From: Rhodococcus maanshanensis NBRC 100610
GTDB taxonomy: Bacteria > Actinomycetota > Actinomycetes > Mycobacteriales > Mycobacteriaceae
Direction: 5' to 3'
Length of the DNA stretch: 58,665 nucleotides
Assembly (NCBI RefSeq): GCF_001894865.1
Contig: NZ_BCXA01000046.1
Span: forward strand, 1 to 58,665
The position numbers were made by a program, and so were the translations under genes. A model generated the notes under the pieces. The model was not told where the DNA came from. It did not search any database and was given only the letters and a program-made list of their open reading frames with translations. This document shows, piece after piece, positions 1-58,665 of the stretch (position 1 is its first letter; each line of letters opens with the position of its first letter).

Positions 1-865
1 AGGCGGCGCCGGCGAGCCGATCCAAGGTCTCGGCCAGCTCCCCGGCCCGGCCGATCAGGTCGTTGCGCGCGGCGGGCAGGTTGTCGCGGGCGCGCGGACC
101 GGCGGTCGACGCCGCGTGAAGACCCGGGTCCTGGTCCAGGATCGCGTGGTAGAGGGCGACGAGGTCCGGGCTGGGGTCGACACCGAGCTCCTCGGCCAGG
201 ATCTCCCGCAACTGCCCGTAGCTCGCCAGCGCCTCGCTCTGCCTGCCGGCCCGGTACAGGGCCCGGACCTGGGCGGCACGGAGGCGCTCCCGCAGCGGAT
301 TGGCGGCGACCGACGGCCCCAGCTCGTCGGCCAGCAGGTCGTGCTCGCCGAGCTCGAGGCGGGCCTCGGCGTGGTCCTCGAGGGCGGTCAGCCGCAGTTC
401 ATCCAGGCGGGTGGCAGCCTCGCGCGCGAATCCCTCGTCGGCGAAGTCGACATAGGCGGGTCCCCGCCACAGCGCCAGCGCCTCCGCGAGCAGCGCGGCC
501 CGCTCGCGCGCATCGACGGCTGCGCGTGCCCGCGCGGTCAGCGTGACGAACTGGCCCGCGTCCACGGCGTCCGCCTCGACCCGCAGCAGGTAGCCGGGCG
601 GGCTGTATCCAACCAGGTCCCGGCCGCCCGGCTCCGCGCCTTCGAGGGCCCGGCGCAGCTGGGAGACCTTGGTCTGCAGGGTGTTCGTCGGGTTACCGGG
701 GAGGTCCCCACCCCACAGGTCGTCGGCCAGCCGCGCGGCCGTCACCGGCCGTCCGTGATGCACCAACAGGTCCGCCAACAGGGCACGAACCTTCACCTCG
801 GGGACCCGCACCGAGGCGCCGTCGGCGGTCCACACCGCGAGCGGACCGAGTACCCCGAAACGCAT
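1..865 (-). CDS. AfsR/SARP-type transcriptional regulator with BTAD domain (C-terminus cut by window)
   Basis: The reverse strand is open from an ATG at 865 to the window edge (288 codons seen, no stop). The first ~95 residues read as an OmpR/SARP-type winged-helix DNA-binding domain, with the typical run VKVRALLADLLVHHGRPV and then LRRALEG. Residues ~100-250 are a helical BTAD region (LWRGPAYVDF, RLDELRLTALEDHAEARLELG, YRAGRQSEALASYGQLREIL, LGVDPSPDLVALYHAIL). This is the AfsR/SARP/EmbR layout; full-length members usually continue into an ATPase or TPR region, which would lie outside the window. It is divergent from the reductase at 1037, a likely target. A TTACTG element about 7 nt before the ATG would fit a leaderless transcript, but this is weak. 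Confidence 0.85.
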   Translation of the reverse strand, partial: MRFGVLGPLAVWTADGASVRVPEVKVRALLADLLVHHGRPVTAARLADDLWGGDLPGNPTNTLQTKVSQLRRALEGAEPGGRDLVGYSPPGYLLRVEADAVDAGQFVTLTARARAAVDARERAALLAEALALWRGPAYVDFADEGFAREAATRLDELRLTALEDHAEARLELGEHDLLADELGPSVAANPLRERLRAAQVRALYRAGRQSEALASYGQLREILAEELGVDPSPDLVALYHAILDQDPGLHAASTAGPRARDNLPAARNDLIGRAGELAETLDRLAGAA

Positions 866-1036
866 TCGGCCACAGTAACCCAGCGGTCGGGCCTCTCACG
901 GTTCACCGTGCATGACCCCCCCAGCGAACCGTGCGCTGTTCGTGCGCGCCCGTCGGCACAGTGGTTTCCAGCGAGGCCGGAGGAACCGACCACCACCTCG
1001 ACTGTGAACCGACCACCGACCCCGAGAAGAGAACTC

Positions 1037-2071
1037 ATGACCGCGAACCAGACCGCCGCCACCCCGATCACCGGCCGCGAGATCCGCCTCGCGTCCCGCC
1101 CGGTCGGCGAGCCAGGGCCGGACAACTTCGAACTCGTCGAGGTCGCCATGCCCCGGCCGGGAGAGGGCCAGATCCTGGTCCGCAACACCTGGATGTCCGT
1201 CGATCCGTACATGCGGGGCCGCATGGACGCGGCCGAGTCCTACATCCCGCCGTTCCAGCTGGGCGCCGCCATGGACGGCAGTGCGGTCGGTGAGGTCGTT
1301 GCCTCGCGGTCGGAGACGATCCCCGTCGGCGCGACGGTGACCCACTTCCTCGGGTGGCGCGAGTACGCAGTTCTGGACGCGGCCGACGCCACCGTCATCG
1401 ACACCGCGATCGCGCCCGCCCAGGCCTACCTCGGGGTGCTCGGCACGACCGGCCTGACCGCGTACGCCGCCCTGACCGAGGTCGCACCGGTGCGGGAGGG
1501 CGACGTCGTCTTCGTCTCCGCGGCCGCAGGGGCCGTCGGGTCGGTTGCCGGCCAGATCGCACGGAAGTTGGGCGCCGTCAAGGTGATCGGATCGGCGGGC
1601 GGTCCGATCAAGACGAAGAAGCTGATCGCCGACTTCGGTTACGACGCCGCCATCGACTACCGGAACGGCCGGTTGGGCGAGCGACTCGCCGACTACGCCC
1701 CCGAGGGAATCGACGTCTACCTCGACAGTGTCGGCGGAGATCATCTCGAGGCAGCCATAGGGGCGGCACGCGTCGGCGGCCGGGTCGCCCTGGTCGGCGC
1801 GATCAGCACATACAACGACACCGCGCCCACTCCCGGTCCCACCAACCTGTTTCAGGCCGCCGCGAAGGAACTGACACTGCGGGGCATGCTGATCGGCTCG
1901 TACTTCCACCTGTTCCCGGAGTACATCCCCCTGGCCGCGGGCTGGCTCGCCGACGGGACGCTGCGCACCGAGGAGACCGTCGTGGACGGTCTCGAACAGG
2001 CCCCGGACGCCTTTCTCGGCGTGCTGCGCGGGGCCAACACCGGCAAGATGCTCGTCCGCCTCGGCGCCTGA
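1037..2071 (+). CDS. NADP-dependent medium-chain oxidoreductase (prostaglandin reductase / CurA-like)
   Basis: 344 aa. I chose the ATG at 1037, which follows a GAGAAGAGAA stretch; the frame is open far upstream but that part is non-homologous. The N-terminal GroES-like domain contains the family signature MSVDPYMRGRM (residues ~55-65). The Rossmann domain carries the nucleotide loop AAAGAVGSVAGQIA, then VKVIGSAGG and DVYLDSVGGDHLEAAI. The catalytic-zinc Cys/His ligands of true alcohol dehydrogenases are absent, as in the zinc-independent leukotriene B4 dehydrogenase / CurA / YncB group that reduces alpha,beta-unsaturated carbonyls with NADPH. ridA follows after 41 nt on the same strand, so the two are probably co-transcribed. 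The substrate is unknown. Confidence 0.9.
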   Translation: MTANQTAATPITGREIRLASRPVGEPGPDNFELVEVAMPRPGEGQILVRNTWMSVDPYMRGRMDAAESYIPPFQLGAAMDGSAVGEVVASRSETIPVGATVTHFLGWREYAVLDAADATVIDTAIAPAQAYLGVLGTTGLTAYAALTEVAPVREGDVVFVSAAAGAVGSVAGQIARKLGAVKVIGSAGGPIKTKKLIADFGYDAAIDYRNGRLGERLADYAPEGIDVYLDSVGGDHLEAAIGAARVGGRVALVGAISTYNDTAPTPGPTNLFQAAAKELTLRGMLIGSYFHLFPEYIPLAAGWLADGTLRTEETVVDGLEQAPDAFLGVLRGANTGKMLVRLGA

Positions 2072-2112
2072 GCCGGCCCTCGCCTGCCAACTCCCACGAA
2101 AGGAACCCTGCG

Positions 2113-2508
2113 ATGTCCCTCTCCCTCATCAACCCCGAGAACCTGCACGACCCGGTCGGATTCGGCTACAGCCACGTCGCCCGCACGCGCGGGGATCTGG
2201 TGTTCATCGCCGGCCAGTACGCCTCCGACGCCGACGGCCATGTCACCTCACCCGATTTCACCGACCAGGTCGAGCGGTCGCTGGCGAACCTGCGGACCGC
2301 GCTCTCGGCGGTGGGCCTCGACTTCCGCCACGTCGTCGCGCTCCGCACCCACATCGTCGACCACGACGCCGACAAGCTCGCGATCATCGCCAGGCTGATC
2401 GGCGAGATCTGGGGTGACCGGCCGCCGACCCAGACACTGACCGGGGTGGCCGCGCTCGCCCTCCCGGACATGCAGTTCGAGATCGACGCCGTGGCGGTCA
2501 CAGACTGA
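2113..2508 (+). CDS. RidA/YjgF/UK114 family protein
   Basis: 131 aa, normal for the family. It starts at an ATG 10 nt after an AAAGGAACC ribosome site. The RidA fold is visible in GDLVFIAGQYASDADGHVTSPDFTDQVERSL, ANLRTALSAVGLDFRHVVALRTHIVD and a C-terminal PTQTLTGVAALALPDMQFEIDAVAV. Classical RidA hydrolyses enamine/imine intermediates using an Arg before the C-terminal strand; this copy has TQTLTGV there, so it may belong to one of the Rid subfamilies without proven deaminase activity. It lies directly downstream of the reductase. Its stop overlaps the end of the convergent dehydrogenase gene by 11 nt (2498-2508). Confidence 0.88.
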   Translation: MSLSLINPENLHDPVGFGYSHVARTRGDLVFIAGQYASDADGHVTSPDFTDQVERSLANLRTALSAVGLDFRHVVALRTHIVDHDADKLAIIARLIGEIWGDRPPTQTLTGVAALALPDMQFEIDAVAVTD

Positions 2509-3505
2509 CCACCACCTTTCCCAAGGCCGCGCCCGAGGCGTAGTGACGGTAGGCGTCGGGGGCCTCGTCGAAGGCGAACACGCGGTCGATGACCGGGCGG
2601 ATCCGGTTCGCCTCGATGACGCGGTTCATCGCGAGGAACTGCGCGCGGCTGCCGACCGCGACGGCGCGCACCGTGGCACCGGAGGCGAACAACACCCGAG
2701 CATCGAGGGGCGGCGGTGCGTTGTCGGAGACGAAGCCCACGCAGGCGACGTGACCCGCTGTCGCCACCGCCATGAGTGACTGCTCCAGGAATCCGGTGAC
2801 GTCGACGACGCGGTCGGCGCCTCGCCCGCCGGTCAGGTCCCTGACCTCGCTCGCCCAGTCGGGCGTTGCCCGATAGTCGATGACCGCGTCGGCACCGAAC
2901 TCGGCCAGGCGGGCGGCCTTGGCCGGGCCGCTGGTGGTGGCGATCACCCTGGCGCCGAGCGCCTTCGCGAACTGGAGCGCGAACAGCGACACCCCGCCCG
3001 ATCCCTGCACGACCACGGTCTCCCCGGCACGCAGGCCGATCCCGTCGCCGGTCAGGGCGTTCCACGCGGTGACCGCGACGCAGGGCAGTGTCGCCGCCTC
3101 CTCGAAGGACAGGTGATCGGGGATCGGCACGAACTCGTCCTCGCCGAGCACCACGAACTCGGTGAGCATGCCGTCCAGCGAGCCGCCCCGCTGCGGCAGG
3201 TGTTCGGCCCCGAACGGCCCGTCCTGCCAGCTCGGGAACAGGGTGGCCGCGACGCGGTCACCGATCCGGGCCGCGCGGACCCCCGGTCCGACCGCGACGA
3301 CCTCGCCCGCCCCGTCCGACACCGGCACCACGTCCGGCTTCACGGGCAGCACATACGTGCCGCGCAGCACCAACAGCTCGCGGTAACTGAGCGAGACTGC
3401 GCGCACCGCGACCAGGACCTGCCCCTGGCCGGGAACCGGGACCTCGTGCTGCCGGATCCTCAGGCCGTCGATCCCGGCGCCCTCGTCGACGTGATAGCTA
3501 CGCAT
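2498..3505 (-). CDS. Zinc-independent NAD(P)-dependent alcohol dehydrogenase-like MDR protein
   Basis: 335 aa from an ATG at 3505, preceded by AAGGGAG at good spacing. The GroES-like N-terminus (IRQHEVPVPGQGQVLVAVRAVSLSYRELLVLRG) has Tyr-Arg-Glu where zinc enzymes have the catalytic Cys. The Rossmann loop is VVQGSGGVSLFALQFAKALGA, followed by VIATTSGPAKAARLAEFGAD. It therefore looks like a quinone-reductase-type MDR, but the catalytic reaction cannot be named. The start codon lies inside the last codons of the SnoaL-like gene (8-nt overlap), so the two are translationally coupled. Its 3' end overlaps ridA convergently. Confidence 0.88.
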   Translation of the reverse strand: MRSYHVDEGAGIDGLRIRQHEVPVPGQGQVLVAVRAVSLSYRELLVLRGTYVLPVKPDVVPVSDGAGEVVAVGPGVRAARIGDRVAATLFPSWQDGPFGAEHLPQRGGSLDGMLTEFVVLGEDEFVPIPDHLSFEEAATLPCVAVTAWNALTGDGIGLRAGETVVVQGSGGVSLFALQFAKALGARVIATTSGPAKAARLAEFGADAVIDYRATPDWASEVRDLTGGRGADRVVDVTGFLEQSLMAVATAGHVACVGFVSDNAPPPLDARVLFASGATVRAVAVGSRAQFLAMNRVIEANRIRPVIDRVFAFDEAPDAYRHYASGAALGKVVVSL

Positions 3506-3926
3506 CGGCGTTCTCCCTTCGGATTCCGGTGTCGGTGGTGTCGGTGTCGGTGGCAAGCGGAACCTCGCCCGCGGTCTTGCTGTAGCCGAGCGCCTCTACG
3601 ATCAGACCGTCGCGGACCCGCATGAGGTTCACGCCCTCCACCCAGTCGGCGGGGCCGTCGCCGAAGCGGTACCGCCAGCGGATCGTCGCCCGGTCCCCGG
3701 CCACCACCACCTCCTGGGGCCGGAACTGGGTGGTGCGGTCCGCCACGAGCGCTCCCCACCAGGCCAGGCAGGCCGCGCGGCCCTCGACGCGCTCCCCGAT
3801 CGGGGCAGGCTGGACCGACTCCATCACGCAGTCCTCGCCGATCAGGTCGGTGAGCAGCCCGGGGTCGGCGTCGATGAAGGCTCGGTTGAAGAGATCGATG
3901 ACATCGGTGGTGGTGCGGAGCGACAT
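3498..3926 (-). CDS. SnoaL-like / NTF2-fold protein
   Basis: 142 aa from the ATG at 3926. The sequence fits the NTF2-like cone fold: an N-terminal helix (TTTDVIDLFNRAFIDAD), LLTDLIGEDCVME, GRAACLAWWGALVAD, then strands RATIRWRYRFGDGPADWVEGVNLMRVRDGLIVEALGYS. Such proteins include limonene-epoxide hydrolase relatives, polyketide cyclases and small accessory proteins of dehydrogenases, so no reaction is assigned. The last ~20 residues are Asp/Thr-rich and probably disordered. It is the first gene of a two-gene operon with the MDR gene and is divergent from the TetR gene at 4018, with inverted and direct repeats between them. Confidence 0.85.
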   Translation of the reverse strand: MSLRTTTDVIDLFNRAFIDADPGLLTDLIGEDCVMESVQPAPIGERVEGRAACLAWWGALVADRTTQFRPQEVVVAGDRATIRWRYRFGDGPADWVEGVNLMRVRDGLIVEALGYSKTAGEVPLATDTDTTDTGIRRENADA

Positions 3927-3942
3927 GGTGACAATCCCATCA

Positions 3943-3991
3943 GTAGATAGAACGTTCGGTCTCCTCGAAATATATAGAACGGTTGATCTAC
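3943..3991. promoter_or_regulatory. Candidate TetR operator in the SnoaL/TetR divergent promoter
   Basis: GTAGAT (3943-3948) and ATCTAC (3986-3991) form outer inverted arms. Inside are two direct copies of ATAGAACG (3947-3954 and 3974-3981), the first within the 8-bp palindrome GAACGTTC. AT-rich TATATAGA lies at 3971-3978, suitable as a -10 for the rightward TetR gene, and TATCTA on the minus strand is suitable for the leftward operon. A TetR regulator divergent from its target commonly binds such a spot; the assignment is inference. Confidence 0.5.
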
Positions 3992-4017
3992 CCGTCAACA
4001 CCTGGAAGGCTGGCCTC

Positions 4018-4587
4018 ATGAGCACCCGCACCGCACCCGGGCCACGAGAGCGCCTGCTGGACGCCGCCCAGGAGCTGACCTACAGCCACGGCATGGGCGT
4101 CGGCGTCGACACGCTCCTCAAGTCCGCAAGCGTGGCGCGGCGTTCCCTGTACGAGCACTTCGGCGGCAAGGACGGGCTGATCGCTGCAGTGCTCGAGCGC
4201 AGCACCGCCGAGGACGAGGCCGACTACCAGCGGACGATGCGCGCCGCGGGCGAGAACCCGCGCGATCGCCTGCTGGCCATCCTCGACAGGCTCGCCGAGG
4301 TCATCGCCCAGCCCGGCTTCCGAGGGTGCCGCTACCTCGCCGCCGACCTGGCGCTGGCCGACCCCGACCATCCAGGGCACGCCGTCACCCGCGCCTACCG
4401 CGAGCGCGTGCACTGTCTCCTCGAAGCGGAGTTCGTCGCCCTCGGGCACCCGCGGCCCGCGCACGCGGCCGATCAGTTCCTGCTGCTCATCGACGGCACG
4501 CTTGCGGCCGGGGTCACCCGGCCCGACACCGACCCCGCGGCCTCCGCCCGCGAGCTGGCCGGGCAGATCCTCGACGTCCCGCGCTAG
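4018..4587 (+). CDS. TetR family transcriptional regulator
   Basis: 189 aa. ATG at 4018. The N-terminal helix-turn-helix domain is clear: RERLLDAAQELTYSHGMGVGVDTLLKSASVARRSLYEHFGGKDGLIAAVL (residues ~10-60). The C-terminal ligand domain includes PGFRGCRYLAADLALADPDHPGH, a pattern common in TetR proteins next to small oxidoreductase or SnoaL-like genes. It is transcribed away from the SnoaL-MDR operon, so repression of that operon and of itself is the natural reading. The inducer is unknown. A strong hairpin follows the stop. Confidence 0.92.
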   Translation: MSTRTAPGPRERLLDAAQELTYSHGMGVGVDTLLKSASVARRSLYEHFGGKDGLIAAVLERSTAEDEADYQRTMRAAGENPRDRLLAILDRLAEVIAQPGFRGCRYLAADLALADPDHPGHAVTRAYRERVHCLLEAEFVALGHPRPAHAADQFLLLIDGTLAAGVTRPDTDPAASARELAGQILDVPR

Positions 4588-4601
4588 AACCGCCGCTCGC
4601 C

Positions 4602-4632
4602 CCCGTCACGGCAGTCGAACCGCCGTGACGGG
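4602..4632. terminator. Bidirectional hairpin terminator between convergent TetR and SDR genes
   Basis: CCCGTCACGGC at 4602-4612 pairs perfectly with GCCGTGACGGG at 4622-4632 across a 9-nt loop. It lies between stops at 4587 (+) and 4640 (-). There is no clear T-tract, as is usual in high-GC actinobacteria. Confidence 0.65.
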
Positions 4633-4639
4633 CTGCGGC

Positions 4640-5440
4640 TCAGCGCAATCCGTGGCGGCGCGCCACCAGCTTCTCGACCATCGTCCGCGGCAGCACGCGG
4701 CGCAGGGCGAAGGTCACCGGGGCGTTGCTGCCCACCGCGTAGAGCTGCTTGGGCCGGTCGGCCTCGATCGCCTTCACGACGGTCTCGGCCACCTTCTGCC
4801 CGGTGATGCCCGCGCGCTCGTTGGCGTCGAGCGCGGCGATCATGGTCCGGTACTCGTCCGTGTACGGCGATCCGTCGGCGAGGTAGTGGGTGCGGCGCTC
4901 GCCGATGCCGGTGCTGATCGACCCCGGCTCCACCGTGGTGATCCCGACGCCGTAGGGCGCGACCTCCCGCCTGGCCGCGGTCGCGAAGCCCTTGATCGCC
5001 GCCTTGGTGGCGACATAGGACGAGCGGTAGGCCAGCGGGAAACTGGCCAGCATCGAGCCGACCATGACGACCCGCCCGTACCCGCGCGCACGCATCCCGG
5101 GCAGCACGAGCTGGGTGAGCCGGACCGCGCCGAAGACGTTGGTCTGGAAGAGCCGCTCGACCGCCTCCATCGGAAGCTCCTCGATCGGCCCGCTCTGACT
5201 CTCCCCGGCGTTGTTGACCAGGACGTCCACCTCGCCCGCCGCGGCGGCGCACGCCTCGATGCTCGCCGGGTCGGTCAGGTCGAGGGCCAGGTACTCGACG
5301 CCGGCGATGGGGTCGCCGATCGACGAGGGGTTCCTGCTCGTGCCGAACACCCGATACCCCCGGCCGACAAGAGCTTTCGCCACCGCCGCACCGATACCGG
5401 AGGACGCCCCGGTCACCAGTGCGGTGCGCGTACCGGTCAC
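4640..5440 (-). CDS. Short-chain dehydrogenase/reductase (SDR)
   Basis: 266 aa from a GTG at 5440 that overlaps the stop of the upstream FAD gene as GTGA. Rossmann motif TALVTGASSGIGAAVA at the N-terminus, LALDLTDPAS, the NNAG motif in VDVLVNNAGESQSG, catalytic Ser in VVMVGSMLAS, and the YxxxK motif in SSYVATKAAIKG. After the active site come EPGSISTGI and a C-terminal tail (LRRVLPRTMVEKLVARRHG) like those of SDRs acting on lipophilic substrates. It is the last gene of the TetR > FAD-dehydrogenase > SDR operon, which suggests successive redox steps on one hydrophobic, perhaps steroid-like, compound. Confidence 0.9.
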   Translation of the reverse strand: MTGTRTALVTGASSGIGAAVAKALVGRGYRVFGTSRNPSSIGDPIAGVEYLALDLTDPASIEACAAAAGEVDVLVNNAGESQSGPIEELPMEAVERLFQTNVFGAVRLTQLVLPGMRARGYGRVVMVGSMLASFPLAYRSSYVATKAAIKGFATAARREVAPYGVGITTVEPGSISTGIGERRTHYLADGSPYTDEYRTMIAALDANERAGITGQKVAETVVKAIEADRPKQLYAVGSNAPVTFALRRVLPRTMVEKLVARRHGLR

Positions 5441-7101
5441 GCGAGCTCCCGCGCCAGCGCCCGGCCCGCCGCGCGGCCGGAGAAGATGCATCCGCCGAGG
5501 AAGGTCCCCTCGAGGGCGTTGTAGCCGTGCACCCCGCCGCCGCCGAAGCCGGCGACCTCGCCCGCCGCGTACAGCCCGTCGAACGGCTCGCCGTCGGCGC
5601 GGATCACCTGCGAGTCCAGGTTGGTCTCGAGCCCACCGAGGGTCTTGCGGGTGAGGATGTTCAGGCGCACCGCGATCAGCGGTCCGTGCTCGGGGTCGAG
5701 CAGCCGGTGCGGCTTGGCGACCCTGGTGAGCTTGTCGCTGCGATACTGCCGCGCGTTGGTGATCGCCATCCGCTGCAGGTCCTTGCCGAACTTGTTGTCG
5801 AACTGGCGATCTCGGGCGAGGACCTCACCCTCGACCTGATCGAAGTCGAGCTGCGGGCCACGGGCGATCTTGTTCATCCCGTCGACCAGCTCGCGCAGGT
5901 TGTCCGCCACCACGAAGTCGACGCCGTGCTGCTTGAACGCCTCGACCGGACCGGGCGCCCCCTTGGCCAGCCGGCTGCGCAGCAGCAGCTTGACGTCCTT
6001 GCCTGTGACGTCGGGATTCTGCTCGGAGCCCGACAGCGCGAACTCCTTCTCGATGATCGACTGGGTGAGGATGTACCAGGAGTAGTCGTGCCCGGTCGCG
6101 AGGATCGCCTTCATCGTCTGATTCGTGTCGAAGCCGGGGAAGTTCGGCGCGGGTAGCCGGTGCCCGGTGGCGTCGAGCCACAGCGACGACGGGCCCGGGA
6201 TGATGCGGATGGCGTGGTTCGGCCAGATCGGGTCCCAGTTGACGATGCCCTCGGTGTAGTGCCACATGCGATCGCGGTTGACGATGTTGCCGCCCGCGTT
6301 CTCGGTGATGGCCAGCATCCGGCCGTCCACGTGCGCGGGCACGCCCGAGATCATCGTCTCCGGCGCAGGGCCGACCCGCTCGGTCGGCCAGTTCTTGCGC
6401 ACCAGGTCGTGGTTGCCGCCGATCCCGCCGGACGTGACGATCACCGCCTTGGCACGGAACTCGAACTCGCCCACGGCGGTTCGCGAGGACGCCTTGCCCC
6501 GCTCGAGATCCGTCGGCTCCAGAACGGTCCCCCGGACACCGACGACCGCGCCGTCCTCGACGATCAGCTCGTCGACCTGATGCCGGAACTCGAAGTCGAC
6601 CAGGCCCCGCTTCTCGCCCTCGAGAACCGGCTCGGCGAAGATGCGCACGACCTCCGGCCCGGTGCCCCAGGTGAGGTGGAACCGGGGCACCGAGTTGCCG
6701 TGCCCGGCAGCGCTTCCGCCGCCACGCTCGGCCCACCCGACGGTCGGCACGACCTTGAGCCCGAGCTCACGCAGGTACTCCCGCTTCTCGGTCGCGGCGA
6801 AGTCGACGTAGGCGCGCGCCCACTGCCGCGGCCAGTGATCCTCGCGTTCGCGGTCGAATCCGGCCGATCCCATCCAGTCCGCCAGCGCCAGCTCGTGGGA
6901 ATCCTTGATCCCCAGCCTGCGCTGCTCGGGGGAATCGACGAAGAACAGGCCTCCGAGCGACCAGAATGCCTGCCCACCAAGGTTGTTGCGGTTCTCCTGG
7001 TCGATCACCAGCACCCGGCGTCCGGCCTTCACGAGCTCGTGGGTGGCCACCAGTCCGGCCAGGCCCGCCCCCACCACGATGACATCGGCGTTCACATTCA
7101 C
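5437..7101 (-). CDS. FAD-binding dehydrogenase (fumarate reductase / KstD-like flavoprotein)
   Basis: 554 aa from a GTG at 7101 that overlaps the TetR stop as GTGA. N-terminal FAD motif DVIVVGAGLAGLVATHELVKAGRRVLVIDQE; then GGQAFWSLGGLFFVDSPEQRRLGIKDS. A mid-protein VIVTSGGIGGNHDLVRKNWP and a C-terminal GLYAAGEVAGFGGGGVHGYNALEGTFLGGCIFSGRAAG complete the FAD-binding fold of the fumarate reductase/3-ketosteroid dehydrogenase superfamily. It resembles mycobacterial proteins of the Rv0785 type (from memory), whose substrate is not firmly known. The tight operon with a TetR and an SDR argues for a catabolic role. Confidence 0.9.
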   Translation of the reverse strand: MNVNADVIVVGAGLAGLVATHELVKAGRRVLVIDQENRNNLGGQAFWSLGGLFFVDSPEQRRLGIKDSHELALADWMGSAGFDREREDHWPRQWARAYVDFAATEKREYLRELGLKVVPTVGWAERGGGSAAGHGNSVPRFHLTWGTGPEVVRIFAEPVLEGEKRGLVDFEFRHQVDELIVEDGAVVGVRGTVLEPTDLERGKASSRTAVGEFEFRAKAVIVTSGGIGGNHDLVRKNWPTERVGPAPETMISGVPAHVDGRMLAITENAGGNIVNRDRMWHYTEGIVNWDPIWPNHAIRIIPGPSSLWLDATGHRLPAPNFPGFDTNQTMKAILATGHDYSWYILTQSIIEKEFALSGSEQNPDVTGKDVKLLLRSRLAKGAPGPVEAFKQHGVDFVVADNLRELVDGMNKIARGPQLDFDQVEGEVLARDRQFDNKFGKDLQRMAITNARQYRSDKLTRVAKPHRLLDPEHGPLIAVRLNILTRKTLGGLETNLDSQVIRADGEPFDGLYAAGEVAGFGGGGVHGYNALEGTFLGGCIFSGRAAGRALARELA

Positions 7102-7742
7102 ACTTCCTCGCTGTAGTTGCGCAGCACGCTCACGAACAGGTTCGTGCGCGCCCGGCGGACGGTGTCACTTTCTGGTTCCATCAGGCATTGGACGGTGGTC
7201 CCGTCGTGCACGGCCACCAACGCCCGGCCGAGGGCTTGCGGATCCGTCGCTCGCCGCCCGACACCGGCAAGGCCCGCCTCGACGAGCGGCAGGATGGTGG
7301 CCAGGATCGCGTTCTCCCGCGCGGCCATCACCCGCTTGAGCGACGGGTTCCTGAGGGCGTGGGCGGTGAACTCCGCGGTGATCCGGTACCACCGGTCGTC
7401 GACAGGGATGGCCTCGAGCAGCGCGGCAGTCATCGCCTCGAGCGTGACCGGGCCCTGCTGCTTCGCGCGGGTCGCGACGTCCGCCTCCCGGACGTCGATG
7501 AGCATCTGCGCCGACCGCTGCTCCCACATAGCCAGGAACAGCTCGTCGAGGGAGGCGAAGTTCGAATAGAAGGCACCGCGCGTATAGCCGGCGCGTTCGC
7601 AGACCTGTTCCACCGTCGAGCGCCCGAAGCCCTCATCGGCGAAGACGAGCAGCGCGGCGTCGAGCAGCCGCTCCCGCGTCTGGATGCGGCGTTTCGTCAC
7701 ACGCTTTGGCGTCGCGGACCCGGCCGTGCCGTCCACTCGCAT
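7098..7742 (-). CDS. TetR family transcriptional regulator (operon leader)
   Basis: 214 aa from the ATG at 7742, with AAGGAG upstream; a longer in-frame start (7784) lacks a ribosome site. HTH domain: TRERLLDAALLVFADEGFGRSTVEQVCERAGYTRGAFYSNFASLDELFLAMW. The C-terminal half includes WYRITAEFTAHALRNPSLKRVMAARE. Its last codon plus stop form GTGA with the start of the FAD gene, so regulator and enzymes are made from one message. Autoregulation is likely, given the dense palindromes upstream at 7778-7816. Confidence 0.92.
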   Translation of the reverse strand: MRVDGTAGSATPKRVTKRRIQTRERLLDAALLVFADEGFGRSTVEQVCERAGYTRGAFYSNFASLDELFLAMWEQRSAQMLIDVREADVATRAKQQGPVTLEAMTAALLEAIPVDDRWYRITAEFTAHALRNPSLKRVMAARENAILATILPLVEAGLAGVGRRATDPQALGRALVAVHDGTTVQCLMEPESDTVRRARTNLFVSVLRNYSEEV

Positions 7743-7777
7743 CAGCCGCTCCTTCCCGACACACCACGGGACAGTTC

Positions 7778-7816
7778 GATACATTTTTGCATCCGATGCG
7801 GAACCGTATCAGTTCC
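7778..7816. promoter_or_regulatory. Candidate operator/promoter of the TetR-FAD-SDR operon
   Basis: Three nested dyads: GATAC (7778-7782) with GTATC (7806-7810); GCATC-c-GATGC (7789-7799); and GGAAC-7nt-GTTCC (7800-7804 / 7812-7816). The block lies 36-75 nt upstream of the TetR start on the minus strand, the right place for autoregulation. Which dyad is bound is unknown. Confidence 0.45.
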
Positions 7817-7847
7817 AGTGCGCCCCGTCTCGGGAATCGGATGGTGG

Positions 7848-7892
7848 CCGCAGACGAAAGCCCCCGGCAGGTCCGGGGGCTTTCGTCTGCGG
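7848..7892. terminator. Strong hairpin terminator downstream of the ABM-domain gene
   Basis: Perfect 20-bp arms at 7848-7867 and 7873-7892 around a 5-nt loop (core AAGCCCCCGG / CCGGGGGCTT). It lies just beyond the stop of the minus-strand gene 7903-8514 and before the promoter of the next minus-strand operon, so it separates the two units. Confidence 0.8.
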
Positions 7893-7902
7893 TTCGGATT
7901 CG

Positions 7903-8514
7903 TCAGTTCCGCCGCGCGGTGACGAGCATCGGCTCGTGCAGGTCGAAGTACGACACCTCCCCCATCAGCCTGCCCTCCTCCTCGAACAGCGAGCGCAGGT
8001 CGTCGGGGATCTCGATCTTCTCGTGGGCGCGCGCCTCGGCTTCGGACGTGAAGTAGACGGTCTCGACGTACCCGCCACCATCGTCGGTGGCGAGGGTTCC
8101 GCCGACGATCTCCGGGCGCAACTGGTGCACCTGGTCGCCTGCCTGCGTCAGCACCTCGCGCATCCGGGCCGCGTCGCTGGTGTGGCCCTCCATGATCTGC
8201 ACGAATCCGGCATCGTCCGAGCCGCCGCCGAGCCACTCGGTCACCTCAGGGCAGTCCATGAACGAGACAGGACCCTCGAAGCAGCGCTCCGTCTCGGCCC
8301 ACCAGGCGCCCTGCTCGGGGCGCTCGCTGTTGCGGCGGGCCGCCTCCTCGGACTCGAACCGTGCCACAACGATGAACGTCCCGTCATCGGACATTCCCCT
8401 GGTCGAGCCCAGAAAGCCGGTCGCCCCCGGCTGCAGTTCTTCCGCCCACCGGTCCATGCACCGGCGCAGACCCTCCTCGTCGGACACCCTTCCTTGGACG
8501 ACTTGGATGAACAT
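7903..8514 (-). CDS. Tandem dimeric alpha-beta barrel (ABM-like) protein
   Basis: 203 aa from the ATG at 8514, preceded by GAGGAGGCAG. It has two similar halves: MFIQVVQGRVSDEEGLRRCMDRW ... FIVVARFESEEAARRNSERPEQ, then FVQIMEGHTSDAARMREVLTQAGDQ ... YVETVYFTSEAEARAHEKIEIP. This is the ferredoxin-like barrel of the ABM/EthD group, fused as an internal duplication so that one chain could form the barrel that others build as dimers. Some relatives are cofactor-free monooxygenases or haem-handling enzymes, but no catalytic residues can be assigned. It is divergent from the LuxR-type regulator at 8721. Confidence 0.85.
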   Translation of the reverse strand: MFIQVVQGRVSDEEGLRRCMDRWAEELQPGATGFLGSTRGMSDDGTFIVVARFESEEAARRNSERPEQGAWWAETERCFEGPVSFMDCPEVTEWLGGGSDDAGFVQIMEGHTSDAARMREVLTQAGDQVHQLRPEIVGGTLATDDGGGYVETVYFTSEAEARAHEKIEIPDDLRSLFEEEGRLMGEVSYFDLHEPMLVTARRN

Positions 8515-8707
8515 CTCTGCCTCCTCGAGCCGGAGCATGGGCCCCGGCCCAACGGATCACGGTGACCGACCGACGCGGTCCACCGATCGGCGGGCACCAC
8601 CCGGCCCGCGCGGCGGCCACTACGGGTTCAATCCTTCGCCCGGCCCCCGCCGGACGCAAGGGCGGCCATGGACCGGATCGGGCCCTCGGGATCGCAACGA
8701 CCGGGAC

Positions 8708-8720
8708 TAGAATTCACGAT
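8708..8720 (+). promoter_or_regulatory. -10 element of a probably leaderless LuxR-family gene
   Basis: TAGAAT at 8708-8713 is separated from the GTG start at 8721 by 7 nt. Transcription would then begin at or within 1-2 nt of the start codon. No Shine-Dalgarno sequence precedes the GTG. Leaderless messages are common in actinobacteria. Confidence 0.5.
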
Positions 8721-11315
8721 GTGAACCTGGCCTGGCCGGTGATCGAACGGCGGGCGGAATCCGCCGCGATCGCCGAAGCCGTGGGATCGACCGACGGTTC
8801 CCGCGGCGTTCTCGTCGAGGGCGTCACCGGCACCGGGAAAACCACCCTCGTCACGTCCTGTGCAGCCGCCCTGCCACGCCCGGTCCGGTGGATCACCGGC
8901 ACGGCGGCCTCCAGGAACAGACCGTTCGGGGCGGTCCGCCGCCTGGTCGACGCGACCTCCCCGTGGACACTGGCGGCCCTGCTGTCCGACATGAGCCGCG
9001 GCCTGAGCGAGGAACTGACGGGCGGCTCGATCATCGTCGACGACGCCCACCTGCTGGACCCATTGTCCGCTGCCCTGCTCAACCAACTCGCGACCGCTCG
9101 ATCCCCGACGCTCGTCGTGGCGATCCGGTCGGGCGAGCCGACGCCCGATGCGGTCACGGCGTTGTGGAAGGACCGCGGACTCGGCAGGGTCACCCTCGGC
9201 TGTTTCGATCGCGCCGAGACAGAGACCGTGCTCGCAACCGCGCTCGGCGGGCCGGTGGAGAGCCGAACGGTCGATCACATCGCGGCGACCACCGGGGGCA
9301 ACCCCCTGCACCTGCGGCGCCTGGTCGAGGGTTCGCTGGCCGCCGGCCACCTGCGCCGTGCGCACGGGATCTGGCAGCTCCGCGAGGACCCCGCCGTCAC
9401 CGCCGAGTTGGCCCGGCACTTCCGCGAACGATGGCTCCAGTCACCTCCTGGCACCCGTAGGGCCGTCGCGTTGGTCGCCTTCGGTGAGCCCATGACGCTG
9501 GCGGTTCTCGGCGACCTGGCCAAGCACGTGTCGATGTTGGGCGCCGAGCGCACCGGGCTGGTCCGGTTCGCCGCGGAGGGCCGGACCGTGGTGGCGCGGC
9601 TGGCGTATCCGTTCCTCGGCGACGTGATCCGCGAGTGTGTGGACGATCCGACGGCCCGCCGGATCAGGGGCGAGCTCGCGGCCCGGCTCACCGGCGCGCC
9701 CGACCCGGCCGAACGTATCCGGGCCGCGGAACTCTCGCTTGGCAGCGACCGTCCGGCCGGTGCCCGCGAGCTCACCGCGGCGGCCGCGGACGCCATCGCA
9801 CTCTGCGCCTTCGACAGGGCGGTCGGGCTGGCCCGCGCTGCCGTGACCGATGGCGGCGGCCTCGAGGCCCACCTGGTCCGCGCCGCCGCGTCGGCCGGGA
9901 CGGGCCGGGCCGCGGAGGCCGAGGAACTCCTGGCCACCCTCGACCCCACCCGCATGGCCGAGCCGGACCTGGTCCTGTGGGCGATGCTCCGGGCCGGAAA
10001 CCTGTACCGGAACCTGGGCTCCGGCGATCGCGCGACCGACCTCCTCGCCGCGACCCGCAGGCGGGTCACCACACCGGCGAGCCGCCAGTGCCTGGACGCG
10101 GCGCGCGCCGCCATCGACGTCCGTCTCGGACACACCTGCGCCGCAGTTCAGGTCGTCGAGCGGATCCGCGACGCGGGGCGCGTCCCACCCGCGGCCCGGA
10201 TGTGGGCGGCGAGCGCGGGTTGTCTCGCGCTGAGCCTGATGGGTCGCGGGAGCGAGGTGCCGCAATGGTCGCGCCAGACGGACGGACTCACCCGATGGGA
10301 CACGTCCGCACTGCGATTCGCCATAGGGCAGGGTGAGATGCTCGCGCTGACCTACACCGGTGAGTTCGGACCGGCCGAGCTCTGCGCGCGGCGGTACCTG
10401 GAGCTGGCACGAAACCACGACGATACCTGGTACGGCATGAGCGCACTGCTCGGAAAGCTCGAGCTGGCCAGGGGCCGGCTGCACGAGTGCAAGGCGAGAC
10501 TCGAGGAAGCGGTCTCGGGCCTGGGGCGAACGGACCCCGAGTGGCGGGTCCTCGCCAACCTCCTTCTGGCCCAGTGCCTGGCGCTGCTGGGACGACCATC
10601 CGACGGGGTCGCGGCGGCCGCACGCGCGGAGGACGCGCACGGGGAGAGCACGGTGCTCTACGGTGCCGATCTCGGCATCACCCGGGCCTGGCTCGCGGCC
10701 GCATCGGGTGATCTCGGTCGCGCCATCGGACTGGCCCGTCGCGCCGCGGACCAGGCGAGTCGACACGGGCTGCATGCCGTCGAGGCCGAGGCGATGCACT
10801 CCGCCGTCCGGTTCGGCGATCGCGCCTGCGGCGCGCGCTTGAGGGCGCTCGCGAACGTGGTGGACGGGGACTTGATCGCCCCGATGACCGCGCAGGCGGT
10901 TGCCGCCGAAGCGGCGGATGGGGACGGGCTACTTTCTGCCGCATCCCAGTTCGACCACCGTGGCTCGAGGCTGCTTGCGGCGGACGCCTACGCCCAGTCC
11001 GCGGCGGCCTACCGTCGAGCGGGCGATCGGCGCGCCGAGTTACGGGCATCCACCCGGGCCTACACCCTCGCCCGCCTGTGCGGCGACGCACAGACCCCGG
11101 CGATCCGCGCCGCCGCCGGACCGCTTCCGCTGACCCCGCGTGAACACGAGGTCGCCGTGCTCGCTGCCGCCAAGTTGACGAACCACGAGATCGCGGATCG
11201 GCTGGAGGTGTCCACGCGCACCATCGAGGGGCACATCTATCACATCTACATGAAGCTCGAGGTGCCGGATCGCGAGAGCCTGGCCGACACGATTCTCATG
11301 GAGACCACCCCATAG
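8721..11315 (+). CDS. Large ATP-binding LuxR family regulator (LAL), copy 1
   Basis: 864 aa from a GTG at 8721. The N-terminal AAA/STAND ATPase has Walker A GVTGTGKTTLV (residues ~32-42) and Walker B SIIVDDAHLLD. A long helical, TPR-like middle (ELTAAAADAIALCAFDRAVGLARAAV and similar) follows. The C-terminus is a LuxR/GerE helix-turn-helix: LTPREHEVAVLAAAKLTNHEIADRLEVSTRTIEGHIYHIYMKL. LAL proteins (MalT type) are ATP-dependent activators that sense an inducer through the middle region. It is paralogous to the convergent gene at 11322-13889; the two stops are only 6 nt apart. The inducer and targets are not evident. Confidence 0.93.
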   Translation: MNLAWPVIERRAESAAIAEAVGSTDGSRGVLVEGVTGTGKTTLVTSCAAALPRPVRWITGTAASRNRPFGAVRRLVDATSPWTLAALLSDMSRGLSEELTGGSIIVDDAHLLDPLSAALLNQLATARSPTLVVAIRSGEPTPDAVTALWKDRGLGRVTLGCFDRAETETVLATALGGPVESRTVDHIAATTGGNPLHLRRLVEGSLAAGHLRRAHGIWQLREDPAVTAELARHFRERWLQSPPGTRRAVALVAFGEPMTLAVLGDLAKHVSMLGAERTGLVRFAAEGRTVVARLAYPFLGDVIRECVDDPTARRIRGELAARLTGAPDPAERIRAAELSLGSDRPAGARELTAAAADAIALCAFDRAVGLARAAVTDGGGLEAHLVRAAASAGTGRAAEAEELLATLDPTRMAEPDLVLWAMLRAGNLYRNLGSGDRATDLLAATRRRVTTPASRQCLDAARAAIDVRLGHTCAAVQVVERIRDAGRVPPAARMWAASAGCLALSLMGRGSEVPQWSRQTDGLTRWDTSALRFAIGQGEMLALTYTGEFGPAELCARRYLELARNHDDTWYGMSALLGKLELARGRLHECKARLEEAVSGLGRTDPEWRVLANLLLAQCLALLGRPSDGVAAAARAEDAHGESTVLYGADLGITRAWLAAASGDLGRAIGLARRAADQASRHGLHAVEAEAMHSAVRFGDRACGARLRALANVVDGDLIAPMTAQAVAAEAADGDGLLSAASQFDHRGSRLLAADAYAQSAAAYRRAGDRRAELRASTRAYTLARLCGDAQTPAIRAAAGPLPLTPREHEVAVLAAAKLTNHEIADRLEVSTRTIEGHIYHIYMKLEVPDRESLADTILMETTP

Positions 11316-11321
11316 CGGAAC

Positions 11322-13889
11322 TCAGTCCCGCCGATACTGCCTGTCCACCAGGGCTTCTCGATCATCGACGCCGAGTTTCGCGAGCACACGGTGCACGTGC
11401 CCCTCCACCGTCCGCACGGACAGTGTCAGCCGCTCCGCGATCTCCCGATTGGTCATGCCGGTGGCAACGAGGGCGGCGACGACGCGTTCCCGCCCGGTCA
11501 GGGCCATGGGATTCTCGAGCACGCTCAACGCCGGAGTGCGCGCGCCTGGGCACTCGGCGGCCAGCCGCCGAGCCGTGGCCGCAGACCGCCGTTCACCGAG
11601 ACTGTCCCCACACCGGTTGTGCTCCATCGCGGCCTGAGCGGCGGCGTCGGCCGCCAGCAGATTCGCGGACATGGCCTCGAACTCGGCTGCGACACTGTCC
11701 AATCCATGACCATCGCGGTTCCGCAATGCGTGTGCGTGCGCGGAGGCGACCCGGACGAACGGGCCGTCGACGAGGCGCATCAGACGGCGCAGCCGTGCGG
11801 TCGCCGACCGATCCCCGAACCGGACGGCGGTGTGCAGGGCCATCGCCTCGATCCCGAACATCGATCCCTCTCGGGCCAGGACGGCGGCGTCGCGTGCCAC
11901 CCTGATCGCCTCGCGGTGCTCCCCGCAGCCAGCCACGATCCAGGCCCTCGCGTGTGACAGATCCGGTCCGAACGTCGCGAGGTGCTCGCCGAAGGACTCC
12001 TCCGCGTAATCGAGGGCCTCGATCGCCTGCTCGGTTCGGCCCTGCGCGCCGAGCGCCTGGCACAGGCCGATCGAGCACAGCACGACCCACATTCGTGGGC
12101 CACCGTTGACGGCGGCGGCGCGGCCGCGCCGAAAGTGCTCCTCCGCCGCCGCGACCCGGCCGGTGGCCAGGTACGCGAGGCCGTGGATGTATCCGTCCAC
12201 CACCCATCTCGAGCGCCCGGGAGGAGTGGCGATCGAGTAGCGATCGAGCATCTCGAGGACACCGGCGAGGTTGCCGGACAGGGTCGCCGCCGACACCTCG
12301 GCCACGCCGATCTGCATGCGCCCCAACAGGAACCCGGTTCCGGTCGCCGCCGCCACCCCGCGTTCCACGATGTCGGGCACCTCATCGGTGTGGCCGGCCC
12401 TGGCCAGGGCGAAACCGCCCGTGGAGGCGGCGAAACTCATCGCCAGCGCCGAGGTGTTCTCCGCCCCGAAGAGCGTGCGCGTCAGCTCGATCGAACGCGG
12501 CACGTTGTTGGCGAAGAAGTCGAAGGTCACGTCCGCCGACGACAGCACCTCCAGCCCATCGCGACTGGTCGCGTGTTCCCGCAGCCCGTCCAGCTCACGC
12601 CGGGCCGCATCCTGCCTGTTGTCGAAGAAGTAGGTGGTCGCACGCCACAACCCCCAGGCGAGACGTTCGTACTCCGGCACCGCGACGGGGTCGAACGTGC
12701 CGAGCAGCACATCGGCCTCCCCTGCCCTGCCCTGCCACGTCATCGCCCGCGCGAGGACCACCGCGGCCCTCAGCCCGCAGCCGCCGAGCAGCGCCGCCTG
12801 CGCCAGTCGTTCCGCGAGCGGGTAGTCACACAGCGCGAGCGCACGTTCGGACGCGTCGACAAGGAGTGCGGCATCCAGGTCGACGTCGGCGTCCAGTGCG
12901 AGGGTCGCCATCCGGAGCTCCTCACCAGCCGTCGGGCCCGCGGCGAGGGCGCGCACCAACCGCCCCCGCAGACTGCGCGCGGCGAGCACGGGCGTTCGCT
13001 CGCGGAGCGCCTCGCCCACGATCGGATGGCGCAGCCGCACCACGCGCGGGGTCGCATCCGAGCCGATCCACAGGTGCCCACCGCGCCGCGCCTCGGCCAC
13101 CGCATCGCGCGACGCGGCGCGGGCGAGCACCCCCACGTCGAGGTCGCCTGCGAAGGCCAGCAGCCACAACACGTCCATCACCTCCTGGTCCGCCGTCGGC
13201 AGTCGCGACACGAGCAGCGTGGCCAGCTCGTCGGTCATCACCGGGCGGGATTCGAGCTGCCAGACGCCACCGATCTGGAACAGCAATCCGGATTCCCAGG
13301 AACCCTCGACGAGGTGCCTCAAGTACAGCGGATTGCCCTCCGAAATCTCCCACATCCACTGCGCGCTGACCCGGTCCAGCGGCCCGTCCAGAGCGGACTC
13401 GAGCACGCGATAGGCCTCGTCTCGAGCGAAGGGGGCGAGGTCGATGCGATCGAGCAGCCCATCGGCGACGATCGCGGGGTCCGGGCCGGTCTCCACGCTG
13501 CCGACGGTCACGACCAGGTGGACGTCGCCGTCCTCGAGGAGCCGGCCGACCAGGGCGGCGGACAACGGGTCGAGCAGATCGGCGTCGTCCACGATGAGGG
13601 CGGTGTCACCCCGGCCGCCCAGTGTCGAGCGGGCGTTCGCGAACGCCGTGGCCGGGTCCACTGTCGCGTCGATCTCGATCAGGTGGGCAAAGGCACCGAG
13701 CGGGATCCGGCGGGTCGACTCCGAGCCTGCGGCCCAGAGCCGGGTGGGACGCGCACTCGATGCGATGGTGCGCGCCAGCGTCGTCTTCCCGGCCCCGGTG
13801 GGGCCCACGATCACGACACCGCGTGACGGTCCCCGGGAGGAGGCACCGATCTCGTCCCCCCGCGGTATCAATGGCCACCGAAGGACCAT
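11322..13889 (-). CDS. Large ATP-binding LuxR family regulator (LAL), copy 2
   Basis: 855 aa. I chose the ATG at 13889 because the following residues (MVLRWPLIPRGDE) align with the start of copy 1 (VNLAWPVIERRAE); a longer start at 13925 is possible. Walker A VGPTGAGKTTLARTIA, Walker B ALIVDDADLLDPLSAALVGRLL, TPR-like middle, and a LuxR HTH at the end: LTGRERVVAALVATGMTNREIAERLTLSVRTVEGHVHRVLAKL. The gene lies downstream of the 14001-23122 hydrolase operon in the same direction, 111 nt after its last gene, so it may be its regulator or share its transcript. TACAAT 6 nt before the ATG also points to its own leaderless promoter. Confidence 0.93.
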   Translation of the reverse strand: MVLRWPLIPRGDEIGASSRGPSRGVVIVGPTGAGKTTLARTIASSARPTRLWAAGSESTRRIPLGAFAHLIEIDATVDPATAFANARSTLGGRGDTALIVDDADLLDPLSAALVGRLLEDGDVHLVVTVGSVETGPDPAIVADGLLDRIDLAPFARDEAYRVLESALDGPLDRVSAQWMWEISEGNPLYLRHLVEGSWESGLLFQIGGVWQLESRPVMTDELATLLVSRLPTADQEVMDVLWLLAFAGDLDVGVLARAASRDAVAEARRGGHLWIGSDATPRVVRLRHPIVGEALRERTPVLAARSLRGRLVRALAAGPTAGEELRMATLALDADVDLDAALLVDASERALALCDYPLAERLAQAALLGGCGLRAAVVLARAMTWQGRAGEADVLLGTFDPVAVPEYERLAWGLWRATTYFFDNRQDAARRELDGLREHATSRDGLEVLSSADVTFDFFANNVPRSIELTRTLFGAENTSALAMSFAASTGGFALARAGHTDEVPDIVERGVAAATGTGFLLGRMQIGVAEVSAATLSGNLAGVLEMLDRYSIATPPGRSRWVVDGYIHGLAYLATGRVAAAEEHFRRGRAAAVNGGPRMWVVLCSIGLCQALGAQGRTEQAIEALDYAEESFGEHLATFGPDLSHARAWIVAGCGEHREAIRVARDAAVLAREGSMFGIEAMALHTAVRFGDRSATARLRRLMRLVDGPFVRVASAHAHALRNRDGHGLDSVAAEFEAMSANLLAADAAAQAAMEHNRCGDSLGERRSAATARRLAAECPGARTPALSVLENPMALTGRERVVAALVATGMTNREIAERLTLSVRTVEGHVHRVLAKLGVDDREALVDRQYRRD

Positions 13890-13901
13890 GGGGGAATTGT
13901 A
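13890..13901 (-). promoter_or_regulatory. -10 element of a probably leaderless LAL gene (copy 2)
   Basis: On the minus strand TACAAT (13901-13896) is followed by six nt and the ATG at 13889, with no ribosome-binding site. This mirrors the arrangement before copy 1. Confidence 0.5.
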
Positions 13902-14000
13902 GGCGGGGAGTCGATCCAACCTCATCGAACCGGGAACCCACCCGGAAGATCACGTTGCGTACTGCCCATGCCCGCCGCACGAACACCCGGGGCGGCAGCA

Positions 14001-14651
14001 CTACATCAACAGGGCTTCACGTTGCTCATCGGTTCTGGAACGTAGTTTCCGCACGAACAGGGGGTAGTCATTTGCGACGAGTTTGTTACGGTCGATCACC
14101 TTGCCGATGATCGCCTTGTCGAGTTTCCGGTACTCGGTGTGGCGCCATTCAAGCGCCGAATCATCCATGAAGCTGCAGTGACCATGAACCAGTTTCGGGT
14201 CATAGAATTCCACGCGCGCATAGCCGTCGCCGCCGAACACGGCTCCCTCCTCCCGGTGTGAGCCGTGATAGATGTACTTCAGCGTCGTCCTTGAAATGTC
14301 GAGCGATTCCGATCCCCACCCGCCCAGCGGCTTGCCGGTTTGATTGAACGTCTTACCGCGAAGGCTGTAGATTCCCTTTTTGTAGACCACGTCGACGATG
14401 CTCGTCTTCCCGTCCTCACGGCTCGAGAGATACTGTCCGAGAATTTCCGCCCGATCTCCGTCGATCCACTTTCTGAGCGCAGGGCGGCGCGACAACAGTT
14501 CGAGGATGACCAGGGCCACGAAGATAACGAAGATGATGATGGGAATTGTGGTGTCGGCATTCTTCTTTGGGAACAGCCACATCGTCAGTATCGCCGCGAT
14601 CGCGGCAATCGCCGCCGGAAAGGCGCCGGTCCACGAAAATTTCCCGGTCAT
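14001..14651 (-). CDS. Two-TM protein with beta-rich C-terminal domain (Cap15-like layout), unknown function
   Basis: 216 aa from an ATG at 14651 that overlaps the stop of the giant hydrolase gene as ATGA. Two hydrophobic segments lie near the N-terminus (AFPAAIAAIAAILTMWLF, residues ~10-27, and TIPIIIFVIFVALVILELL, ~35-53). The rest alternates short polar turns and strands (VVYKKGIYSLRGKTFNQTGKPLGGW, LKYIYHG, YARVEFYDPKLVHGHCSF). Two TM helices plus a small beta-barrel is the layout of the CBASS effector Cap15 / SMODS-associated 2TM-beta proteins; this is a resemblance of plan, not a proven homology, and no cyclase gene is nearby. Codon use is visibly more AT-rich than its neighbours, a hint of transfer. 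Confidence 0.8.
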   Translation of the reverse strand: MTGKFSWTGAFPAAIAAIAAILTMWLFPKKNADTTIPIIIFVIFVALVILELLSRRPALRKWIDGDRAEILGQYLSSREDGKTSIVDVVYKKGIYSLRGKTFNQTGKPLGGWGSESLDISRTTLKYIYHGSHREEGAVFGGDGYARVEFYDPKLVHGHCSFMDDSALEWRHTEYRKLDKAIIGKVIDRNKLVANDYPLFVRKLRSRTDEQREALLM

Positions 14652-17600
14652 GTGAGCCGCCTCCCCGCGAGGTGCGTCCGCCCACCGTGGCTGGTGGCCG
14701 CTGCACCGTCATCGCGGAACCCGGAGACGCTCGAGACCGGGATCTTGAACTGCATCGCGCGATACGGCCACCCCGCGTCCGGGCCGTCGGTCTTCCACTG
14801 ACTCAGCAGGATGTGGAAGCCGCCGTCCAGCGTGGAGCCGGGGACGATCGACGGCCCGTAGAGCTGCGCGACCGCGTCGTCACCCTCCTGCCCCCAGCCG
14901 ACCCCACGGATCGGCGTGCTCTTGTGCGCCTCGTAGAGGTCGTCGGTGATGTTGCGGAAGACCCGGACGTCGATGTCGTATCCGCCGACGTTGGAGGAGT
15001 CGAAGTTGATGAACACCCATTCGCCCTGGATCCGCCGCAGGCACATCTCACCGAACTTGTCCGCCGAACCCACACCCTCCAGCACGGGGGTGGGCTCGTT
15101 GCCCCAACCCCAGGCGCCCCCGCGCCAGCCCCACCCCTCGTACGCGCCAGGGTCCGTGATCTGCTCGCCTCGGACGCGCCGAAGGATCAGTGGCTTGTCG
15201 CGCTGAAAGCCTGTGGAGAACACATAGACCCAGCCGTCCTCGGCGACGTCCCAGGTCCACAGTTGGGCCAGCCCACGGTGCAGTCCGGCATCGAACTTGG
15301 CGCCCGAGTGTTGCCAGGTGTTGCCGTCGTCCGTCGACTTCCAGATCTCGGTCCACACCACGTTGCCCAGGCCCCTGTTGACCATGGCGTGCAGGTACAT
15401 CGTGTCGCCCACCGTGATGACGTCGGACGGCAGCACCGTGGAGAAGACCGGATTGTTGTGTGGGTAGTCCCAGAGTTGACGCGCGTACCCGGGGTCACCA
15501 CCCGCCGCCTCGCTCCAGGTGATGCCGTTGTCCAGGATCGTGGTGTCGGAGAACAGCCCCACTGGCGCACGCCAATCGCCGTCGCCGACCCGCGGCCCGC
15601 GGAAGGTGTCCCCGAACACCGCCAGGATCCGCCCGGACGGGGTGCGCGCCATGACGCCGAGATCGGTTGCCGCCATCCCGAATCGGTCGGTCAACCCGGG
15701 ACCGGTGGCATCCCTGACCTTCCTCGAACGATGCACCTTGGGCCCCGGGTCGATCGGCGCCGCCGGCATCCGCGGCTGGGGTGCAGGCAGCCGCCACCCG
15801 TTGCGGATGACCTCGTTCCACTCGCCCTCGTAGACGTTTCCGGTGACCGGCCAGCCCCACAGCTGCTGCATTCTGGTCGCGGCCGCCTTGGTCGCGTTGT
15901 CGAAGATGCCCGATCCGGGCACCCCGATCGCCTCCTGCCAGCGCCTGAGGCCGTCCTTCGACGACTGCGGTTCGTTGCCGAAGGTGTTCGACCACGATTC
16001 GGTTGGCCCGTCCAGAGGTCCCCAGTAGTGACCGGCGGGGAGCGGAAAGCGGTCCGGATCGTCCTTGATGCCCGCATATCGCCTCGCCGCGCCGAGCACC
16101 ACGTCGTACGGGAAGGTGTCGGGAACGTCCCAGTGCGTACCGTCCTTGAATCCCTTGAGGACAACCGAGCCATAGGTGTAGTTGTTGTGACTGCTCACAC
16201 CCCGGAGGTTCGCCCCGACCCCGCCGATGTCCACGCGCTCGATGGGGATGTCGTAGTCCCTTGCGACAGTGGCGATGACGAAGGCCACCATGTCGAGTTT
16301 CTTCTCGTGCGCGAGCCACTGCTCTCGGGTCTTGGGTCGCTCCTCGCGGTTCGGGTTCGCCCCACTCCAGGTCTCGACGGTGCCCGAAGTGCCAACCATC
16401 GCGATCTGGACGCTCACGCGGTTGTCGCTGAGCACGCCCCATGCGGTGTTCTTGGTGGTGACGGTGTTGATGATGTGTTCGTCGTCGACGAGGTAGTGGT
16501 AGCTGCCGTCCTGCTGGCGGGCCTGGTAGTCGGCGACATTCTCGGCGCGGGTGTTCCACTCCTGGTTCTCGGTGGTGTGCAGATAGATTCGCAGATAGGC
16601 GCCGTGCCCGGTGTCGTACCCGGGACCGCCGTACCAGGCGATCGGATATCCGCTCGGTGCGGCGACGGCGGTCGGCTCTGCCACGGGCGACGGCATCGGT
16701 TCGGCCGCCGGAGCCCACTGCCCGAACTGCTCCTTCATGATGCGGTTCCGGTCGATGCCGACACCGCCAACGGTCTGCTTGTCGATCTCGAACTGGTGCA
16801 GGTGCGCGGCCGGGTGCACCCGTCCACCGCTGCCCCAGTTGTGCATCCAGAAGTAGCTGCCGATGCCGTCGCGCAGCGCCCAGTCGATGGTCGGATAGTT
16901 GCAGTAGACGCCCATCCGGGCCTTGCCGAGGCGCTCCTGCCATGCCTGCAGGTACGGCCGCACGAGGGTGTTCCACTGGTCCTCGCTGGGCGAGGCGTCC
17001 ACCGACACGTAGATCACCGCGGTGTCGGGACCACCGGCCTCGCGGTGCAGGGTGAGGCCTCGCTCGGCATCCCGGCGACCCTGCTCCGCGCCGCCGAGCC
17101 AGTCTGACTTGCCGAACTGGAAATTGGAGACCACCACCATCCCGCGGGCGCGGAGGTCGTCGGCCTCCGACTTCCGCAGGGGTTTGCCGATCATCCATCC
17201 GGCGCGTGGATCCGAGACGTAGCGGATGGCGCCGACGAACCCGCTCGACTGGATCTGCTGCGCGGTGGGGATTCCCGCCGAGAAGTCCACGAGGAGCTTG
17301 CCGACCAGCGAGCCCTGCCCGTCACCCGTCGTCGCCCCGCGCGGATCGACCGCGTCCCTGAGCCACACCGCGTTGGGATCGAGGTCAGGCCCGCCGAATC
17401 GGCCGGGCGCGCCGAAGGTCTCGAAATGCAGATGCGGTCCGCTCGAACCGCCCTCGTTGCCGACCACTGCGATCTTCTGACCCGCGTGCACTAGGTCCCC
17501 GAACTCCCACTGCCGCCCGGTGTCCGGGTTGATGAAGGACGAGGGAGGCGTGTGTCCGAACGTGAAGTCCAACCCGCATTCATTCTGCGAGTCGATGACG

Positions 17601-17791
17601 AGCCAGGAACCGTAGCCCTGCGGGTCGTCGTTGATCCCGACGTGCGCGATGGTGCCGTCGGAGGGTGCGTAGATCGGTGTGCCGGTATCCGCGGCGATGT
17701 CCACGCCGCGATGGTCCGGCCGGTCGGGGGTCCGGTAGCCGCTGCTCTCGCCCGAGTAGGTGCCGGGGGCCAGCGGGTGGAAACGAATCAT
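14648..17791 (-). CDS. Multidomain peptidoglycan hydrolase: M23 + DUF1906 + amidase + PG-binding-like + DUF4185
   Basis: 1047 aa, ATG at 17791, no signal peptide. Domains in order: M23/LytM endopeptidase (1-150; H27 and D31 in HRGVDI, H120/H122 in GPHLHFE); DUF1906, a glycosidase-like TIM barrel as in Rv2525c (~164-358; LLVDFSAGIPT, YVSVDASPSED, QFEIDKQTVGGVGIDRN); amidase_2-type N-acetylmuramoyl-L-alanine amidase (~381-575; H405 in YLHTTEN, candidate ligands H535 and H553 in GTHWDVPDTFPYD); a helical PG-binding-like segment (~583-668); and a DUF4185 beta-propeller-like domain (~695-1030; TDLGVMARTPSGRILAVFGDTF). The combination would cut the peptide, amide and perhaps glycan bonds of the wall. 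Individual domains are typical of exported or phage lysins, but export is not encoded here. It is coupled by 4 nt to the two-TM gene. Confidence 0.88.
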   Translation of the reverse strand: MIRFHPLAPGTYSGESSGYRTPDRPDHRGVDIAADTGTPIYAPSDGTIAHVGINDDPQGYGSWLVIDSQNECGLDFTFGHTPPSSFINPDTGRQWEFGDLVHAGQKIAVVGNEGGSSGPHLHFETFGAPGRFGGPDLDPNAVWLRDAVDPRGATTGDGQGSLVGKLLVDFSAGIPTAQQIQSSGFVGAIRYVSDPRAGWMIGKPLRKSEADDLRARGMVVVSNFQFGKSDWLGGAEQGRRDAERGLTLHREAGGPDTAVIYVSVDASPSEDQWNTLVRPYLQAWQERLGKARMGVYCNYPTIDWALRDGIGSYFWMHNWGSGGRVHPAAHLHQFEIDKQTVGGVGIDRNRIMKEQFGQWAPAAEPMPSPVAEPTAVAAPSGYPIAWYGGPGYDTGHGAYLRIYLHTTENQEWNTRAENVADYQARQQDGSYHYLVDDEHIINTVTTKNTAWGVLSDNRVSVQIAMVGTSGTVETWSGANPNREERPKTREQWLAHEKKLDMVAFVIATVARDYDIPIERVDIGGVGANLRGVSSHNNYTYGSVVLKGFKDGTHWDVPDTFPYDVVLGAARRYAGIKDDPDRFPLPAGHYWGPLDGPTESWSNTFGNEPQSSKDGLRRWQEAIGVPGSGIFDNATKAAATRMQQLWGWPVTGNVYEGEWNEVIRNGWRLPAPQPRMPAAPIDPGPKVHRSRKVRDATGPGLTDRFGMAATDLGVMARTPSGRILAVFGDTFRGPRVGDGDWRAPVGLFSDTTILDNGITWSEAAGGDPGYARQLWDYPHNNPVFSTVLPSDVITVGDTMYLHAMVNRGLGNVVWTEIWKSTDDGNTWQHSGAKFDAGLHRGLAQLWTWDVAEDGWVYVFSTGFQRDKPLILRRVRGEQITDPGAYEGWGWRGGAWGWGNEPTPVLEGVGSADKFGEMCLRRIQGEWVFINFDSSNVGGYDIDVRVFRNITDDLYEAHKSTPIRGVGWGQEGDDAVAQLYGPSIVPGSTLDGGFHILLSQWKTDGPDAGWPYRAMQFKIPVSSVSGFRDDGAAATSHGGRTHLAGRRLT

Positions 17792-17934
17792 GATTGCCTC
17801 GCCGATGAGGATGGAATCGGATCACGGTTGCCAGCGGGCAGTGGCCCGGCGGGCTCCGGTCGCGGCACTCGCCAGGGTGCACCGCGTACCACTCAATCGT
17901 CGCGGCCTGCACGGTGCGCGTCATGCGTAGTCGG
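17792..17934 (-). other. Longest spacer inside the hydrolase operon
   Basis: 143 nt between the M28 stop and the giant hydrolase start, whereas other junctions are -4 to 30 nt. It contains inverted GCACCG ... CGGTGC arms (17878-17921 region). An internal promoter or processing site is possible; I see no convincing -10/-35. Confidence 0.3.
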
Positions 17935-19161
17935 CTACCCGACTTCGCGTGGGATCCCGTCCAGTCGGCCCGCGAGTGCCGCCAGGTTCATCCGCAGGAT
18001 CTCCATCGCCAGCGCAGGATCGAGCGTCGACACGAGGTCGCGCGCGCTGTGCACGTCACGGTTGGCGGTGTCGTTGTCCTCGATGGTGAGCACCGCCGGG
18101 ATATCGGCGTCGATGAACGGCACGTGGTCACTTGCGAAGGGGGACAACGACGTCGACACCACGAGCCGGGTCCAGGTTGCAGCCGCAGCCACGAGGTCGT
18201 CGATGAGGGCCCGCGAGAGAGGGGCGCCCTCGATCAGCACGCCCGGATCACTGGTGTTGCGCCTGCCGACCATGTCCATGTTGATCACCGCGACGATCCG
18301 GTCGCGCTCCCCTGCCGACAGTCCGGCCACGTGCTCGGTGCTACCGAACAGCCCCTGCTCCTCACCACCGAACAGGATCAGGCGCAGGTCGTGGTGCCAC
18401 GATCGGGTCGCCAGCACACGCCCCAACTCGAGCACACCCGCGGCGCCGCTCGCGTTGTCATCCGCCCCCGGGGCAGGCGCGGCGACTCCGTCCTCGTGGT
18501 TGATCGAGTCGAGGTGCGCCGTCACCACGACCGACCCGCGGTTCGATCCGGCCAGGTCCGCGACGATGTTGCGGCTGACCCCCGCCCCGACCGAGACGGA
18601 CTGCTCGGAAACGGTGTAGCCGAAGGATTTCAGGTCTGCTGAGACCGACTCTGCCGCAGCGAGAAACCCCCCGCTGGTCGAGTGCCGGGTGTGCGGGCCG
18701 GTGATCCGCGCCAGATGTCCCTCGTACGACGACCGTGACAGCAGCCCTAGCAGGTCCCCCATCGTCGGGTCGGTTTCCCGGGCCCCCGCGCGGGGACGGT
18801 CGACGACGACAGCGTCTGCGGCCAGGGCCTCGACGCGCCAGCACCCGCGCTCGGCTGCCGTGGGCGCGGGGACGTCACCCCCGTCGACCACGAGGTGGCG
18901 CCCATGGTCGACCAGGACCGGCACATCGGGGTGCGCATACTGGAAGGACTTCCCCACCTGAGTCACCAGGCTCAACCCCGCGGCGTGTCCCGACAGGGAC
19001 TCTGCCCCGGCGAATCGCCGGACAGGATCGGCGGATTCGGACCACACCACGACCTCGTCGGCCAGCCGGGCCCACCGCAGCGCGCCGCGAGCGGTCGAGG
19101 TGGCGGTGTCTGCACTGTCAAACGACTCTGCGGGCACCGTCGCGAACTCGACGCCGGTCAC
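17935..19161 (-). CDS. M28 family zinc metallopeptidase without signal peptide
   Basis: 408 aa, ATG at 19161 overlapping the previous stop as ATGA. The first ~150 residues are a separate non-hydrophobic N-terminal region (AHPDVPVLVDHGRHLVVDGGDVPAP). The C-terminal peptidase has all five expected metal ligands: H216 in VVTAHLDS, D234 in PGADDNASGAAG, E267/E268 in FGGEEQGLFGS, D296 in NMDMVG, and the His of NRDVHSARD near residue 370. M28 enzymes are aminopeptidases or carboxypeptidases using two zinc ions. Known bacterial members are usually secreted, but this one begins MTGVEFATVPAES and has no export signal. Confidence 0.9.
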   Translation of the reverse strand: MTGVEFATVPAESFDSADTATSTARGALRWARLADEVVVWSESADPVRRFAGAESLSGHAAGLSLVTQVGKSFQYAHPDVPVLVDHGRHLVVDGGDVPAPTAAERGCWRVEALAADAVVVDRPRAGARETDPTMGDLLGLLSRSSYEGHLARITGPHTRHSTSGGFLAAAESVSADLKSFGYTVSEQSVSVGAGVSRNIVADLAGSNRGSVVVTAHLDSINHEDGVAAPAPGADDNASGAAGVLELGRVLATRSWHHDLRLILFGGEEQGLFGSTEHVAGLSAGERDRIVAVINMDMVGRRNTSDPGVLIEGAPLSRALIDDLVAAAATWTRLVVSTSLSPFASDHVPFIDADIPAVLTIEDNDTANRDVHSARDLVSTLDPALAMEILRMNLAALAGRLDGIPREVG

Positions 19162-19469
19162 GGCGGCCCACCCACTTCCAGCTCCAGGCGATCCTTGTCG
19201 ATCCGGACCACCCGGACGACGCGGTGCTCGCCCGCCGCCGTGGTCACCTCGAGACCTCCGTTCTCGGTGCTCGACTCCCAGGTCCCGTCCCGGGCTTCAC
19301 CGGCGTCACCCCGGCCGATCGCCCAGTCGACGTAGGAGCCGTCCGGGCGGAACTCGATCCCGTCGCGGCCGCGCGCCCGCGGGAAGTCGTAGCCGGCCGG
19401 CCGGTACACGCGAATCCCGTCGTGGTCCTCCTCGAACGAATGGACCCATCGTCCACAGAGTTCCGTCAC
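19158..19469 (-). CDS. Small beta-rich (lipocalin-like) hypothetical protein
   Basis: 103 aa from a GTG at 19469, 16 nt after the M43 stop; a longer in-frame ATG at 19529 would overlap that gene by 44 nt. Visible segments: VTELCGRWVHSFEEDHDGIRVYRPAGYDF, GIEFRPDGSYVDWAIGR, DGTWESS and VVRIDKDRLELEV. Strand-turn-strand spacing with GRW near the start and GTW in the middle resembles small lipocalin-type barrels. No catalytic residues are seen. It ends ATGA-overlapped with the M28 gene, so it could be an inhibitor, chaperone or immunity-type partner; that is inference. Confidence 0.7.
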   Translation of the reverse strand: MTELCGRWVHSFEEDHDGIRVYRPAGYDFPRARGRDGIEFRPDGSYVDWAIGRGDAGEARDGTWESSTENGGLEVTTAAGEHRVVRVVRIDKDRLELEVGGPP

Positions 19470-19485
19470 GCCGTACTCACCGCGC

Positions 19486-20715
19486 CTACGTGGCGGCCGA
19501 CATATCCGATGGTGCCGCCGCCACCTCACCGTCGCCCGGATGCCAGGCGGTTCGCGGGGCGGGCTCGGGTCGGCCGAGAGACTCCCAGCCGTCCTGCGAG
19601 GGGCGCCATCCCGAGCCGTCCCACCACTTGTGGTGGACGGCGCCGTCCGCCCCCGTCACGAACACGTCCATGCGACCGGAACGGCTGGTGACCACCGTCG
19701 GCTGACCGATGGCGGACGCGGAGGTTCCCGTGGCAGGCGCCTGGCCTGCCGGGGCCTCCACTCGCGGGAGCCCCGGTTCCGGTTCGTGCCGCTCGGTCCA
19801 CAACTGCCTGCGCGCACCGTCCAGGCACGCCGTCATCCTGGCGACCTGCCCCTTGGTGAACATCACCATCCCCGCGTCGTCGGTGTAGTCCATGTAGTCC
19901 ATGAACAGGTCTCCATTGGGGCCGTTGTTGCAGGTGACCCTGGGGAAGGTCGGGATGCCGCCGTTGGAACCGGCCTGGTTGGGCGTGTCGTCGACCTCGT
20001 CACTACCGCGGCAGCCGGTGCCGTCGTCACCCCAGATGTGGAAGAGGTTGAGGTAGTGACCGATCTCGTGGGTGGTGGTGCGACCGAGGTCGAACGGCGC
20101 TGCCGCTGTGCCAACCGTCCCGAAGCCGGTGTGGGTGATCACGACGCCGTCGGTCGCGACCGGGCCGCCGGGGAACTGTGCGTAGCCGAGCAGTCCGTCG
20201 GAGAGCTGGCAGACCCAGATGTTCAGGTACCGCTCGGCGGGCCAGGCGGTGGCCCCGCCGCTCTCGACGAACTTGACGCCGTCACCCTGGTCGAACGCGG
20301 CGACGTTCGTCGAGGTGCGGGTGATGCCGTTCGACGGCCGACCCAGCGGATCGGCGGTCGCGAGGAAGAACTCGAGCTGCGCGTCGCCGACCAGATCCGC
20401 GAAGACGGCGGGCACCGTCGACATATCCGCGTTGGCGGCACGGAAATCCCGATTGAGTACCTCGATCTGGCTCTGTATCTGCGCATCGGAGATGTTCTGC
20501 TCTTGGGTGTGCGCCACCACGTGCACGACGACCGGAATCCTGGCGAGGCCGCGGGCCGCGGCCGCACCGGTCGACTCCAACTCGATCGTCTGATTCTCGA
20601 TCTCCGAGCGCGCGATGCGGTACGACTCCGACTCGGTCAGCAACCTGCGGTGCACCTCCATCGCTCCGCACTTGCGGCGAGTCGGCAGTCCGACACTGGG
20701 ATCGTTGCTGGTCAT
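19486..20715 (-). CDS. M43 (pappalysin/cytophagalysin-type) metalloprotease with C-terminal propeller-like blade
   Basis: 409 aa from an ATG at 20715, preceded by AAAGGAG. The zinc site is [11 protein letters not shown] (residues 216-226), the HExxHxxgxxH metzincin motif with Asn in place of the usual Gly. A Met-turn follows at about 275 ([11 protein letters not shown]). The N-terminus ([26 protein letters not shown]) has no signal peptide although relatives are normally exported. After residue ~340 there is a single repeat resembling one blade of a PLL/sialidase-type propeller ([22 protein letters not shown]), followed by a disordered tail. Neighbours are other proteases in the same transcript. 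Confidence 0.88.
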
Positions 20716-20745
20716 GGCGATGAACTCCTTTGTGGGCGTTGACCT

Positions 20746-22860
20746 TCAGAGAATGAGGTCCTGCGGGCGGATCAGTTCCCTCGGCAGAGCGCTTGCCTCG
20801 ATCCGCTCGAGCGGGTCGGCCGCGACGTACGCGTCCATGCCGAGCCCGGTCAACGCGGCGATCCGCCGGACCGGGACCTGGAAGGTGCGGTACGCGCCGA
20901 ACGAGAACGACTCCTCCCCCTCCGCGAACTCCTCCAGCAGGGCCGCCTGGCTCAGCAGGTAGCCGGTGACGGACAGCTCACCGTCCTGCCTGACCATGGC
21001 CACGGCCTTCCAGAACTGCCGGGGCAGGGACACCCCGCGGTAGTGCGGGTCGTCGGCCGCAAGCACCGGCCCCGACACCACGCTGACCGCGATGTCGGCG
21101 TTGTCGGCGTTGTTCAGGATGTAATCCTCCAGCCCCAGCCAGAGTGTGCTGCCCGCGTTGAAATCGTGGTGCTGCGGAGAGCAATTGGTGAAGTGGAAGG
21201 TGTCGTCGTTCGCTGCCTTCGCGGACGGACCCCAGGCCGGATCGAGCCGGCGCACCAGGTGCCCACGGTCGAGGGGATTGTCCCGGTAGACCGCCTCGCC
21301 GGTCTGCTGGTTCGCGGGCAGCCGGGGATCGAGGATCCAGCGGTCGCCCTCGCGCCGCAGGTCCTGCGACTGCTTGCCGTCGATGTTCACCGCGGTGAAC
21401 ATCGCGAGCGCCCTGGTCCGGTGCATGACGACGCTGAAATGGTGGTAGCGCAACTCCGGGGAGGCGACCGCCTCCAGCGCCCCGCCGTGTTCCGGCAACG
21501 GCAGCGGTACGCGCAGGAACCCCGCGTCATAGCCACCACGGTTGCGGTAATCGGGATCGATGGAGATCGCCTCCGGCTCGGCTCCGACGGCCTGCATCGA
21601 CGATCCGTCGACGGCAATCGGCGGCGATCCGCCCGTCACGGACTGCGAGGTGCCGCTTCGGGAGGCACCGACGCGCACGGTGATCTCGAGTGGAATCTGC
21701 ACTGTCACCTCGCCCTCACGGGAACTCTGCCCCCGCCATGTGGCGTCGGACGTCGGCAGGTCCACCGCCGGGGTCACCCGCTCCACCCGTTCTGCGGCAG
21801 AGACCTCGTCCACGAGTCGACGCCACGCGGGCGGCAGGTCGAGGCCGCGGAGGTGCTGGAGGATCCGGCTGACCCGCACCCCCTCGTTCAGGACCCCACC
21901 GAACTCGGTGTGCGCCGGCGCGGGCACGCTCGCGTGATGCAGGGCGACGACCTCCCATTGGTCGTTGAAGACAGGAGATCCGGACGACCCCGGTTCGGTA
22001 TCCGCCGAGTAGTGCAGGAACCGTTCCGGAACGTCCACGATCCGGTTCTCGCGCAGGGCGATCTGCTTCTTGGCCCCTCCTGGGTGCTGAACGATCGTGA
22101 CGAAGTCACCGATGATCGACTTACCCTCCGACTCGATCAACCGGTTGAAGCCGAACGGCGCGAGCAACTCGGGCCTGCCGCGAACTGCGACGAGGGCGAA
22201 GTCCCGCTCACGATCCGCGACGAAGAAGGCTCCCGGGTCGAGCGGGAAGGTCTGCCTCGGCAGTTCCTTGCCGTCGATGCCGTCCTGGAAGTTGAACTCG
22301 ACAACACTGTTGCGGGCCGTGTCCGCGTTCGGCAGCACATGATGATTGGTCAGCATCAGCGCGGGCGAGACGAGCGACCCCGTCCCGAAGCCCTGGTCGA
22401 TCCCACGCCCATCGCGAATGACCACCCGACAGACGGCGCGCGACGCCGCCACACCGGCGTCGAGATACCGGACGCCGACGAAATCCGCTGTGTTGATGAT
22501 CTTCTCGAGCACGACCTCGGCGCTGCCGTCGACATCGGCGACGTCACTGATCCGGTTCAGCGCCTCCTCGACCACGGTCTCCGGCGGGTCCACCGTCGGC
22601 TGTGCGGACGGCTCCTCACCGGCGTAGTAACGGCTCAGCCGGTCGAGCCGTTTCGCGATGCGCTCGGGAGTGTCCGCAGCGGCGACACCGCCGGGCTCGG
22701 ACAGCACGCTCACATGCTCGCCCCGTTGCTGGGCCCGCTCTCGCGCGCGCCGCGCGGCGGCCTCGGCTTGTCGCCTGCGTTCCGTTTCGAATGTCCCCGT
22801 ATACCCTGCGGCACTGCCACTTTCCTGTCCTCCCCGGGGCCGAGGAGTAACGATCGTCAT
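20746..22860 (-). CDS. Trypsin-like serine protease fused to DNA/RNA non-specific endonuclease (NUC) domain
   Basis: 704 aa from an ATG at 22860 with AAAGGAA upstream. An N-terminal Arg/Ala-rich coiled region (25-80) precedes a trypsin-like fold (~125-340) with H174 in LTNHHVL, D220 in ERDFALVAV and S293 in PGSSGSPVF. A linker (~345-465) leads to an endonuclease G/NUC1-type domain with the DRGH motif (H534 in LDRGHLVRRLDPAWG), TNCSPQ and the metal-binding Asn/Glu of DFNAGSTLWLGLEDY. Both active sites look intact. No signal peptide is visible. Protease-nuclease fusions of this kind are known in predicted conflict systems, where cleavage can release the nuclease; that role is inference here. 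Confidence 0.9.
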   Translation of the reverse strand: MTIVTPRPRGGQESGSAAGYTGTFETERRRQAEAAARRARERAQQRGEHVSVLSEPGGVAAADTPERIAKRLDRLSRYYAGEEPSAQPTVDPPETVVEEALNRISDVADVDGSAEVVLEKIINTADFVGVRYLDAGVAASRAVCRVVIRDGRGIDQGFGTGSLVSPALMLTNHHVLPNADTARNSVVEFNFQDGIDGKELPRQTFPLDPGAFFVADRERDFALVAVRGRPELLAPFGFNRLIESEGKSIIGDFVTIVQHPGGAKKQIALRENRIVDVPERFLHYSADTEPGSSGSPVFNDQWEVVALHHASVPAPAHTEFGGVLNEGVRVSRILQHLRGLDLPPAWRRLVDEVSAAERVERVTPAVDLPTSDATWRGQSSREGEVTVQIPLEITVRVGASRSGTSQSVTGGSPPIAVDGSSMQAVGAEPEAISIDPDYRNRGGYDAGFLRVPLPLPEHGGALEAVASPELRYHHFSVVMHRTRALAMFTAVNIDGKQSQDLRREGDRWILDPRLPANQQTGEAVYRDNPLDRGHLVRRLDPAWGPSAKAANDDTFHFTNCSPQHHDFNAGSTLWLGLEDYILNNADNADIAVSVVSGPVLAADDPHYRGVSLPRQFWKAVAMVRQDGELSVTGYLLSQAALLEEFAEGEESFSFGAYRTFQVPVRRIAALTGLGMDAYVAADPLERIEASALPRELIRPQDLIL

Positions 22861-22876
22861 CACGATTCCTTTCGAC

Positions 22877-23122
22877 TCACGCCCCGCCGTGCCGATCTGC
22901 TCGCGGTTCGACCGGCGTCCTACCCGGCCACGGCACGGTCGCTGCGCTCGAGTACCGCCGCGATCGGCGGTCGTCGCGCCTGTCCACGGTCGTCGACCGA
23001 CGGCGCGTTCTCGGCGCGAAGAAGTCCGGCGGCAGACCGTCGGCGAACCTCGACTCGAGGGGCAGGAGCTCGACCGTCGCGGGCTCGGTGCCACCCGGCA
23101 ACAGCACGGCTATGTCGTTCAT
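22877..23122 (-). CDS. Small hypothetical protein at the head of the hydrolase operon
   Basis: 81 aa from the ATG at 23122 (GCGGAGAGCGCC upstream). The first ~35 residues (MNDIAVLLPGGTEPATVELL, then LESRFADGLPPDFF) look like folded protein; the rest is very Arg-rich and low-complexity. It ends 16 nt before the protease-nuclease start, which supports translation as part of the operon. No family is recognised. A frameshift in the second half or a non-coding leader are alternatives. Confidence 0.5.
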   Translation of the reverse strand: MNDIAVLLPGGTEPATVELLPLESRFADGLPPDFFAPRTRRRSTTVDRRDDRRSRRYSSAATVPWPGRTPVEPRADRHGGA

Positions 23123-23198
23123 GGCGCTCTCCGCGTGGAACGGCCCTTGATCATGCGGGCCCACCACTCAGTCTCCCGGCGCGCGACCGATATCACAT

Positions 23199-23214
23199 GA
23201 GTACCCGACTACTC
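23199..23214. promoter_or_regulatory. Inverted repeat in the promoter region of the hydrolase operon
   Basis: GAGTA (23199-23203) and TACTC (23210-23214) are separated by 6 nt, in the 149-nt gap between the divergent starts at 23122 (-) and 23272 (+). GATATC on the minus strand just downstream could serve as a -10. This is the only obvious dyad before the operon and so the first place to test for regulator binding. Confidence 0.35.
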
Positions 23215-23271
23215 GAATCGGCAATGCCGGGCAGGGTTGCGTGGGGCCCTCGAACGCGGTCGAATTGATTC

Positions 23272-23613
23272 GTGGACCCCGAGGAGCGCTTCACCGCGCT
23301 GGTCGACGAGTTCGCCGGCCTCGCGGGCGTGACGGTGCCCGAACAGTGCACCCGGCGGGGCTTCGGATCGGGTGCACTCAAGGTCAACGGCTCGATCTTC
23401 GCCATGCTCACGAGCGGCCGACTGGTGGTCAAGCTGCCGAGAGCCCGGGTGGAGGCCCTGGTCGGGAGCGGAATGGGCGGAACGTTCGAGGCCGGCAAGG
23501 GACGGCCGATGAGGGAATGGCTGACGGTCACCATGGACGACGACCGGACCTGGATCTCGCTGGCCAGGGAGGCCCTCGAGTTCGTGGGAAGCAGGCGTCC
23601 GGCACCCCGATAG
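23272..23613 (+). CDS. TfoX N-terminal-domain / MmcQ-YjbR-like protein
   Basis: 113 aa from a GTG at 23272. The sequence [46 protein letters not shown] and then PMREWLTV is the short alpha/beta fold of TfoX_N-like proteins, which are widespread stand-alone genes in actinobacteria. The biochemical role is not established. It is divergent from the hydrolase operon and followed after 122 nt by the cold-shock gene. Confidence 0.82.
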
Positions 23614-23735
23614 GAGCGCTCAGAACCCCACAAAGTACTCCCCGCCGTAGACGGAGCGCCATCGAGGTGGCATCCTTTACTCGAGACCAGGGTTCTCGAC
23701 CTGAGGATCCGGCTCGCAGTAACAGGAGTAATAAC

Positions 23736-23939
23736 GTGGCACAAGGCACCGTGAAGTGGTTCAACGGCGAAAAGGGTTTCGGCTTCATCGAGCAGGACGG
23801 TGACGGACCCGACGTGTTCGTTCACTACTCCGAGATCCAGGGCAGCGGCTTCAAGTCCCTCGACGAGGGCCAGCGCGTGGAGTTCGAGATCGGCCAGGGC
23901 CAGAAGGGCCCCCAGGCCACCGGCGTTCGCACCGTCTAA
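23736..23939 (+). CDS. Cold-shock protein (CspA family)
   Basis: 67 aa from a GTG at 23736, with AGGAG 7 nt before. The OB-fold carries both RNA-binding motifs: KGFGFI (RNP1) and DVFVHYSEI (RNP2), within the usual [19 protein letters not shown] opening. It acts as a nucleic-acid chaperone in the cytoplasm. A 122-nt upstream region including a small CTCGAGA / TCTCGA stem could be a regulated leader. A strong terminator follows. Confidence 0.95.
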
Positions 23940-23990
23940 AGCGACTCAAGTCTCCGGGCGCGCGCCACACGGCGCGACCCGTCAGACCTT

Positions 23991-24026
23991 CCGAAGGGCG
24001 TCTCCGTTCACGGAGGCGCCCTTCGG
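23991..24026 (+). terminator. Hairpin terminator of the cold-shock gene
   Basis: CCGAAGGGCGTCTCCG (23991-24006) and CGGAGGCGCCCTTCGG (24011-24026) pair with one G-T type mismatch around a TTCA loop, followed by CGTTTCC. Confidence 0.8.
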
Positions 24027-24168
24027 CGTTTCCTGGCCCGGACCGGCCCCCACCAGGGGACTTGGACAAACGTTCAATCATTTCACTCATTTTCGTCATC
24101 TCCCTGACCCGGCTGTGCTCTACTCGGATCTTTGGTCTCACCCCCCCTCTCCGAAAGACCGGGTCACC

Positions 24169-25902
24169 ATGCCTAGCTCAACCCTGCGCCACTTTGTGGC
24201 GCCCGTCGGCGTCCTCGCCCTGACCGCCGGACTCGCCCTCATCGGCGCGCCCGCGCACGCCGGCACGGTCAACTTTCAGACCGCGTGCCAGGCCACGCCG
24301 TCGACCTCGCTCGCCGGTCCCCAGCATCAGGTTGTCGCGGCATCTGCCTCGGTGACCGCGCCCGCGACCGTTGCGCCCGGCGAGACGTTCACCTACCGGA
24401 TCCAGCCGGGCCCCGGCTCCTACCCGGATTCCCAGTCCGGTGGCACCACCGCAGGACTGTCACGGCTGAAGTTCGACTTCGAGATCCCCGCGAACTCGAC
24501 GTTCGTGAACGCCGTCGTGGCGGCCGGCACCGGCGCCAACCTCGGCGGGGTCGCCCCGAACGTGCTTCGCGTGAGCACCTCCGGCACCGTCGACGCCGCC
24601 GGCCCGATCCTGCGCCTCTCCGGCGACAACCAGACCATCGGCAACGGCCCGTCCGCGAGCGGCAACAGCGAGGGCGGCATCACCGCCCCCAAGCTGAAGA
24701 AGAACCTCGACGGCACCAGCAACTCCGGCGGCAACAGCGTCTTCCAGCTGCCCGCCGTCGACGTGACGATCGTGGCGGGCGCCGCGGGCACCATCACCCC
24801 GAAGCTGCGGGTGAGCGGGAACGCCGCCGGATACAACAGCGACGAGAACTACAGCACCTCCCTCGCCAAGGCCAGCGCCCCGTTCGTCGGCACCGTGTGG
24901 GCACCCACCCGCTGCGTGCCCAAGGACAGCAGCGGTGGCGCGCTCAACGCCGGCGGCGGACCGCTGGCCACCGTCAACGTCGTCGCGGCCGCCGTGGCCA
25001 CCGCCACGACCGTGACCGCGCCCGCCACCGCGACCACGGGGACCGCGATCGACCTCACCGCGGCCGTCGCGCCCGCCCCGAGCGGCGGCACGGTCCAGTT
25101 CAAGGACGGCGACACCAACATCGGCGCGCCGGTCAACCTCGCAGGCGGCAACGCCACCCGCAGCCACACCTTTGCCACCGCGGGCGCCCACTCCATCACC
25201 GCGGTCTACAGCGGCACGACCGGCTTCACCGGCTCCACCTCCGCGGTCGCGACCGTCGATGTCCAGGGCCCGGCCCCCGTCGACGTCGCCACCGCCGCCA
25301 CCCTGACCATCCCCGCCACCGCGACCACGGGCTCCGCCGTCGGCCTGTCCGCGACGATCGCGCCCGCCCCGACGGGTGGCACCGTCCAGTTCAAGGCCGA
25401 CAACACCCCGATCGGCGCGCCCGTCGAGGTCGTGGGCGGCGTGGCCACCCTGGCGCACACCTTCACCACCACCGGACACCGCAACATCAGCGCCTCCTAC
25501 TCGGGCAGCGCCGGATTCCTGGCGTCGAACTCCGCCTCGCAGACCATCGACGTGAACGCCCCCGCTCCCACCGACGCGGCAACGGCGACCAAGGTGACCG
25601 CGCTGAGCACGGCGACCGTCAACACGCCGATCGACCTCTCCGCGACGGTCACCCCCTCCCCTGCCGGCGGCACTGTCCAGTTCATGGACGGCACCACCGC
25701 GATCGGTGGACCCGTGACCGTGGTGAACGGCGCCGCGATCCTGTCGCACACCTTCACCTCGGCCGGCGAGCACAGCATCACCGCCGTCTACAGCGGGGCG
25801 CCGGGATTCGTGGCCTCCACGTCCTCACCCTTCGCGGTGACCGCCTCGGCCGCAGGGACCCCGGGCGGCAGCGGATCCGCCGGCAGCCCGTTCGGTTCCT
25901 GA
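24169..25902 (+). CDS. Secreted protein with three bacterial Ig-like (Big_3_5-type) repeats, copy 1
   Basis: 577 aa from an ATG at 24169. A Sec signal peptide is clear (LRHFVAPVGVLALTAGLALIGAPAHA). The N-terminal domain (~30-270) has two conserved Cys (FQTACQAT and APTRCVPKD) that could form a disulfide. Three ~90-aa Ig-like repeats follow (about 275-365, 372-462, 468-558), each with GGTVQFxDG and a closing HxITAVYSG pattern. The C-terminus is GTPGGSGSAGSPFGS. There is no LPxTG or TM anchor, so it is probably released or held non-covalently at the surface. It is paralogous to the next gene. An AT-rich stretch at 24064-24110 probably holds the promoter. Confidence 0.88.
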   Translation: MPSSTLRHFVAPVGVLALTAGLALIGAPAHAGTVNFQTACQATPSTSLAGPQHQVVAASASVTAPATVAPGETFTYRIQPGPGSYPDSQSGGTTAGLSRLKFDFEIPANSTFVNAVVAAGTGANLGGVAPNVLRVSTSGTVDAAGPILRLSGDNQTIGNGPSASGNSEGGITAPKLKKNLDGTSNSGGNSVFQLPAVDVTIVAGAAGTITPKLRVSGNAAGYNSDENYSTSLAKASAPFVGTVWAPTRCVPKDSSGGALNAGGGPLATVNVVAAAVATATTVTAPATATTGTAIDLTAAVAPAPSGGTVQFKDGDTNIGAPVNLAGGNATRSHTFATAGAHSITAVYSGTTGFTGSTSAVATVDVQGPAPVDVATAATLTIPATATTGSAVGLSATIAPAPTGGTVQFKADNTPIGAPVEVVGGVATLAHTFTTTGHRNISASYSGSAGFLASNSASQTIDVNAPAPTDAATATKVTALSTATVNTPIDLSATVTPSPAGGTVQFMDGTTAIGGPVTVVNGAAILSHTFTSAGEHSITAVYSGAPGFVASTSSPFAVTASAAGTPGGSGSAGSPFGS

Positions 25903-25937
25903 TCACACCCCCTAGACCCACCCCCTCAGGAGTTGTT

Positions 25938-27665
25938 TTGACATCCCCCACCCCCCTGCGCCGCGGTGCGGCGGCCCTCGCGGCCGCCGGATTGACCGCG
26001 GGCGCACTGCTACTGGCCACCCCGGCCTCCGCGGCGCCGACCACCACCGGCTTCGACGCCGCGTGCTGGGGCAAGTTCAAGAGCCTGCTGGACAACACCC
26101 ACAAGTCCATCAGCACCGGCGTGACCGTCGAGGCACCGGCAAGCGTCGTCACCGGCGAGACCTTCACGTACCGCCTTCAGCCCGACACGATGACGCTGGC
26201 GCGCAACGGCGAGAACCTCCGCATCCGTTCGAGCGTGTCCAGGATCAAGTTCGACTACGAGATCCCCGCGGGCGCCCAGTTCGTCTCTGCCACCGTGGTT
26301 CCCGGCACCGGCGTCAACCTCGCCGGGTCGGCGCCGACGGTCACCCGGGTGGCCGAGAACGGTAGCCCCTCCGCCACGGGCACGATCCTGCGCCTGTCCG
26401 GCAACAACGAGACCGTCGGCAACGGACCCGCCACCAACGACGGCGCCGAGGGCGGCATCGTCGTGAACGCGGGCTCCGGCGACACCTCGTACCGACTGCC
26501 TGCGATCGAGGTCACGGCCGTGGCGGGCCCGGCCGGATCCGTGGTCACGCCGAAGCTCCGCACCACCGGGGCGGCGGCGAACTACAAGGCCGACGAGAAC
26601 TTCTTCACCTCTCTTGTCCGCGAGAAGGACCCGGTGTTCTCGGTGTCCTACTGGTCCGCCACCCGGTGCGTGCCGAAGAACGGCACCGACCCCGGCAGCG
26701 GCGTCCCGCTCAACGCGGGCGCAGGCCCGCTGGCCACGATCAACGTGACCGCCCCGCCGGACGCGACGACCACCACCGCGGTCGCCGCGCCTGCGACCGC
26801 GAACACCGGCGCGGCCGTTGATCTCACGGCCACCGTCAGCCCCGCCCCCGCGGGCGGCACTGTCCAGTTCAAGGACGGCGACGACAACATCGGCGGACCG
26901 GTCGCCCTCAGCGGCGCCACCGCCACCCTGAGCCACACCTTCACAGCCGCGGGCGCGCACGCCATCACCGCGGTCTACAGCGGCGCACCCGGGTTCGCGC
27001 CCTCGACTTCGGCGCCGCGCTCGGTCGAGGTCAGCGTCGCCACCGTCGACACGACCACCGTGCTGACCACGCCCACCCACGCGAAGACCGGGGTGTCGGT
27101 CGGCCTGGCCGCGACCGTCGCGCCCGCGCCGAACGGCGGGACGGTGCAGTTCCTCGACGGGGGCGCCCCGATCGGCGCCCCGGTGACCGTCGCGGGGGGT
27201 GTGGCCACTCTGGCGCACACCTTCGACTCCGCGGGCAACCACTCGATCACCGCCTCGTTCAGCGGTGCGCCCGGTTCCGCCCCCTCGACGGCGGCGGCCA
27301 AGACCATCACGGTCTCCGTCCCGGCGCCGAACGAGACGGCCACCAGCACCACGCTGGACGCCCCGACCCCGGCCACCCAGAACCAGGCCGTGACGCTCAC
27401 CGCCACCGTGGCGCCGAGCCAGGCGGGTGGCACCGTGCAGTTCTTCGACGGTGTCACCGCGATCGGCGCCCCGGTGCCGGTTGCCAACGGCACCGCGACG
27501 CTGTCGCATGCCTTCGGCGCCGTCGGCGCGCACGGCATCACCGCCGTCTACAGCGGTGCGGCGGGATTCCTGGGCTCCACCTCGGACGCGCACGTGGTCA
27601 ACGTGACCGCAGTTGGCACCCCCGGCGGCGGTAGCGGCTCGGCGGGCAGCATCTTCGGCTCCTGA
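25938..27665 (+). CDS. Secreted protein with three bacterial Ig-like repeats, copy 2
   Basis: 575 aa. I place the start at the TTG at 25938, five nt after AGGAG; the frame is open much further upstream but that part overlaps copy 1 in another frame. Signal peptide: RRGAAALAAAGLTAGALLLATPASA. The architecture is the same as copy 1: N-terminal domain with paired Cys (FDAACWGKF, SATRCVPKNG), three Ig-like repeats, and the tail GGGSGSAGSIFGS. The 35-nt gap to copy 1 and strong similarity indicate a tandem duplication and co-transcription. A role as adhesin or cell-surface scaffold is likely for the family but not shown. Confidence 0.87.
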   Translation: MTSPTPLRRGAAALAAAGLTAGALLLATPASAAPTTTGFDAACWGKFKSLLDNTHKSISTGVTVEAPASVVTGETFTYRLQPDTMTLARNGENLRIRSSVSRIKFDYEIPAGAQFVSATVVPGTGVNLAGSAPTVTRVAENGSPSATGTILRLSGNNETVGNGPATNDGAEGGIVVNAGSGDTSYRLPAIEVTAVAGPAGSVVTPKLRTTGAAANYKADENFFTSLVREKDPVFSVSYWSATRCVPKNGTDPGSGVPLNAGAGPLATINVTAPPDATTTTAVAAPATANTGAAVDLTATVSPAPAGGTVQFKDGDDNIGGPVALSGATATLSHTFTAAGAHAITAVYSGAPGFAPSTSAPRSVEVSVATVDTTTVLTTPTHAKTGVSVGLAATVAPAPNGGTVQFLDGGAPIGAPVTVAGGVATLAHTFDSAGNHSITASFSGAPGSAPSTAAAKTITVSVPAPNETATSTTLDAPTPATQNQAVTLTATVAPSQAGGTVQFFDGVTAIGAPVPVANGTATLSHAFGAVGAHGITAVYSGAAGFLGSTSDAHVVNVTAVGTPGGGSGSAGSIFGS

Positions 27666-27681
27666 TCGAACCGCTCGCCCC

Positions 27682-27719
27682 ACGGCGGGTGCGTCGCCTT
27701 TCGGTGACGCACCCGCCGT
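27682..27719 (+). terminator. Hairpin terminator after the Ig-like gene pair
   Basis: ACGGCGGGTGCGTCGCC (27682-27698) pairs with GGTGACGCACCCGCCGT (27703-27719), 16 of 17 matched, with a short TTTC loop and TTCTCG after it. Confidence 0.8.
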
Positions 27720-27889
27720 TTCTCGTCCTGCGGGCCTGTTCGCGGCCCTGCCGATGCGCCGCCCCGGGAGAAAAATGGCGATTTGATGCCAGATTCGGGG
27801 CGCGTAACCTATCATCTGAGGCTTTTGGCGCTGGTGGCGCTACTCGTCGCCCGGCACCACGCCGAACAATCACGAAGATTGGAGCAGAG

Positions 27890-28504
27890 ATGCGTATCTT
27901 TCGTGCGTTTGTAGGAGCGGTCGCCGGGGCGATCGTCCTGGTTCTGGCGCTATCTCTTCAGGCGCCCTTGGCTTCCGCTCAGGCCGAGTGCATGAGAATG
28001 CCGTACTTCACGCCGTTCGGATATGCCAACTTCGATTTCCCCCCGCGAATCGTCGGGCTGCTGAACCAAAACGAGATCGCGGTCGAAGGCATCACGCCGT
28101 TCCAGGCCAAGCCCGCGAAGACCGGCCTTTATCTGCCGATCGGCTCGCACACCAACTATGTCGACGCGTGCATGGGTGTGTACTACCCCGGCGGGCCGCG
28201 GTTCGTCGGCAAGACCGGGAACTCTGTTTCGGTCGAGAACATCTGGCTGCGGATGGACGGCGCCTACGGGACCGTGAAGGTCAACGGGGTCGCCCAGGGC
28301 GAGAGGATGGTGGCCACCTACAACATGGGCGAGATGATGCCGACGCTCATGACGCCGCACGGTGGCGGGATCGGCCCCACGTACTGGCCGTTCCGCTTCA
28401 CCCCATATTTCGCACAGGCCTTCAACGAGACCGCCGGTGCCAACCTCGTCACGGCCGGTGAGGTGTTCGCCAACCTCGACGCCGTCGGGAAGTTCGCGCC
28501 CTGA
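27890..28504 (+). CDS. Secreted hypothetical protein
   Basis: 204 aa from an ATG at 27890, preceded by GGAGCAGAG. Signal peptide MRIFRAFVGAVAGAIVLVLA ... ASAQA. The mature protein has two Cys (AECMRMPYF and VDACMGVYY), repeated Phe/Pro-rich strands (FGYANFDFPPRIVGLLNQNEIAVEG) and GGPRFVGKTGNSVSVENIWLRMDG. I do not recognise the family; it is probably an envelope or secreted protein of mycolic-acid bacteria. TTGATG (27783) and the AT-rich TAACCTATCAT about 16 nt later may be its promoter. Confidence 0.75.
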   Translation: MRIFRAFVGAVAGAIVLVLALSLQAPLASAQAECMRMPYFTPFGYANFDFPPRIVGLLNQNEIAVEGITPFQAKPAKTGLYLPIGSHTNYVDACMGVYYPGGPRFVGKTGNSVSVENIWLRMDGAYGTVKVNGVAQGERMVATYNMGEMMPTLMTPHGGGIGPTYWPFRFTPYFAQAFNETAGANLVTAGEVFANLDAVGKFAP

Positions 28505-28539
28505 TCTGACCCGAAGCAGATGACTTCTGGTCCTGACCA

Positions 28540-28608
28540 CCGGCAGGGAGCGACGGACCGAAAAGGGGCACCCCCAACACGAATTCGCGCGAGGATGCCC
28601 CCTGCCGG
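28540..28608. terminator. Possible bidirectional terminator between secreted protein and fabH-like gene
   Basis: Nested arms: CCGGCAG (28540-28546) with CTGCCGG (28602-28608), and GGGGCA (28565-28570) with TGCCCC (28596-28601). The loop is long and the stem interrupted, so this is tentative. Confidence 0.35.
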
Positions 28609-28632
28609 GCGCGGGGTGTGCCCCCGCCTCGA

Positions 28633-29658
28633 TCAGCTCTCGGCCAGCGCAGGCATCTTGACGACCTGGCCGGCGTAGGACAGGCCGGCGCCGAATCCGA
28701 GCAGCAGCGCGGTCGCGCCGGGCTGAACCTGACCGGTGCGCAGCATCTTCTCCATGGCGAGCGGGATCGACGCAGCCGAGGTGTTGCCGGTCTCGATGAT
28801 GTCGTCCGCGACAGGAACGCCCTCGGGCAGGTCGATCGACCGGACGATCACGTCATTGATACGCAGGTTCGCCTGGTGCGGCACGAACGCGTCGATTTGG
28901 TCGATCCGCAGGCCTGCGCGGTCCAGAACCGTCTTGGCGATCTTGCCCATCTCGAATGCAGCCCACCGGAAGACGGCGGTGCCCTCCATGATGATCCAGG
29001 GGCGCTTCTGCGCAGGGTTCTGCGCGAAGCCGACCCAGTCCGGCTCCTGCCGGATCGAGCGGCCCTGCGCGCCGTCGGAGCCCCACACCGTCGAGCTGAT
29101 GCCGACCTCGTCGGAGACGCCGACCACCACAGCGCCCGCACCGTCACCGAAGATGGCCCGCACCGAGCGGTCGGTGGGCTCGGTCGAGTCCGTCATGCGG
29201 TCCACCCCGACCACCAGCACCTTGTTCGCGGTGCCCGCCCGGACCAGGTCCGAGGCCACTCCCAGGGCGTAGCAGAAGCCTGCGCACCCGGCGGCGACGT
29301 CGAAGGCCGAGGGGCCGCCTGCGCCGAGCATGTCGGCGAGGATCGCCGCGCCCTGCGGCGTCTGCATCGGGTAGGTCGACGTGGCCAGGATGACCACGTC
29401 GAGCTCGGCCGGCTCGACTCCCGCGGCCGCGAGCGCGGACCGGGCCGCCGACTCGGACATGTCCAGCACGGACTCCTCCGGGTAGGCCTTCGCGAACCGC
29501 CGCTCCTTGATCCCCGTGCGCGACTGGATCCACTCGTCGGTCGAGTCGATCGACTGGCAGATCTCCTCGTTCGTCACCACGCGCTCGGGTCGGTGCACCC
29601 CGAGTCCGAGCATGGCGGTGTTACGGATTTCGGTGGAGTTCGCGATCACTGCACCCAT
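28633..29658 (-). CDS. Beta-ketoacyl-ACP synthase III (FabH-type)
   Basis: 341 aa from an ATG at 29658 with GAGGAGAT upstream. The thiolase-fold catalytic triad is complete: Cys in DVAAGCAGFCYALG, His in AFVPHQANLRI, Asn in IIETGNTSAASIPLA. The usual SRTGIKERRF segment and the C-terminal LLLGFGAGLSYAGQVV are present. FabH enzymes condense acyl-CoA with malonyl-ACP; in mycolata FabH links FAS-I products to FAS-II. The gene stands alone here, so it could be the housekeeping enzyme or a paralogue; I do not assign the symbol. Confidence 0.92.
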   Translation of the reverse strand: MGAVIANSTEIRNTAMLGLGVHRPERVVTNEEICQSIDSTDEWIQSRTGIKERRFAKAYPEESVLDMSESAARSALAAAGVEPAELDVVILATSTYPMQTPQGAAILADMLGAGGPSAFDVAAGCAGFCYALGVASDLVRAGTANKVLVVGVDRMTDSTEPTDRSVRAIFGDGAGAVVVGVSDEVGISSTVWGSDGAQGRSIRQEPDWVGFAQNPAQKRPWIIMEGTAVFRWAAFEMGKIAKTVLDRAGLRIDQIDAFVPHQANLRINDVIVRSIDLPEGVPVADDIIETGNTSAASIPLAMEKMLRTGQVQPGATALLLGFGAGLSYAGQVVKMPALAES

Positions 29659-29815
29659 GGTCTATCTCCTCTTGCTCAAAGTTCCGCTTCGGGATGCTCG
29701 GGCGAAACCCACGAACTCTCCTCGCTCGACACCGTAGCGCCCAAACCAACTGGACGGTGATACAGCCCACAATGGTGATGCAGTACACAACCGCTCACAT
29801 GGGCGTCCGATCAGC

Positions 29816-30793
29816 TCAGTACCCCCAGCGAGCCGCCACGTCCGGGTGCGCGCGCACCCTGCTCTTCCACGCGTTCGCGCCGTAGGTGTCGAAGATGGGG
29901 TTACCCGGGTCGGTGCTGACCCCGCGCGCCCGGCCGGCCAGCTCCGCGGGCAGCGTCAGCACCGGCACCACCGCGTCGAGCGCGGGGTTGAAGAAGTAGG
30001 GCACCGAGATCCGCTCGGGCGATCCGGGCGGCGAGAGCACCCGATGCCTGGTTGCCCTCAGGTATCCCGCGGTGGCCACCTCGAGCAGTTCGCCGATGTT
30101 GACGATGAAGGCCCCCGGCATCGGCGGGGCGTCGATCCAACCACCGTCGCGTCCCTCCACCTGCAATCCACTCGACCCCGGCTCGACCAGCAGCAGGGTG
30201 AGCACGCCCGAATCCTTGTGTGCACCAACACCCTGGTCACTCTCTTGGTCCGCCACCTCGCCGACCCGATGACCGGGATAGCGCACCACCTTGATCAGGG
30301 TCGCCGGGTCCGTCGCGAACGCCGGATCGAACACGTCGGCACTCGCACCCAGCGAGACCGCCCACTCCCGCAACAGTTCCAGGCCGAGCCGCGACAGTTC
30401 GGCGTCCCAGCGGATGATGGTCTCCCGCAGCTCGGGCAACACCTTCGGCCAGCGGTTCGGCCCCTGCAGATTCCAGTACCCGACCGCATCGGGGATCGCC
30501 GCGCGCTCGGGCCCGATGTCGATCTGCTCCCGCCAGTCGGTGCGCCCCTCGGTGAGTTCACCACCGAGCCGGGTGTAGCCGCGGAAATGCGGGCTACCGA
30601 GCATCTCGATCGACATCTTCTCCTCGACCGGCAGCGCGAAGAATCTGTGGGCCACATCGAGGACCTCGTCGATCAGCGCCCTCGGCACGCCGTGCCCGGT
30701 CAGGTAGAAGAAACCGAGCTCGTGCGTCGCGCGGCGCAACGCCAGTCGCCCCCGCGCACTGGTCAGTTCGCCGAAGTCGACCACCGGCAACAT
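29816..30793 (-). CDS. 2-oxoglutarate/Fe(II)-dependent oxygenase (isopenicillin N synthase family)
   Basis: 325 aa from the ATG at 30793. N-terminal DIOX_N region PVVDFGELTSARGRLALRRATHELGFFYLTGHGVP, and a C-terminal double-stranded beta-helix with the iron ligands H and D in VGAHKDSGVLTLL and H in RATRHRVLSP, then the RxS cosubstrate motif in RISVPYFFNP. This family includes IPNS, ACC oxidase and many bacterial hydroxylases; the substrate is unknown. It is divergent from the DUF4185 gene, and no biosynthetic cluster is visible around it. Confidence 0.9.
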   Translation of the reverse strand: MLPVVDFGELTSARGRLALRRATHELGFFYLTGHGVPRALIDEVLDVAHRFFALPVEEKMSIEMLGSPHFRGYTRLGGELTEGRTDWREQIDIGPERAAIPDAVGYWNLQGPNRWPKVLPELRETIIRWDAELSRLGLELLREWAVSLGASADVFDPAFATDPATLIKVVRYPGHRVGEVADQESDQGVGAHKDSGVLTLLLVEPGSSGLQVEGRDGGWIDAPPMPGAFIVNIGELLEVATAGYLRATRHRVLSPPGSPERISVPYFFNPALDAVVPVLTLPAELAGRARGVSTDPGNPIFDTYGANAWKSRVRAHPDVAARWGY

Positions 30794-30893
30794 GAATACA
30801 GGGTATCCCCGTGAATCCCTGCAATCCGGGCCATTCATTACTAGGATCTACCTGGCGTGCGCTTCGCCGCTCACGCCACGGGAACTGGTGTCC

Positions 30894-32048
30894 ATGACCA
30901 ACAGTCGCGGTGAACGTCGATGGGGTGGTGTGATCGTGGGAACTTCCAAGAGATTCGTGCAGGTCTCGGCAATCGGAGCGGCGGCGCTGCTCCTGCTGGC
31001 CGGTCCCGCCTCGGCCGATCCGAACACAGTGAACCCGATCCCGGGACTCAACGGGACGAACGGGCTGCCGGTACTGAACGGCCGATCCTCGGCCGTCGCC
31101 CAGGCCACGGGCCTGCTCAGCCCCAATCGAACCCAGGACGCCAACGTCCTCGGCACCGACCTCGGCATCATGTGGGACAACGGAAACGGCGAGGTGCTCA
31201 CCGCGTTCGGCGATTCGGCCGGGCTCGGCATCCCGAACCTCTTGAACGGAAGCCTCTGGTCGTGGCGGAGCAACACCCTCTTCCGCAGCGCCGATCGAAA
31301 TCTCGCCGACGGCATGAGCTTTGACAGCTCACCGCGCGATTTCCTCGGCCAGGCCAAGGAACTGATCCCCAGCCCGAAGATCCCGTACGTGGAGATCAGC
31401 AGGATCCCGACCGCCGGTGTCGCGGTGGACGGCGTGCAGTACATGTCGCTGATGTCGGTCAGGAACTGGGGCGAGCCGGGCCGGTGGGACACCAACTACT
31501 CGGGCCTCGCGTTCTCCACCGACAACGGGGAGAACTGGACCGTCGCCCCCGAGACCAACCGCCCCGCCACCGACGGCAATCGGAACTTCCAGATGAGTGC
31601 CTTCGTCAAGGACGGCGGCTTCGTCTACCAGTACGGCACCCCGCCGGGCCGCGGTGGACTCGTACATCTGGCCCGGGTGCCGGAGAAGCAGATCCGCGAC
31701 CTCGGCGCCTACGAGTACTGGAACGGACACGAGTGGAAGAAGGGTGACCCGAACGCGGCCGCACCCATCGTGTTCGGCGGTGTCGCCGAGCTGTCCGTGC
31801 AGTACAACCAGTTCCTCGGCCAGTACCTGATGCTCACCACCGACAACTTCAACTCCGTGGTGATGCGGCGCTCACCGACACCCACCGGCCCCTGGAGCCC
31901 CCCGGAGGTACTGCTCGACGCCCGTGAGCTGCCGACCGCCTACGGGGCGTACATCCATCCCTGGTCCACCGGCCCCGATCTGTACTACCTCACCACCGTG
32001 CACTCCAACTACAACGTACTGTTGATGCGCACCACCCTCAATCGGTGA
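30894..32048 (+). CDS. Secreted DUF4185 domain protein
   Basis: 384 aa from an ATG at 30894; a GTG at 30930 is an alternative. Signal peptide around KRFVQVSAIGAAALLLLAGPASA. The mature protein is a DUF4185 domain: TDLGIMWDNGNGEVLTAFGDSAG, SNTLFRS, FSTDNGENWTVAPE, FVYQYGTPPGRGGLVHLARV, LSVQYNQFLGQYLMLTTD, PWSPPEVLLD. This fold is propeller-like and often described near sialidase-type domains; the function is not known. The same domain forms the C-terminus of the giant hydrolase at 14648-17791. Its stop overlaps a possible GTG of the methyltransferase. Confidence 0.88.
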   Translation: MTNSRGERRWGGVIVGTSKRFVQVSAIGAAALLLLAGPASADPNTVNPIPGLNGTNGLPVLNGRSSAVAQATGLLSPNRTQDANVLGTDLGIMWDNGNGEVLTAFGDSAGLGIPNLLNGSLWSWRSNTLFRSADRNLADGMSFDSSPRDFLGQAKELIPSPKIPYVEISRIPTAGVAVDGVQYMSLMSVRNWGEPGRWDTNYSGLAFSTDNGENWTVAPETNRPATDGNRNFQMSAFVKDGGFVYQYGTPPGRGGLVHLARVPEKQIRDLGAYEYWNGHEWKKGDPNAAAPIVFGGVAELSVQYNQFLGQYLMLTTDNFNSVVMRRSPTPTGPWSPPEVLLDARELPTAYGAYIHPWSTGPDLYYLTTVHSNYNVLLMRTTLNR

Positions 32049-32083
32049 ACGCAGGCCGGCAGCGCACCGCTACCGTCACCGCA

Positions 32084-32692
32084 ATGGACGCAGAGGACTG
32101 GAACGAGAAGTACGCAGGCACGGACCTGGTCTGGGGTGCGCCTGCCAACGCGGTGGTGATGGAGTTCGCCACCTCCCTGCCCACGGGACGGGCCCTGGAT
32201 CTCGCGTGCGGCGAGGGCCGAAATGCGTTGTGGCTGGCCACTCGTGGCTGGCAGGTCACCGCGGTGGACTTCTCCTCGGTGGCACTCGAGAAGGGGGCGA
32301 GGGCCGCCGCACCACTGCCGCGGTCCGTGCGCGAACGACTCGAGTGGATGCACGGCGATGTGACGAAGATCGAATTCCAGCAGGAGTATGACCTTGTTCT
32401 CGTCGTTTACCTGCATCTTTCGCCGAATCAGCGGCCAGAACTGCTGCGTCGGGCCGCGGCCGCGCTCCGGCCGGGCGGCACGCTGATGGTCCTCGGGCAC
32501 GACGCCGCCAACATCTCCGAGGGCGTTGGCGGGCCACAGGACATCGAGATCCTATACACCCCAACGAAGCTGGTCGACGAGCTGGGCGACGCGGTGATCC
32601 CGACGGTCGCGGAGCGGCGGTACCGACACACCGATACCGGCACCGCGATCGATGCACTGGTCGTGGGAAGGCGGCCCTCTCTTGGCAGCTAA
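32084..32692 (+). CDS. Class I SAM-dependent methyltransferase
   Basis: 202 aa from the ATG at 32084 (MDAEDWNEKYAG); a GTG at 32045, overlapping the previous stop as GTGA, would add 13 residues. Motif I is RALDLACGEGRNALWLATRGWQVTAVDFS, the acidic end of strand 2 is in VTAVDFS, and motif IV-like YDLVLVVYLHLSP and LRPGGTLMVLGHD follow. The DWNEKYAGTDLVWG opening is typical of TehB/UbiE-like small methyltransferases (tellurite- or thiol-type). The substrate is unknown. Confidence 0.88.
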   Translation: MDAEDWNEKYAGTDLVWGAPANAVVMEFATSLPTGRALDLACGEGRNALWLATRGWQVTAVDFSSVALEKGARAAAPLPRSVRERLEWMHGDVTKIEFQQEYDLVLVVYLHLSPNQRPELLRRAAAALRPGGTLMVLGHDAANISEGVGGPQDIEILYTPTKLVDELGDAVIPTVAERRYRHTDTGTAIDALVVGRRPSLGS

Positions 32693-32715
32693 CTGAATGC
32701 CGAGTAATATCGGCT

Positions 32716-32737
32716 AAGTTACCGACGAGTAGCTACT
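32716..32737. promoter_or_regulatory. Degenerate palindromes upstream of fadE5
   Basis: AAGTTACCGACGAGTAGCTA matches the AACTTACT-N4-AGTAAGTT operator found at fadA2/fabG4 at 11 of 16 defined positions, and AGTAGCTACT (32728-32737) is itself a perfect 10-bp palindrome. Just upstream, GCCGA-6nt-TCGGC is another dyad. Control of fadE5 by the TetR at 44983 is a plausible but unproven reading. Confidence 0.4.
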
Positions 32738-32789
32738 TGGGCGGTACTTGACACAGCTAGACCGCACCGTCTCACCGGGAGAAAAAGAC

Positions 32790-34625
32790 ATGGGCCATTA
32801 CAAGAGCAACGTCCGTGACCTGGAGTTCAACCTCTTCGAGGTACTCGGTCTCGAGAAGCCGCTGAGCGAGGGCGCCTGGGGCGACCTGGACGCGGACACG
32901 ATCCGCACCATGCTCGGCGAGGTTGCCAAGCTGGCCGAGGGCCCGCTCGCCGAGGCGTTCGCCGACGCGGACCGCAACCCTCCCGTCTTCGACCCCGAGA
33001 CCCACACGCTGGCGCTGCCCGAGTCGTTCAAGGCCTCCTTCAAGGCCATGTGGGACGGCGAGTGGTACCGGATGGGCCTGCAGGAGGAGATTGGCGGCGT
33101 CGCCGCTCCCCGCACCGTGGTCTGGGCCATCGCCGAGATGCTGCTCGGCGCACAGCCCGCCGCCTTCATGTACGCCGCTGGCCCGTCGTTCGCCGGTGTG
33201 CTGTTCGAGAACGGCACCGACGAGCAGAAGAAGTGGGCCGAGACCTGCGTCGAGCGCGGCTGGGGCGCCACCATGGTGCTGACCGAGCCGGACGCCGGCT
33301 CGGACGTCGGCGCAGGCCGCACCAAGGCGATCAAGCAGGACGACGGCAGCTGGCACATCGAGGGCGTCAAGCGGTTCATCACCTCGGCGGTCTCCGACGA
33401 CCTGTTCGAGAACATCTTCCACCTGGTCCTGGCCCGCCCCGAGGGCGCGGGACCGGGCACCAAGGGCCTGAGCCTGTTCTTCGTGCCTGCCACCCACTTC
33501 GATTTCGAGAAGAACGAGCTGGGCGAGCGCAACGGCGCCTTCGTCACCGGCGTCGAGCACAAGATGGGCCTCAAGGCCTCCGCGACCTGTGAGGTCACCT
33601 TCGGCGGCCACGGCATCCCCGCCAAGGGCTGGCTGGTCGGCGAGGTCCACAACGGCATCGCCCAGATGTTCGACGTCATCGAGCACGCCCGCATGATGGT
33701 CGGCACCAAGGCCATCTCCACCCTCTCGACCGGCTACCTCAACGCGCTGGCGTACGCCAAGGAGCGCGTGCAGGGTGCCGACCTGACCCAGATGACCGAC
33801 AAGGCCGCGCCGCGCGTGACCATCACCCACCACCCGGACGTCCGCCGCGCGCTCGCGATGCAGAAGGCGTACGCGGAGGGCCTGCGCTCGGTGTACCTCT
33901 ACACCGCCGCGCACCAGGACGAGGTCGTGGCCAAGCAGGTCTCCGGCGCCGACAAGGACCTGGCGTTCCGCGTCAACGACCTGCTGCTCCCGATCGTCAA
34001 GGGCGTCGGCTCCGAGCGGGCCTACCAGTACCTGACGGACAGCCTGCAGACCCTCGGCGGCTCGGGCTTCCTGCAGGACTACCCGATCGAGCAGTACATC
34101 CGCGACGCGAAGATCGACTCGCTGTACGAGGGCACCACCGCGATCCAGGCGCAGGACTTCTTCTTCCGCAAGATCGCTCGCGACCGTGGCGTCGCCCTGG
34201 CCCACGTGGCGGGCGAGGTCAAGAAGTTCATCGAGCGCGAGGACGCCGACAACCGCCTCAAGTCGGAGCGTGCACTGCTCGCCACCGCGCTCGAGGACGT
34301 CCAGACGATGGCCGCGACCCTGACCGGCTACCTGATGGGCGCGCAGGAGCAGACCACCGAGCTGTACAAGGTCGGCCTCGGTTCCGTGCGCTTCCTGATG
34401 TCCGTCGGCGACCTGCTCATCGGCTGGCGTCTGCTGGAGCAGGCCGAGATCGCCATCAAGGCGCTCGACGCCGGTGCCGCCGACAAGGACAAGGCGTTCT
34501 ACGAGGGCAAGGTCGCCACCGCGTCCTTCTTCGCGAAGAACGTGCTGCCCGAGCTGACCGCGAGCCGCGCCATCATCGCGGCCACCGACAACGACATCAT
34601 GGAGCTCGACGAAGCCGCGTTCTGA
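32790..34625 (+). CDS. fadE5: Acyl-CoA dehydrogenase FadE5
   Basis: 611 aa, ATG at 32790 after GGGAGAAAAAGAC. The opening [20 protein letters not shown], the flavin/substrate segment [53 protein letters not shown] and the catalytic-base region [20 protein letters not shown] match my memory of mycobacterial FadE5 (611 aa) very closely. FadE5 oxidises saturated acyl-CoAs to trans-2-enoyl-CoA with FAD, the first step of beta-oxidation, and accepts a wide chain-length range. In mycobacteria it sits beside fadA2; here four unrelated genes lie between. A strong terminator follows. Confidence 0.95.
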
Positions 34626-34666
34626 TCGGCACGAGCTCGACCGGGCCCACGGGCCCGAACCGGATC

Positions 34667-34709
34667 AACGGCGATGCCGCACATCGACACGGTGTGCGGC
34701 ATCGCCGTT
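34667..34709 (+). terminator. Hairpin terminator of fadE5
   Basis: Perfect 17-bp arms AACGGCGATGCCGCACA (34667-34683) and TGTGCGGCATCGCCGTT (34693-34709) around a 9-nt loop, followed by TTCC. Confidence 0.88.
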
Positions 34710-34753
34710 TTCCGTACCGGAGGAACCGCGGCCACCTCGGCCCGGATCAGGTA

Positions 34754-34784
34754 TTGACAACATGCGTTGTCATCCTGCATGTTG
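34754..34784. promoter_or_regulatory. Overlapping palindromes / -35 box upstream of the MpaB-type gene
   Basis: TGACAAC-atgc-GTTGTCA (34755-34772) and CAACATGC-11nt-GCATGTTG (34758-34765 / 34777-34784) overlap each other, and TTGACA at 34754-34759 looks like a -35 element. Arms of 7 and 8 bp are perfect. The layout suits a TetR-like dimer pair blocking the promoter; the regulator is not identified in the window. Confidence 0.5.
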
Positions 34785-34840
34785 ACCATGGCCCGCGAGC
34801 AGATCTGCGGCACCGGGATACTCCGAACGAAGGGCGCATC

Positions 34841-36073
34841 GTGACGAAGAGTCTGTCGGCTACGACTGGATCAGGTGCACCGCGACGGTTCATGCGGGAT
34901 CCGATCGCCGCGCGCAGGGTGGCGGCACCCCTGCGCCTGCTCGTCGGCTCGGCGCCGGACCCCAGCGTCGGCGAACGCGACCGGCTCGGCCGGGCGCTGA
35001 TGGAACGCGACGAACCGGGCGACGCGCTGGTCCGGGCGATCCGCGAGGACCACATCGTGTCCATGCCGATGTTCCGCCAGGCCCTCGACCGCGGCATCGA
35101 CTCGATCCCCGATCCGCCGGAGCAGCTGCGGGAGTTCTTCGAGATGCTGACCCGGACCCCCGACTGGGTGGACGAGGCGAAGCTGGCGCACGGCGCACGG
35201 GTGCTGCGCAGGGTGGGCCTCGACGCTTCCCTTGTCCTCGGCTACGGCTCACTTCTGGGCGGCTACAACAACTCCGGGCCGCTGCCGCTGTTGATGGCGT
35301 CGGGCAAACTCACCGGCGAGCAGACGCTGCACCGGGTCTCCGAGACCAGCGTGTGGTGGCGCGGGGTCACCGCGCCCGGCGGACTCGACCGTTTCGGCGA
35401 GGGCTGGAAGCTCACCGTGCACGTGCGGGCGATGCACGCGTTCCTCAACTACCAGCACGAGCACGACCCCGCGTGGCGCAGCGATCTGCGCGGACTGCCG
35501 ATCAACCAGTTCGACCAGGCGGGCACCCTCGGACTGTTCTCGACCACCTTCCTCATCCACACCCGGGTCCTCGGCATGCGCTACACCAGGGCCGACGCCG
35601 AGGCCGCGATGCACCTGTGGTGTTACGTCGGCTGGTTGATGGGCGTGGACGAGCACTGGCTGCCGTTCACCGAGGCCGACGGCCGGCGGATGATCTATCA
35701 CATCGGGATCGCATCCCCGGCCGCGGACGCGAACAGCCTCGCGCTGGCGAAGTCACTGATCGATTCACCGAAGTTGATCCACCACAAGAACTTCCAGCGG
35801 ATCCGTCGCACCTACGACTACGAGCGCGGACTGAGCCTGGCCACCACGCTGCTCGGTCCCGCGGGGGTGCGTGCGCTCCGGGTGCCGATGCGGCCGCCGT
35901 GGTACCCGGTGTGGCGGGCCGCCGCGAACACCGCCAAGCATCGCGTCATCGCCCGGCTACCCGGCGGACAGCGCTGGGTCGATGCCCGCGCGGAACGCCA
36001 GCTGGAGCACGCCCACCGACGGCTGCTCGGCGGCGAGCGACCGCCGATCGGACAGATCGCCCACTCGGCCTGA
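34841..36073 (+). CDS. MpaB/DUF2236 family oxygenase-like protein
   Basis: 410 aa from a GTG at 34841 (GAAGGG upstream). The conserved core includes FMRDPIAARRVAAPLRLLVGSAPDPSVGE, LGYGSLLGGYNNSGPLPLLMASGKL, RVSETSVWWRGVTAPGGLDRFGEGWKLTVHVRAMHAFLNYQ, and LPINQFDQAGTLGLFSTTFLIHTRVLG, with His-rich segments as expected for a haem-b-type latex-clearing/MpaB superfamily member. Many copies occur in mycolata and probably act on lipids or isoprenoids, but the reaction is unknown. There is no signal peptide. It is likely repressed through the nested palindromes upstream. Confidence 0.87.
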   Translation: MTKSLSATTGSGAPRRFMRDPIAARRVAAPLRLLVGSAPDPSVGERDRLGRALMERDEPGDALVRAIREDHIVSMPMFRQALDRGIDSIPDPPEQLREFFEMLTRTPDWVDEAKLAHGARVLRRVGLDASLVLGYGSLLGGYNNSGPLPLLMASGKLTGEQTLHRVSETSVWWRGVTAPGGLDRFGEGWKLTVHVRAMHAFLNYQHEHDPAWRSDLRGLPINQFDQAGTLGLFSTTFLIHTRVLGMRYTRADAEAAMHLWCYVGWLMGVDEHWLPFTEADGRRMIYHIGIASPAADANSLALAKSLIDSPKLIHHKNFQRIRRTYDYERGLSLATTLLGPAGVRALRVPMRPPWYPVWRAAANTAKHRVIARLPGGQRWVDARAERQLEHAHRRLLGGERPPIGQIAHSA

Positions 36074-36092
36074 GCCGCCGCTCCCCGAACCG

Positions 36093-38210
36093 CTACTCAC
36101 ACTTGACGATGGGCACCGGGTCGTACTTGACGGTGCGGGTGTCGCGCGAGATCTCCTGTCCGGTGGCGTGATCGGTGATCACCCTGGTGTCGCTGGTGGT
36201 GAAGCCCTTCGCGCCGCTCGAGGCGATGCAGCCCGGTCCCTTGGGCAGGGTCACGGTGTTCGGGTCGGTGGGTGCGGACCGCTCCCCGGGGATGGATTGC
36301 ACGTCCACCGTCTTGGTTCCCCAGAGCCGTACCGTCACATCGGATCCGGTCCCGAAGGCCTGGATCAGCACACCGGTCGGCGAGTCGTTCTTGAACTTCA
36401 GGTCGATCGCACCCTCGAACACGGTGGCCTCCCTGGCCGCGGGGTACCGGGAGATGTAGTAGCTGTGCTCGGTGTGGCCCGCGTCTTCCATGCCAGCGAA
36501 GTAGGCGGCGTTGTAGAGCGTGGTGGCGAGCTGGCTGATGCCACCGCCGACCGCCTTCGCGGGACGGCCGTTGTTGATCACCCCGGACTCGACGTAGCCC
36601 TCCGCCGATCCACGCGGACCGGTATGCCCGTTGAGCGAGAACGTCTCCCCCGGTTTGACCACGGCGCCGTTGATCTCGCTCGCCGCCAAACGGATGTTGA
36701 CCCCTGAGGCGTACTCGAAGCCGCCACTGGTGAACTCGCCGATGACCTGCCGGATGCCGAGCTTGTCCGCGGCGGCCGTGGTCAGTGCGGGCGGCTTCTG
36801 CTCGTAGACCGCGGCCGTGGTGCGCGGTCCCGTCTGCGCAAGCAGCGCGGGCAGCTGCTCGAGGGTCTTGCGCCACTCGACCAGGTCGCCGGTGACCGCG
36901 GGCACCACCGTCGGCGCGCCCCCGGTCAGGCTGAAGGTCGCGTCCTTGGGCTGCACCTCGGTACCTGCGAGTTGCGGCGCGAGCAGCCCGATCGCCGCGT
37001 CGACGTTGTACTGCGGGGTGAGTCCACCGTTCCCGTCGGGGGCGAAGGTGAGCACGCCGCCGACCTGGTCCCGACGCAACACCGCGGACTTGTTGTCCCT
37101 ACCGGTCACCACGAGATCCGCCGCCACGGCCGGGACCGCGACCTCGCTCATCGCCCGGTCCACGCCGTCCTGCCCCACCGAGACGGGCACCACGCTCACG
37201 GGCAGGTCCACACCGTCGCCGTTCGCCCAGTTCTCCGCGAAGGCGGTCTCAGCGGCCTGTCCGTCGAGATTCTGGCCCTGCCGGGGCGTGACGGCGATCG
37301 GTGTCGCCCCCTCGAACACGACGTTGCCCTCGAGCGGCGCACGGTCGGTCTGCAGCCGGATCCCGTCGATCGCCTCGGTAAGCTTCACCGGGTCGGTTGT
37401 GGTGACGACGCCGATCTCACGCTCGGAGAACAGCGAGGTCAACCGCGTGACGGGGTTCAGCGGCTGGGAACCGGCCCGGTCCAGCGTGGCCGACCAGTCG
37501 ACGGCGAGACCCGCCTCGCTCGGCACGATGTCGGTCTGCACCTCGCCTGCCTGCACCGGGACCGGCTGGTCGACCCTCGGTCCGATCTGCGCGCGCAGCT
37601 TCGCCTCCGCGTCGGCAGTGCTCAGCCCACCGACATCGACCCCGGCCACCGTGACGCCCCGCGGGACCGAATCGCCAGACAGGACGTAGTCCGCCCCGTA
37701 GGCGACGAGCCCGACCGCGGCCAGCGCCGCGGCGCCGATCGCGATCTTGACGAGCGGGGATCGGCCCGGTGACCCGGGCTGCGGCGCCCCTTGGCCGTCC
37801 TGCGGACCCGTCGGCGGTCCCACCGGCGGGACGGGCGGGGGTCCGGGGGCGGCGGGATCCGGCGGCGCTGCGGCCGCGGTGGTCGCGCCGGGCACGTCGC
37901 TGTAGGCCTGCGCCTGCGCCGGGAAGGACTCGGACGACGCATCCGCGGGCTGATCGGAGCGCACGACGGGAATGATCGTCGTCGCGGCCTCGTCTGGGCC
38001 GCCGTCACCCTGGTCTACCTGCGTCTGGTGTGGGCGCTCGATCCGCGCTGTCGGGACCTCGGATTCCTTGGCCTGGTCGACGACGATGCGAACCGTCTCG
38101 GAGCGATCGGCGTCGCCGACGGAATGGCCGGGCACCTTCCCGCCATCTTCGGTCGGGGGTGCGACATGCCCGTTCGCATGCCTACCGCTCCCGCCGTTAC
38201 CGTCCGTCAC
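36093..38210 (-). CDS. VanW family membrane-anchored protein with PG-binding-like repeats
   Basis: 705 aa. A long Pro/Ala/Gln-rich cytoplasmic N-terminus (1-150) is followed by one TM helix (VKIAIGAAALAAVGLVAYGADYVL), then extracytoplasmic repeats of the PG_binding_4 type (GVDVGGLSTADAEAKLRAQIG and later copies) and the VanW domain (~480-620: GEFTSGGFEYASGVNIRLAASEINGAVVKPGETFSLNGHTG, YVESGVINNGRPAKAVGGGISQLATTLYNAAYFAGM). VanW proteins are named from vancomycin clusters, but most are chromosomal wall-associated proteins of uncertain activity. The next gene upstream is a GH19 enzyme, which fits an envelope context. Confidence 0.9.
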   Translation of the reverse strand: MTDGNGGSGRHANGHVAPPTEDGGKVPGHSVGDADRSETVRIVVDQAKESEVPTARIERPHQTQVDQGDGGPDEAATTIIPVVRSDQPADASSESFPAQAQAYSDVPGATTAAAAPPDPAAPGPPPVPPVGPPTGPQDGQGAPQPGSPGRSPLVKIAIGAAALAAVGLVAYGADYVLSGDSVPRGVTVAGVDVGGLSTADAEAKLRAQIGPRVDQPVPVQAGEVQTDIVPSEAGLAVDWSATLDRAGSQPLNPVTRLTSLFSEREIGVVTTTDPVKLTEAIDGIRLQTDRAPLEGNVVFEGATPIAVTPRQGQNLDGQAAETAFAENWANGDGVDLPVSVVPVSVGQDGVDRAMSEVAVPAVAADLVVTGRDNKSAVLRRDQVGGVLTFAPDGNGGLTPQYNVDAAIGLLAPQLAGTEVQPKDATFSLTGGAPTVVPAVTGDLVEWRKTLEQLPALLAQTGPRTTAAVYEQKPPALTTAAADKLGIRQVIGEFTSGGFEYASGVNIRLAASEINGAVVKPGETFSLNGHTGPRGSAEGYVESGVINNGRPAKAVGGGISQLATTLYNAAYFAGMEDAGHTEHSYYISRYPAAREATVFEGAIDLKFKNDSPTGVLIQAFGTGSDVTVRLWGTKTVDVQSIPGERSAPTDPNTVTLPKGPGCIASSGAKGFTTSDTRVITDHATGQEISRDTRTVKYDPVPIVKCE

Positions 38211-38450
38211 CCTGGCCCCTCCTACCGAATTGTCGCTGGGCCAACCGCCTGTTATCCGAGGTCCAGACTAACGCGGCGCGCGTGGGGGCGCCGATTCGTC
38301 GAGTCGCCGGACCCGGGAACCGACTGATTCCAGGCGAGGTGATCGCCGGACAGCGCGGCGGCCTCACCACGAATGATTCGGCCCCTCGGGAACTTTGGCG
38401 CAAATGTTGGTCGGGCGTCCAATCAGGCGGACACCCACACGCGGAAATGG

Positions 38451-38501
38451 GTAGTCCCGCGCTGCAACCGGGTCGGGGGTCAGGCTGCAACGCGGGACTA
38501 C
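38451..38501. repeat. Inverted repeat upstream of the VanW gene
   Basis: GTAGTCCCGCG (38451-38461) and CGCGGGACTAC (38491-38501) are perfect 11-bp arms around 29 nt. Near each inner end lies a direct copy of GCTGCAAC. It could be a looped operator, an RNA stem or the edge of a small element. Confidence 0.55.
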
Positions 38502-38603
38502 ACGGGTATCGAGCGACGTCGAGATCCCGTTACAACCATTGTCAGAAATCTTCTCGGACATCCCAGGATTCGGGATGGGGCCGCGTCACCTGCGCAAATC
38601 GCA

Positions 38604-38650
38604 CCACGACCGGATCCCTTCTCCGCGAGCACCTTTGCCAACGAGACCAC
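38604..38650 (+). repeat. 47-nt duplicate of a fadA2 3' segment (partner at 41251-41297)
   Basis: 44 of 47 positions are identical to 41251-41297, which lies inside fadA2 and encodes its SLAKMLAEKGSGRG region on the minus strand. On the same strand here the reading is SLAKVLAEKGSGRG followed by divergent sequence. It begins 23 nt outside the GH19 coding region. This looks like a remnant of a thiolase gene or a short copied patch. Confidence 0.7.
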
Positions 38651-38672
38651 ACGGCCCCTTCAGTGGCGGATG

Positions 38673-39455
38673 TCACGGGCGGAGCAGAACGTCCAGACCG
38701 CGCTGGAAGTCCGCCACCCGCCGCTCGAGGGCGTGATGGCCACCGTTGACGACCTCGGACACCCGAACGATTCCCGCGGAGTCGGCGACCTGATTGAGGT
38801 CCCTCGACGTCCAGTACCAGACGGCGGTGTTGAACGCGTTCTCCGGCGCCTCGAGAAGCTCGGGATGCGCGACGAAGTCGACACCCGTGAACTGGCTCAC
38901 ACTCTCGTAGTTGTGGCGGCCGGTGATCTGGATGGCGCCGCGACCCTTGTAGCGCTCTCCGTCGCCCGCCTGGGTGTTCCCGAGGTCCGCTCGACCCTCG
39001 TAGGCGCGACCGGACGCGTACTCCTCGAAGGTACGGAACGAGTCGGATTCGACGGCGAGCTGCGCGATGAACGCCGCCTGCCGGACGGGGTTGTCGATTC
39101 CGCCGCGCGCCATCGCCGCGTTCAGTGGCGCGATGTACTCCGCGATCTTCTCCGCCGGCATGCCGGGCACGATGCGCGCCAGGTCGTCAGGAGTGACGGC
39201 GAGCGGCGCAGGGGCGGGCGGCGGCGGCGCAGGCGCAGGGGCGGGCTCAGCGGCCGGCTCGGCCGGCGCCGGCTCCGCCGCGGCAGGAGCCACGGCCCGA
39301 GGGGGCGCGGACGCGTCGAGGGGGCCGTAGAACCCGGCCGGGACAGCGGTGGCGGCGTTGGCGACACCACCGGGTCCGGCAACTGCGGCGCCGGTGGCGA
39401 TCAGGGTTGCGGCAGCAAGGGCGACGCCGAAATGGCGCGATCGTGAAACATGCAA
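38673..39455 (-). CDS. Secreted GH19 chitinase/lysozyme-like enzyme
   Basis: 260 aa from an ATG at 39455. Signal peptide HFGVALAAATLIATGAAVAG...ANA, then a Pro/Ala linker (~50-85). The catalytic domain shows GH19 landmarks: FIAQLAVESDSFRTFEEY with the general-acid Glu, GRAYEGRADLGNTQAGDGERYKGRGAIQITGRHNY, and NAFNTAVWYWTSRDLNQVADSAGI. GH19 enzymes cut chitin, and bacterial and phage members cut peptidoglycan glycan; with no chitin-binding domain and a VanW neighbour, a wall role is favoured. Upstream lies an array of GTMAC repeats resembling MtrA boxes. Confidence 0.88.
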   Translation of the reverse strand: MHVSRSRHFGVALAAATLIATGAAVAGPGGVANAATAVPAGFYGPLDASAPPRAVAPAAAEPAPAEPAAEPAPAPAPPPPAPAPLAVTPDDLARIVPGMPAEKIAEYIAPLNAAMARGGIDNPVRQAAFIAQLAVESDSFRTFEEYASGRAYEGRADLGNTQAGDGERYKGRGAIQITGRHNYESVSQFTGVDFVAHPELLEAPENAFNTAVWYWTSRDLNQVADSAGIVRVSEVVNGGHHALERRVADFQRGLDVLLRP

Positions 39456-40091
39456 GGGTCGTGCTCCAAGATTCGACCGAATGGTGATCGGCCTCCGAAC
39501 GGTGCCGCGGGCACTCCCCAGAGAACGTCGCCGTCCCTGTCAAGTCACCGTCACGCAGCAATTAGGTCACAACCAGGTAACGTCCCAGGTAACCCAGATT
39601 TCAACCAATTGCGATGAGCGTCACAATTGACATAGCGGTGTGTCGGGTTGACATTCCCCGCCGGCCGGGGTGCCACTCGGCCGGCTCGGCGCGGCGGCCT
39701 TCTTCACCGAAACCTCGGGCAGTCGGCAGCGTCCGAAACGAACGGGTCGACGCCGGACATTTCCCAGTATCGGCTTGCTGCAATGAGATTCGCTCATATC
39801 ATCGCGTTGATCGGGCACTGCCGAGGGCCGAAATCCCCGGCTCCCACACATGACGGCGAGATCGTGGCCGGCGTCGTCACCCGGCCGGTACGCAGCCGGC
39901 CGCCTCGACGTCCCCGCAGCGGCGGGGCGGTCGGTTTGTGTCCCACACAACACCGGCGAACGGGCCGCGCGCCGCCCGCTGTCGACACGGATCGACACCA
40001 AAATCGCGCTTCCGTGACATTACCGAGACCGGCGCCGGCCCCGCAGCTCGACCGCAGGCGCGTCTCGACACGCCGGTCGGCCGGGCGCGGC
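39456..40091. other. Intergenic region upstream of the GH19 gene (no gene seen)
   Basis: 636 nt with no ORF that looks like protein on either strand. It holds the GTMAC repeat array (39544-39593), two TTGACAT copies 21 nt apart (39627 and 39648) and a GGCCGG / CCGGCC stem near 39890 that may end the aldo/keto reductase transcript. Confidence 0.65.
39544..39593 (+). promoter_or_regulatory. Array of GTCAC/GTAAC direct repeats upstream of GH19 (MtrA-like boxes)
   Basis: Five same-orientation pentamers: GTCAC at 39544, 39550 and 39566, GTAAC at 39577 and 39589. The last three are spaced 11 and 12 nt start to start. MtrA of mycobacteria and streptomycetes is reported to bind direct repeats of this GTMAC type before wall hydrolase genes. 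The array is 89-138 nt upstream of the GH19 start, and a minus-strand TTGACA lies just inside it (39543-39538). Confidence 0.5.
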
Positions 40092-41087
40092 CTACTCCCG
40101 GCCGGAGGACACCCAGGTCGGATCGGCCGACCGCGCCCCGACGGTGATGGCGGCCAGCTCGTCGAGCCGGGCGATCCGGTCGGCTGACAGCTCGAGGGCC
40201 ACCGCCTCCGCGTTCTCGGTGACCCGCCCGGCGAAACGTGTCCCCGGGATCGGCACCACCGGCAACGAGAACTCACGCCCCTTGGCGTACAGCCAGGCCA
40301 GCGCGACCTGGGCTGCCGTCGCATCGGACTCGCGGGCGACCGCTTCGATCACCTCGAGCACCTTCGCGTTGCCGCCGAGCGCCTCGGCGTCGAATCGCGG
40401 GAACCGGCGGCGCAGGTCGGACTCGCCGATCGCGGTCGGATCGTAGGTGCCGGTCAGGAAACCCCGACCGACGGGCGAGTACGGCACGAAACCGACGCCG
40501 AGTTCGGCGGCGACGGGGACGACGCTGCGCTCGACGTCGCGGCTCCACACGCTCCACTCGCTCTGGATCGCGGCGATCGGGTGCACCGCGTGGGCTCGGC
40601 GCAGCTCGGCGCCGGTGGCCTCGGAGAGGCCCAGGTGTCGCACCTTGCCCGCGGTGACCAGCTCGGCCATCGCGCCGACCGTCTCCTCGATCGGGACGTT
40701 CGGATCGACCCGGTGCAGGTAGTAGAGGTCGACGCTGTCGACGCCGAGACGGCCGAGCGACGCCTCCAGATAGCCCGCGACGTTCTCTGGCCGCCCGTCG
40801 ATGCCCCGCTGTCCGGCGGCGATGTTGCCGACGAGACCGAACTTGGTGGCCAGCTGCACCTCGCCGCGCCTGGTGCGCAGCACCTCCCCGACGGCCTTCT
40901 CACTCGCGCCGTTCCCGTACACGTTGGCGGTGTCGAGGAAGGTGACGCCGATGTCGATCGAGTGGTGCAGCGTGGTGAGGGCCTCGGCCGGGTCGACCGG
41001 TCCGTAGACCGGCGCGACCGACATGGCCCCGTAACCCTGGGCGCTGACGACGAGTCCTTCGGCGAGTGCAACGGCGCGAACGGTCAT
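40092..41087 (-). CDS. Aldo/keto reductase
   Basis: 331 aa from the ATG at 41087. The (beta/alpha)8 AKR tetrad is visible: Asp and Tyr in VTFLDTANVYGNGASEKAVGEVL, Lys in VQLATKFGLVGN, His in DLYYLHRVDPNVPIEETV. The cofactor end has GFVPYSPVGRGFLTG and VVPIPGTRFAGRVTENA. It belongs to the general bacterial AKR13-like group of NADPH-dependent carbonyl reductases; the substrate is not indicated by context. It follows fadA2 on the same strand but is separated from it by a strong terminator. Confidence 0.93.
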   Translation of the reverse strand: MTVRAVALAEGLVVSAQGYGAMSVAPVYGPVDPAEALTTLHHSIDIGVTFLDTANVYGNGASEKAVGEVLRTRRGEVQLATKFGLVGNIAAGQRGIDGRPENVAGYLEASLGRLGVDSVDLYYLHRVDPNVPIEETVGAMAELVTAGKVRHLGLSEATGAELRRAHAVHPIAAIQSEWSVWSRDVERSVVPVAAELGVGFVPYSPVGRGFLTGTYDPTAIGESDLRRRFPRFDAEALGGNAKVLEVIEAVARESDATAAQVALAWLYAKGREFSLPVVPIPGTRFAGRVTENAEAVALELSADRIARLDELAAITVGARSADPTWVSSGRE

Positions 41088-41118
41088 GACTCGCATCCTC
41101 ACCCAGAACGAAGCGAAA

Positions 41119-41155
41119 CGCACGGTCTGGGATCAGCGTGATCCCAGACCGTGCG
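41119..41155 (-). terminator. Hairpin terminator of fadA2
   Basis: Perfect 17-bp arms CGCACGGTCTGGGATCA (41119-41135) and TGATCCCAGACCGTGCG (41139-41155) with a 3-nt loop, 37 nt past the fadA2 stop. Confidence 0.85.
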
Positions 41156-41192
41156 TCGAAGGCAGAGCGGGCTCGGCGGCCCGCCCGTTCGG

Positions 41193-42542
41193 TTACCGCT
41201 CGATGATCGCCGTGACGCCCTGGCCACCCGCCGCACAGATGGAGATCAGGCCACGGCCGGATCCCTTCTCCGCGAGCATCTTTGCCAACGAGGCCACGAT
41301 CCTGCCGCCGGTCGCCGCGAACGGGTGCCCGGCCGCGAGCGAGGAGCCGTTGACGTTGAGCTTGCTGCGGTCGATGGAGCCGAGCGCGCCGTCGAGGCCG
41401 AGCCGCTCCTTGCAGTACTCGTCCGACTCGAAGGCCTGCAGCGTCGCCAGGACCACCGAGGCGAACGCCTCGTGGATCTCGTAGTAGTCGAAGTCCTGCA
41501 GCGTGAGCCCGTTGCGGGCCAGCAGGCGCGGGATCGCGTAGGTCGGCGCCATCAGCAGCCCGTCGCCACCGTGCACGTAGTCGACCGCCGCGGTCTCCGA
41601 GTCGACCAGGTGCGCGAGCACCGGCAGGTTCCGCTCGGCCGCCCACTCGTCGGTTGACAGCAGCGCCGCCGAGGCACCGTCGGTGAGCGGGGTGGAGTTG
41701 CCCGCGGTCATCGTGGCGTCGCCGAGCTTGGTGCCGAACACCGGCTTGAGGGTGGCGAGCTTCTCCACCGTCGAGCCGGGCCGCAGGTTGTCGTCGCGGG
41801 TCAGCCCGAGGAACGGCGTGACCAGGTCGTCGAAGAACCCGCGGTCGTAGGCCGCCGCCATGTTCTTGTGGCTGGCCGCGGCGAGCTCGTCCTGGTCCTC
41901 GCGGCGGATGCCGAACTCCTTGGCGGTGATCGCCGCGTGATCGCCCATCGACATCCCGGTGCGGGGCTCGCCGTTGCGCGGGATCTCCAGGCCCAGCATG
42001 GAGGGACGCACGTTGCCGAGCAGCTTGATCCGGTCGCCGGTGGTCTTGGCCCGGTTGATCGAGAGCAGGAACTCGCGCAGCGCGTCGTTGACGCCGATCG
42101 GGGCGTCGGAAGTGGTGTCGACGCCGCCGCCGATCCCGGCCTCGATCCGGCCCGAGGCGATCGCATCGCCGACCGCGATGATCGACTGCAGGCCGGTGCC
42201 GCAGGCCTGCTGCAGGTCGTAGGCAGGGGTGTACGGGCTCAGCGCGCTGCCGAGGACGCTCTCGCGCATCAGGTTGAAGTCGCGGCTGTGCTTGAGCACC
42301 GCGCCGCCGACCACCATGCCGAGCTGCTCCCCCTGCAGGTTGAAGCGGCTCACAAGGCCGTCCAGCGTCGAGGTGAACATGTCCTGGTTCGATGCCTGCG
42401 CGTACGCCTTGTCGGAGCGCGCGAAGGGGATGCGGTTGCCGCCGACGATGGCGACGGGGCGAAGCTGCTTGCCACCCGCGCTCGGGGCTGCGGCGGCCGG
42501 CTTCTTGCTGGTTCGGGCTCTGGGGGTCACGTCGGTCTCCAT
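41193..42542 (-). CDS. fadA2: Acetyl-CoA C-acyltransferase (thiolase) FadA2
   Basis: 449 aa from an ATG at 42542; a GTG at 42530 with GGAG six nt before it is an alternative start. Thiolase active site: nucleophile Cys in DLQQACGTGLQSI, His in YYEIHEAFASVV and in GSSLAAGHPFAATGGR, and the second Cys in LISICAAGGQG. It removes acetyl-CoA in the last step of beta-oxidation, or can run in reverse. Gene order with divergent fabG4-htdX and nearby fadE5 matches the mycobacterial fadA2 locus. A 38-bp dyad lies in the shared promoter. Confidence 0.93.
   Translation of the reverse strand: METDVTPRARTSKKPAAAAPSAGGKQLRPVAIVGGNRIPFARSDKAYAQASNQDMFTSTLDGLVSRFNLQGEQLGMVVGGAVLKHSRDFNLMRESVLGSALSPYTPAYDLQQACGTGLQSIIAVGDAIASGRIEAGIGGGVDTTSDAPIGVNDALREFLLSINRAKTTGDRIKLLGNVRPSMLGLEIPRNGEPRTGMSMGDHAAITAKEFGIRREDQDELAAASHKNMAAAYDRGFFDDLVTPFLGLTRDDNLRPGSTVEKLATLKPVFGTKLGDATMTAGNSTPLTDGASAALLSTDEWAAERNLPVLAHLVDSETAAVDYVHGGDGLLMAPTYAIPRLLARNGLTLQDFDYYEIHEAFASVVLATLQAFESDEYCKERLGLDGALGSIDRSKLNVNGSSLAAGHPFAATGGRIVASLAKMLAEKGSGRGLISICAAGGQGVTAIIER
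41251..41297 (+). repeat. fadA2 segment duplicated at 38604-38650
   Basis: This is the source-like copy of the 47-nt repeat; here it is part of an intact thiolase reading frame. Confidence 0.7.
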
Positions 42543-42578
42543 GTAAGTGGGATCCGCCTCGGCTGAAGGGTCCGGGCC

Positions 42579-42616
42579 TCGACATTGAACTTACTCCGCA
42601 GTAAGTTAGATGTCGA
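42579..42616. promoter_or_regulatory. 38-bp palindromic operator in the fadA2/fabG4 divergent promoter
   Basis: TCGACAT-tg-AACTTACT-ccgc-AGTAAGTT-ag-ATGTCGA: outer 7-bp and inner 8-bp arms are perfect, with only the two dinucleotides breaking symmetry. The inner core CTTACT-N4-AGTAAG recurs before the TetR gene at 44983-45576. This is very probably that regulator's operator, controlling both directions. Confidence 0.75.
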
Positions 42617-42664
42617 CACCGCACCCGAAATCCGGGTGCCCGATTGCGACAAAGAAGGTGGACC

Positions 42665-44011
42665 GTGGCAGCCAGCAAGGGCGCTCCCGACCTCTACTCC
42701 CAGTTCCTCAACTCCGCGCCGGGCGCATTCATCGCCAAGCAGGCCGGCCTGCCGCAGCCGGAGAACCTGCGTCGCTACAAGGCGGGCGAGCCCGCCCTGG
42801 CAGGCCCGGTGCTGATCGGCGGCAAGGGCCGCCTGGTCGAGCCGCTGCGGAACCTGCTCTCCGATTACCCCGCCGCCGCACCCCACGACGACCGCCTCGG
42901 CGCGCTCGTCTTCGATGCCACCGGCATCGGTCAGGTCAGCGAGCTGTTCCAGCTCTTCGAGTTCTTCCAGCCGGTGATCCGCAACCTCGCACCCAGCGCC
43001 CGGGTCGTGGTCCTCGGTACCACGCCCGAGGAGGCCTCGAGCGTCGACGAGCAGATCGCCCAGCGCGCGCTCGAGGGCTTCACCCGCAGCGTCGGCAAGG
43101 AGGTCAAGCGCGGCGCGACGGCGCAGCTGGTCTACGTCTCGCCGAACGCCTCGACCGGGCTGTCCGGCGTCGAGTCCACCCTGCGCTTCCTGCTCTCCGC
43201 CAAGTCCGCGTTCGTGGACGGCCAGGTCATCCGCGTCGGCGCCGCCGACTCCGTGGCCCCGGCCTCCTGGGACCGTCCGCTCGAGGGCAAGGTCGCCGTG
43301 GTGACCGGTGCCGCCCGCGGCATCGGCGCCACCATCGCCGAGGTGCTCTCCCGCGACGGCGCGAAGGTCATCTGCGCGGACATCCCGGCCGCGGGCGAGG
43401 CGCTGTCGGAGACCGCGAACAAGGTCGGCGGCACCGCGCTGGCCCTCGATGTCACCGCCGACGATGCGGGCGAGAAGCTGGCCGAGCACCTGCTCGAGCG
43501 CCACGGCGGCGCCGACATCATCGTGCACAACGCGGGCATCACCCGCGACAAGACGCTCGCGAACATGGACGACGCCCGCTGGAACATGGTGATCGCCGTG
43601 AACCTGCTCGCCCCGCAGCGGATCACCGACACCCTGCTCGCCAAGGGTGCACTCCGCAGCGGCGGCCGGGTGGTCGACGTGTCGTCCATCGCGGGCATCG
43701 CCGGCAACCGCGGCCAGACCAACTACGGCACCTCCAAGGCAGGCGTCATCGGCCTGGTACAGGCCACCGCCCCGGTGCTGGCAGAGAAGGACATCACCAT
43801 CAACGCCGTCGCGCCCGGCTTCATCGAGACCGCGATGACCGCGGCCATCCCGTTCGTCACCCGCGAGGGCGGCCGCCGGATGAGCTCGCTGCTGCAGGGC
43901 GGCCAGACCGTGGACGTCGCCGAGCTGGTCTCGTACTTCGCCAGCCCCGCGTCCAACGCCGTGACCGGCCAGGTCGTCCGGGTGTGCGGCCAGTCCCTGA
44001 TCGGCGCCTGA
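42665..44011 (+). CDS. fabG4: 3-oxoacyl-ACP reductase FabG4 (high-molecular-weight FabG)
   Basis: 448 aa from a GTG at 42665 preceded by AAGAAGG. It has an N-terminal flavodoxin-like half (~1-205: [44 protein letters not shown]) and a C-terminal ketoreductase half: [34 protein letters not shown], catalytic Ser in [35 protein letters not shown]. This two-domain form is typical of mycobacterial FabG4 (454 aa), an NADH-dependent reductase of 3-oxoacyl-CoA. Its stop overlaps a possible htdX ATG as TGATG. Confidence 0.95.
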
Positions 44012-44034
44012 TGTCCGCGCGGAAGGGAGGCCTC

Positions 44035-44907
44035 GTGCAGCTCACGGAGCAGCCACGGACACTCGAGATCTACGCCCGCGCTGCGCTCGGCGCGCTGCCC
44101 GTCGTCGGCAAGTCGGGGACAAGGCGCAGCCTGCCGAAGCAGACCCTCGCCCTCGAGGGATTGCGGGTGGACCCGGACAACCTCGCCGCGTACGCGCGGG
44201 TGTGCGGGCTGCGGTTCGGCGACACCCTGCCGATCACCTACCCCTTCACCCTGGTCTTCCCGACCGTGATGAAGCTGATGGTCTCGGCCGAGTTCCCCTT
44301 CCCGGTGATCGGTTCGGTCCACACGGACAACGTGATCGAGCAGCTGCGCCCGATCTCCGTCAGCGAGCCGCTCGACCTGAAGGTGCACGCGGAGAACATC
44401 CGCAGGCACCCGAAGGGCACCCAGGTGGACCTCGTCAGCGAGGTGTCCGTCGGCCGCGAGCTGGTGTGGCGGCAGGTCAGCAGCTTCCTGAAGATGCACC
44501 CGACCGGCGAGCCGAAGGAGCCGAAGCAGGTGCACGCGGACGAGGTGCCGCCGCGCCCGATGCGGACGCTGCGGGTCGATCAGTCGACCATCAGCCGCTA
44601 CGCCGCGGTGTCCGGGGACCGGAACCCGATCCACGTCTCCTCCCTCGGCGCCAAGGCGTTCGGGTTCCCGAGCAGCATCGCGCACGGGATGTGGAGCGCG
44701 GCAGCGGTTCTCGGCGCGATCGAGGGCCGGATCCCGGACCGGGCCACCTACAGCGTCAAGTTCGGCAAGCCGATCGTGCTGCCCGCCACGGTCAACGTCT
44801 ACGCCGATCAGGTTGCAGCAACGGACGGCTCCGCGGGCACCGGCTGGGACCTGGCGCTGCGCCACCCGAAGAAGGGCTACCCGCACCTGACCGCGACCCT
44901 GCGGTAA
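44035..44907 (+). CDS. htdX: (R)-3-hydroxyacyl dehydratase HtdX (MaoC-like)
   Basis: 290 aa. I prefer the GTG at 44035, five nt after AAGGGAGG; an ATG at 44011, overlapping the fabG4 stop by 1 nt, would add 8 residues. An N-terminal degenerate hot-dog half is followed by a catalytic hot-dog with the hydratase-2 motif YAAVSGDRNPIHVSSLGAKAFGFPSSIAHGM (Asp and His). It interconverts 3-hydroxyacyl- and trans-2-enoyl-thioesters. With FabG4 and FadA2 it would complete a beta-oxidation or acyl-elongation set, all from one divergent promoter. Confidence 0.93.
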   Translation: MQLTEQPRTLEIYARAALGALPVVGKSGTRRSLPKQTLALEGLRVDPDNLAAYARVCGLRFGDTLPITYPFTLVFPTVMKLMVSAEFPFPVIGSVHTDNVIEQLRPISVSEPLDLKVHAENIRRHPKGTQVDLVSEVSVGRELVWRQVSSFLKMHPTGEPKEPKQVHADEVPPRPMRTLRVDQSTISRYAAVSGDRNPIHVSSLGAKAFGFPSSIAHGMWSAAAVLGAIEGRIPDRATYSVKFGKPIVLPATVNVYADQVAATDGSAGTGWDLALRHPKKGYPHLTATLR

Positions 44908-44919
44908 GGCGGCTCCGCC

Positions 44920-44967
44920 GCCCGTGCGCGGTTGACGAGTCCAGGGACTCGTCAACCGCGCACGGGC
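44920..44967. terminator. Long perfect hairpin between convergent htdX and TetR genes
   Basis: 23-bp perfectly complementary arms at 44920-44942 and 44945-44967 (core GGTTGACGAGTCC / GGACTCGTCAACC) with only AG between. It lies 12 nt after htdX and 15 nt before the TetR stop, so it should serve both. Confidence 0.8.
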
Positions 44968-44982
44968 GCGCAGCGCCTGTTT

Positions 44983-45576
44983 CTACTTCTTCTTGCCTGC
45001 CAGGCCGCGCCAGGCCAGGCGCTCGAGCAGGTCGGCCGCGGCGTCCACGGCGATCTCCCCGCCCGCGATCCGGTCCGCGACGGCCTCGCCCGCGCCGACA
45101 AGCGCGACGGCCATGATGGAGAAATCGGTCCCCTCGTCGGGATCCTTGGTGCTCGATTCGAGGAGCTTGGCGGTCAGCTCGATCAGCCGGTCGCGCGAGC
45201 CGCGCACCTGGCCCGCGAACGCCTGCTGACCGATCGCCTGCCGGTAGAGCACCATCCAGGACGAGCGGTTCTGATCGACGAACCCGAGGAACCCGACCAG
45301 GGCGGCCCGAAGCTGCTCGCGCGGGGACAGGCTCGGGTCCCCCGCGGGTGTGATCGCCTCGACGAAGCGCAGGCCCTCGCGGTGGATGCACGCCGCGAAC
45401 AGCTCCTCCTTGGAGCCGTAGTACAGGTAGAGCATCGGCTTGGAGATCTGCGCGGCAGCGGCGATGGCGTCCATCGACGTGTCGTGAAACCCGTTGACGG
45501 AAAACACCTCGACCGCGGCGTCGAGCATCTGCTGCTCGCGAACCGCCCGAGGCAGCCGTTTGGTCCCGCCAGCCAT
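44983..45576 (-). CDS. TetR family regulator of the fadA2/fabG4-htdX block
   Basis: 197 aa from an ATG at 45576 with GGAGGA upstream. HTH domain: REQQMLDAAVEVFSVNGFHDTSMDAIAAAAQISKPMLYLYYGSKEELFAACI. The C-terminal half (WMVLYRQAIGQQAFAGQVRGSRDRLIELTAKLLESS) forms the ligand pocket, and the protein ends in KKK. Position matches mycobacterial Rv0238 beside htdX (from memory). The palindrome CTTACTCTAGAGTAAG just upstream matches the core of the fadA2/fabG4 operator, so autorepression and control of fatty-acid genes is a strong inference; an acyl-CoA ligand would be natural. Confidence 0.93.
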   Translation of the reverse strand: MAGGTKRLPRAVREQQMLDAAVEVFSVNGFHDTSMDAIAAAAQISKPMLYLYYGSKEELFAACIHREGLRFVEAITPAGDPSLSPREQLRAALVGFLGFVDQNRSSWMVLYRQAIGQQAFAGQVRGSRDRLIELTAKLLESSTKDPDEGTDFSIMAVALVGAGEAVADRIAGGEIAVDAAADLLERLAWRGLAGKKK

Positions 45577-45603
45577 GTGTCCTCCAGAGGTAAGACCCTT
45601 TAT

Positions 45604-45619
45604 CTTACTCTAGAGTAAG
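45604..45619. promoter_or_regulatory. Autoregulatory operator of the TetR gene
   Basis: CTTACTCTAGAGTAAG is a perfect 16-bp palindrome 28 nt upstream of the TetR start; its arms are identical to the inner arms at 42590-42605. A further GTAAG half-site lies at 45590-45594. Confidence 0.75.
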
Positions 45620-45701
45620 TAGATCGATTGACGTCCTACATTCTGCCGGATCCACCCGTTGCGCCTGCACGCGGCCGGTTGCGAGCCGGGAAAAGCCGTC
45701 G

Positions 45702-46886
45702 CTAGCAGGTGACGACGCCCTTGGCCCGGGCCACCCGCAACACGGAATCGTCCACCTGCTGCTGGCTGAGCTTGCCCGAGGCCACCAGCTCCTCGAGGTG
45801 GTCGAGGACCTCGGGCACCTCGTCGGTGGTCAGCCACAGCGCGACGTCGGCACCCGCGGTCAGGGCCGCCGCCACCGCCTGCGGGGTGTCGAGCTTGTCG
45901 GTGATCGCCCGCATGCCGCTGAGGTCGTCGGTGAAGATCGGTCCGTCGAAGGGGGGCGCGCCGTACCCGGTCCCCGTCCGCAGCAGGTTCATCGCGGCGG
46001 GGCTGATGCTCGCGGGCACGCCTGGTGCGGTCAGCCCCGGCACCTCCAGATGCCCGACCATCACCCCGACGCCGGTGTCCACCAGCTCACGGAACGGCAC
46101 CAGGTCGCGGGTCTGCAGCTGGTCCAGCGGCGGCGTGGTGACGGCTCCGGTGTGCGAATCACCCGATGCCGCACCGTGTCCCGGGAAATGCTTGATCACC
46201 GGCAGCAGGCCAGCGTCGCGCAGGCCGCGGGCGTACTCCCCTGCGTACTCGGTGACGACCTCCGGGTCGTCGCTGAACGACCGGTCCCCGATCACCGAGT
46301 TCGCGGGCTGGCTGCTGACGTCCACGACGGGCGCGTAGTCGACGGTGATACCGAGACCCCGCAGGCCCCGCCCTCGTTCCAGCGCCATCTCGTAGGTCTG
46401 CTCGGGCGTCATCGTCTCGGCAACGGTGCGCGGCGGCGGGTCCTCGCCGAGCAGGTCCGCGACCCGCGACACCCGGCCGCCCTCCTCGTCGATGCTGACC
46501 ATCAGCGGCACCTTCGCCACCGCCTCGACCTGCGGGACCTGCTTGAGCGCCAGCATCGACTCGTCGGTCCAGCTGCCGATGAAGATGCCGCCGATCTGCT
46601 CCTTCCGCACCACGTCCACCGCGTCGGCGGTGCCTGTCACACCCACGTTCAGCAACTGCGCCAGCTTCTGCCGCCCGGTCAGCGACGCGAGGAAGTCCGC
46701 ACCGCAGTGGGCAGGCAGCGTCTGGTCCCTTGCACCGGTGACGAGGTCGTGCTCGGGCGCCGCCGACGGGGAAGGCGAGGCGGAAGGCGACGGCTCGGTG
46801 TCGGTCGCGTTGCTGCCGCAGGACACGAGCATCCCGAGACCGAGGACGAGGGCGGCGGCGCGGGACACTCGAGTGGACTTCACCAT
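45702..46886 (-). CDS. lpqI: Lipoprotein beta-N-acetylglucosaminidase (GH3, NagZ-type) LpqI
   Basis: 394 aa from the ATG at 46886. Lipoprotein signal: VSRAAALVLGLGMLVSCGS, with lipobox LVSC, then a Ser/Pro linker. GH3 barrel motifs: PLMVSIDEEGGRVSR, VDYAPVVDVSSQPANSVIGDRSF, the NagZ loop KHFPGHGAASGDSHTG (catalytic Asp-His pair), and FTDDLSGMRAI with the nucleophile Asp. LpqI removes GlcNAc from muropeptides in cell-wall recycling outside the cytoplasm. Location next to the TetR gene matches Rv0237-Rv0238. It is divergent from the universal stress gene. Confidence 0.93.
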   Translation of the reverse strand: MVKSTRVSRAAALVLGLGMLVSCGSNATDTEPSPSASPSPSAAPEHDLVTGARDQTLPAHCGADFLASLTGRQKLAQLLNVGVTGTADAVDVVRKEQIGGIFIGSWTDESMLALKQVPQVEAVAKVPLMVSIDEEGGRVSRVADLLGEDPPPRTVAETMTPEQTYEMALERGRGLRGLGITVDYAPVVDVSSQPANSVIGDRSFSDDPEVVTEYAGEYARGLRDAGLLPVIKHFPGHGAASGDSHTGAVTTPPLDQLQTRDLVPFRELVDTGVGVMVGHLEVPGLTAPGVPASISPAAMNLLRTGTGYGAPPFDGPIFTDDLSGMRAITDKLDTPQAVAAALTAGADVALWLTTDEVPEVLDHLEELVASGKLSQQQVDDSVLRVARAKGVVTC

Positions 46887-46971
46887 TCGAGGGTAGGACA
46901 GATCCCCCGTCCGCCACACCCTGCAACGGGTAGCGTTAGAGGTGGATCGCCCCCGAAACGAGGAGGTCTCG

Positions 46972-47439
46972 ATGCCCGCAGATCTGATGCTCATCGCCTA
47001 CGACGGCTCCGACAACGCCAAGCGCGCAATCGAATACGCCGGCCGCTTTCTCAGCGCCGAGCGGGCCGTGGTGATGACCGCCTGGGAACCGATGGTCCGC
47101 CAGGCCGCCCGGATGTCCGGGCTGTCGGGCGTGATGCAGCCGGAATGGGTCCCGGACGCGGAGTCCGAGGACATCGCGCTGACCGACGCCAAGGCCATCA
47201 ACATCGAGGGACTGGACCTCGCGCGGGACGCGGGCCTCAACGCCGAGGGCAGGACCGTGGAGTGCGTCACCACCATCTGGACCACCATCGTCGAGGCCGC
47301 CGACGACCTGAACGCCGACATCATCGTCACCGGCACCCGCGGCACCACCGGGCTGCGGTCCCTGCTGCAGTCCTCGGTCGCCGACCACGTCCTGCGGCAC
47401 AGCCACCGACCCGTGCTGATCGTCCCGCCGGGCCGATAG
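46972..47439 (+). CDS. Universal stress protein (UspA family)
   Basis: 155 aa from an ATG at 46972 with GAGGAGG upstream. Single Usp domain: DLMLIAYDGSDNAKRAIEYAGRFL at the N-terminus, and the nucleotide loop VTGTRGTTGLRSLLQSSVADHVLRHSHRPVLIVP (G-2x-G-9x-S type) at the end. Its exact role is unknown; such proteins bind ATP and accumulate under stress. It lies in an 85-nt divergent arrangement with lpqI. Confidence 0.93.
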   Translation: MPADLMLIAYDGSDNAKRAIEYAGRFLSAERAVVMTAWEPMVRQAARMSGLSGVMQPEWVPDAESEDIALTDAKAINIEGLDLARDAGLNAEGRTVECVTTIWTTIVEAADDLNADIIVTGTRGTTGLRSLLQSSVADHVLRHSHRPVLIVPPGR

Positions 47440-47507
47440 GTCGCGCGGGCACCGAGCCACCGGCCGGGCAGGCCGTCGCGCCGGCGCGGGACTATCGTCG
47501 TGAACCG

Positions 47508-48614
47508 ATGGACGGTTTCCTGCTCTCCCGCGCCGACCGGACCCTGCGCACCTCCGGGAGCCGGGAACGGTTCCACCAGATCGACGCCGCCGCCGAGGCT
47601 CTCGCCCGTCGCCGGGTGCCGCTCGTGGTCGGCGCGCTGCCGTTCGACCCCGCCGGACCCGCCGCGCTGACCGCACCGGAGACCGCACGCTTCACCGGCG
47701 GCCCGTGGCGGCCGGAATCGCTGCCCGCGCTGCCCACCGTGCGGCTGACCGAGGAACTGCCCGCGGCGGAGGAGCACCTGCGCCGGGTGGCCCGCCTGAT
47801 CGACCGGCTCCGCGGCGGCGATCTGCAGAAGGTGGTCGCGGCGCGCTCGGTGGTGCTCTCGGCGCCCACACCCATCGACCCGTGGTCGCTGCTGGCCCGG
47901 CTGGTGTCGCGGGACCACGCGGGCAACGGCTTCGGCGTCGACCTGTCGCCCGCGGGCGACGGCTATCTCGGGCACGCACTGGTGGGGGCCAGCCCCGAAC
48001 TGCTGCTGCGCCGCACCGGCCGCGCCGTTGAGTGCTTCCCGCTGGCCGGTACCGCCCCACGTCACGCAGACCCCGACCAGGACCACGCGGAGGGGCAGCG
48101 ACTGCTGGCGTCGGCGAAGAACCGGTCCGAACACGCCTTCGTGACCGAGTGGATCCGCTCCGTCCTCGACCCGGTCTGCGCCGAACTGACCGTGCCGCAG
48201 TCCCCCCGGCTGATCAGCACCCCCGCGGTGTGGCACCTGGGCACCCCGATCACGGGTGTATTGCGCGATCCGGCCCCGTCGGCGCTGGAGCTGGCCCGCC
48301 TGCTGCACCCGACGCCCGCCGTCGGCGGCACCCCCACCGAGGGCGCGATCGTCGCGATCCGCGAGTGCGAGGAGCCGCGCCGGTTCTACGGCGGCGCGGC
48401 CGGCTGGTGTGACCACGACGGCGACGGCGAGTGGGTGGTGGCCATCCGGTGCGCCGAGATCGACGCGGACGGCCTGCGCGCGCGGGCGTGGGCGGGCGGA
48501 GGGATCGTGGCGGCCTCCGACCCCGACTCCGAGCTGGCCGAGACGTCCGCGAAGCTCCGTACCCTGCTCGGCGCGCTCGGCGTCGACCCCGAGCCGGCGG
48601 GCCGCGGCGCGTAA
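47508..48614 (+). CDS. Isochorismate synthase (chorismate-binding family)
   Basis: 368 aa from an ATG at 47508. Chorismate-binding fold: GGDLQKVVAARSVVLS, YLGHALVGASPELLLRRTG, ECFPLAGTAPRHADPDQDH, STPAVWHLGTPITGVL, HPTPAVGGTPTEGAI, RRFYGGAAGWCDHDGDGEWVVAIRCAE and RAWAGGGIVAASDPDSELAE. Length and motifs fit EntC/MenF-type enzymes that turn chorismate into isochorismate for menaquinone or siderophores. No other men or siderophore gene is nearby, so I cannot say which pathway it feeds, and leave the symbol blank. Confidence 0.88.
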   Translation: MDGFLLSRADRTLRTSGSRERFHQIDAAAEALARRRVPLVVGALPFDPAGPAALTAPETARFTGGPWRPESLPALPTVRLTEELPAAEEHLRRVARLIDRLRGGDLQKVVAARSVVLSAPTPIDPWSLLARLVSRDHAGNGFGVDLSPAGDGYLGHALVGASPELLLRRTGRAVECFPLAGTAPRHADPDQDHAEGQRLLASAKNRSEHAFVTEWIRSVLDPVCAELTVPQSPRLISTPAVWHLGTPITGVLRDPAPSALELARLLHPTPAVGGTPTEGAIVAIRECEEPRRFYGGAAGWCDHDGDGEWVVAIRCAEIDADGLRARAWAGGGIVAASDPDSELAETSAKLRTLLGALGVDPEPAGRGA

Positions 48615-48700
48615 CCGGTAAGCGAACCCGACCGCCGGGTGCCAGGTGATACCTTGACGCGAGACGTTTCCGGTCAGCAGTAGCAAATGGGAGATCCGAG

Positions 48701-48871
48701 ATGAAGTTCCTTGTCCCCGGTGTGGCAAGCGCAGTGATCGGTGCGGTGCTCGGTCTGGGTGCCGTCTTCGGGATTACCGCGGCCGCGTCGGACAACACTC
48801 GTCCGGACATCGACCGCAGCGGCAACGCCGATTCCTCCCTGCTGAACCAGGTTGAGTACGGCAGCCGCTGA
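48701..48871 (+). CDS. Small DUF2613 membrane/secreted protein (Rv0236A-like)
   Basis: 56 aa from an ATG at 48701 with GGGAG upstream. One N-terminal hydrophobic segment (VPGVASAVIGAVLGLGAVFGITAAA) precedes a short conserved tail DNTRPDIDRSGNADSSLLNQVEYGSR. This matches the DUF2613 family that accompanies aftD in mycolata. The last 20 nt overlap the aftD start, suggesting coupled translation. GGTGATACC about 50 nt upstream may be the -10 region. Its function is unknown; partnership with AftD is inferred from conserved position. Confidence 0.9.
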   Translation: MKFLVPGVASAVIGAVLGLGAVFGITAAASDNTRPDIDRSGNADSSLLNQVEYGSR

Positions 48872-51800
48872 GAACGCTGGAAGCGCGAGTCCCCGCACTC
48901 CTTCTGTCTTGGCGTCCGAGGCGCCGAACAACGCCCCACTGACCCGTCGGTGGCTGTTCGGCGCCTCAGCCATAGCGTTTCTTCTGGCGTTCCTGCAGGC
49001 TCCCGGCCAGCTGGTCGCCGACACCAAGTTCGACCTCACCCAGAACCCGCTCGGGTTCCTCGAGCGCGCGTCGCACCAGTGGAGTAGCCAGGCACCGCTT
49101 GGCCAGGTGCAGAACCAGGCCTACGGCTACTTCTTCCCGCACGGCGCCTTCTTCAGCCTCGGCGAGCTGGCCCACATCCCACCGTGGATCACCCAGCGCA
49201 TCTGGTGGGCGCTGCTGCTCATCGCGGGGTTCTGGGGCATCATCCGAGTCGCCGAGGCGCTCGGCATCGGCAGCCGCAGCTCCCGGATCATCGCCGCCGT
49301 CGCGTTCGCGCTCTCGCCGCGGGTCCTGACCACCCTCGGATCGATCTCCTCCGAGACCCTGCCGATGATGCTGGCGCCCTGGGTGCTGCTGCCGGTGATC
49401 CTGGCGACCTCGTCGCTCGTGAGTACTTCCGGCCCCCAGGGGGACCAGAAGTACTCACCGGCGCGGCTCGCCGCCCAGTCGGCGCTCGCCGTCGCGCTGA
49501 TGGGCTCGGTCAACGCCGTCGCCACCGCGGCCGCGTGCCTGGTCGCCGCCCTGTGGTGGGCCTCGCACCGCCCGAACCGGCGCTGGTGGATCTTCACCGC
49601 GTGGTGGATCCCGCTCTGCCTGGTCGCGACGGCCTGGTGGATGGTGCCGCTGCTGCTGCTCGGCAAGGTCAGCCCCCCGTTCCTGGACTACATCGAGTCG
49701 TCCGGGGTCACCACCCAGTGGACCAACCTGGCCGAGGTGCTGCGCGGCACCGACAGCTGGACGCCGTTCGTCTCGCCCGAGCGGATCGCGGGCGCGGTGC
49801 TGGTCACCCAGCCCGCAGCGGTCCTGGCGACCGGGCTGATCGCCGCCGCGGGCATGGCCGGCCTGGCGATGCGCTCGATGCCTGCCAAGGGCAGGCTGGC
49901 GCTGATCCTGTTCGTCGGGCTGGCCGGACTGGCCGCGGGCTACGTCGGCGACCTCGGCTCCCCCATCGCCGAGCAGGTCCGGCTGTTCCTCGATTCCGGC
50001 GGCGCCCCGCTGCGCAATGTGCACAAGCTCGAGCCGCTGGTCCGGCTGCCGCTGGTCCTCGGGCTCGCCCACCTGCTCGGCAAGGTGTCGCTGCCCGGAT
50101 CGGTCCCCCGCGCCCGCTGGCGGACCGCGCTCGCGCACCCCGAACGCGAGCCGATGGTCGCGCTGACCAGCCTGATCCTGGTCGCGCTCACCCTCGCGAC
50201 CTCGCTGGCCTGGACCGGCAAGCTCGCCCCGCGCGGCGCCTACCCGGAGGTGCCGGGGTACTGGCACGAGGCCGCGGACTGGCTCGGCGAGCACGCGGCG
50301 GGCAGCTCCCCCGACGGGTCCGACGCGCAGCGCGCGCTGCTGGTGCCCGGCGCGCCGTTCGCCAGCCAGGTGTGGGGGCTGACCAGGGACGAGCCGATGC
50401 AGGCGCTGGCCGACACCCCGTGGGCGGTGCGCGACGCGGTGCCGCTGGTGCCGCCCGGCGCCATCCGCGCCCTCGACTCCGTGCAGCGCCTCGTCGCGGA
50501 CGGCAGCCCATCGGCCGGCCTGGCGGAAACCCTGCTGGGACAGGGCATCGGCTATGTGGTGGTGCGCAACGACCTGGATCCGGAGACGTCCCGCTCGACC
50601 CGTCCTGCGCTGGTCCACCAGGCCATCGACGGGTCGCCCGGGCTGGAGAAGGTCGCTCAGTTCGGTGAGGACGTCGGCGCGGGCGAGGCCGAGGGACTGG
50701 TCACCGACAGCGACCTGAGGCCCCGGTACCCGGCCGTCGAGATCTACCGGGTCACCGGCCCGAACCGACCCGGCGCCGTCGACTCCGGGCCGTTCACCGT
50801 GGACCTGGACGCGGCGCCGCGGGTGCAGGGCGGACCGGAATCGTTGCAGCGCTTGGCCGCCCGGCGCGGCCTCGGCGACACCGGGCTCGACCTGCCTCCC
50901 GGCCCCGTGCTGCTGGCCGCCGACGCCGAGCGAGCCGGACTGCCGGTGGACTCGGTGGTCGTGACGGACACCCCGACCGATCGCGAGACCGACTACGGCC
51001 AGGTCGACAACCACAGCTCGGCGCTGCGCACCCCCGACGACCCGCGGCGCACCCACAACCTGGTGCCGGACTACCCGGTGCCGGGAGCCCCGCTGGTCAC
51101 GGGCGAATGGGACGGCGCGCGGATCACGGTCTCCAGCTCGGCCGCCGACGCCACCCAGCTCGGTGGCACCGCGCCCGGCAACGGACCTGCGGCCACCGTG
51201 GACGGCGACCCGGCGACCGGCTGGTTCAGCAACGGCCTGGAAAGCGCTCTCGGACAGTGGATCCGACTCGACTTCGACGCGCCGGTGACCAGCGGGCTGC
51301 TGAAGCTGCGCACCAGCCCGGGCGCGCTCGGCGTGCCGGTGAAGCAGCTCGAGGTGACCACCCCCAACGGCAGCACCGCCGTCCGTGTCGGCAAGCCGGG
51401 CGAGGTGATCACGGTGTCACTTCCCCCCGGCAAGACGGACTGGCTCAAGGTCACCGCGACCAAGACCGAGGACGGCTCGGTTGGCACCCAGTTCGGGGTC
51501 AGCGAGATCTCCGTCGAGGACTACTCCGATCGCGACGCCCCGGTGGCGGTGCCGATCGCGTTCCGAACCGTGCTGCCGCCGACCCCCACCGGCGCCGCCG
51601 TCGAGGGTTGGGACCTCGGCCAGGAACTGCCCGGCCGGACCGGGTGCGTCGACGCCCCGGACCGGGTGCGGTGCAGCCGGGGACTCGGCCTCGCCCCGGA
51701 GGAGCCGGGCACCTTCCAGCGCACCCTGTCCGTGCCGGCCGCCACCGCGGTGACGCCACAGCTGTTCGTCCGCTCCCGGCAGGGCCCGGCGCTCGACGCG

Positions 51801-53339
51801 CTGCTCGCCGAGCCCGGCCGTGCGCAGGCCGCCGGGCAGGCCGCGGTCGGCGACCTGCGCGGCTCGGCCTTCGCCGCCACCGACGGCGACCTGCGTACCG
51901 CGTGGACCGCATCCGAGGACACCACCAGCGGCAAGGACGCGAAACCGACTCTGACGGTGCGCCTTCCGGAGCCGACACTGGTCACGGGACTGGACCTGAC
52001 CCCGAGCCTCGGCGCCCTCCCCGCCGCGCCGACCACCGTCGCCGTCGACCTCGGCACCGGTCCCCAGGTCCGGAAGCTGAGCGACGACGAACCGATCCGC
52101 CTCGAGCCGGCCGTCACCGACCGCATCGTGCTCAGCCTGGTCGACTGGGAGGACGTTCTCGACCAGACCGCCCTCGGCTTCGCGAAGGTGCAGCCGGCCG
52201 GGCTCGCGGAGATCGGCGTCCTCACCACCAGCGAGGACGGAACCGACCTGGTGGTCGCCGGGACCGGGGTGGAGGAGCAGCCCACCGACCGGACCGTCAC
52301 CGTCGGCTGCGCGGACGGGCCGACGCTCTCGCTCGCCGGACGGACGCTGCGCGCCTCCGTCACCGCGACCGTTGGGCAGCTACGGTCCGGTGCCCCCGTG
52401 CCCGCGACCGTGTGCGCGGACGACACCGGCGACACCGACGAAACCGAGAGCACCACAGTCGATCCCGATGCCCCCGCGGCCGCCGCGATCTCGCTGCCCG
52501 CCGGACGTCAGGACGTCACCGTCGCGCCCGGCGCCGCCTTCTTCGTCGACGGACTGCAGCTCGTCGCCGCCCCCGCGGCCGGAACCCCCGCCGCGCCGGG
52601 GACGCAGGACGCCGTCCGCGTGCCCACCGACGGATGGACCCCCAACGAGCGGTCCCTGCACGTGACCGCCCCCGACGGCGACCGACTGCTGGTGGTGCCG
52701 GAGTCCCACAACATCGGCTGGATCGCCACCGCACCGGACGGCGCCGAACTGTCGCCTGTCGTCGTCAACGGCTGGCAGCAGGGCTGGATCGTGCCCGCGG
52801 GCACCGACGGCACCGTCGTCCTGGAGTTCCCGACCGACCGCTGGTACCGGCTGGGCATCTTCGGCGGCCTGCTGCTGCTGATACCGCTGCTGCTGCTGGC
52901 GGTGCTCCCCGCCCGCCGACGCGTGGTCCCCGGCCCGGCGCCGCGAACCTGGCACGCCGTCACCGTCGGCTACCTCGGGCTGCTCGCGCTCGCCACGGTG
53001 ATCGCCGGGCTGCCTGGCACGATCGTCGCGGCGCTGGTGACCGGGCTGGCACTGGCCCTGCGCGTCCGGCGCGGGCCCGCGAGTGCCGCTCGCATCCTGG
53101 TCGGAACGGCCGGGCTGGGCGCCATGCTCAGCGCCGCCCTGCTCTCCACCGGGCCGTGGCGGGCGATCGACGGCTACGTCGGCCACTCGGTGCTCGTTCA
53201 GCTCCCGGCGCTGGTCGCGGTGGTCGCGGTGGGGCTGGCCGCGTTGCCGCTGGCCGCCTCGCCCCGCGCCTCCCGCGCATTGCGGCGACTCTCCCAGTTC
53301 TTCACCGCGAGGCGGACCGGCTCCTCGACCAGCGCGTAG
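48852..53339 (+). CDS. aftD: Alpha-(1->3)-arabinofuranosyltransferase AftD
   Basis: 1495 aa if the TTG at 48852, inside the DUF2613 gene, is used; later starts near 48909 are possible. The N-terminal ~450 residues are multi-spanning GT-C membrane domain with the acidic motif in APGQLVADTKFDLTQNP and YGYFFPHGAFFSLGELAHIPPW. A long periplasmic part has carbohydrate-binding F5/8C-like modules (TVDGDPATGWFSNGLESALGQWIRLDF; a second at TDGDLRTAWTASE), and the C-terminus has further TM helices (YRLGIFGGLLLLIPLLLLAVLP). AftD adds branching arabinofuranose to arabinogalactan/lipoarabinomannan. It overlaps the convergent acyltransferase gene by 142 nt. Confidence 0.95.
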   Translation: MSTAAAENAGSASPRTPSVLASEAPNNAPLTRRWLFGASAIAFLLAFLQAPGQLVADTKFDLTQNPLGFLERASHQWSSQAPLGQVQNQAYGYFFPHGAFFSLGELAHIPPWITQRIWWALLLIAGFWGIIRVAEALGIGSRSSRIIAAVAFALSPRVLTTLGSISSETLPMMLAPWVLLPVILATSSLVSTSGPQGDQKYSPARLAAQSALAVALMGSVNAVATAAACLVAALWWASHRPNRRWWIFTAWWIPLCLVATAWWMVPLLLLGKVSPPFLDYIESSGVTTQWTNLAEVLRGTDSWTPFVSPERIAGAVLVTQPAAVLATGLIAAAGMAGLAMRSMPAKGRLALILFVGLAGLAAGYVGDLGSPIAEQVRLFLDSGGAPLRNVHKLEPLVRLPLVLGLAHLLGKVSLPGSVPRARWRTALAHPEREPMVALTSLILVALTLATSLAWTGKLAPRGAYPEVPGYWHEAADWLGEHAAGSSPDGSDAQRALLVPGAPFASQVWGLTRDEPMQALADTPWAVRDAVPLVPPGAIRALDSVQRLVADGSPSAGLAETLLGQGIGYVVVRNDLDPETSRSTRPALVHQAIDGSPGLEKVAQFGEDVGAGEAEGLVTDSDLRPRYPAVEIYRVTGPNRPGAVDSGPFTVDLDAAPRVQGGPESLQRLAARRGLGDTGLDLPPGPVLLAADAERAGLPVDSVVVTDTPTDRETDYGQVDNHSSALRTPDDPRRTHNLVPDYPVPGAPLVTGEWDGARITVSSSAADATQLGGTAPGNGPAATVDGDPATGWFSNGLESALGQWIRLDFDAPVTSGLLKLRTSPGALGVPVKQLEVTTPNGSTAVRVGKPGEVITVSLPPGKTDWLKVTATKTEDGSVGTQFGVSEISVEDYSDRDAPVAVPIAFRTVLPPTPTGAAVEGWDLGQELPGRTGCVDAPDRVRCSRGLGLAPEEPGTFQRTLSVPAATAVTPQLFVRSRQGPALDALLAEPGRAQAAGQAAVGDLRGSAFAATDGDLRTAWTASEDTTSGKDAKPTLTVRLPEPTLVTGLDLTPSLGALPAAPTTVAVDLGTGPQVRKLSDDEPIRLEPAVTDRIVLSLVDWEDVLDQTALGFAKVQPAGLAEIGVLTTSEDGTDLVVAGTGVEEQPTDRTVTVGCADGPTLSLAGRTLRASVTATVGQLRSGAPVPATVCADDTGDTDETESTTVDPDAPAAAAISLPAGRQDVTVAPGAAFFVDGLQLVAAPAAGTPAAPGTQDAVRVPTDGWTPNERSLHVTAPDGDRLLVVPESHNIGWIATAPDGAELSPVVVNGWQQGWIVPAGTDGTVVLEFPTDRWYRLGIFGGLLLLIPLLLLAVLPARRRVVPGPAPRTWHAVTVGYLGLLALATVIAGLPGTIVAALVTGLALALRVRRGPASAARILVGTAGLGAMLSAALLSTGPWRAIDGYVGHSVLVQLPALVAVVAVGLAALPLAASPRASRALRRLSQFFTARRTGSSTSA

Positions 53340-54412
53340 CTCGCGGAGGCGACGGCCAGGCTGAGGCAGATCGTCACCACGAGCACAAAGACGAAACTCC
53401 CGCTGAAGGGCACGATGCCGAACACAGGGAAGATGATCGAGAGCACCGCGAGGTGCCAGATGAAGAGCCCATAGGACCAGCGCCCGACCGCGAGCGCGAG
53501 CGGGCTCGCCAGGATCCGGTGCCGCGCGGTGTCGCCGAGCACCAGCGGCGCCAGCAACGCGAACGCGAGCACCGCGCCGAGCGCGATCTTCACCGAGTAC
53601 TGCCACGGTTCCGCGCGCGTGAGCCCTTCCGGCCCAGCGAGATCCGTGCACGAGAGCGCGAACGCGGCCACCGCGATCACCGCCATCCACCCGCGCCTGC
53701 GCGCCAGCCGGTGCGCCGGGCTGTCGACCAGCAGGGCGAGTTCGGCCAACACCATGCCGGCCGCGAACCACGGCAGGTACCCGGGCAACCAGTTGTCGGA
53801 GTGGATGGCGTCCGGCGTCGGCACCGGCACGAAGACCCAGCCGAGACTCGCCACGGCCGCGGCGAGGAGCACCGGGATCCGCAGCCGGGCACTCGCCCCG
53901 CGCAGTCGGACGAAGGCGAGCGCGATCAGCGGGAGCAACACATAGAAGGCCACCTCCACCGACAGGCTCCACATCTGGGTCAGGCCGCCGGTCAGGGTGA
54001 GCGGCACGAACACCTGGACCAGACCCAGGTTCGCCAGCCACACCTGCAGCCCGCCGCCTGCCTCCGGCAGGAACAGCAGGATCAGCACGACCGCCACCCA
54101 GTACGCGGGCAGGATGCGGGCGGCGCGGTGCAGCAGATAGCGCCCGGTCGCGGGCGCCGTGCCCAGCCCGCGGGCCACCGAAGCGTGCGGGCGCCACAGC
54201 AGGAACCCGGACAGCGCGAAGAACAACGCCACCGCCATGTCGAAGCGACCCCAGATGCGGCCGAGCACGGGATCGCCGGTCGCCCCGGTCTGAAAGGCGA
54301 CGTGGGTGACCAGCACGCCGAGCGCGGCGAATCCCCGCATGCCCTCCAACGCGGGGATGAACCCGCGCGATGCGGACACGACCTGCTGCGGGTGGGAAGC
54401 CTCGGTACTCAT
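53198..54412 (-). CDS. Membrane acyltransferase (acyltransferase 3 / OafA family)
   Basis: 404 aa from an ATG at 54412. About ten TM helices with the family signature FIPALEGMRGFAALGVLVTHVAF (His essential in relatives), then FDMAVALFFALSGFLL, RYLLHRAARILPAYW, TQMWSLSVEVAFYVLLPL and LPWFAAGMVLAELALL. Such enzymes move acyl groups onto sugars or lipids at the membrane; the setting next to AftD and DUF3068 suggests an envelope glycan or glycolipid, as for mycobacterial Rv0228 (from memory). The last ~47 codons, Ala/Arg-rich, lie antisense to the end of aftD. Confidence 0.92.
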   Translation of the reverse strand: MSTEASHPQQVVSASRGFIPALEGMRGFAALGVLVTHVAFQTGATGDPVLGRIWGRFDMAVALFFALSGFLLWRPHASVARGLGTAPATGRYLLHRAARILPAYWVAVVLILLFLPEAGGGLQVWLANLGLVQVFVPLTLTGGLTQMWSLSVEVAFYVLLPLIALAFVRLRGASARLRIPVLLAAAVASLGWVFVPVPTPDAIHSDNWLPGYLPWFAAGMVLAELALLVDSPAHRLARRRGWMAVIAVAAFALSCTDLAGPEGLTRAEPWQYSVKIALGAVLAFALLAPLVLGDTARHRILASPLALAVGRWSYGLFIWHLAVLSIIFPVFGIVPFSGSFVFVLVVTICLSLAVASASYALVEEPVRLAVKNWESRRNAREARGEAASGNAASPTATTATSAGS

Positions 54413-54612
54413 TTGCGGACCAGTGTGCCCCAGCCCGGCGTGTCGGACGAGGACACCCGGATGCCGAGACACGGAAATACGGCGTGCCAGCGCAATCGGA
54501 CACTGGACACTGTTACTGTCTGGCTCACTGAGTGTCGCAAGCCGGACGCTCTGCGATCGGTGCCGCCCACGGCAGCACTCGGGCTGACAATGATTGACGA
54601 AGGAGATTCAGC

Positions 54613-55788
54613 ATGGCGGGACGCTCAGGGCCGAGCAGGACACTTGCCTGCATCCTGGTGGGGCTCGGCGCTTTCCTATTGGCTGCCGCTGTCCTCATCC
54701 CGACGTACACGGTCGACAAGCTGAAGAAGACGCCGCTCGACCTCGAGGTCACCACGGTGGCCGAGGGCGTCGGCGAGGTCCTCGACTCGAAGTCGCTCAC
54801 CGCGGGCAAGGCCGTCGTCAACACCAACGTGCCGCTGGTCGCCCAGCGTTACGTCACCGTCGTCGACCCGTCCGACGCCGAGAAGATCACCGTCCAGGCC
54901 GGCCAGACGCTGCGTCGCACCGACAAGCAGGGCGACACCGGCCTGCTGACCGCGACCGTCGACACCGTCACCGTTGACCGGGTCAGCTCCATGCCGATCC
55001 AGGACCCGATCGGGTCGATCCAGACCCAGTCCGACAAGCCGGCCGAAGAGGTCGAGCACACCGGCCTGCAGTACAAGTGGCCGTTCGACGCCGAGCAGCA
55101 GGCGTACCCGTACTTCGACATCAATGCCCGTGCCACCAAGGACATCGACTTCGTCGAGGAGACGGAGATCAACGGCATGAAGGTGTACCACTACAACCAG
55201 AAGGTCGGCCCCGTCGACCTGTCCAAGGTGGTCGCCTCGCCGACGAACAAGCTGACCCTGCCCGCCGCCACCTGGGGCGTCGAGGGCGGCGACGCGCCGG
55301 TCACCATGACCCGCTGGTACGCCAACGAGCGCGACACCTGGGTCGACCCGATCACCGGCGTCGTCGTCAAGGGCCAGGAGAAGCTGTACCAGTACTACGC
55401 CCGCACGGCCGACAAGCCCGAGGTGACCGTCCTCAAGGCCACGCTGCCGTTCAACGAGGACACCATCGAGTACCAGATCGGCCAGGCCAAGGACGGCGCG
55501 GACAAGCTGTCGATGTTCGGCCGCACGGTTCCGATCATCCTCGGCATCCTCGGCCTGATCTCCCTGATCGCCGGCATCTTCCTCGGCGTCCGTGGAGGCA
55601 GCGGACCGAAGACCCCCGCAGCCGCGAACGGCACGGGCACCGCCCCGAGCGGCTCCGCCAACGAGCCCTACGACTCCGGCAACGCGGAGACCGAGCAGTT
55701 CCCGCGTCACGACTGGACCTCGGACAAGACGGAGGAGTTCCCGGCCGTCGACACCCGCGACCAGGAACCGCCGACCACCCGCCTGTAG
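54613..55788 (+). CDS. DUF3068 / PorA-family envelope protein
   Basis: 391 aa from an ATG at 54613 with GAAGGAG upstream. N-terminal TM (LACILVGLGAFLLAAAVLIPTY), a large extracytoplasmic beta-rich domain (LQYKWPFDAEQQAYPYFDINARATKDIDFVEE, GMKVYHYNQKVGPVDLS, ERDTWVDPITGVVVKGQEKLYQYY), a C-terminal TM (VPIILGILGLISLIAGIFLGV) and a disordered acidic tail. DUF3068 proteins are specific to mycolata and related actinobacteria, and the position matches Rv0227c. Function is unsettled; annotations as porin come from family names only. Tandem GGACACT copies (54498-54511) lie in its promoter region. Confidence 0.9.
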   Translation: MAGRSGPSRTLACILVGLGAFLLAAAVLIPTYTVDKLKKTPLDLEVTTVAEGVGEVLDSKSLTAGKAVVNTNVPLVAQRYVTVVDPSDAEKITVQAGQTLRRTDKQGDTGLLTATVDTVTVDRVSSMPIQDPIGSIQTQSDKPAEEVEHTGLQYKWPFDAEQQAYPYFDINARATKDIDFVEETEINGMKVYHYNQKVGPVDLSKVVASPTNKLTLPAATWGVEGGDAPVTMTRWYANERDTWVDPITGVVVKGQEKLYQYYARTADKPEVTVLKATLPFNEDTIEYQIGQAKDGADKLSMFGRTVPIILGILGLISLIAGIFLGVRGGSGPKTPAAANGTGTAPSGSANEPYDSGNAETEQFPRHDWTSDKTEEFPAVDTRDQEPPTTRL

Positions 55789-55799
55789 GCAAAGCACAG

Positions 55800-55846
55800 C
55801 AACGCGAAGGGCCCGCACTCATCTCGAGTGCGGGCCCTTCGCGTTG
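55800..55846 (+). terminator. Hairpin terminator after the DUF3068 gene
   Basis: Perfect 21-bp arms at 55800-55820 and 55826-55846 (core GAAGGGCCCGCACTC / GAGTGCGGGCCCTTC) around a 5-nt loop. Confidence 0.88.
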
Positions 55847-55881
55847 CCGGGCGTAGGTTGGGCGTAGTCGAGAGCGCGCCC

Positions 55882-56637
55882 ATGAGCCAGACCCGTCACC
55901 GCTGCGAGTTCCGCTTCTACGAGGAGCTGAACGACTTCCTGCCGCCCGCGCTGCGCAAGCGCGACTTCCCGCACGACTTCGACGGCACCCCGACGGTGAA
56001 GGACCGGATCGAGTCGCTCGGGGTGCCGCACACCGAGGTCGACCTGATCCTGGTCGACGGCGGCTCCGTCGGTTTCGGGCACCGGCTGTGCGGCGGCGAA
56101 CGGGTGGCGGTCTACCCCGTGTTCGAGCGATTCGACCTGGACGGCCTCACCCGGCTGCGGCCGCTGCCGCTGCGCGAGCCGCGGTTCGCTGCCGACGTGC
56201 ACCTGGGCCGGCTCGCCTCCTATCTCCGCCTGCTCGGCTTCGACTGCCTGTACCGCAACGACTTCGCGGACGACGAGTTGCTCGCGCTCTCGCTCAGCGA
56301 GCACCGGACGGTGCTGACCCGCGACATCGGTCTGCTCAAACGGGCGGCACTGCGACGCGGCGCCTTCCTGCACGAGACCGATCCGCGTCGGCAGCTCCGC
56401 GAGGTGCTGGACCGGTTCCAGCTCGATTCGCGGATCGCACCGCTGACCCGGTGCGCCCGCTGCAACGGACCCGTCGGCCCGGTGCCGAGGCGGGTCGCGG
56501 CGGGGCTGGTGCCGGACAGCGTGGCCCGCGATCAGCACGAGTTCAGCCGCTGCCGTTCCTGCGGCCAGCTGTACTGGCCGGGCAGCCACCTGGTGCGCCT
56601 GCGTCGGCGCCTGGCCGCGGTCGGGGTGCGGCTCTAG
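55882..56637 (+). CDS. Mut7-C RNase-domain protein with N-terminal ubiquitin-like domain
   Basis: 251 aa from the ATG at 55882. The N-terminal ~85 residues look like the Mut7-C-associated ubiquitin/ThiS-like domain (CEFRFYEELNDFLPPALRKRDFPHDFDGTPTVKDRIESLGVP). The Mut7-C PIN-like RNase domain follows (RFAADVHLGRLASYLRLLGFDCLYRNDFADDELLALSL, RTVLTRDIGLLKR with conserved Asp residues), then a zinc ribbon CARCNG ... CRSCGQ. A role in RNA processing is predicted but not proven for bacterial members. The TAG stop is part of a CTAG that borders the inverted-repeat element at 56638. Confidence 0.9.
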   Translation: MSQTRHRCEFRFYEELNDFLPPALRKRDFPHDFDGTPTVKDRIESLGVPHTEVDLILVDGGSVGFGHRLCGGERVAVYPVFERFDLDGLTRLRPLPLREPRFAADVHLGRLASYLRLLGFDCLYRNDFADDELLALSLSEHRTVLTRDIGLLKRAALRRGAFLHETDPRRQLREVLDRFQLDSRIAPLTRCARCNGPVGPVPRRVAAGLVPDSVARDQHEFSRCRSCGQLYWPGSHLVRLRRRLAAVGVRL

Positions 56638-56797
56638 CGCGCGTCTCTCAAATCCCTCCGGATGCACCTGGTGAAACGATCGTCGTCCGGCAAGGCGGAG
56701 GAGGAGCCGATACCGGGTTTGTATCGGCGACGACGACAACGCAGCAGGGCGGCGATCGGGCGCCAGGTGCGCCGAATGTGGATTTGGGAGACGTGCC
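56638..56797. mobile_element. 160-bp MITE-like element with ~51-bp terminal inverted repeats, flanked by CTAG
   Basis: TIR1 (56638-56688) and the reverse complement of TIR2 (56747-56797) align along their length, including CGTCTC-y-CAAATCC, GCACCTGG and CGATCG blocks; the first 18 nt match at 15 positions. A central perfect stem CCGATAC / GTATCGG (56707-56713 / 56721-56727) caps it. CTAG borders both ends (56634-56637, 56798-56801), as expected for a 4-bp target duplication. No ORF is present. It sits exactly between the stop codons of two convergent genes. Confidence 0.72.
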
Positions 56798-58012
56798 CTA
56801 GCTCTCCGTGACGCGCTCAGCGACGCCCTCGGCGCCGCGCAGGGCCGCGACGCTCACCACCGCCGCCGCGAGCGCGGCCGTGACCACCGCGATCGTGATC
56901 AACTGCCGGATCGTCGAGGCGAAAGCCAGGATCAGGGCGACCCCGATCGCCAGCGCCACCCACGCGGCCAGCGCCAGCCGGGTGCGCTCGCGGGCGATCG
57001 CCGACAGCAGTGCCCCCTGCAGCACCGCCAGGCACGCCCCGTCGAGCGCGAACAACCACAGCAGGCCCTGCACCGGCGCGTAGTCCTGCCCGACCAGCAG
57101 CGGCGCCAGCGGCGCGACGAGCGCGACGCCCGCGACCGTGACGGCGCCGAGCCCCACCAGCACGCCGAGCGCCGAGCGCACCGCGCGCGCCGAGTGCGTC
57201 GGGCTGGCCATCCGCGGGTACAGCACCACGCCGACCGCGGCGGGCAGCCAGAATGCCGCCTTCGTCGCCACCGCGCCGAGCGCGTACTGCCCGGCCTGCG
57301 ACTCGTCGAGCACCACCCGGGTCAGCAGCAGGTCCGCCGACGACAGCGCGATCAGCGCCAACTGGACCTGCGAGGCGCGCAGCACCGCGGCGACCCCAAC
57401 CGGAACCGCTCGCTCGACCCCTGCGGCCACGCCCCCGCGGCCGACCAGCACCCGGGTGCCCGCGGCCACCGAGCCCGTCCCGATCGCCGCCACCGTCAGC
57501 GCCGCGCCCGCCCCGCCGCCGACCGCAAGGACCGCGACCGCGGGCACGACCTTCGCGATACCCGTGGCGGCCAGGATCACGCTCAGCTCACCGAACCGGC
57601 CGCGTCCCTGCAGGAGTCCCTGTTCGGTGGCGAGCAGCACCAGCAGCGGCGCGGTGAGCAGCGCGGCGGCCGTCGCCCCGACCCCGGTGTCCAGCACCGC
57701 AGCCACCGGGACCACGAGCGCCGCCGCGATCACCGCGACGATCACCGCGCACCGGCGGCCGAGACCGCGCAGCGCGGCGTCTCCGTTGCCCAGAACCACC
57801 TCGCGGGCGACCACCGTCTGCAGGGCCAGCGCGGGCACCGCGAGGACCAACTGGGCGGCCAGCAGGCTCGCGAACTCGCTGTAGCCGGCGGGCCCCAGCC
57901 AGCGGCTGGCGACCAGCGCCAGCACGTACGAGGCCAGGTTCGCGGTCATCGAGCCGACCGTCACCATCGTCATCCCGGCCACCGCGGAGGTGGCGGCGGG
58001 GCGAGGTGTCAT
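56798..58012 (-). CDS. Polysaccharide/lipid flippase-like membrane protein (MOP superfamily)
   Basis: 404 aa from the ATG at 58012. About 12 TM helices; the opening TMVTVGSMTANLASYVLALVASRWLGPAGYSEFASLLAAQLVL is typical of Wzx/MVF-type polysaccharide transporters, and a second half (LLTRVVLDESQAGQYALGAVATKAAFWLPAAVGVVLYPRM) fits the internal repeat. It probably flips an envelope precursor across the membrane. Its TAG stop lies in the CTAG at the right edge of the inverted-repeat element. It is divergent from the membrane protein at 58046 with only 33 nt between starts. Confidence 0.87.
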   Translation of the reverse strand: MTPRPAATSAVAGMTMVTVGSMTANLASYVLALVASRWLGPAGYSEFASLLAAQLVLAVPALALQTVVAREVVLGNGDAALRGLGRRCAVIVAVIAAALVVPVAAVLDTGVGATAAALLTAPLLVLLATEQGLLQGRGRFGELSVILAATGIAKVVPAVAVLAVGGGAGAALTVAAIGTGSVAAGTRVLVGRGGVAAGVERAVPVGVAAVLRASQVQLALIALSSADLLLTRVVLDESQAGQYALGAVATKAAFWLPAAVGVVLYPRMASPTHSARAVRSALGVLVGLGAVTVAGVALVAPLAPLLVGQDYAPVQGLLWLFALDGACLAVLQGALLSAIARERTRLALAAWVALAIGVALILAFASTIRQLITIAVVTAALAAAVVSVAALRGAEGVAERVTES

Positions 58013-58045
58013 CCGCCCATGATCGCACCCGTTATCGTTCGGACC

Positions 58046-58665
58046 ATGATCGCGCGGCCCGCGGGGCTCACCCGGGCCGTTCCCGCGCTGTATTCGCTGG
58101 CGCTCGCGGCGATCGTCCTCGGCCCGCTGCTCGGCCCGGGATACCTGTTGCTGCGCGACGCGGTGAGCACCCCTCGCTCGTATCTGACCGACTCGGCGCT
58201 CGGGCTGACCGACGCCGCCGCACGCGCGGTCCCGCAGGATGCCGCGATCGCCGCGCTGACGTCGGTCATCGACGGCGGCCTGGTGGTGAAGGCGATCCTG
58301 CTGTCGGCGCTGTGGCTCGCGGGGTGGGGTGCGGCCCGCATGGTCGCCGCGCTGCTACCGACGGCCGGGCTCGGTCCGCAGCTGCTGGCCTCGACGGTGC
58401 TGCTGTGGAACCCGTACGTGGCCGAGCGGCTCTTGCAGGGGCACTGGAGCCTGCTGACCGGGTACGCGGCCTTGCCGTGGACGGTGCTCGCCGCGCTGCG
58501 CCTGCGGCGGTCGGCCGCCCCGTTGTCGCCTCGGTCGTGGTGCCCGCTCGGGCTGACGCTGGCCGCCGCCGGGCTCACCCCGACCGGCGCGCTGCTGGCC
58601 ACCGTGCTGGCCGCGGTGCTGCTGGCCCTGCCGGGCGGCGCGGGCGCGCGGTGGTCGCGGCTGGC
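58046..58665 (+). CDS. Integral membrane protein, partial (cut by window end)
   Basis: An ATG at 58046 opens a frame of 206 codons to the window edge without a stop. Hydrophobic segments (PALYSLALAAIVLGPLLGPGYLLL, LLSALWLAGWGAARMVAALL, LLASTVLLWNPYVAERLLQGHWSLLTGYAALPW, LTLAAAGLTPTGALLATVLAAVLLAL) show a polytopic protein. The NPYVAERLLQGHWSLLTGYA segment recalls GT-C-like membrane proteins near aftD in mycobacteria (Rv0226c neighbourhood). TTATCG 9 nt before the ATG suggests a leaderless start. The family is not certain. Confidence 0.75.
   Translation, partial: MIARPAGLTRAVPALYSLALAAIVLGPLLGPGYLLLRDAVSTPRSYLTDSALGLTDAAARAVPQDAAIAALTSVIDGGLVVKAILLSALWLAGWGAARMVAALLPTAGLGPQLLASTVLLWNPYVAERLLQGHWSLLTGYAALPWTVLAALRLRRSAAPLSPRSWCPLGLTLAAAGLTPTGALLATVLAAVLLALPGGAGARWSRL

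Follow-up and report, generated by a model that had tools for sequence, protein, structure and literature searches.

A Rhodococcus island with a trypsin-nuclease fusion, proteases lacking export signals and a phage-type lysin: a candidate effector half of a CHAT/STAND-controlled suicide system

Gene content and boundaries of the island

The window, that is, the whole 58,665-nt stretch of Rhodococcus maanshanensis DNA analysed here, contains an island of about 15 kb with two transcription units, delineated by comparison of the occupied site with empty sites in congeners (Table 1). In the congener G003, the island is missing and its flanks lie 47 bp apart; in genome G005, the flanks are about 1 kb apart, with the island missing between them. 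In R. oryzae, all that is left of the g genes is g2 and 60 bp of g3, an erosion that suggests decay. An earlier note on this DNA confined the feature to positions 14001..23122, but the empty site in a congener extends it over two LuxR-type regulators. No tRNA genes were found in the window, and integration at a tRNA site was therefore rejected.

All seven ORFs of the earlier note (g1 to g7) are on the minus strand, lack internal stops and have the coordinates given there. The overlaps and short gaps were also described correctly, except that only one of the 4-bp overlaps is ATGA (g6/g7), the other being GTGA (g4/g5), and that g1 is not a gene (see below). The intergenic gaps are 16 bp (g1-g2), 30 bp (g2-g3), 16 bp (g3-g4) and 143 bp (g5-g6). 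The single seven-gene operon that had been proposed is replaced by two units, because copies of a conserved palindrome lie in the g5-g6 gap and upstream of g1. No sigma-70 promoters were detected, in a search that is uninformative at the GC content of this DNA.

Table 1. Features of the island, in window coordinates
Feature	Position	Strand	Basis or remark
Island	8676..23621	.	empty between matching flanks in G003 and G005
LuxR2, LuxR-type regulator	8562..11315	+	ORF; converges on LuxR1; homology from about 8727
LuxR1, ATPase regulator with LuxR (GerE) HTH	11322..13925	-	Pfam
g7, two-TM protein, soluble tail of ~150 aa, orphan, GC 0.57	14001..14651	-	hydropathy, searches
g6, phage-type lysin A	14648..17791	-	Pfam, phage comparisons
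Palindromic site before g6	17922..17940	-	score 14/16; overlaps g5 end
g5, M28 peptidase without export signal	17935..19161	-	Pfam Peptidase_M28
g4, small putative lipocalin-like beta-barrel	19158..19469	-	start set by alignment with relatives
g3, ulilysin/mirolysin-type M43 protease, cysteine-switch segment and DUF346 repeat	19486..20715	-	Pfam, alignment
g2, Trypsin_2 + Endonuclease_NS fusion	20746..22860	-	Pfam PF13365 and PF01223
g1, deletion scar of lipase and CHAT-STAND genes	22877..23122	-	DNA matches to G005 locus
Palindromic site before first unit	23196..23214	-	score 15/16
Small ORF, 113 aa	23272..23613	+	island edge; present also in R. oryzae

Nuclease, proteases and a putative barrel protein

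Pfam searches bear out the identities proposed earlier for g2 (protease-nuclease), g3 (M43), g5 (M28) and g6 (multidomain wall hydrolase). The catalytic motifs are present, as had been stated: those of g2, g5 and g6 were detected by pattern search, and the zinc site of g3 by alignment with ulilysin. The catalytic residues of g2 are invariant in all 12 sequences compared.

The g3 protein resembles ulilysin and mirolysin over residues 7-313, with its HEXXHXXXXXH zinc site and RKCGAM stretch aligned to ulilysin, and the cysteine-switch motif CG[AT]M is present in 14 of 14 M43 relatives. On the sequence evidence of the zinc site, the Met-turn region and the pro-segment cysteine, g3 belongs to the M43 pappalysin family with a cysteine switch. 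It shares the zinc site and the switch segment with ulilysin and mirolysin, but adds a DUF346 repeat and lacks an export signal. Mirolysin is a secreted enzyme.

The start of g4 was placed at the GTG that aligns with its relatives; a longer ORF begins at 19529. The g4 product is a putative inhibitor of the neighbouring protease g3, a role that we assume from a resemblance in fold and by analogy with the potempins.

The claim that no N-terminus is an export signal held for g2-g6: hydropathy analysis revealed no signal-peptide-like stretch in g2-g6 or their in-frame upstream extensions, and export signals are missing in 18 of 18 M43 and M28 relatives. The dN/dS values for g2, g3, g4 and g6 are 0.13-0.19.

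LuxR-type regulators and a shared palindrome

LuxR1 matches the G005 copy at 68% and the copy behind the lysin in G144 at 59%; for LuxR2, the corresponding values are 64% and 54%. The palindrome GAGTAGYCGRCTACTC heads both units here as well as the matching units in relatives. A score of 14/16 is found before the lysin in four of five copies of the system; none of 3000 random 300-bp segments drawn from the window scored as high. Three of the 77 named loci (see below) had too little upstream sequence and were omitted from the scan of upstream DNA.

In this genome, the palindrome also precedes nSTAND1-WD40, TIR/SIR2 plus nSTAND1, and SLATT genes; two of the nine distinct sites (C5 and C21) were set aside as chance occurrences. 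Fifteen other genomes contain 35 distinct sites; 7 of these belong to loci of the system itself and were omitted, leaving 28. A TIR-nSTAND gene stands behind two of the 28, and the majority of neighbours were unrecognised or unannotated, the annotation for most sites coming from BLAST against chosen reference proteins alone. A purely defensive operator is unsupported outside this genome.

Pta and histidine ammonia-lyase genes beside palindromes were named by eye, as were sheath and tube genes in L093; the L229 protein was read by eye as having a TIR-like start.

A scar in place of the lipase and CHAT-STAND genes

At the position of g1, relatives carry genes for an LCAT-type lipase and for a CHAT-protease/STAND-ATPase/degenerate-subtilase protein. 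Judged by its DNA, g1 is a deletion scar of these two genes rather than a gene. The DNA at the start of g1 (window 23215-23094) aligns with the beginning of the G005 lipase unit (74%). Another piece corresponds to the subtilase-like region of the CHAT gene in G005 (85% over 48 bp), while what remains corresponds to the 3' end of that gene together with the gap to g2 (88% over 114 bp). A small effector or antitoxin at g1 was accordingly rejected.

Pfam divides the CHAT protein of the relatives into CHAT, STAND and subtilase-like parts, and the CHAT catalytic residues are invariant in all four sequences compared. The genome of this strain contains no match to the CHAT gene. Because this locus has lost its CHAT and lipase genes and no CHAT relative was found in the genome, the cassette in this strain may be either LuxR-driven or decaying after loss of its controller.

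Full decay, in which a once complete island lost its controller and briefly keeps effectors with no present function, would account for the scar, the missing CHAT gene, the more eroded R. oryzae locus and the empty site in G003. We consider it unlikely, given that g2-g6 are all open with their motifs in place and that both palindromes and the LuxR pair are retained; the dN/dS values also argue against it, though most of the history that they record may predate the loss.

Linkage across relatives

A g2 match was found in 69 of 301 genomes, from which 20 were taken for their near full-length matches, along with three congeners; the higher-scoring G161 and G275 lie outside this fetched set, and nuclease-only matches were set aside. 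The 77 named loci, several of which overlap the fetched genomes, come from the best 80 of 140 matches.

Three blocks are conserved: lipase, CHAT, g2, g3, g4; g2, g3, g4, g5; and lipase, CHAT, g2, lysin, LuxR. A CHAT-STAND gene lies upstream of the g2 relative in 11 of the 22 fetched loci; downstream are g3 and g4 (12 loci), g5 (three) or the lysin (two, and one of the 77 named loci). The g2-g3-g4-g5 block is present in Aldersonia, Williamsia, Gordonia and Georgenia, where the DNA fetched contains no lysin of the g6 type. The conserved co-occurrence that the earlier note had looked to is thus borne out in part: linkage is not scattered, but holds in blocks, and in 59 of the 77 named loci the g2 relative stands without any other query gene nearby.

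Among the matches listed, the lysin adjoins CHAT and/or trypsin-nuclease genes in four of the six genomes with a near full-length copy. It directly follows g2 in G144 and G237 and follows CHAT in G002, and all three have the lysin with CHAT-STAND genes but without g7. In R. tibetensis and G237, genes for the lipase, CHAT-STAND, trypsin-NucA and phage-type lysin stand in one row. These adjacencies, and the single palindrome that heads both units, make it highly improbable that g1-g5, as a protease/nuclease unit, and g6, g7 and the LuxR pair, as a lysin-LuxR unit, are unrelated neighbours, as might be suggested by the 143-bp gap with its own palindrome and by G005, where the protease/nuclease and lysin blocks are on separate contigs.

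The phage-type lysin and the membrane protein

The g6 protein consists of M23, Rv2525c-like GH and Amidase_2 domains, a weak PG-binding match and DUF4185. It matches PHROG 28089 with 1341 bits and lysin A of Rhodococcus phage Finch with 67% identity over residues 161-1017 (82% of the query covered), and is assigned by these alignments as homologous to phage endolysins over most of its length. Finch lysin A begins at the GH-like domain, without the N-terminal M23 part present in g6, and g6, unlike its phage counterpart, stands beside immune-type genes. A scan against viral contigs gave no match to the g6 lysin; among 298 genomes of the order, it was detected, besides this genome, in two, in the M23 and GH part only.

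The hydrophobic segments of g7 span residues 9-27 and 35-53. Searches of Pfam, PADLOC, PDB sequences, plasmids and phages yielded no convincing relative. BLAST against the Finch and GMA6 holins showed no similarity, and g7 was rejected as a phage holin homologue in a comparison that also viewed the topology of seven phage proteins. By eye, g7 has some likeness to Cap15/S-2TMbeta, for which sequence searches gave nothing convincing.

Lytic-release systems of the type 10 secretion kind exist, and the island encodes a wall hydrolase and, in g7, a protein with two TM segments that is dissimilar to two holins. In such a cassette, the lysin and the two-TM protein would lyse a subpopulation, freeing the enzymes as weapons or digestive enzymes. 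The enzymes are cargo-like in lacking signals, and the lysin gene is followed, with a 4-bp overlap, by that for a membrane protein, as in phages Finch, where this is the holin, and GMA6. We nevertheless find this reading distinctly unlikely: four genera retain g2-g3-g4-g5 without a lysin of the g6 type in the DNA fetched, g7 was found here alone and resembles neither holin, and the lysin accompanies CHAT-STAND without g7 in three genomes. The release of cargo by the membrane protein or an export route, as envisaged in the earlier note, is for the first two of these reasons unsupported.

A possible CHAT/STAND-controlled suicide cascade

With slightly better than even confidence, we interpret the cassette as the effector half of a suicide system of the trypsin-NucA kind, abortive-infection-like and under STAND/CHAT control. 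The observations behind this reading are the domains, their linkage, the zymogen-type segment, the missing export signals, the shared palindrome and the lysin beside CHAT or trypsin-NucA genes. Also in its favour are the invariant catalytic residues of CHAT and g2, the dN/dS values, the palindromes before STAND, TIR/SIR2 and SLATT genes of this genome, and the need for LypC, a protein of the g2 layout, in Caulobacter lysis (see below). Between the lysis/self-destruct and weapon roles suggested before, self-destruction is the best supported (no export signals in 18/18 relatives, CHAT-STAND upstream in 11/22 loci, lysin adjoining in 4/6 genomes among the matches listed).

For the trigger, the order of cleavage, the membrane step and the outcome, we infer the following course. 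In complete relatives, an invader would be sensed by the CHAT-protease/STAND-ATPase/degenerate-subtilase protein, which would then set off a cascade of proteolysis by activating the trypsin-NucA fusion, whose nuclease would degrade nucleic acids. The trypsin part of g2 might cut the cysteine-switch segment away from the M43 protease g3, whose presumed inhibitor is g4, and the M28 peptidase g5 could complete the degradation of proteins. Opening of the membrane by the lipase or a pore protein would give the phage-type lysin access to the wall, which it would cut, killing the cell. The shared palindrome, perhaps bound by the LuxR-type ATPase regulators, would couple the units.

Against the suicide reading, we count the lack of a CHAT gene here, the g1 scar, the loss in R. 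oryzae, the 59 of 77 loci without partners, the rarity of lysin linkage, the palindromes in other genomes (two of 28 at a TIR-nSTAND gene, with most neighbours unrecognised or unannotated), and the dispensability of the nuclease residues of LypC (see below).

Comparison with known systems

The available text on the System 3 group of conflict systems (Kaur et al. 2020, PMC7159879) describes a core of a trypsin-like peptidase and NucA, sometimes fused in one protein, with STAND NTPase and subtilase domain partners, and predicts that proteolysis proceeds as a cascade and that other effectors attack the wall. The same core is present in g2 (PF13365, PF01223). The STAND partner is optional there, occurring in certain operons; here, it is found in 11 of 22 loci of relatives, and this strain has the scar. 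System 3 is described as mostly alphaproteobacterial, with EAD1/Death-like adaptors in a subset of operons. Pfam detected no such adaptor in the seven proteins g1-g7. Beyond what that text describes, the island or its relatives encode a CHAT-STAND controller, LCAT lipase, M43 protease, putative lipocalin-like protein, M28 peptidase and phage-type lysin. An undescribed system, as the earlier note had it, is therefore too strong for the trypsin-NucA core, already published (PMC7159879); a lysin together with CHAT/STAND or trypsin-NucA genes was not found in a literature search that mostly did not reach subscription journals.

LypABC of Caulobacter crescentus, which brings about cell lysis and is similar to immune systems of the NLR type, requires LypC (trypsin-like plus endonuclease) for lysis, with the nuclease residues dispensable, and its downstream lytic effector is unknown according to its authors, in the text available (PMC13236601). 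By that description, rather than by sequence, g2 matches LypC in domain order and approximate size. LypA (CARD/trypsin/ATPase) and LypB (NLR-like) as described there have no counterpart among the island's proteins, and LypABC encodes no lysin (PMC13236601).

A broader proposal, possible but somewhat doubtful, is that a phage endolysin has been wired as executioner into a CHAT/STAND-governed trypsin-NucA cascade amplified by g3 and its putative barrel inhibitor g4, and linked through the operator to TIR, SIR2-STAND and SLATT genes of the same cell. This would be a wall-digesting, pyroptosis-like pathway with no gasdermin pore, and would answer the lytic-effector question of LypABC. If so, phage lysins have been put to use by hosts as suicide effectors, a zymogen from a protease family known for its secreted members acts in the bacterial cytosol, and a single operator could lead to more conflict genes in rhodococci. 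With the gene rows of R. tibetensis and G237, a link between immune signalling and wall lysis is open to direct test.

In the Hachiman/AVAST pairs, as covered by the text available (PMC12799240), a trypsin-like protease cleaves and activates an MBL-fold nuclease encoded by a separate gene. The coupling of protease and nuclease is alike in g2, which instead fuses a NucA-type domain to the protease.

Gene content of the cassette

The seven minus-strand open reading frames described in the earlier note, g1 to g7, are present and all read open. Their families were searched with Pfam, NCBIfam, PHROGs and PADLOC, which together returned no significant family for g1, g4 and g7. The earlier claim that no N-terminus is an export signal held for g2 to g6 when judged by hydropathy rather than with a dedicated predictor: these N-termini are not hydrophobic, and, by the same measure, lengthening the frames upstream to the preceding stop gained no hydrophobic N-terminus. 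Among the relatives of the M43 and M28 proteins, 0 of 18 had a hydrophobic stretch after any candidate start (hydropathy).

Cassette genes and related features, with Pfam domains for g2, g3, g5 and g6
Feature	Sequence	Position	Strand	Content
g1	window	22877–23122	minus	
g2	window	20746–22860	minus	Trypsin_2, Endonuclease_NS
g3	window		minus	Peptidase_M43, DUF346 repeat
g4	window		minus	
g5	window		minus	Peptidase_M28
g6	window	14648–17791	minus	M23, Rv2525c-like glycoside hydrolase, Amidase_2, weak PG-binding match, DUF4185
g7	window	14001–14651	minus	
Lipase-matching segment	window	23215–23094		aligns to head of G005 lipase gene
Repeat-rich ORFs	window	24180–27665		adjoin the island
DUF4185 relative	window	31083–31853		
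1133-aa protein gene	L009, R. tukisamuensis	11824–15225		DUF2272, M15, phage-lysozyme
Lysin-caspase locus	L093, genome G185	8522–14808		
Palindrome and gene row	L239, genome G002	1312–5236		

Among the matches listed, the nearest copies of g2 in named genomes are those of Rhodococcus tukisamuensis (89%) and R. oryzae (88%). Against congeners, dN/dS is 0.13–0.19 for g2, g3, g4 and g6, and 0.31 for LuxR1, a member of the regulator pair; the history behind these values may be mostly older than the loss of the CHAT gene. The GC content of g7 is 0.57 vs 0.67–0.72 in g1 to g6; no relative of g7 was found in 300 other family genomes, and in a phylum sample of 396 genomes the only further matches were marginal ones in four genomes (E 0.003–0.007). 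With 26% identity, a second stretch of the window is distantly related to the DUF4185 part of g6.

Remnant of a controller gene

In some relatives, genes for a lipase and a CHAT protein sit upstream of g2, and pieces of both were recognized here by comparison with G005, the genome that matches R. tukisamuensis. The segment matching the head of the lipase gene is 74% identical; within g1, 48 bp correspond to the subtilase-like part of the CHAT gene (85%), and a 114-bp piece (88%) to the stretch from the last bases of that gene across the gap into the g2 start. A protein-level match was also found. On these alignments, g1 is a deletion scar, not a gene. The CHAT gene encodes a protein that combines a CHAT, an AAA and a subtilase-like domain. 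The His and Cys of its CHAT domain do not vary among the four aligned copies; in the subtilase part of these copies, read by eye, Thr stands where the catalytic Ser is usual. The CHAT profile matched in two of six genomes of the genus and had no matches in R. maanshanensis NBRC 100610: the CHAT-STAND controller is gone from this strain. The flanks of the island are 47 bp apart in G003, a congener, and about 1 kb apart in G005; between the same flanks, R. oryzae has kept g2 plus 60 bp of g3. DNA of the large repeat-rich ORFs adjoining the island recurs at many sites in all six genus genomes.

According to Kaur et al. (PMC7159879), the trypsin-NucA core, which g2 shares, is that of System 3, with a proteolytic cascade as the expected action and possible peptidoglycan attack by other effectors. 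The layout of g2 is also that of LypC, from the LypABC system; according to PMC13236601, the LypC protease is required for lysis, its nuclease residues are dispensable, and the lytic effector is unknown. In the relatives compared here, the trypsin-NucA protein is accompanied by genes for the CHAT-STAND controller, the lipase and a lysin of phage type. The work of the cassette is most likely induced cell death with wall lysis, a reading held with moderate confidence because all the evidence is sequence.

Linkage of the cassette genes in relatives

A g2 match (E ≤ 1e-20) was detected in 69 of 301 family genomes, in many of them to the nuclease part alone. Linkage was counted in two samples that overlap and share kinship, so that the counts are not independent events: in 22 loci (20 neighborhoods picked for a near full-length g2 match, G005 and R. 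oryzae), CHAT lies upstream of g2 in 11, M43 and g4 downstream in 12, M28 occurs in 3, a lysin in 2, and all of these are absent in 8, including R. oryzae with its short g3 remnant; in 77 named loci (one genome per species, from the best 80 of 140), M43 occurs in 14 (5 on the other strand), g4 in 10, the lipase in 7, CHAT in 6, M28 in 4 (Aldersonia, Williamsia, Gordonia, Georgenia) and a lysin in 1 (R. tibetensis), and 59 match no query gene. The conserved blocks are real, but g2 mostly occurs without them. In R. tukisamuensis, the g2-g3-g4 block is followed, on the other strand, by the gene for a 1133-aa protein.

The lysin and its neighbors

Over residues 161–1017, the g6 product shares 67% identity with the Rhodococcus phage Finch endolysin; with the Gordonia phage lysins covering at least 80% of g6, it shares 42–46%. 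In Finch and GMA6, the lysin and holin genes overlap by 4 bp, the arrangement seen for g6 and g7, although g7 is unlike either holin. Some g6 domain was matched (E ≤ 1e-60) in 173 of 301 family genomes, and at least 650 residues were matched in at least six: R. maanshanensis, R. tibetensis, G237, G002, G005 and G185. The gene order is lipase, CHAT, g2, lysin, LuxR in R. tibetensis and G237; lipase, CHAT, short lysin in G002, with a csp/Ig-type flank as in R. maanshanensis and the other flank off the contig; and lysin, subtilase, LuxR in G005. The G185 lysin lies near a caspase (C14) gene and near genes that, by eye, resemble those for contractile tail sheath and tube; this is another setting, immune-like or of the injection type, for a lysin of the g6 family.

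A tree of 13 lysins places the five copies from the system near Finch and G185, on one side of a branch whose support is modest (77/90), and sets six Gordonia phage lysins apart (100/100); it does not fix the direction of transfer. The convergent pair of LuxR-type regulators behind the lysin is kept in R. maanshanensis, R. tibetensis and G005 (54–68% pairwise), and the intervening gap holds g7, nothing and a subtilase gene, respectively.

A palindrome shared with other genes

Alignment of the pre-lysin DNA of three genomes revealed a conserved block. GAGTAGYCGRCTACTC matched 14 of 16 positions before four of the five system lysins, 121–137 bp from the start, and scored just 9 before that of G002, where the lysin follows CHAT; among 3000 stretches of 300 bp drawn at random from the remaining window, 0 reached 14. 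The 19-bp palindrome form (≤3 mismatches) has two matches in the whole window, one heading each unit (g1–g5 and g6-g7-LuxR); with 0.83 matches expected by chance, and two or more appearing in 17 of 100 shuffles, the window by itself offers weak evidence. The weight of the evidence is in position and conservation. For the 19-bp form, loci of the system contain 82 matches in 1.41 Mb (both strands); the other retrieved loci, among them kin and overlapping ones, contain 72 in 3.72 Mb. A score of at least 13 precedes g2 in 12 of 74 named loci, all from Rhodococcus, Aldersonia, Gordonia and Williamsia. Matches versus reversed control in the six genus genomes, with one site often counted on both strands, are 11/2 (R. 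maanshanensis), 11/4, 18/6, 7/2, 2/9 and 18/5.

Seven sites in the R. maanshanensis genome score at least 14. Two head the units of the cassette; others precede an nSTAND1-WD40 gene (contig C42, L229), a TIR_2/weak SIR2_2 gene followed by nSTAND1 (C28, L233) and a SLATT_1 gene (C48, L231), and those on C44 (L230) and C66 (L232) have no conflict link. These sites possibly form a shared regulon. Among 28 sites outside the system in 15 other genomes, two head TIR-nSTAND genes (R. tibetensis, G144, and G237), one lies between LuxR-type regulators, and the remainder are beside other or unannotated genes. From its sites before conflict and other genes across genomes, the palindrome is predicted to be the operator of a wider gene set, conflict genes included, with the LuxR pair as its candidate binder. 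In G002, the palindrome also has a subtilase gene on one side and, on the other, DUF1036, Endonuclease_NS and caspase C14 genes in a row, with nuclease and caspase encoded separately.
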